Assembly (NCBI GenBank): GCA_024277475.1 | Contig: JAJRVC010000643.1 | Location: 1-16,920 of the forward strand | Reading direction: 5' to 3' | Source of the DNA: Deltaproteobacteria bacterium | GTDB lineage: Bacteria; Desulfobacterota; Desulfobacteria; Desulfobacterales; JAFDCJ01 | Length of the DNA stretch: 16,920 nucleotides | Shown here: positions 1-16,920 of the stretch, piece after piece | Position numbering within the stretch: position 1 is the stretch's first letter | How the letters are laid out: each line of letters begins with the position of its first letter | The notes under the pieces: model-generated | What the model was told of the DNA's origin: nothing | Database searches by the model: none | What the model saw: only the letters and a program-made list of their open reading frames with translations | Translations under genes and position numbers: made by a program

Positions 1-80
1 AAATAAAAATCATATAAAACTATGAAATATGGTAATGAACTTGGTGTAAATAGCGTGCCGACCATTTTTGTAAATGGATT

Positions 81-1115
81 TTAAGGACAATTTATCTTCC
101 CGAAGTTTAGCGCAAACTCATCCAAACCAAGTCCCCCCGAATCGAATATGTAATCCGCGAGATCCACTCCGTCAACATCCATATCGAAGTTACTATCACC
201 CGGGCAGGTATCAGCAGTCATCGAACAAATATCGCTGCCTGGAACCTGCAGATCCGGCACACAGTACAATCCGCTCTGACACTCCCCATCACCATCGCAG
301 TCCCCTTCGCCTTCAGCACACGGTCCGCAATCGCGGCAATAATCCGCATGGCCGACAGGATGCGGACAGACGGGTGCAACATCAAGGTACATCCAGCTTG
401 TAAGACTTACGCTGTCGTCATCCGTGACCGTGCTGGAAACAAGATAGGTTCCGGCTTCGGCATAGGTGTGGGAAGGGGAAATCTCTGTCGACGTAGTATC
501 ATCACCAAAGTTCCATTTTACCTGATCGATGGTTCCGTCCACATCGCTTGCTGTTAACTCAAAGTTCACTGTTAGTTCAGAAGGGTCTGCCTGGAAGCTC
601 ACGTTAGGAGCCATATTGTTATTTTGGGAGTTGTCAAGGCAATCGAGGAGACTATAGGCGTCGTTCGCCATGCGGTGTTCAATACGACTGACTTCGTCGA
701 CGGATGGCAACCCTTCAGCGCGCCAATGCGGCAGTAATTCATTAACGACTGAGCCAAAAATGTGGGCTTCAACTGGAAAAATACTCCTCTGTGTGCTCAA
801 TTCCTCCCATTTATTGTATAGAGACCGGGCGCGATCATACATGTCGCCGTTGCCAAGCCTCTCCGGAATGTCGGAAACAATGACCCATGTCGGCACGGCA
901 ATACTATAATTCGTTGGTCCCAAAATTACCCACATCGTCGCCAACCCGGGATCTTCATTCGATGCAACGCCATGCACGGCCATCGCAGACACGGTCGTGT
1001 TTCTTGCAATTGTAGATAGCAATCGACCCGGACCATAGCGTATAAATTCATAACCATTCGCTTGGTCATTGCCCTGGACGATCGTTTTGACACCAAGCTC
1101 ACCGATGCTGACCAA
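81..1115 (-). pseudogene. Ntn-hydrolase remainder, PKD domain, one Cys-rich repeat and dockerin-like tail
   Basis: This is the same frame continued after the amber codon at 1130-1128. Four sense codons separate that stop from a TTG at 1115, which has only a poor ribosome site, so separate translation is doubtful. In full-frame numbering, residues 227 to about 390 complete the hydrolase-like domain (it includes NEDPGLATMWVILG). Residues 396-473 form a PKD domain, with WNFGDD and SHTYAEAGTYLV. A single eight-Cys repeat follows at Cys476-Cys523. The end has a CPGDSNFDMDVDGVDLADY segment with the Asp/Asn pattern of a dockerin or EF-hand-like calcium loop, then a terminal NCP. The TAA stop is at 83-81. 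It is the only Cys-repeat protein here with one copy instead of four, and the only one with something after the repeats. No domain is damaged apart from the amber codon, which points to a very recent lesion or a functional readthrough. Confidence 0.6.
225..368 (-). repeat. Single Cys-rich repeat unit (copy 1 of 17)
   Basis: It encodes one eight-cysteine unit, from CPHPVGHADYC to GSDIC, with the core YCRDCGPCAEGEGDCD. It is slightly longer than the other copies, by a PDL insertion between Cys7 and Cys8. It lies between the PKD domain and the dockerin-like tail. Confidence 0.85.
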
Positions 1116-1127
1116 TCCTGATACATT

Positions 1128-1793
1128 CTACGTTCCGCTGTAATAACGCCCTAATATATCAATATCATCGGTGCCGTTTGTTTGCTGATGAAATTCGTTT
1201 GCCCGGACGACAAAACCCAAAAGACCCTGTGCTTCACGGTCAGGGGCCATGCTATCATATTCTAAAACCCAATTTGATCTGTTGACCTCGAACATGCTGG
1301 CATTGTCATTTGCATCGATAAACGGAAAACAGCCGGAAAAATCAGAAGAAGATTCAACGCTTGCGTGAATATAGTCTCTAATGTCATTTAGATTGTCGTG
1401 GGTTTTTAGTATGTAATTTAATAAAGTCTTATTCGGTGCGGTTATGCCCGGCGTATAAACAAAAGGATTTCCCCCGGCCACCCCGGCCTCATTTAAGCCC
1501 ATCGCAACCTCACCGTCCTGGCTGCGAACACCAATATAATCATTAGGAGTGCTTGAAACATGAACAAGCTGCTGACGTGCTGCGGTAATATCACGAACCT
1601 TCCACATGATAGGGCGGCCATCCACGGTCACATCTCCATTAGCCAGACCAATAGTACATCCCTCGCGCAGACGCATTGGAATTGTGTGATGGCGTGAATA
1701 GTATTTCGATGGTATGTGCCGCAATGCTCCGATGGCTGCAGTAGTGCTGAATAATATTGCAACAAAACCACTTACCGTTAATATCGGTTTCAT
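1128..1793 (-). pseudogene. Ntn-hydrolase-like secreted protein, N-terminal part, ended by an in-frame amber codon
   Basis: This is the 5' part (221 codons) of a 570-codon frame running from 1793 to 81 that is broken only by a TAG at 1130-1128. The ATG at 1793 follows a GGAAG-like ribosome site. A signal peptide spans about residues 1-23. Cys46 in REGCTIGLANGDVTVDGRPI, followed by a VRD, resembles the new N-terminal nucleophile region of the choloylglycine hydrolase / acyltransferase C45 type of Ntn-hydrolases (typically C-T...T.DG....R..D). Family knowledge suggests hydrolysis of a linear amide bond outside the cytoplasm, after self-processing before Cys46; the substrate is unknown. The TAG falls inside the hydrolase domain, because the downstream frame continues with domain-like sequence. 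Either a recent nonsense mutation or stop readthrough would explain this. The specific family is tentative. Confidence 0.6.
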
Positions 1794-1920
1794 TCTTCCA
1801 ATACCCTAAATTGGTAGGCCCTCAAAAAGGAACGAAAAGCACAATAGTAGATAAGATACCCGGGTCCGGAGGACCAGGTTTTCAATGCTATATTAAAGCT
1901 GTAACTACTCATAACGGTAG

Positions 1921-3273
1921 TTACGGTGCCTGGCAGGTATCGGTCCCCGGAATCTGGACGCAGACCAGGCCGCTCTGACATTCCCCATCGCTATCACAAT
2001 CACCTTCGCCTTCCGCACACGGCCCACAATCGCGGCAGTAATCAAGATCACCCAAGGCAAGTGTACAGCCCTCACGCCGGCAAGTATCGACGCCTGGTAT
2101 TTGCACGCAGGTTAAATCCGCCTGACATTCACTATTGTTATCGCAATCACCTTCGCCTTCCGTACAGGGACCGCAATCCCTGCAATAATTTAAGTGACCC
2201 ACGGGGTATGGACAAACCGGTTCACATTGATCAACTCCTGGGACTTGGTTACAGACCAGTCCGCTCTCACACTCACTGTCGCTATCGCAATCGCCTTCAC
2301 CCTCGGCACAAGGTCCACAATCGCGACAATAATCAAAATGACCCAAAGGAAGTGCACAGGCCTCACTCCGGCAAGTATCGACGCCTGGAATCTGTACACA
2401 AACTAGTCCGCCCTCACATTCGCTGTTATTATCACAGTCCCCTATGCCCTCGGCGCATGGGCCACAATCGCGGCAGTAGTCCAAATGGCCTGAAGGCCAG
2501 GGGCAAGGCCGCAAAACACCCCTCAGAGCGGAAAACCAGAGGTCCGCCATTTTGGCATAGCCGGTATCGAATGGATGAAGATCATCAGACATATCGCCGA
2601 CGGGAGATCGGTCGTAATCAATACCGGCATCATTTTGCATATCCACCAGAATGATTTTATCTCCCCCGTTATATCTGGGGAAAAAGACGTAATCTCTGAC
2701 ATCATTGTTAAAAGCGGTTGTCTCCGCCGATTTTGCACACGGTTCAATGAATGGAACGCAACTGCGATCGATAATAAGGGATAGAATCACCCATACGGCT
2801 TTGCCGGATGCGAACTCGTAGTCATCAATCACAACCAGAATATCTTCAATCTCAGTCCAGTTTTGGTTGTTGAAACTAATATCATTGGTTCCGATATGTA
2901 ATAAGACGATGTCCGGTTCTTCGGCAACCAGCCATTCGTCCAGTTTGCCTTCCCATGGCTCCGCAGACCTTCCGGAGACAATTTCATCGGCCCTCCAACC
3001 ACCATGCCCTTCATGGTCCTTGTCAAAATCATTTAGAATGCCGTTGTAATGGCTTCCGACGAAATCGACTGAGAAGCTGGCATCAATCAATGTAATATAC
3101 AACGAGCGTCGATATCCTGTGTCGTCGGTACTGCCGACTACGCCCCTTGTGATGGAATCCCCCAGCGGCATGATTCTGTTGGCTGCGCCGGCTGTTGAAA
3201 TTAAGATTATGTAGCAAAAAAATACAAAGAATATAAATAGGCTTTCGTTTTTAAGGCTCATTTGCCGTCTCAT
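1921..3273 (-). CDS. Secreted SGNH/GDSL esterase (CE3-like) with four Cys-rich repeats
   Basis: This is a secreted esterase of 450 residues. An N-terminal signal peptide ends near residue 30 (STAGA-A). The catalytic domain has GDSIT (Ser40), a DHEGHGGWRADEI block at about 86-98, HIGTND with Asn130, and DDLHP giving the D230/H233 pair. The order PLGDSIT, GYRRSLY, VDFVGS, DHEGHGGW is that of carbohydrate esterase family 3 (acetylxylan-esterase-like) rather than a generic lipase. Deacetylation of a polysaccharide outside the cell is therefore the likely reaction (inference). Residues 257-450 are four eight-Cys repeats. The second ATG, five codons in, is an alternative start with a slightly better GAGACGG site; both keep the signal peptide. 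The gene lies 127 bp upstream of the amber-split hydrolase on the same strand. Confidence 0.85.
   Translation of the reverse strand: MRRQMSLKNESLFIFFVFFCYIILISTAGAANRIMPLGDSITRGVVGSTDDTGYRRSLYITLIDASFSVDFVGSHYNGILNDFDKDHEGHGGWRADEIVSGRSAEPWEGKLDEWLVAEEPDIVLLHIGTNDISFNNQNWTEIEDILVVIDDYEFASGKAVWVILSLIIDRSCVPFIEPCAKSAETTAFNNDVRDYVFFPRYNGGDKIILVDMQNDAGIDYDRSPVGDMSDDLHPFDTGYAKMADLWFSALRGVLRPCPWPSGHLDYCRDCGPCAEGIGDCDNNSECEGGLVCVQIPGVDTCRSEACALPLGHFDYCRDCGPCAEGEGDCDSDSECESGLVCNQVPGVDQCEPVCPYPVGHLNYCRDCGPCTEGEGDCDNNSECQADLTCVQIPGVDTCRREGCTLALGDLDYCRDCGPCAEGEGDCDSDGECQSGLVCVQIPGTDTCQAP
1924..2505 (-). repeat. Array of four Cys-rich repeats (esterase)
   Basis: Four tandem units each encode C-x(8-9)-C-x2-C-x2-C-x6-C-x5-C-x5-C-x8-C. 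Spacing of the shared YCRDC codons is 147, 144 and 147 bp. These copies are more diverged from each other than those in the two proteins at 3452-5155 and 6913-8166 (for example HLDYC, HFDYC, HLNYC, DLDYC). Confidence 0.9.
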
Positions 3274-3375
3274 CTTTTTCTGACAGGATCACAAGGATGA
3301 GCATGATAGAGAAATAAGAGTCCAAAATAAATCCTGATAATTCTGTAAATCTTGTCTATATAAATAGATAGCAAA

Positions 3376-3399
3376 GGCAGAGCCATTTCTGGCTCTGCC
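3376..3399 (-). terminator. Probable rho-independent terminator of the beta-propeller gene
   Basis: A perfect 10-bp stem (GGCAGAGCCA / TGGCTCTGCC) has a 4-nt loop. It lies 53 bp beyond the stop codon at 3452 and, read on the minus strand, is followed by a short T-rich stretch (TTTGCTATC). It separates the beta-propeller gene from the esterase gene. The T-tract is weak, so termination may be partial. Confidence 0.65.
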
Positions 3400-3451
3400 C
3401 GATGTTCCAAAACGACTATCTCCTGATACAATTCATCTGCCTGGTTGCGGA

Positions 3452-5155
3452 TTACGGCGTCTGGCAGGTATCGGTGCCTATAACCTGAACACAGACCAGG
3501 CCGCTCTGGCATTCGCCGTTATTGTCGCAATCGCCTTGTCCGACGCCACAGGGCCCACAATCGCGGCAATAATCCAAACTGCCCACCGGATGCGGACAAG
3601 CAGCAGACTGGCAGGTATCGACACCCGGAACCTGATTACAGGTCAAGCCGCTCTGACACTCACTGTCACTGTCGCAATCACCCTCGCCCGCCGCGCACGG
3701 TCCACAATCCCGGCAGTAATCCAAACTACCCACAGGCGGACAACTACCCGCAGACTGGCAGATATCGGTGCCTGGAACCTGATTACAGCTCAATCCGCTC
3801 TGGCACTCACTGTCACTGTCGCAATCACCCTCGCCCGCCGCACACGGTCCACAATCCCGGCAGTAATCCAAACTGCCCACCGGCGGACAACCACCCGATG
3901 GCTGGCAGGTATCGACACCCGGAACCTGATTACAGCTCAATCCGCTCTGACACTCACTATCCGTATCGCAATCACCCTGCCCCGTGGCGCACGGTCCGCA
4001 ATCACGGCAATAATCCAGGTGACCTATGGGCAATGAACAGGGCCGGTACTTAAACAGATAGTATCCGTCACCGGCAGCATAGCCGACACTGGCATTGATC
4101 ATCGATATCGTATTAAGCGCACTTGAACCTGTCCAACTTGAAAATAAAATGAGAAGATCATCGGCCTCTAAATCTATCGACCAGGTTTTTCCATAATTCG
4201 CAGTCTTGTAAATTTTACCCTCAATCTTGCCGAAAGCATTGCGCCCGGCTACCCAACCCTGCCATGTCGTAACCATATCGACATCGCTTGGCACAAGTTG
4301 TTCCGGGAGCGTCGCTGCTGTCCAGGGCGTAACACCTCCTTCGGGTGGATATCCGGAGTAGTATATCGATCCACCCTGGCCAAAGCTATTCCAAATGCCG
4401 ACGCCATGGCTCTTTACAAAGTCAACGGTATCCATATAGGATATGTTGGCGCTGGCATCGTTCCAATGACCGCCATATTGTGCATCAGAAGCGTAAAGTC
4501 GCGCAGCACCGAGAATTATTCCCCAACCCCCGCCATAAACCATATCGTCGGGATCAACGTAGATACCCCAAAATGTTTTATTCGCGACAGGGCTGCTAAT
4601 TAATTTCCAGCTTTGGCCGTAATTAGAACTGTAAAGAATTGTAGAAGATTCGCCTACTGCCCAAATATAAGAGGGCCATCTTGCTTCAACCCCCCAGATA
4701 TATCCATGATTACCTGGAAAGGGTCGCGAAACCCAGCTTGTTCCACCGTTCGTTGTTACTTTAACGCCTTGAATCGTAATTGTCTTAAAATCGGGCCATC
4801 CTGATATTATCCGGGTCTCATCGTATAAGATAAGACCAAAATTGCCTGTTTCGTCAAAGACTATATCTTTATATTTCATCAGGACTGAGTGAAAAACTTG
4901 CGACCAAGTTTTACCGCCATCGTTTGTCCGATACACGTAGGTCTGCCCATTAGATGATGAAGTTTCGGCAATCAGCCACCCATGATTCTCAGTCTGGAAC
5001 TCCAGATCGATTATCTCAATGTCATCGGGATTGGGATAAAGCGCTTTAAGCTCCTGAATCTCCTGGGCAGTCCAATTGCTGGCCGCTTGCGATACGATTG
5101 GCGCCGAAATTATCAAAAAAAATATTAAATAGCTTATGCCTTTAAGTCCTCGCAT
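3452..5155 (-). CDS. Secreted Asp-box beta-propeller protein with four Cys-rich repeats
   Basis: It encodes 567 residues from the ATG at 5155. That start is chosen over an ATG at 5251 because the signal peptide (MRGLKGISYLIFFLIISAPI, cleavage near residue 24) begins there and a G-run ribosome site lies directly upstream. Residues 27-370 contain at least four Asp-box motifs: TNDGGKTW (77-84), TNGGTSW (135-141), SNYGQSW (177-183) and TANYGKTW (318-325). Asp boxes mark BNR/sialidase-type or Ycf48-like beta-propellers. No sialidase active-site set is obvious, so a binding or scaffold role is as likely as catalysis. Residues 373-567 are four eight-Cys repeats. The start codon is preceded by an A8-G10 homopolymer tract, which could make expression variable. 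Confidence 0.82.
   Translation of the reverse strand: MRGLKGISYLIFFLIISAPIVSQAASNWTAQEIQELKALYPNPDDIEIIDLEFQTENHGWLIAETSSSNGQTYVYRTNDGGKTWSQVFHSVLMKYKDIVFDETGNFGLILYDETRIISGWPDFKTITIQGVKVTTNGGTSWVSRPFPGNHGYIWGVEARWPSYIWAVGESSTILYSSNYGQSWKLISSPVANKTFWGIYVDPDDMVYGGGWGIILGAARLYASDAQYGGHWNDASANISYMDTVDFVKSHGVGIWNSFGQGGSIYYSGYPPEGGVTPWTAATLPEQLVPSDVDMVTTWQGWVAGRNAFGKIEGKIYKTANYGKTWSIDLEADDLLILFSSWTGSSALNTISMINASVGYAAGDGYYLFKYRPCSLPIGHLDYCRDCGPCATGQGDCDTDSECQSGLSCNQVPGVDTCQPSGGCPPVGSLDYCRDCGPCAAGEGDCDSDSECQSGLSCNQVPGTDICQSAGSCPPVGSLDYCRDCGPCAAGEGDCDSDSECQSGLTCNQVPGVDTCQSAACPHPVGSLDYCRDCGPCGVGQGDCDNNGECQSGLVCVQVIGTDTCQTP
3455..4039 (-). repeat. Array of four Cys-rich repeats (beta-propeller protein)
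   Basis: Four units have exactly 147-bp spacing between equivalent codons. The two middle units are nearly identical in DNA, which suggests recent duplication or gene conversion. The last unit (GVGQGDCDNNGEC) is the most divergent and resembles the last unit of the protein encoded at 6913-8166. Confidence 0.9.
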
Positions 5156-5177
5156 GCTGCCCCCCCCCCTTTTTTTT
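5156..5177 (-). promoter_or_regulatory. Homopolymeric A8-G10 tract acting as ribosome-binding region
   Basis: Read on the minus strand, eight A and ten G residues are followed by CAGC and then the ATG at 5155. The G-run is the only Shine-Dalgarno-like sequence for this gene. Tracts of this kind are prone to slipped-strand length change, which here would alter the spacing and strength of the ribosome site. The count could also be affected by sequencing error. Confidence 0.5.
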
Positions 5178-5274
5178 AAAACTTTTTTGTTTACTTCATT
5201 ACAAAATTTGTTTATTTCTATTCCTCTTTTATATTCAAATAAAAAGCTCATTCCTGAAATCGAAAAATTTAAAC

Positions 5275-5543
5275 TGATTTACCCTAACGTTGCAAAAGCC
5301 GGAGGGCTTCAGAGCCAAGGCGTCAAGGGTGAAGTTGTAGTCGTTTACCTCGAATCCTTGACAACACAGGATCTGAAGTTCTCCGGCTTTCCCGCAGGGT
5401 AAACAACATGGCAAAATCGACTCCATCCTTTAAATTCACAAATAGGAATATCCAGGAAATGGTGTTTGCACTATGATATCGGTTATAATAACGGACCATT
5501 AGCTATTCTTTGCCATGTTGTTTATGCAACATAGGGGTTTACT
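5275..5543. repeat. Dispersed ~270-bp structured repeat, copy 1 (MITE-like)
   Basis: It is highly similar to 11912-12182, nearly identical over the first 110 bp. It contains an 18-bp inverted repeat (5295-5312 with 5373-5390), fully pairable if G-U pairs are allowed. Inside it is a 7-bp stem (5322-5328 with 5356-5362). Next come a perfect 15-bp inverted repeat, AAACAACATGGCAAA at 5401-5415 and its complement at 5509-5523, and a small ATGTTG/CAACAT hairpin at the right end. The outer ends are degenerate inverted repeats (TTTACCCTAACG on the left, AGTAAACCCC as the complement on the right). An AGGGT-preceded ATG at 5408 opens a 22-codon frame. The likeliest reading is an internally deleted mobile element. 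It fills most of the gap between 5156 and 5645; the remaining ~100 bp has a weak hairpin near 5593-5621 and no gene. Confidence 0.75.
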
Positions 5544-5645
5544 TGAGGACCCGCTATGAACTATACAAAGCCCTGGAGGCATAAAATTGGGAACTTCAGA
5601 CGCCCTGTTAGGCAAAGAAGTGTCATTGCTAAAAAATTCAGATAT

Positions 5646-6740
5646 TTACTCCTTAAATCCATAGTCTCCATTCCCATCTTTTTTTGCTAAGTTGTTTCCC
5701 GCCTTCCTGAAAACATCTTCGAAATCTTCATTTAATTCGGCCAGCTTATTGATGGTATAATAGGTTTCTTCATCGAATGGCATTGTCTCAGTCACGGATA
5801 AGAGTTTTTCCCTGTATTCAATATTTTCATCTTGAGTTAATAACTTTGCTATTTTTTCAGTCCCAAAATCGCCCAACTTCAGTAAAGCCGCCATTGCGCC
5901 TTCGTACCCATTAACTTTTTTTTCAATCATATTCACTAAAATAGGCGCCACACCGGTATTCCGAATATTAGCAATTGCTTTTGAAACAATTGAATCAGCA
6001 TTGTCACTGCCCGGAGTCGTTGAGAGAGCCTGGATTAACATGTCAGTTGCCTCTTCGGATCCGATATTTGATAATGCAGTGGCGACTGGCATTAAAAGGG
6101 TATCATCCTCGTCATCTATTGCATCATTCATGTAATCGCCTAAATCGTATACAACTTCCGGATTTTTTATCTTTGATATTGCATTTAAAATCTTACTGCT
6201 CAGGTCCCCGTCGTATTTTGTTTTTTGATAACTGTCTACTAAAGCTGCGAGAGCATCGCTATCACCTATCCAGGCAAGCTGATTTACGGTATTTACCAAT
6301 TGGTCTGAATAATCGCGGTTAGCTAACAATTCTTCCAACTGATCCATCAGCATGGCTTTATTTTCTTGAAGGCCAAGATAATTCTCTAATGGATCCGGAT
6401 TATTATTGGCCGGCTCAAGTTTAGGGTCCAATTTAGAAGCGATTTTGTAATTATTTTTCTCCCGGTAATTTTCTTTTTGGCCATCTAAAGCCGGGGTGTC
6501 TTTAGGGTTTTCCTCTTCAGCCGAAAATATCTGATTTTCATTACCTCCAGCACCTGGATCCAATTGATTTTCAGTAAGCTTATTTCCGGGACGATCGTTG
6601 TTATTTGCTATGATTCCCGGTGATTTATATAAAATATTTATCATCGAAATACTTTGAAATAAAAATAGAAAAAATACTGATAGCAGCAACGCAAAACCAA
6701 CAAACGTTGACAGCAAGATAAGCTTCTTTTTGCTTTTCAC
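5646..6740 (-). CDS. Membrane-anchored HEAT-repeat protein
   Basis: It encodes about 364 residues from a GTG at 6740. That start is preferred over a TTG at 6785 because AAGAAGGGG lies 9 nt upstream and the membrane segment follows directly. Residues 4-28 (KKKLILLSTFVGFALLLSVF and onward) form one hydrophobic helix preceded by positive charges, so the rest is probably outside the cytoplasm. Residues 30-110 are a low-complexity linker rich in Asn, Glu and Pro. Residues from about 115 to 350 are helical repeats of the HEAT / PBS-lyase type (for example DSDALAALVDSYQ, PVATALSNIGSEEATDMLIQ, EGAMAALLKLGDFGTEKIAK). Such repeats bind proteins; no catalytic motif is seen. It is the only gene of the left cluster without Cys repeats, though it lies between two that have them. 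Confidence 0.7.
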   Translation of the reverse strand: MKSKKKLILLSTFVGFALLLSVFFLFLFQSISMINILYKSPGIIANNNDRPGNKLTENQLDPGAGGNENQIFSAEEENPKDTPALDGQKENYREKNNYKIASKLDPKLEPANNNPDPLENYLGLQENKAMLMDQLEELLANRDYSDQLVNTVNQLAWIGDSDALAALVDSYQKTKYDGDLSSKILNAISKIKNPEVVYDLGDYMNDAIDDEDDTLLMPVATALSNIGSEEATDMLIQALSTTPGSDNADSIVSKAIANIRNTGVAPILVNMIEKKVNGYEGAMAALLKLGDFGTEKIAKLLTQDENIEYREKLLSVTETMPFDEETYYTINKLAELNEDFEDVFRKAGNNLAKKDGNGDYGFKE

Positions 6741-6912
6741 GCGACCAAACCCCTTCTTATTGTGGAGCCCCCCCACCTTAATCAAAGGGAGGCTTCACTT
6801 CCGTTTCCCGGCTAAACCGGCTAACCGCTCAAGATCTTTGTCACAAATATCTTTTCCGGCAACTCATCATTTTCAACGCCGTTGCGCTAAAAACCCATGA
6901 ATTGTGCTATGG
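6741..6912 (-). other. Leader with hairpins between the Cys-repeat gene and the HEAT-repeat gene
   Basis: The minus-strand leader of the HEAT-repeat gene can form a near-perfect hairpin at 6853-6831 (AAGATATTTG...CAAAGATCTT) and CCGGTTTAGCCGG. It can also form an AGCCTCCC/GGGGGGCT stem just upstream of the start region. The hairpins could terminate the upstream gene or shape the leader of the HEAT-repeat gene. There is no strong T-tract, and no known riboswitch was recognised. Confidence 0.3.
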
Positions 6913-8166
6913 TTATTGGCAAGTATCGACACCTGGGATCTGAACACAGGTCAAACCGCTCAGACATTCACTGTTATTGTCACAATCACCTTGCCCGGCC
7001 CCACAGGGCCCACAGTCGCGGCAGTAATCCAAACTGCCCACAGGATGCGGACAAGCAGCAGGCTGGCAGGTATCGACACCCGGAACCTGATTGCAGGTCA
7101 ATCCGCTCTGACACTCACTGTTCGTGTCGCAATCCCCTTCGCCCGCCGCACACGGTCCACAATCCCGACAGTAATCCAAACTGCCCACAGGCGGACAACC
7201 ACCCGATGGCTGGCAGGTATCGACACCCGGAACCTGATTGCAGCTCAATCCGCTCTGACACTCACTGTTCGTGTCGCAATCCCCTTCGCCCGCCGCACAC
7301 GGTCCACAATCCCGGCAGTAATCCAAACTGCCCACAGGCGGACAACCACCCGATGGCTGGCAGGTATCGGTTCCCGGAACCTGATTGCAGGTCAAGCCGC
7401 TCTGACACTCACTGTCAGTGTCGCAATCCCCTTCGCCCGCCGCACACGGTCCACAATCCCGGCAGTAATCCAAACTGCCCACAGGCGGACAACCGCCGCC
7501 CGAACTTGCAAAGACTTGTAAATCCCGGACCGTATTTTCGCAAAAATCCGTTGCAAAGTATATTTCCGAAAATCCGGCGGTCCCTTCCAATGTCTGTAAG
7601 CCTGAAGTGGTGGTCGAATCGACGACGGCCCCGCCTGCACTCCAGTGTTCGTATGCCGTTGCTTTGAAATACGGTATTGGGTTCCAGACGTTCCTGGGAT
7701 CATTTATTCCATAGTATTCGTTATAGTTGGAACACCAATCATGCGACCATCTGAAGTCCGCCTTTTGTATTTTTTTTTCCTGCCAGGTACTTTGGTTGTT
7801 CCAAACCCAGCCAGGTGCCAGCGCATCGATAAATCTTATGACAAATTTACCCCTCTGCGTTTGCCAGTTCGTCTCACCACAGTTAGTGCCGATGAAACTG
7901 AAAAATATGCCATCTCCGCCCAGATCAATATCGCCCTTTATGTGATAAAGCGCCAATTGGGTTTCATTTGGATACCAGGTCGAACCGACCTGGACCCCCG
8001 TACTGTAATCGTTATCCGCGTCTACGTAAGTGATCGCGATGTTGCCGTTGCAAAGCCAACCCCCCGGAAAATTAACAGCCGCACCCTGGGCCTGGCTTAC
8101 TGTAAGAAGAAAAAAAGTTACTAAAGTAATCGCTAAACAATGCCCGACCTTATTCACTCTTTCCAT
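6913..8166 (-). CDS. Secreted protein with unrecognised N-terminal domain and four Cys-rich repeats
   Basis: It encodes 417 residues. The start at 8166 follows a G-rich site (AAAGGGGAGGGGGGAGCC). The signal peptide runs from residue 1 to about 29 (SQAQGA-AVN). Residues 30-225 match no family I recognise. This part is rich in aromatic residues and Asp (VDADNDYSTGVQVG, DIDLGGDGIFFSF, WVWNNQSTW, RWSHDWCSNYNEYYG), with a few Cys of its own, and looks like a beta-rich extracellular domain. It ends at CENTVRDLQVFASSGGG, a short linker to the repeats. Residues 226-417 are four eight-Cys repeats, three of them nearly identical. It follows the FN3 gene on the same strand across a gap of 965 bp, so it is probably transcribed separately. 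Confidence 0.8.
   Translation of the reverse strand: MERVNKVGHCLAITLVTFFLLTVSQAQGAAVNFPGGWLCNGNIAITYVDADNDYSTGVQVGSTWYPNETQLALYHIKGDIDLGGDGIFFSFIGTNCGETNWQTQRGKFVIRFIDALAPGWVWNNQSTWQEKKIQKADFRWSHDWCSNYNEYYGINDPRNVWNPIPYFKATAYEHWSAGGAVVDSTTTSGLQTLEGTAGFSEIYFATDFCENTVRDLQVFASSGGGCPPVGSLDYCRDCGPCAAGEGDCDTDSECQSGLTCNQVPGTDTCQPSGGCPPVGSLDYCRDCGPCAAGEGDCDTNSECQSGLSCNQVPGVDTCQPSGGCPPVGSLDYCRDCGPCAAGEGDCDTNSECQSGLTCNQVPGVDTCQPAACPHPVGSLDYCRDCGPCGAGQGDCDNNSECLSGLTCVQIPGVDTCQ
6916..7491 (-). repeat. Array of four Cys-rich repeats (unrecognised-domain protein)
   Basis: The units are spaced at exactly 147 bp (49 codons). Three of them differ at only a few bases and begin CPPVGSLDYCRDCGPC. The final unit begins CPHPVGSLDYC and ends in DTCQ followed by TAA. 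The near-identity is at DNA level, including third codon positions, so the array has been recently amplified or homogenised. Confidence 0.92.
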
Positions 8167-8353
8167 GGCTCCCCCCTCCCCTTTAATTACTGCTTTTAAA
8201 TTTCTTGGTAGTTTACACCGATATCCTTATTAACACATCCATCGGCAGACAGAATTATAAAACAGTTCCTGTGTTAATTATGCAAGAATCATACATTTCA
8301 ATATGTTGTGTTCGGCCATTGTGGTACCCTAAGTATTGTGTTATAAAAATATT

Positions 8354-8394
8354 ATTATGAAAAAAGTTACATCCTATTATGAAAAAAATTACAT
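8354..8394. repeat. Tandem 19-mer direct repeat
   Basis: ATTATGAAAAAAGTTACAT at 8354-8372 recurs at 8376-8394 with one mismatch, at 22-bp spacing, which is about two helical turns. The spacing would suit two adjacent protein-binding sites on one DNA face. The high A content means chance is possible. Confidence 0.5.
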
Positions 8395-8852
8395 AGGAAA
8401 TAAGGATCTTAATTCATAATATGTAAATAGAACTGGAGGCATTGATTTAATTCTATTGATAAGAAATCGCTTTTTAGAGACCACAATAAGCGAAAACAAT
8501 GAATTGTGTACCGAATTCGGCTACATCCCAATATCTGGAAACGTGCATGGAAACGTACAATGAGCGGAAATTAACAGTATTGAGTTATCAAACACGGATT
8601 GGATTGTCAAGGAAGATTTTATGCCGGGTGTGGTGACCTTATTTTGCTGATTTTTATATTCTTTTCAGTGCTTTAGATACTCGTCCGCAGTTTCCTGTAG
8701 AGAGGGAACGCTCGGCACTGGTTCCTCCCGGAAAGGGGGGTGTTTGTTTTATTACATATAAGCGCCGCCTCTGGCTAAAAAAAACGGCCAGTCTGATCGT
8801 AGAAGAAACTTTGGTCTTTGCTATTTTTATATGACGGGTTAACTAAAAAAAA

Positions 8853-8878
8853 TGAACGTCCAACATTGAACGTCCAAC
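8853..8878. repeat. Direct repeat of TGAACGTCCAAC
   Basis: Two perfect 12-mers (8853-8864 and 8867-8878) are spaced by 14 bp, followed by a partial third (GTCGAATAATG). It resembles short iterated intergenic words seen in some bacterial genomes; the function is unknown. Confidence 0.5.
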
Positions 8879-9131
8879 GTCGAATAATGTATTCTGTCTA
8901 TTAAAAAAAAGACAGAGCAACCTGTCGGGCCGAAGGCGAAGCCTGAAGTGATTCAATTCTTCGAAATTCAGCGGTTCGCTTGTTTTAAAATCGATAAAGC
9001 GTAGCGCCATCAATATTGACAATCCCGTAAAAAGTCAAAATTCTCAAATTTTTAACTTATAACCTATTGAAATAATTAAGTGTAAAATTATACTTTTGTG
9101 TTCTTTGTGCCTTTTTGCGGCCACATCAAAA

Positions 9132-10097
9132 TCAGGGATTCTGACAAATATCGACACCGGGTACCTGGGCACAAATCAGGCCGCTTTGACATTCACCGTC
9201 ATTATCACAATCGCCCTGGCCGGCAGAACAGGGTCCAAAATCGCGGCAGTAATCCAAATCACCTACGGGAAGTGAACTACTCTGGCACGTATCCGTGCCC
9301 GTAACCTGCACACAGGTCAGGCCGGACGCACACTCACTGTCACTATCACAGTCACCCTCACCAATACCACAAGGTCCAAAGTCACGGCAGTAATCCAGAT
9401 CTCCCACGGGAAGTGTTACCGTACTACTTTGCTGGCAGGTATCCGTGCCGATAACCTGCACACAAGTTAAACCGGATGCACATTCGCTGTCATTATCACA
9501 GTCACCTTCACCAAGACCACAAGGTCCAAAGTCGCGACAGTAATCCAGATCTCCCACGGGAAGTGTTACCGTACTACTTTGCTGGCAGGTATCCGTGCCG
9601 ATAACCTGCACACAAGTTAAACCGGATGCACATTCGCTGTCATTATCACAGTCACCCTCACCAGCAGCACAAGGTCCGAAGTCGCGGCAATAATCCAGAC
9701 TGCCAACAGGGTCCTGGACTACTTTAGGTAAAACATAGGCTTTCACCTCGTTTGAAAAGCCACTTTCATTCTGTTGGCTGTCATAGGCAGTGGCAGCGAA
9801 ATAATAGGTTGTACCCTCGTTAAGACCGGAGATGGTGCAGCTGGTGGAATTTCCCACATTAACGGTATATTGATAATTTCCGCTGGAATTGCCGTAGTGC
9901 ATTTTATAGCCGGCAATGTCGGGATCCGGGCTTTTGACCCAGGCAAGACTAACCGCAGCAGCGTTGGCCGGTAAAGGCGCAAGAGCAAGGACTAAAGAGA
10001 GAAAATAAAGAGGAAATCGGATGCCGCAGGATTTAGCCCCGAATATTATACCAACATAATTTATTGTTCTTTGGAAAACAGATCCTAACTTTTTCAA
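9132..10097 (-). CDS. Secreted fibronectin type III protein with four six-Cys variant repeats
   Basis: It encodes 321 residues from a TTG at 10097. The start is fixed by a strong GGAGGTG site 6 nt upstream and the absence of a better ATG. The N-terminus is long before the hydrophobic core (FPLYFLSLVLALAPLPANA), with cleavage near residue 47. Residues 48-124 form one FN3 domain (VSLAWVKSPDPDIAGYKMHY, TISGLNEGTTYYFAATAYD, SGFSNEV), a binding module. Residues 129-321 are four Cys-rich repeats of a distinct type, CRDFGPC in place of CRDCGPC, and all also lack the first cysteine. No enzymatic domain is present, so an adhesin or matrix-protein role is the simplest reading. Expression is very likely controlled by the c-di-GMP riboswitch in its leader. 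Confidence 0.85.
   Translation of the reverse strand: MKKLGSVFQRTINYVGIIFGAKSCGIRFPLYFLSLVLALAPLPANAAAVSLAWVKSPDPDIAGYKMHYGNSSGNYQYTVNVGNSTSCTISGLNEGTTYYFAATAYDSQQNESGFSNEVKAYVLPKVVQDPVGSLDYCRDFGPCAAGEGDCDNDSECASGLTCVQVIGTDTCQQSSTVTLPVGDLDYCRDFGPCGLGEGDCDNDSECASGLTCVQVIGTDTCQQSSTVTLPVGDLDYCRDFGPCGIGEGDCDSDSECASGLTCVQVTGTDTCQSSSLPVGDLDYCRDFGPCSAGQGDCDNDGECQSGLICAQVPGVDICQNP
9135..9710 (-). repeat. Array of four six-Cys variant repeats (FN3 protein)
   Basis: The units are spaced at 141, 150 and 150 bp. The two middle units are almost identical at DNA level. Every unit has Phe at the third Cys position and no Cys at the first position, leaving six cysteines. Linkers (QQSSTVTLPVGD) differ from those in the other arrays. 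Confidence 0.9.
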
Positions 10098-10122
10098 ATC
10101 AACACCTCCATTAACCTATTAA

Positions 10123-10144
10123 ATTCCCGCAAGTACCGTGCGGG
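10123..10144 (-). terminator. Possible expression-platform hairpin of the riboswitch leader
   Basis: On the minus strand, TCCCGCA-CGGTACT-TGCGGGA forms a compact stem-loop. It lies between the c-di-GMP aptamer and the GGAGGTG ribosome site, and is followed by AATTTAATAGG. It could act as the switched terminator, although the T-tract is poor. Control of ribosome access is an alternative. Confidence 0.4.
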
Positions 10145-10202
10145 ACGCGGCTAACAGAAGTGCCGTTTCCACCCCATATCGCCTGATAACGCGATTACGG
10201 AA

Positions 10203-10296
10203 TGGCCCACCCGGCAGCTCTGCTTTCCTGCTTTTTTGTTAAGCAGGATCAGTGGCTTTGCGTCCCACTCTCTCGAGTGGTTTGCCTTTTCGAGCA
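10203..10296 (-). ncRNA. Cyclic di-GMP-I (GEMM) riboswitch
   Basis: Read on the minus strand, the segment has the GEMM landmarks in order. First comes AAAAGGCAAACC, then a hairpin with a GNRA loop (CACTC-GAGA-GAGTG). Next is GGGACGCAAAGCCAC, then a second stem (TCCTGCTT...AAGCAGGA), and finally GCTGCCGGGT. These match the conserved core and tetraloop-receptor layout of the c-di-GMP-I class. The aptamer ends about 105 nt before the TTG start of the FN3/Cys-repeat protein, leaving room for an expression platform. Riboswitches of this class often control motility, pili, adhesion or matrix genes. Whether c-di-GMP turns this one on or off cannot be read from sequence alone. Confidence 0.93.
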
Positions 10297-10835
10297 ATTT
10301 TTATTCACATCAGCCCCCGCCCGCTTCGCCTGAACGAAAACGATCCGCCTGCCGTCTAAAATATAGGGGCAGGTGATGGCGGGGATTATCGCCATGTTGT
10401 AAAAACAACATGGCAAAGGATTATTGGAAGCATGAATGAAGCAAAACGGGTGCCAAGATGAAAAAAAATTATACAGAAGAAAATAACATGGAAGAATTTT
10501 TGACTAATCTACCTCAATTATTCAATATAATTATTAGAAGACTGGACTGCGGGATCTACACGAATACGTTGGTAGTAAATGCCCTTATTTAGCAATGTGT
10601 GGTTTTTTATACAACCGTTTTAACAAAATCATACATTATCAGTCGGATTGCGACGGGTTTTACGGCTCCATCAATAAATAATCCGTCCGACCAAAGTCGG
10701 CAGCAAACTTTGCTGAATCACCGGCATCGTCGAAGATTGCCGGGCCTTGCCCGCCAACCTGCTGCAGGTGGTGCGAACAACACCGGAAGGCTTGATAACC
10801 CCTCGTTGTGTTTGACAATTAGTTGTGCAAAATAT
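10297..10835. other. Non-coding region with no recognised gene
   Basis: It holds a perfect inverted repeat (GCCATGTTGT at 10391-10400, ACAACATGGC at 10405-10414) that shares its word with the ~270-bp repeats. A 44-codon frame at 10458-10592 (+) has a weak ribosome site and no recognised similarity. The stretch 10660-10800 is GC-richer than its surroundings and could be an eroded gene, but I cannot assign it. Confidence 0.4.
10391..10414. repeat. Perfect inverted repeat related to the ~270-bp element
   Basis: GCCATGTTGT and ACAACATGGC are separated by AAAA. The same word forms the 15-bp inverted repeat in the elements at 5275-5543 and 11912-12182, here with the arms in the opposite order. It is either a remnant end of the same family or a separate palindromic site. 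Confidence 0.55.
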
Positions 10836-10846
10836 GAAGGTTGATA

Positions 10847-10875
10847 TTGCACAATAAGGGACATGATAGTATAGT
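10847..10875 (+). promoter_or_regulatory. Probable sigma-70 promoter of the sulfotransferase gene
   Basis: TTGCAC at 10847-10852 and TATAGT at 10870-10875 are separated by exactly 17 bp. The surrounding block (GAAGGTTGA...GTATAGTTTA) recurs at 12239-12290. The predicted leader is about 145 nt and includes the hairpin at 10908-10927. Confidence 0.6.
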
Positions 10876-10907
10876 TTACATAGTATTTGAGGAGATTTAG
10901 TCAACTA

Positions 10908-10927
10908 CCATCGGCTGAAGCCGATGG
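10908..10927. repeat. Perfect 20-bp palindromic hairpin CCATCGGCTGAAGCCGATGG
   Basis: A 9-bp perfect stem has a GA centre, followed by CTTGGGG. Hairpins of this type occur at the ends of IS200/IS605-family elements, so it may be a solitary end left after loss of the element. It also lies in the predicted 5' leader of the sulfotransferase and could affect transcript stability. Confidence 0.45.
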
Positions 10928-11027
10928 CTTGGGGTTCGAGGATTCAAGGGGTTGTGAAAAAAATTAAGGTTAACATTTTTTTATTGCGCACGCTTACCAA
11001 AAGTACACCTGAGATCAAGGTAATACC

Positions 11028-11870
11028 ATGAAAGAATACTTACCGAATCTGTTTGTGATCGGTGCTATGAAGGCTGGAACAACAAGCCTGCATCGTTATC
11101 TTGCCGTTCACCCGGAAATTTGGATGTCGCATCACAAAGAACTCGATTTCTTTATCGAGCTTAGAAATTGGAACCGGGGGATCAACTGGTACGCATCCCA
11201 TTTTCAGGAAGAAGCCTTTATCCGGGGAGAGTCTTCTCCCGGATACACCAATTATCCCTACCACGGCAAAGTACCGCAACGCATGCATTCCCTGGTTCCC
11301 GACGCCAAACTGATCTATATCCTGCGCAACCCTTTGGACCGGATTGTTTCCGACTATTCACATCGCTTCCGGGAAAAAAGCGAACGTCGCTCTATTCAGG
11401 ATGCTTTGGGTGGAAAGGACACCAAAGGCTATGTCAACCGCAGTCGCTATTTTCTACAGATCTCGCAATACCTGCGTTTTTATCCACTGGAACGTATCCT
11501 GATCATCACCCAGGAAGAGCTGCTCGCGAAACGGATGGACACCCTGCAGAAGGTATTCCGGTTCCTGGAGGTTGACGAATCATTCAAATCCAAAGAGTTT
11601 GTCACCCTGTTTCACCGTTCGGGCGGTAAGCCCCGGCTGAATAAAACGGGACGTATCCTATCGAGGGCACTGGGTCTTCTCCCTTTGGCACAATTGTCAC
11701 CCCACCGTACCAGACAACTGGAACATTTCCTCACCGGGCCTTTTTTATTACCTGTCGAACGACCCCGCCTTGACCCCGCACTGCGAGAACACCTGGTCCA
11801 CCAATTGGAACCGGACCTGGATCGTTTGAAAGAGCTCACCGGTCGTGACTTTGCAAACTGGTCCTTATAG
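11028..11870 (+). CDS. PAPS-dependent sulfotransferase
   Basis: It encodes 280 residues; the ATG follows AAGGT with 6-nt spacing. The N-terminal GAMKAGTTSLHRYL (residues 12-25) is the 5'-phosphosulfate-binding loop, with the conserved Lys-Ala-Gly-Thr-Thr. LRNPLDRIVSDYSH near residues 99-112 is the 3'-phosphate-binding motif, with the conserved Arg and Ser. Length and motif order fit the Sulfotransfer_1 / heparan-sulfate sulfotransferase type found in bacterial polysaccharide loci. It should move sulfate from PAPS to a hydroxyl or amino group of a sugar, in the cytoplasm during glycan assembly. It has its own promoter block and a TAG stop, and is separated from the next gene by 512 bp containing a repeat element, so it is not in the same simple operon. 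The acceptor is unknown. Confidence 0.9.
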   Translation: MKEYLPNLFVIGAMKAGTTSLHRYLAVHPEIWMSHHKELDFFIELRNWNRGINWYASHFQEEAFIRGESSPGYTNYPYHGKVPQRMHSLVPDAKLIYILRNPLDRIVSDYSHRFREKSERRSIQDALGGKDTKGYVNRSRYFLQISQYLRFYPLERILIITQEELLAKRMDTLQKVFRFLEVDESFKSKEFVTLFHRSGGKPRLNKTGRILSRALGLLPLAQLSPHRTRQLEHFLTGPFLLPVERPRLDPALREHLVHQLEPDLDRLKELTGRDFANWSL

Positions 11871-11911
11871 CCCGAATTCCCCACTGGAAACCAACCGGAA
11901 TGATGAATCCG

Positions 11912-12182
11912 TGAGTTAACCTTAACGTTGCAAAAGCCGGAGGGCTTCAGAGCCAAGGCGTCAAGGGTGAAGTTGTAGTCGTTTACCTCGAATCCTTGAC
12001 AACACAGGATCTGGAGTCCTCCGGTTTTCCTGAAGGGTAAACAACATGGCAAAATCGACCTCATCCTTTGAATTCACAAAGGAAGACATCCACAAAATGG
12101 TGCTTTCACTATTATATCGTGTATAATTACAGATCATTAGATATTCTTTGCCATGTTATTTATGCAACATGGAGGTTAACCC
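11912..12182. repeat. Dispersed ~270-bp structured repeat, copy 2 (MITE-like)
   Basis: It matches 5275-5543 throughout. The 18-bp stem is at 11933-11950 with 12011-12028, again fully pairable with G-U although three bases of the right arm differ from copy 1. The 15-bp inverted repeat is at 12039-12053 with 12147-12161 (one mismatch). The ends carry GTTAACC and GGTTAAC inverted repeats. A GGGTA-preceded ATG at 12046 opens a 26-codon frame (MAKSTSSFEFTKEDIHKMVL...) resembling the frame in copy 1 but with many amino acid changes, so it is not under coding constraint. It sits between the sulfotransferase and the glycosyltransferase operon; the rest of that gap (12183-12382) holds a promoter and no gene. 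Confidence 0.75.
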
Positions 12183-12256
12183 TCGACTCTTTCCGGATCA
12201 TGGTGGCCCTAACGCTGTAAAAATTACCGGACACAGCCTGAAGGTTGACTTTGATA

Positions 12257-12285
12257 TTGCATAAAATCGGGCATGGTAGTATAGT
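12257..12285 (+). promoter_or_regulatory. Probable sigma-70 promoter of the glycan operon
   Basis: TTGCAT at 12257-12262 and TATAGT at 12280-12285 are separated by exactly 17 bp. The block from 12239 to 12290 is similar to the one upstream of the sulfotransferase, with a 3-base insertion before the -35. The predicted leader is about 90 nt. Confidence 0.6.
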
Positions 12286-12382
12286 TTATATATTGTTGCA
12301 GTGCCGCAGTAAAATCACAAACCTCATTATTACCCCAATGTCAGGGTTTAACAGAAAACTCCACTCAAAAAAGCGATGCTAA

Positions 12383-13414
12383 ATGAATAATAATGACCCT
12401 CTCGTAAGTGTATTGACTCCGGTCTATAATGGTGAGCCTTATTTAGAAGCCTGCATTCAGAGTGTTTTAAGACAAACGTATCAAAATTGGGAGTATGTGA
12501 TTGTCAACAACTGCAGTAGGGATAATTCGCTGAATATCGCGCAAAAATATGCGGAAAAAGACGATAGAATTCGGATCTGCACGAATACTGAGTTTCTCCC
12601 AATGGTTGCAAATTTCAATCATGCCGTCAAAGAAACCTCGCCGGATAGCGCGTATTGTAAAATTATCCATTCAGACGATCTGATGTTTGACAATTGCCTC
12701 GAAAAAATGGTGGCTTTAGCGGAATCAAACCCATCCGTCGGCGTTGTCGGTTCATATGTCCTGCAGGGTGATAAGGTTGTGGGCAATGGGCTTTCTTATC
12801 CGCAAACTGTCTTTCCCGGAAGAGAACTCTGCAGAAGATCGCTTAATATAAGATCTGCCCCGGGACGCATTTATGTGTTTGGATCGCCCTCTTCCCTATT
12901 GATTAGATCCGATTTAATTCGCGAGCGGGACCCATTATATAACGATAAATACAATATGTGTGTCGACCAGGAGCTGTGTTATTACCTGTTACAACAGCGA
13001 GACTTTGGTTTCAACCATGAAATTTTGACCTATTCGCGTGTCCATCATCAGTCGGTGACCTCCTCTATCAATGAACACAATCGAGAGATCATTGAAGAAC
13101 TCATGCTGATGCAAGACTATGGTCCGATCTATTTTGAGGGAAAAGAGCATGAAAAACGTTTCGAGCAATCCATCGAGCGACTTTACAAATTTTTATCAAC
13201 CAGTATTTTTCAGAAAAAAGATAAAGAATTTTGGAAATTTCAAAAAGAGGGACTAGACAGATTAAATATCCGCTTCAATCGAGTCAAATTATTCTCCGGA
13301 GCGTTGGAGGTGCTGGCGAATAAAATAACCCATCGCTTGTTTCACCCGTCACTGACCTGGAAAAAATACGTGCAGGATAGCCCGAAAAATACCGAATTCA
13401 GACGAACTATATGA
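12383..13414 (+). CDS. Family 2 glycosyltransferase
   Basis: It encodes 343 residues. The GT-A fold is clear: VSVLTPVYNGEPYLEACIQS at residues 8-27, VLRQTYQNWEYVIVNNCSRD next, and IIHSDDLM with the DxD-like metal site near residues 94-101. VDQELCYYLLQ near 193-203 matches the ED-type catalytic region. The family transfers a sugar from a nucleotide sugar to a growing glycan or lipid-linked acceptor; the sugar cannot be read from the sequence. The C-terminal ~100 residues are helical and charged without membrane segments, so a soluble or peripheral enzyme is expected. It is the first gene of an operon, and its TGA overlaps the next ATG by 4 bp. No good Shine-Dalgarno is seen before the ATG. Confidence 0.88.
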   Translation: MNNNDPLVSVLTPVYNGEPYLEACIQSVLRQTYQNWEYVIVNNCSRDNSLNIAQKYAEKDDRIRICTNTEFLPMVANFNHAVKETSPDSAYCKIIHSDDLMFDNCLEKMVALAESNPSVGVVGSYVLQGDKVVGNGLSYPQTVFPGRELCRRSLNIRSAPGRIYVFGSPSSLLIRSDLIRERDPLYNDKYNMCVDQELCYYLLQQRDFGFNHEILTYSRVHHQSVTSSINEHNREIIEELMLMQDYGPIYFEGKEHEKRFEQSIERLYKFLSTSIFQKKDKEFWKFQKEGLDRLNIRFNRVKLFSGALEVLANKITHRLFHPSLTWKKYVQDSPKNTEFRRTI

Positions 13415-14472
13415 AAAGTCATCTTAAAAAAGTGAGATTAGCCATTATCGGGGCCGGTGCAATTACAGAAGGAAGCTATCTTCCGGCGGCGAAGCTGATT
13501 CCTCATTTGGAAATCACCCACATTGTTGATCTTGATCAGGTGCGCGCCAAACAGGTGGCCGCAGACTTTCAAGTACCCATGGCTATAAGCGATTACCATG
13601 AGTTGTTCGGCAAGATTGATGGCGTAGTGGTTGCAACCCCTCCAAGCTCTCACGCCCGGATAAGCATGGATTTCATGAATGCGGCTATCTCCGTGCTTTG
13701 TGAAAAGCCGATCGCGTTAACACTGGCGGAAGCTGGAGAAATGGTAGAAACCGGGAAAACTACCCATATTCATTTAGCGGTTGCCATGAACCGACGTTTA
13801 AGCCGGAGTGCAAGAATATTAAAACAGCTCGTCAACGACAACCTGCTTGGCAATATCACCCATTTTGAGGCTGCCGAAGGCTACGAGTATAATTGGCCTT
13901 TGCGTACCGGACATGTTTTTCTAAATCCCAATCACCGCGGTATCATCAGCGATATCGGACCCCACTTGTTTGATTTGCTTTTGTGGTTATTTAATCAGTC
14001 CCCGGCCAGGGTTAAAAAATGTGAGGACGACAATTGGGGCGGTATCGAAGCCAATGCGACAGTGGATCTTGAGTTGGAAAATGCCGGCCACACCATTTAC
14101 GGGCAGGTTGAATTCAGTTGGACCCGAATGCTTCATAATTCCATTCGAATTTACGGAGAAAATGGCATGCTCGAGGCCTCTATTATTGGCGGTCCAAAAG
14201 TAAATTACTATCCGAAGGGATCTGCAGACAAAGGGCTTAGCGTGCAGAGCACAGATGACACCCCCCCAATCGCAAATAGTGAATTTGTTCAGCAACTTTT
14301 AAACTTTACCGATTCAATCACTCAAAACCAAGTGAAATATGTGCCTGCCGAACAAGCCCTTGCGCCCATGATGTTGATCGAAGACTGCTACAAACTAAGA
14401 ACGATAAATCCGCAACCATGGGAGGAAAAATGGTTGAAATCATTTTTCAGGAACAACTTAAATGCCAAATAA
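13411..14472 (+). CDS. Gfo/Idh/MocA-family NAD(P)-dependent oxidoreductase
   Basis: It encodes 353 residues. The Rossmann motif IIGAGAITEGSYLPA lies at residues 12-26. The family signature CEKPIA is at about residues 96-101, with the catalytic Lys, and DIGPHLFDLLLWL near 184-196 supplies the catalytic His. Members oxidise, reduce or epimerise sugars, often UDP- or other nucleotide-sugars in surface-glycan pathways, or cyclitols. The start codon overlaps the preceding stop (ATGA), which implies translational coupling. The stop overlaps the next gene by 11 bp. The context makes a nucleotide-sugar dehydrogenase or similar step the best guess; the substrate is not determined. Confidence 0.88.
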   Translation: MKSHLKKVRLAIIGAGAITEGSYLPAAKLIPHLEITHIVDLDQVRAKQVAADFQVPMAISDYHELFGKIDGVVVATPPSSHARISMDFMNAAISVLCEKPIALTLAEAGEMVETGKTTHIHLAVAMNRRLSRSARILKQLVNDNLLGNITHFEAAEGYEYNWPLRTGHVFLNPNHRGIISDIGPHLFDLLLWLFNQSPARVKKCEDDNWGGIEANATVDLELENAGHTIYGQVEFSWTRMLHNSIRIYGENGMLEASIIGGPKVNYYPKGSADKGLSVQSTDDTPPIANSEFVQQLLNFTDSITQNQVKYVPAEQALAPMMLIEDCYKLRTINPQPWEEKWLKSFFRNNLNAK

Positions 14473-15658
14473 ACATGTGTTAATTACCGGCGCAACCGGT
14501 TTTGTCGGCTGCCGTTTAGCGGAACGATTGGCATTGGGGTCTGAATATCAGGTCCGGGCCCTGATACACCGGTTTTCGGGACCCGGGCTTGCACGTCTTT
14601 GCCGGCTGCCGGTAACAGTGGTGAATGCGGACATATTGGACCCGGCGGCTGTTCTTGAGGCCGCAGAGGGTTGTGACACCATTATTCATCTGGCCTACGG
14701 CCGCTCGGGCACTGATTTTCAACGCAGGGAGATAACGGTAAAAGGAACCGAAAATATTCTCAAAGCCGCTGTTGCTCAGAAAGCTCAAAAACTTATTTAT
14801 TTTAGCACGGCTTCCGTTCACGGTGTAGCACCTTCAAGCCCCATACTTACAGAATCGGCGCCCTATGAAACAACGACGGAAGTATACCGGGCAAGCAAAA
14901 TTGAAGCAGAAAAATGCGTCTGGAAGTATCACGCGGAACAGGGTCTCAACACCGTAATATTCCGCCCTCCCCTTATTTATGGACCCTATGATTATTTGTG
15001 GTCCGAACCCATTATCAAGGAAATTCAATCCGGGGCAATTTTAATCAATGGCGGCGACGGTGCCGCCAATTTGGTTTACGTGGACAATTTAGTCGATGCC
15101 GTATTTTTGGCACTGGACAATGATGCCGGAAATGGTGAAGCATTTTTTATCGTTGATGAGGACAACCTAACCTGGAAGCATGTTTATGAGGCTTTCGCAC
15201 GTAGATTAAAATTGCATCCACCGTTTATGATAAAAGCGGAGCAGGAAATCAATGCCTTGATAAAAAGCAGACAACCGCCAAATGCATTCTACAACTGCAT
15301 GGTTCGTCCGGTACTTTTAATTCCGGAAATGGTACGGGCCTGTCTGAATTCAACAAAAGTTGCCCATCAAATGTATCAGATACCCTGGCTGCGGTTTGTA
15401 AAAGAACGGTTTCCACACTCTTATACTGCATTTAAAGGCAATCAACCCAATCATGGCACCCCTGAAAAGCCATCTGAAACAAGTGAAAAAATGGCAACTC
15501 TAAGCGAAGATGCGGTGAAGCTTTTCTCGTCTCAAAGTCGTTTTTCAAATGAAAAAATTAAGAAAATCTTAAATTTTAAACCACGCATATCATTTGACGA
15601 AGCTGTCGATTTAACTTTCGCTTGGGCGAAATATCAGGGAATCGTAAACGAATGTTAG
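14462..15658 (+). CDS. NAD-dependent epimerase/dehydratase (extended SDR)
   Basis: It encodes 398 residues. HVLITGATGFVGCRLAERL at residues 5-23 has the TGATGFVG NAD-binding motif. IIHLAYG follows near residue 74, STASVHG near 119-125 contributes the catalytic Ser region, and YRASKIEAEK near 142-151 is the YxxxK catalytic pair. RPPLIYGP is the usual substrate-loop motif. The family converts nucleotide-sugars by epimerisation, dehydration or reduction. It is longer than most members because of about 80 extra C-terminal residues, including a linker rich in Asn, Pro, Glu and Ser (near 325-350). It starts inside the preceding gene and its TAG overlaps the next start. It probably works with the oxidoreductase before it to make one activated sugar. 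Confidence 0.88.
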   Translation: MPNKHVLITGATGFVGCRLAERLALGSEYQVRALIHRFSGPGLARLCRLPVTVVNADILDPAAVLEAAEGCDTIIHLAYGRSGTDFQRREITVKGTENILKAAVAQKAQKLIYFSTASVHGVAPSSPILTESAPYETTTEVYRASKIEAEKCVWKYHAEQGLNTVIFRPPLIYGPYDYLWSEPIIKEIQSGAILINGGDGAANLVYVDNLVDAVFLALDNDAGNGEAFFIVDEDNLTWKHVYEAFARRLKLHPPFMIKAEQEINALIKSRQPPNAFYNCMVRPVLLIPEMVRACLNSTKVAHQMYQIPWLRFVKERFPHSYTAFKGNQPNHGTPEKPSETSEKMATLSEDAVKLFSSQSRFSNEKIKKILNFKPRISFDEAVDLTFAWAKYQGIVNEC

Positions 15659-16563
15659 TCTCAGTGGCAATCTGCACCTATAATCGAGCCAATCTTCTCA
15701 ATCAGACGTTAACCTCGATGCGTGAGCTGGTGATACCGTCTCATACTGCCTGGGAACTGATTATTGTAAATAATAACTGTACGGATACAACAGATCAAGT
15801 TATCACCAAACATCAGGCCCATTTACCGATTCGCAGGCTTTTCGAGCCGCAACAGGGTAAAACGTTTGCATTAAATTGTGCCTGTCAGGCTGCCGAGGGA
15901 GACTATATAATCTGGACGGATGACGACGTGCTGGTTGAACCGGACTGGGTCGCTCATTACATCGAAGCATTCGAACAGTGGCCGGAATCGACGCTATTCG
16001 GCGGACCTGTAAAGCCTTTGATGGCCGGGAATCCACCTGGCTGGTTGCTGGATACATTGACAAATCCGTGGGTAGGAGCGGTATACGCCGCCATCGATCT
16101 TGGCTCAAAACCGATTCGTCTGAACCTGGGTAAAGAGCCTTATGGGGTCAACTGGGCCGTTCGTTCGGAAAAGCAAAAGAAGTATTTATATGATACTGAT
16201 CTTGGACCTAGACCGGAAACGAAGATTGGATATGAAGAGACCAATGTGATCCAAAGAATGTTCGCAGATGGTTTGGAGGGAAGGTGGGTGCCGAAGGCCC
16301 TAGTAACGCATTTTATTCCCGAGAGTCGTCAAACCATCCAATATATCCGGTGGTATCACAGGGGACAGGGAGAATATAAGGCTTTACAGCGCTATGGAAA
16401 GAATCATTATCCTTCATATGAGGAAAAAATCATCCTTGTCAAAGGCGTTATTAAATCAGAGTTTAAATACCGCATCTATCGTCTTATTCGCAAGGATCCG
16501 AAACTTTGGATTAAGGCACTGATAGCTTCCTCTCAGGCATGGGGACAACTGAACAGAAAATAA
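15652..16563 (+). CDS. Second family 2 glycosyltransferase
   Basis: It encodes 303 residues from the ATG at 15652, which overlaps the preceding TAG by 7 bp and has AGGGA about 10 nt upstream. A TTG at 15622 would add ten residues but has no ribosome site. The protein begins directly with the GT-A strand (MLVSVAICTYNRANLLNQTL). WELIIVNNNCTD and IIWTDDDVLVEPDW carry the nucleotide- and metal-binding Asp residues. GYEETNVIQRMFADG and WYHRGQGEYKA are the acceptor-side region. No membrane segment is seen. It should add one sugar in the same glycan as the first glycosyltransferase; donor and acceptor are unknown. One base separates its stop from the next gene. Confidence 0.9.
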   Translation: MLVSVAICTYNRANLLNQTLTSMRELVIPSHTAWELIIVNNNCTDTTDQVITKHQAHLPIRRLFEPQQGKTFALNCACQAAEGDYIIWTDDDVLVEPDWVAHYIEAFEQWPESTLFGGPVKPLMAGNPPGWLLDTLTNPWVGAVYAAIDLGSKPIRLNLGKEPYGVNWAVRSEKQKKYLYDTDLGPRPETKIGYEETNVIQRMFADGLEGRWVPKALVTHFIPESRQTIQYIRWYHRGQGEYKALQRYGKNHYPSYEEKIILVKGVIKSEFKYRIYRLIRKDPKLWIKALIASSQAWGQLNRK

Positions 16564-16564
16564 A

Positions 16565-16920
16565 ATGCTATTTTCAAAAATTAAACTAAGATTTCTAAAA
16601 TATCTGTATAAGAATTGTGATCATTCCTTATGGGGAAAATCAGCGACCAAAATCTTAGCAGTAGTTCTGCCACCATTTAACGCCAGAGCTAAATTGTTAA
16701 GCAGAATAGGTTCAAAAGTGTTTATCTCACCTTCTGCAGACGTATATCATTCTAAATTAAAAATAGGAGATAATACATTTATTGATGATAACGTTACCAT
16801 TTTTGAAAATTTTGACGGCGGGCCGATCAGCATAGGGAAATATTCAAAAATATTTCGATATACCATACTGCAAACCGGACAGGAGGGTATGATAGAGATA
16901 GCCGATGAAACCGTTGTTCA
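16565..16920 (+). CDS. Left-handed beta-helix (hexapeptide) acyltransferase, partial at window edge
   Basis: The frame is open from the ATG at 16565 to the window end, giving 118 codons. It begins MLFSKIKLRFLKYLYKNC, a basic amphipathic start without a signal peptide. From about residue 65 the sequence shows the imperfect hexapeptide periodicity [LIV]-G-x-x-x (LKIGDNTFIDDNVTIFENFD, PISIGKYSKIF, MIEIADETVV) typical of serine or sugar O-/N-acetyltransferases (WbbJ/CysE-like LbH fold). The catalytic His region would lie beyond the window. In this operon an O- or N-acetylation of the glycan or its precursor is likely. A possible functional link with the CE3-like esterase at 1921-3273 is speculative. 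Base composition is more A+T-rich than the preceding genes. Confidence 0.75.
   Translation, partial: MLFSKIKLRFLKYLYKNCDHSLWGKSATKILAVVLPPFNARAKLLSRIGSKVFISPSADVYHSKLKIGDNTFIDDNVTIFENFDGGPISIGKYSKIFRYTILQTGQEGMIEIADETVV

Follow-up and report, generated by a model that had tools for sequence, protein, structure and literature searches.

Several described systems come close to the module considered here. CBM1 and CBM10/fungal dockerin are short cysteine-rich modules on many secreted enzymes, and the unit is like them in being short, rich in cysteine and carried by many secreted enzymes. Dockerin type I (PF00404) and other cellulosome docking tails are likewise small, often C-terminal and borne on many secreted fronts, the front being the part of the protein ahead of the tail. 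The unit, however, is disulfide-rich and lacks the EF-hand pair, no cohesin was found, and PF00404 gave no match up to E 1 in the proteins of the window, by which we mean the whole stretch of 16,920 nucleotides that was analysed. Dickkopf_N (PF04706) is a domain of animal signalling proteins; the window copies stay under its cut-off and the bacterial units form tandem tails. A partial likeness exists with the inhibitor cystine knot of peptides such as Pn3a (5t4r), in which Cys4 to Cys7 of the unit find counterparts. Neither the Pfam nor the NCBIfam copies searched give the module a name of its own, none of the Pfam models scores above cut-off on a unit of the window, and no description of such a bacterial module was found in the literature listings and abstract openings consulted.

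The unit and its five carriers

The window holds 17 units of 44-48 residues between positions 225 and 9716 of the minus strand, in five proteins with unrelated fronts: one unit in a PKD protein (P1) and four each in a GDSL protein (P2), an Asp-box protein (P3), a protein with an unknown front (P5) and an FN3 protein (P6). A cysteine-core scan of all six frames gave 17 matches, on the minus strand only and all within these five long genes. The repeat described in an earlier sequence-only reading is confirmed at its place in the window, and its claim of one module behind five unrelated fronts holds, the same unit being located in all five proteins. The reading had counted 17 copies of an eight-cysteine module; the count stands, but only 13 of the 17 have eight cysteines. 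In the four units of the FN3 protein, which have six, Cys1 is absent and Cys3 is replaced by Phe. The spacing C-x8/9-C-x2-C-x2-C-x6-C-x5-C-x5-C-x8-C is found in 12 of the 13 eight-cysteine units, the last spacing being x11 in the unit of P1, and 21 of 48 columns are invariant in the alignment of the window units.

All features described in this section lie on the minus strand, and all units were placed by the cysteine-core scan. The open frame of P6 (9132..10097) starts with TTG preceded by GGAGG and encodes a signal-peptide-like N-terminus, an FN3 domain at about 9744-9965 (Pfam fn3, 32.3 bits, above cut-off) and its six-cysteine units at 9585..9716, 9435..9566, 9285..9416 and 9144..9275. A c-di-GMP-I-GGC riboswitch aptamer (RF03167) at 10209..10295, with an Rfam score of 63.5 bits against a gathering threshold of 59 and E 3e-13, is placed 111 nt upstream of this gene, and the FN3 protein may thus be induced through a cyclic dinucleotide. 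Such an element precedes only one of the five unit genes; a search of positions 1-11000 for further riboswitches gave only two weak matches to other families, up to E 1. Elsewhere, riboswitches lie near unit genes at two loci (L006 and L002, at about 2 and 2.6 kb), neither of them ahead of the gene.

P5 (6913..8166) is an open frame with a signal-peptide-like N-terminus, a front at about 7495-8094 that appears to be a CBM-like beta-sandwich, judged from front relatives and fold, and units at 7360..7491, 7213..7344 (the unit modelled below), 7066..7197 and 6919..7053. The open frame of P3 (3452..5251) has an Asp-box/BNR propeller front (PSII_BNR, 29.5 bits, above the Pfam cut-off) and units at 3905..4039, 3758..3889, 3611..3742 and 3464..3598; its start is more likely at 5155, where the database copy P0009 begins. 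P2 (1921..3273) has a GDSL/SGNH esterase front at about 2554-3165, with Lipase_GDSL_2 at 44.3 bits and Lipase_GDSL at 41.1 bits, both above the Pfam cut-off, followed by units at 2371..2505, 2224..2358, 2080..2214 and 1933..2067.

P1 (81..1793) combines a C45-type hydrolase front (C45_proenzyme, 30.2 bits, below its cut-off of 85), a PKD domain at about 402-614 (PKD_4, 54.6 bits) and its single unit at 225..368. An in-frame TAG at 1128-1130 interrupts the frame and separates the hydrolase part from what follows. TAG as a sense residue in this genome was ruled out, as two plus-strand genes of the window terminate in TAG. P1 does not end with its unit: a dockerin-like stretch with one EF-hand-like loop (84..206), recognised by eye and without a Pfam match, comes after it. 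By eye, a GDSL relative (P0056) has a similar end.

Tail likeness, source and possible attachment

A four-unit query matched 417 database proteins, the best 120 of which, three of them the window's own, form the list used below. The tails of P3 and P5 are 87.9% identical behind unrelated fronts, and in DNA they agree at 87.2% over 556 bp, a likeness that breaks off ten bases or fewer from the stop codons. Compared with its ortholog P0060, P3 has 78.8% identity in the front and 51.6% in the tail, whereas P0060 and P0121 have unrelated fronts and tails that are 84.9% identical over 371 residues. P5 and P0121, in turn, agree at 74% in their fronts and 41% in their tails. The BNR and trypsin genes of a Desulfosarcina-labelled genome have tails 83-87% identical in DNA. 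In these pairs the type of tail can thus accompany the source rather than the front, as judged from sequence identity. Another ortholog of P3, P0026, speaks against this, with a tail identity of 78.8%.

Unit identity between proteins of one genome was also set against identity across genomes. It is 74.6% within the window and 45-56% across, the other genomes in this comparison being all of the long class. Two further genomes behave similarly, G001 with 80.1% within and 50-56% across and G010 with 75.6% (three pairs) and 43-50%. A slight excess within is seen in G002 and G006 (64.3 and 63.7%, with 61.3% between these two), and none in G003 and G007 (53.0% against 45-53%, and 46.4% against 47-51%).

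The explanation that we tentatively prefer, at not quite an even chance, is that the unit is a tail by which many secreted proteins are anchored to a single, shared partner outside the cell. A small, disulfide-locked and very acidic extracellular module could move from gene to gene as a tandem cassette, and the tail would act in the manner of a dockerin or a binding-module tail. The candidate partner would probably belong to the matrix or surface of the cell itself. In relatives of the P5 front the C-terminal element is dockerin I (23.4 bits, against a cut-off of 22.9), Calx-beta or FG-GAP; in relatives of P1, inspected by eye, it is a set of dockerin-type repeats, a PEP-CTERM-like end or a membrane helix. 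Attachment-type ends thus occupy the position of the tail in relatives of two fronts, which fits attachment. The earlier suggestion of a targeting or attachment module gains from these equivalent ends, but the search for a partner gene was empty: among 25 stretches no neighbouring family was shared by more than 2, and two families were each present at two loci. Since tail type can follow source and not front, the docking idea is directly testable. If the tail serves attachment, it would indicate where dozens of uncharacterised secreted proteins are placed, and it could be used as a small and robust tag for fusions. The likeness between tails could also reflect no more than recombination or the common descent of one class of tail.

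The main rival, unlikely but to be taken seriously, regards the tail as a stalk that is stiff, acidic and resistant to proteases, or as a spacer for solubility, in either case without a specific partner, the likeness within a source arising by gene conversion or simple descent. The high cysteine content would suit such a stalk, and so would the strong negative charge, which averages -7.8 per unit (584 of 621 units) with a density of -15.5 per 100 residues in the units against -4.8 per 100 in the fronts. Tandem repeats recombine readily, lipoprotein-like proteins with another anchor exist (about five of the 120, by eye), and the empty partner search among the 25 stretches also agrees with a spacer. 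Within the window, a particularly close likeness is limited to the tails of P3 and P5. The tail of P2 has 68.6-69.4% identity with the P5 and P3 tails, and a GDSL relative from another source (P0032) is no less close to these two, at 72.3 and 69.7%; with its own orthologs the P2 tail has a comparable identity of 65-66%. The P6 units are mostly 61-75% identical in DNA to units of the other window genes. Tails of similar sources are therefore at least as close to P3 and P5 as the P2 and P6 tails are, which makes attachment less and a spacer more likely. Against a spacer stand the dockerins that take the position of the tail in front relatives, the occurrence of single units, and the constancy of residues other than cysteine: Gly22, Asp23, Asp25, Gly41 and Asp51 (profile numbering) are 96-99% constant.

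An extension of the attachment reading, distinctly unlikely as it stands, is a genome-wide code in which each lineage would have its own version of the tail, fitted to its own partner and stamped by recombination onto its secreted proteins. Tails would then be replaced together once the partner changes, and the docking system would belong to scattered bacteria, with carriage by phage. It would be analogous to dockerin and cohesin, but unrelated to them.

Occurrence, position and export

Among the best 120 of the 417 matches, 98 have fronts longer than 80 residues. BLAST groups these fronts into 52 clusters, 33 of which have a single member, a result that bears out the expectation that the unit is attached to diverse fronts. 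The named fronts include trypsin, matrixin, GDSL, glucose/sorbosone dehydrogenase and sortilin/BNR; other accessions in the list we take to be M4, M23, subtilase and C10 peptidases. One odd front, in P0041, matches a glycosyltransferase; this protein has six units, lies on a contig of 1578 bases and may be a chimera. The label PF27052 is limited to the trypsin-type cluster of the 120 proteins and P0114, whose front is cut, has four units without it, so that PF27052 was rejected as a name for the module.

The unit is rare, at 1 of 285 to 14 of 282 genomes in the four phyla sampled. The database records come from several phyla, mostly from metagenome-assembled genomes, and two are labelled archaeal. 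In two other genomes the unit occurs in 8 and 7 frames, some of which are truncated at contig ends.

A hydrophobic N-terminal segment is present in 95 of the 120 proteins by a crude test that had no control set; a number of the other 25, inspected by eye, start within a domain and appear truncated. No clear case of cytoplasmic use was found among the 120, P0041 being the only odd front. These data support a mobile extracellular module whose many fronts are unrelated and for the most part exported; it recurs in several phyla on secreted proteins that include proteases and esterases.

The tail might instead be an export or sorting signal for a secretion machine, comparable to the C-terminal domains of type IX secretion. 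One tail on many fronts would agree with this, and the last unit is within 25 residues of the C-terminus in 86 of these 120 best matches. In the remaining 34, however, more residues follow, 243-504 of them in P0013, P0054 and P0071. The expectation of a secreted, C-terminal module therefore holds for most proteins but not for all. Numbers of 2 to 12 units per protein and the spread over several phyla, including the two records labelled archaeal, also speak against a sorting signal, which we regard as improbable.

Disulfides, predicted fold and named families

Cysteine conservation was counted over 476 of 621 units, the 145 excluded ones being too gapped, a choice that biases Cys2 and Cys4-8 toward appearing invariant. 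Cys1 and Cys3 are both lost in 191 units and both retained in 266, with 19 mixed cases. Their nearly constant loss together suggests one disulfide between them, and a pairing of 1-3, 2-4, 5-7 and 6-8 is predicted for the whole unit. The rigid conservation of the cysteines, with this coupled pair, counts in favour of the attachment reading.

The likeness to Dickkopf domains had been described as one of pattern only, which is not entirely accurate. At E<=0.1, Dickkopf_N recognises 39 of the 82 units themselves and none of 82 control sequences (one shuffle per unit, with all residues other than cysteine shuffled and the cysteines kept in place), so that the likeness exceeds cysteine spacing. The model passes its cut-off in two of six proteins scanned, P0005 (50.4 bits) and P0006 (46.1 bits), as well as in L067 (37.5 bits), and it is among the precomputed domains of 16 of the best 120 of 417 matches. 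A match to a known, characterised domain, which the earlier reading had named as a refutation, is thus seen in part, in some relatives; the window proteins fail, with 12.5 bits at best against a cut-off of 25. In most cases the best stretch lies largely in the later half of the profile, and Dickkopf 2 in the PDB is reached only at E 3.6. That the units are true Dickkopf-type domains, sharing ancestry with the animal domain and recognising a receptor protein, has little probability.

The likeness to CBM_1 is weak, with 22.2 bits in P0003 (cut-off 20.6), 20.3 in P0020 (below it) and 10.0 in the window. Dumpy_DPY also passes its cut-off in P0003 and P0020, and RQC in P0020; nonetheless Dumpy_DPY, RQC, CBM_1, UPF0506 and toxin families were judged to be cross-matches of cysteine-rich sequence.

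An AlphaFold2 model of a single unit (P5 unit 2, pLDDT 91) shows a weak resemblance to knottins. Foldseek, which served for the comparison with a Dickkopf- or colipase-like fold as well, gave ten matches only, all weak, with spider-toxin chains in six of the ten rows. In a second look all four rows were spider-toxin chains, though it compared ten chains only and the absence of other folds there means little. These chains are presumably knottins. That the units are knottin-like inhibitors, guarding the attached enzymes or blocking foreign proteases, would agree with these matches and with the proteases among the fronts, yet it has only a very slight chance of being correct. No cysteine stands beside Cys6, as an equivalent of knottin Cys IV, in the rows shown of two alignments (A1, A2), so that the unit would form no knot; it also has extra N-terminal cysteines, and the scores are weak. 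The overlay with Pn3a covers 28 residues at 1.3 Å and extends to Cys8.

Unit genes of the window

The minus strand carries six protein genes between 10097 and 81, five of which contain the disulfide-rich unit: those for the FN3 protein (P6), the protein with a beta-sandwich front (P5), the Asp-box/BNR protein (P3), the GDSL protein (P2) and the C45-type hydrolase/PKD protein (P1). The third gene in order, P4 (5646-6785, minus strand), lies between unit-bearing genes and encodes HEAT repeats and a hydrophobic N-terminal segment without units. A pattern search and a scan of all six reading frames for the Cys core both place all 17 units of the window at the coordinates proposed in the sequence-only reading. 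Its description of an eight-Cys family in 17 copies applies to 13 units, whereas four, all behind the FN3 domain of P6, have six Cys. In the alignment of the window units (A1), 21 of 48 columns are invariant. P1 is split by an in-frame TAG at 1128-1130. Its relatives include uncut ones, and TAG also serves as the stop codon of two further window genes, which points to a disrupted gene or an error in sequencing.

P6 is preceded, at a distance of 111 nt, by a c-di-GMP-I-GGC riboswitch; none was found at the other unit genes of the window. Relatives of c-di-GMP-I riboswitches are described in PMC7266159 as able to sense c-AMP-GMP instead, so the ligand of the P6 riboswitch could differ from c-di-GMP. 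RF01051 matches occur in 4 of 13 unit-bearing genomes, and two riboswitches of this type are located roughly 2 and 2.6 kb away from unit genes, neither preceding them. At L002:5244-5945, the gene immediately downstream of a c-di-GMP-I riboswitch encodes a protein of 233 aa whose end looks PEP-CTERM-like by eye; a unit gene is some 2 kb away.

Two directly repeated copies of a sequence of about 267 bp, 88.8% identical to each other, lie outside any unit, one ahead of P3 (5278-5542) and the other behind a sulfotransferase gene (11916-12180). The plus-strand genes at 11028-16563, which adjoin the unit genes, encode this sulfotransferase, two glycosyltransferases, a Gfo/Idh oxidoreductase and an epimerase, a run that resembles a surface-polysaccharide locus.

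Distribution and architecture of unit-bearing proteins

A single scan of genome contigs with the A1 profile gave 23 loci, labelled Acidobacteria, Desulfosarcina, Binatia, Myxococcales, Omnitrophota, Chromatiaceae, Proteobacteria, unnamed bacteria and two archaea. The unit is rare in whole-genome samples. With the A1 profile it occurs in 3/395 genomes from the phylum of the Desulfosarcina-labelled genome and in 1/30 from its family; with the profile of a second unit alignment (A2) it occurs in 7/396, 1/285 and 14/282 genomes from the phyla of an Acidobacteria (L001), an Omnitrophota (L006) and a Myxococcales (L009) locus. Seed genomes are included in all counts, and phylum names are the labels of the records. 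Units are present in both archaeal records, labelled Aenigmatarchaeota (L016) and Nanoarchaeota (L021), and a NosD-like front is found on L079, from the same genome as L016. Near its terminase gene (phrog_38), a viral contig encodes a single-unit protein of 203 aa whose start resembles a signal peptide (L062:3962-4573).

A protein search returned 417 proteins at E<=1e-3, and the protein figures here and below rest on the best 120 of these, which include three of the window's own; an HMM confirmed the unit in 120/120. The 98 fronts longer than 80 aa fall into 52 clusters, 33 of them single-member, which bears out the view of one module behind diverse fronts. Most of these proteins fit a secreted, C-terminal module: a crude test finds a hydrophobic N-terminal segment in 95/120, and in 86/120 no more than 25 residues follow the last unit. 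A number of the 25 listed proteins lacking such a segment start inside a domain, and in 20/120 the first unit is found no more than 60 residues from the N-terminus, some of these being fragments or all-unit proteins. Proteins carry 2 to 12 units, most commonly four, as did the query itself; seven have 12, six of them composed mostly of units. Two Acidobacteria-labelled proteins (L004:5161-7422 and L005:3-2294, the latter running past the record start) consist almost wholly of 12 units. A database protein, P0113, has nine matches in 525 aa to a variant unit that has additional Cys in its Cys7-Cys8 spacing and ends in a CC pair; no Pfam family was found in it at E<=0.001.

Two genomes, G006 and G002, contain eight and seven frames with units; contig ends truncate some of these frames, and in each the units lie at the C-terminal end. 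A domain scan of 13 of these 15 frames found glucose/sorbosone dehydrogenase, sortilin/BNR, GDSL and LVIVD fronts recurring in both genomes; matrixin was above cut-off in one of three matches and trypsin was under it.

Cysteine pattern and relatives of the unit

The Cys7-Cys8 spacing defines two classes in the best 120 of 417 proteins, x8 as in the window (short class, 108 units) and x16 (long class, 392 units), and 28/120 proteins are mainly short-class. Cys1 and Cys3 are lost together: both are lost in 191, both present in 266 and mixed in 19 of 476 units, which remain after 145 of 621 were dropped as gapped. These units are not mutually independent, so the p-value of the association is nominal. 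A regular-expression count (340, 171 and 28 of 539), which missed most short-class units, leaves the picture unchanged. The units are very acidic, with a mean net charge of -7.8 (584/621 units).

By sequence, Dickkopf_N is the nearest named family. The likeness had been taken as one of pattern only, a view that needs some correction: Dickkopf_N matches 39/82 units at E<=0.1 (best 2.2e-5) against 0/82 controls in which Cys alone was kept in place, and the kinship extends beyond Cys spacing. The libraries searched contain no entry naming the module as such. In an alignment with the knottin Pn3a, unit Cys4, 5, 6 and 7 stand opposite knottin Cys I, II, III and V, and the structural overlay extends to Cys8; read by knottin numbering and pairing, these predict disulfides 5-7 and 6-8, and 2-4 by elimination. 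The single-unit model is a confident one, with a pLDDT of 91.3 (two of five models at about 91, three at about 71-74), and gave no good match in Foldseek (E at least 2.5) or in a structure search of a viral library (E at least 1.7).

Attachment-type ends and exchange of tails

On sequence grounds, the unit is most likely to be read as a shared module for extracellular attachment, mainly in view of the attachment-type ends found at the unit's place and of the exchange of tails on retained fronts. Both fit the targeting, surface-attachment or matrix-binding module proposed earlier, the role itself being what we infer; by analogy, it probably works like a docking tail. The P5 front occurs elsewhere with long-class units (P0121), with one unit (P0122), with dockerin I at the unit's position (P0124; 23.4 bits, cut-off 22.9), with Calx-beta (P0125) and with FG-GAP (P0126-P0128). 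Among 117 matches to the second part of P1, the 65 examined (P0130-P0194, a few sharing the PKD domain alone) all lack the unit by HMM. Judged mostly by eye, they end in dockerin-type repeats, in PEP-CTERM-like ends, in one membrane helix or in nothing. The unit so stands where relatives have attachment-type ends.

P3 and P5 have unrelated fronts, and their tails are 87.9% identical (87.2% over 556 bp of DNA), the DNA likeness ending within ten bases of the stop codons. P3 and P0060 are 78.8% identical in front and 51.6% in tail; for P3 and P0094 the values are 82.8% and 56.1%. The fronts of P0060 and P0121 are likewise unrelated, but their tails match at 84.9% identity over 371 aa, a stretch that takes in an extra C-terminal domain. 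P5 and P0121 are 74% identical in front and 41% in tail. The Desulfosarcina-labelled genome has two unit genes, with tails 83-87% identical in DNA. These identities suggest that fronts are retained while tails are exchanged, and that one cassette can occupy two fronts of one source. In P0026, a third P3 ortholog, the front is 82.6% and the short-class tail 78.8% identical.

Other comparisons speak against extending this to all tails. The tails of P5 and P3 share 68.6-69.4% identity with the P2 tail, but 72.3 and 69.7% with that of P0032, which comes from another source; single P0122 units reach 81-82% with P0032 and P0026. Taken genome by genome, units from one source are clearly alike in the window and G001 and, over three pairs, in G010; the effect is slight for G002 and G006, and G003 and G007 show none. 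The extra C-terminal domain of P0060 and P0121, unnamed and of about 145 residues, lies behind the units and is common to these proteins despite their unrelated fronts; apparently truncated versions occur in L002 and P0085.
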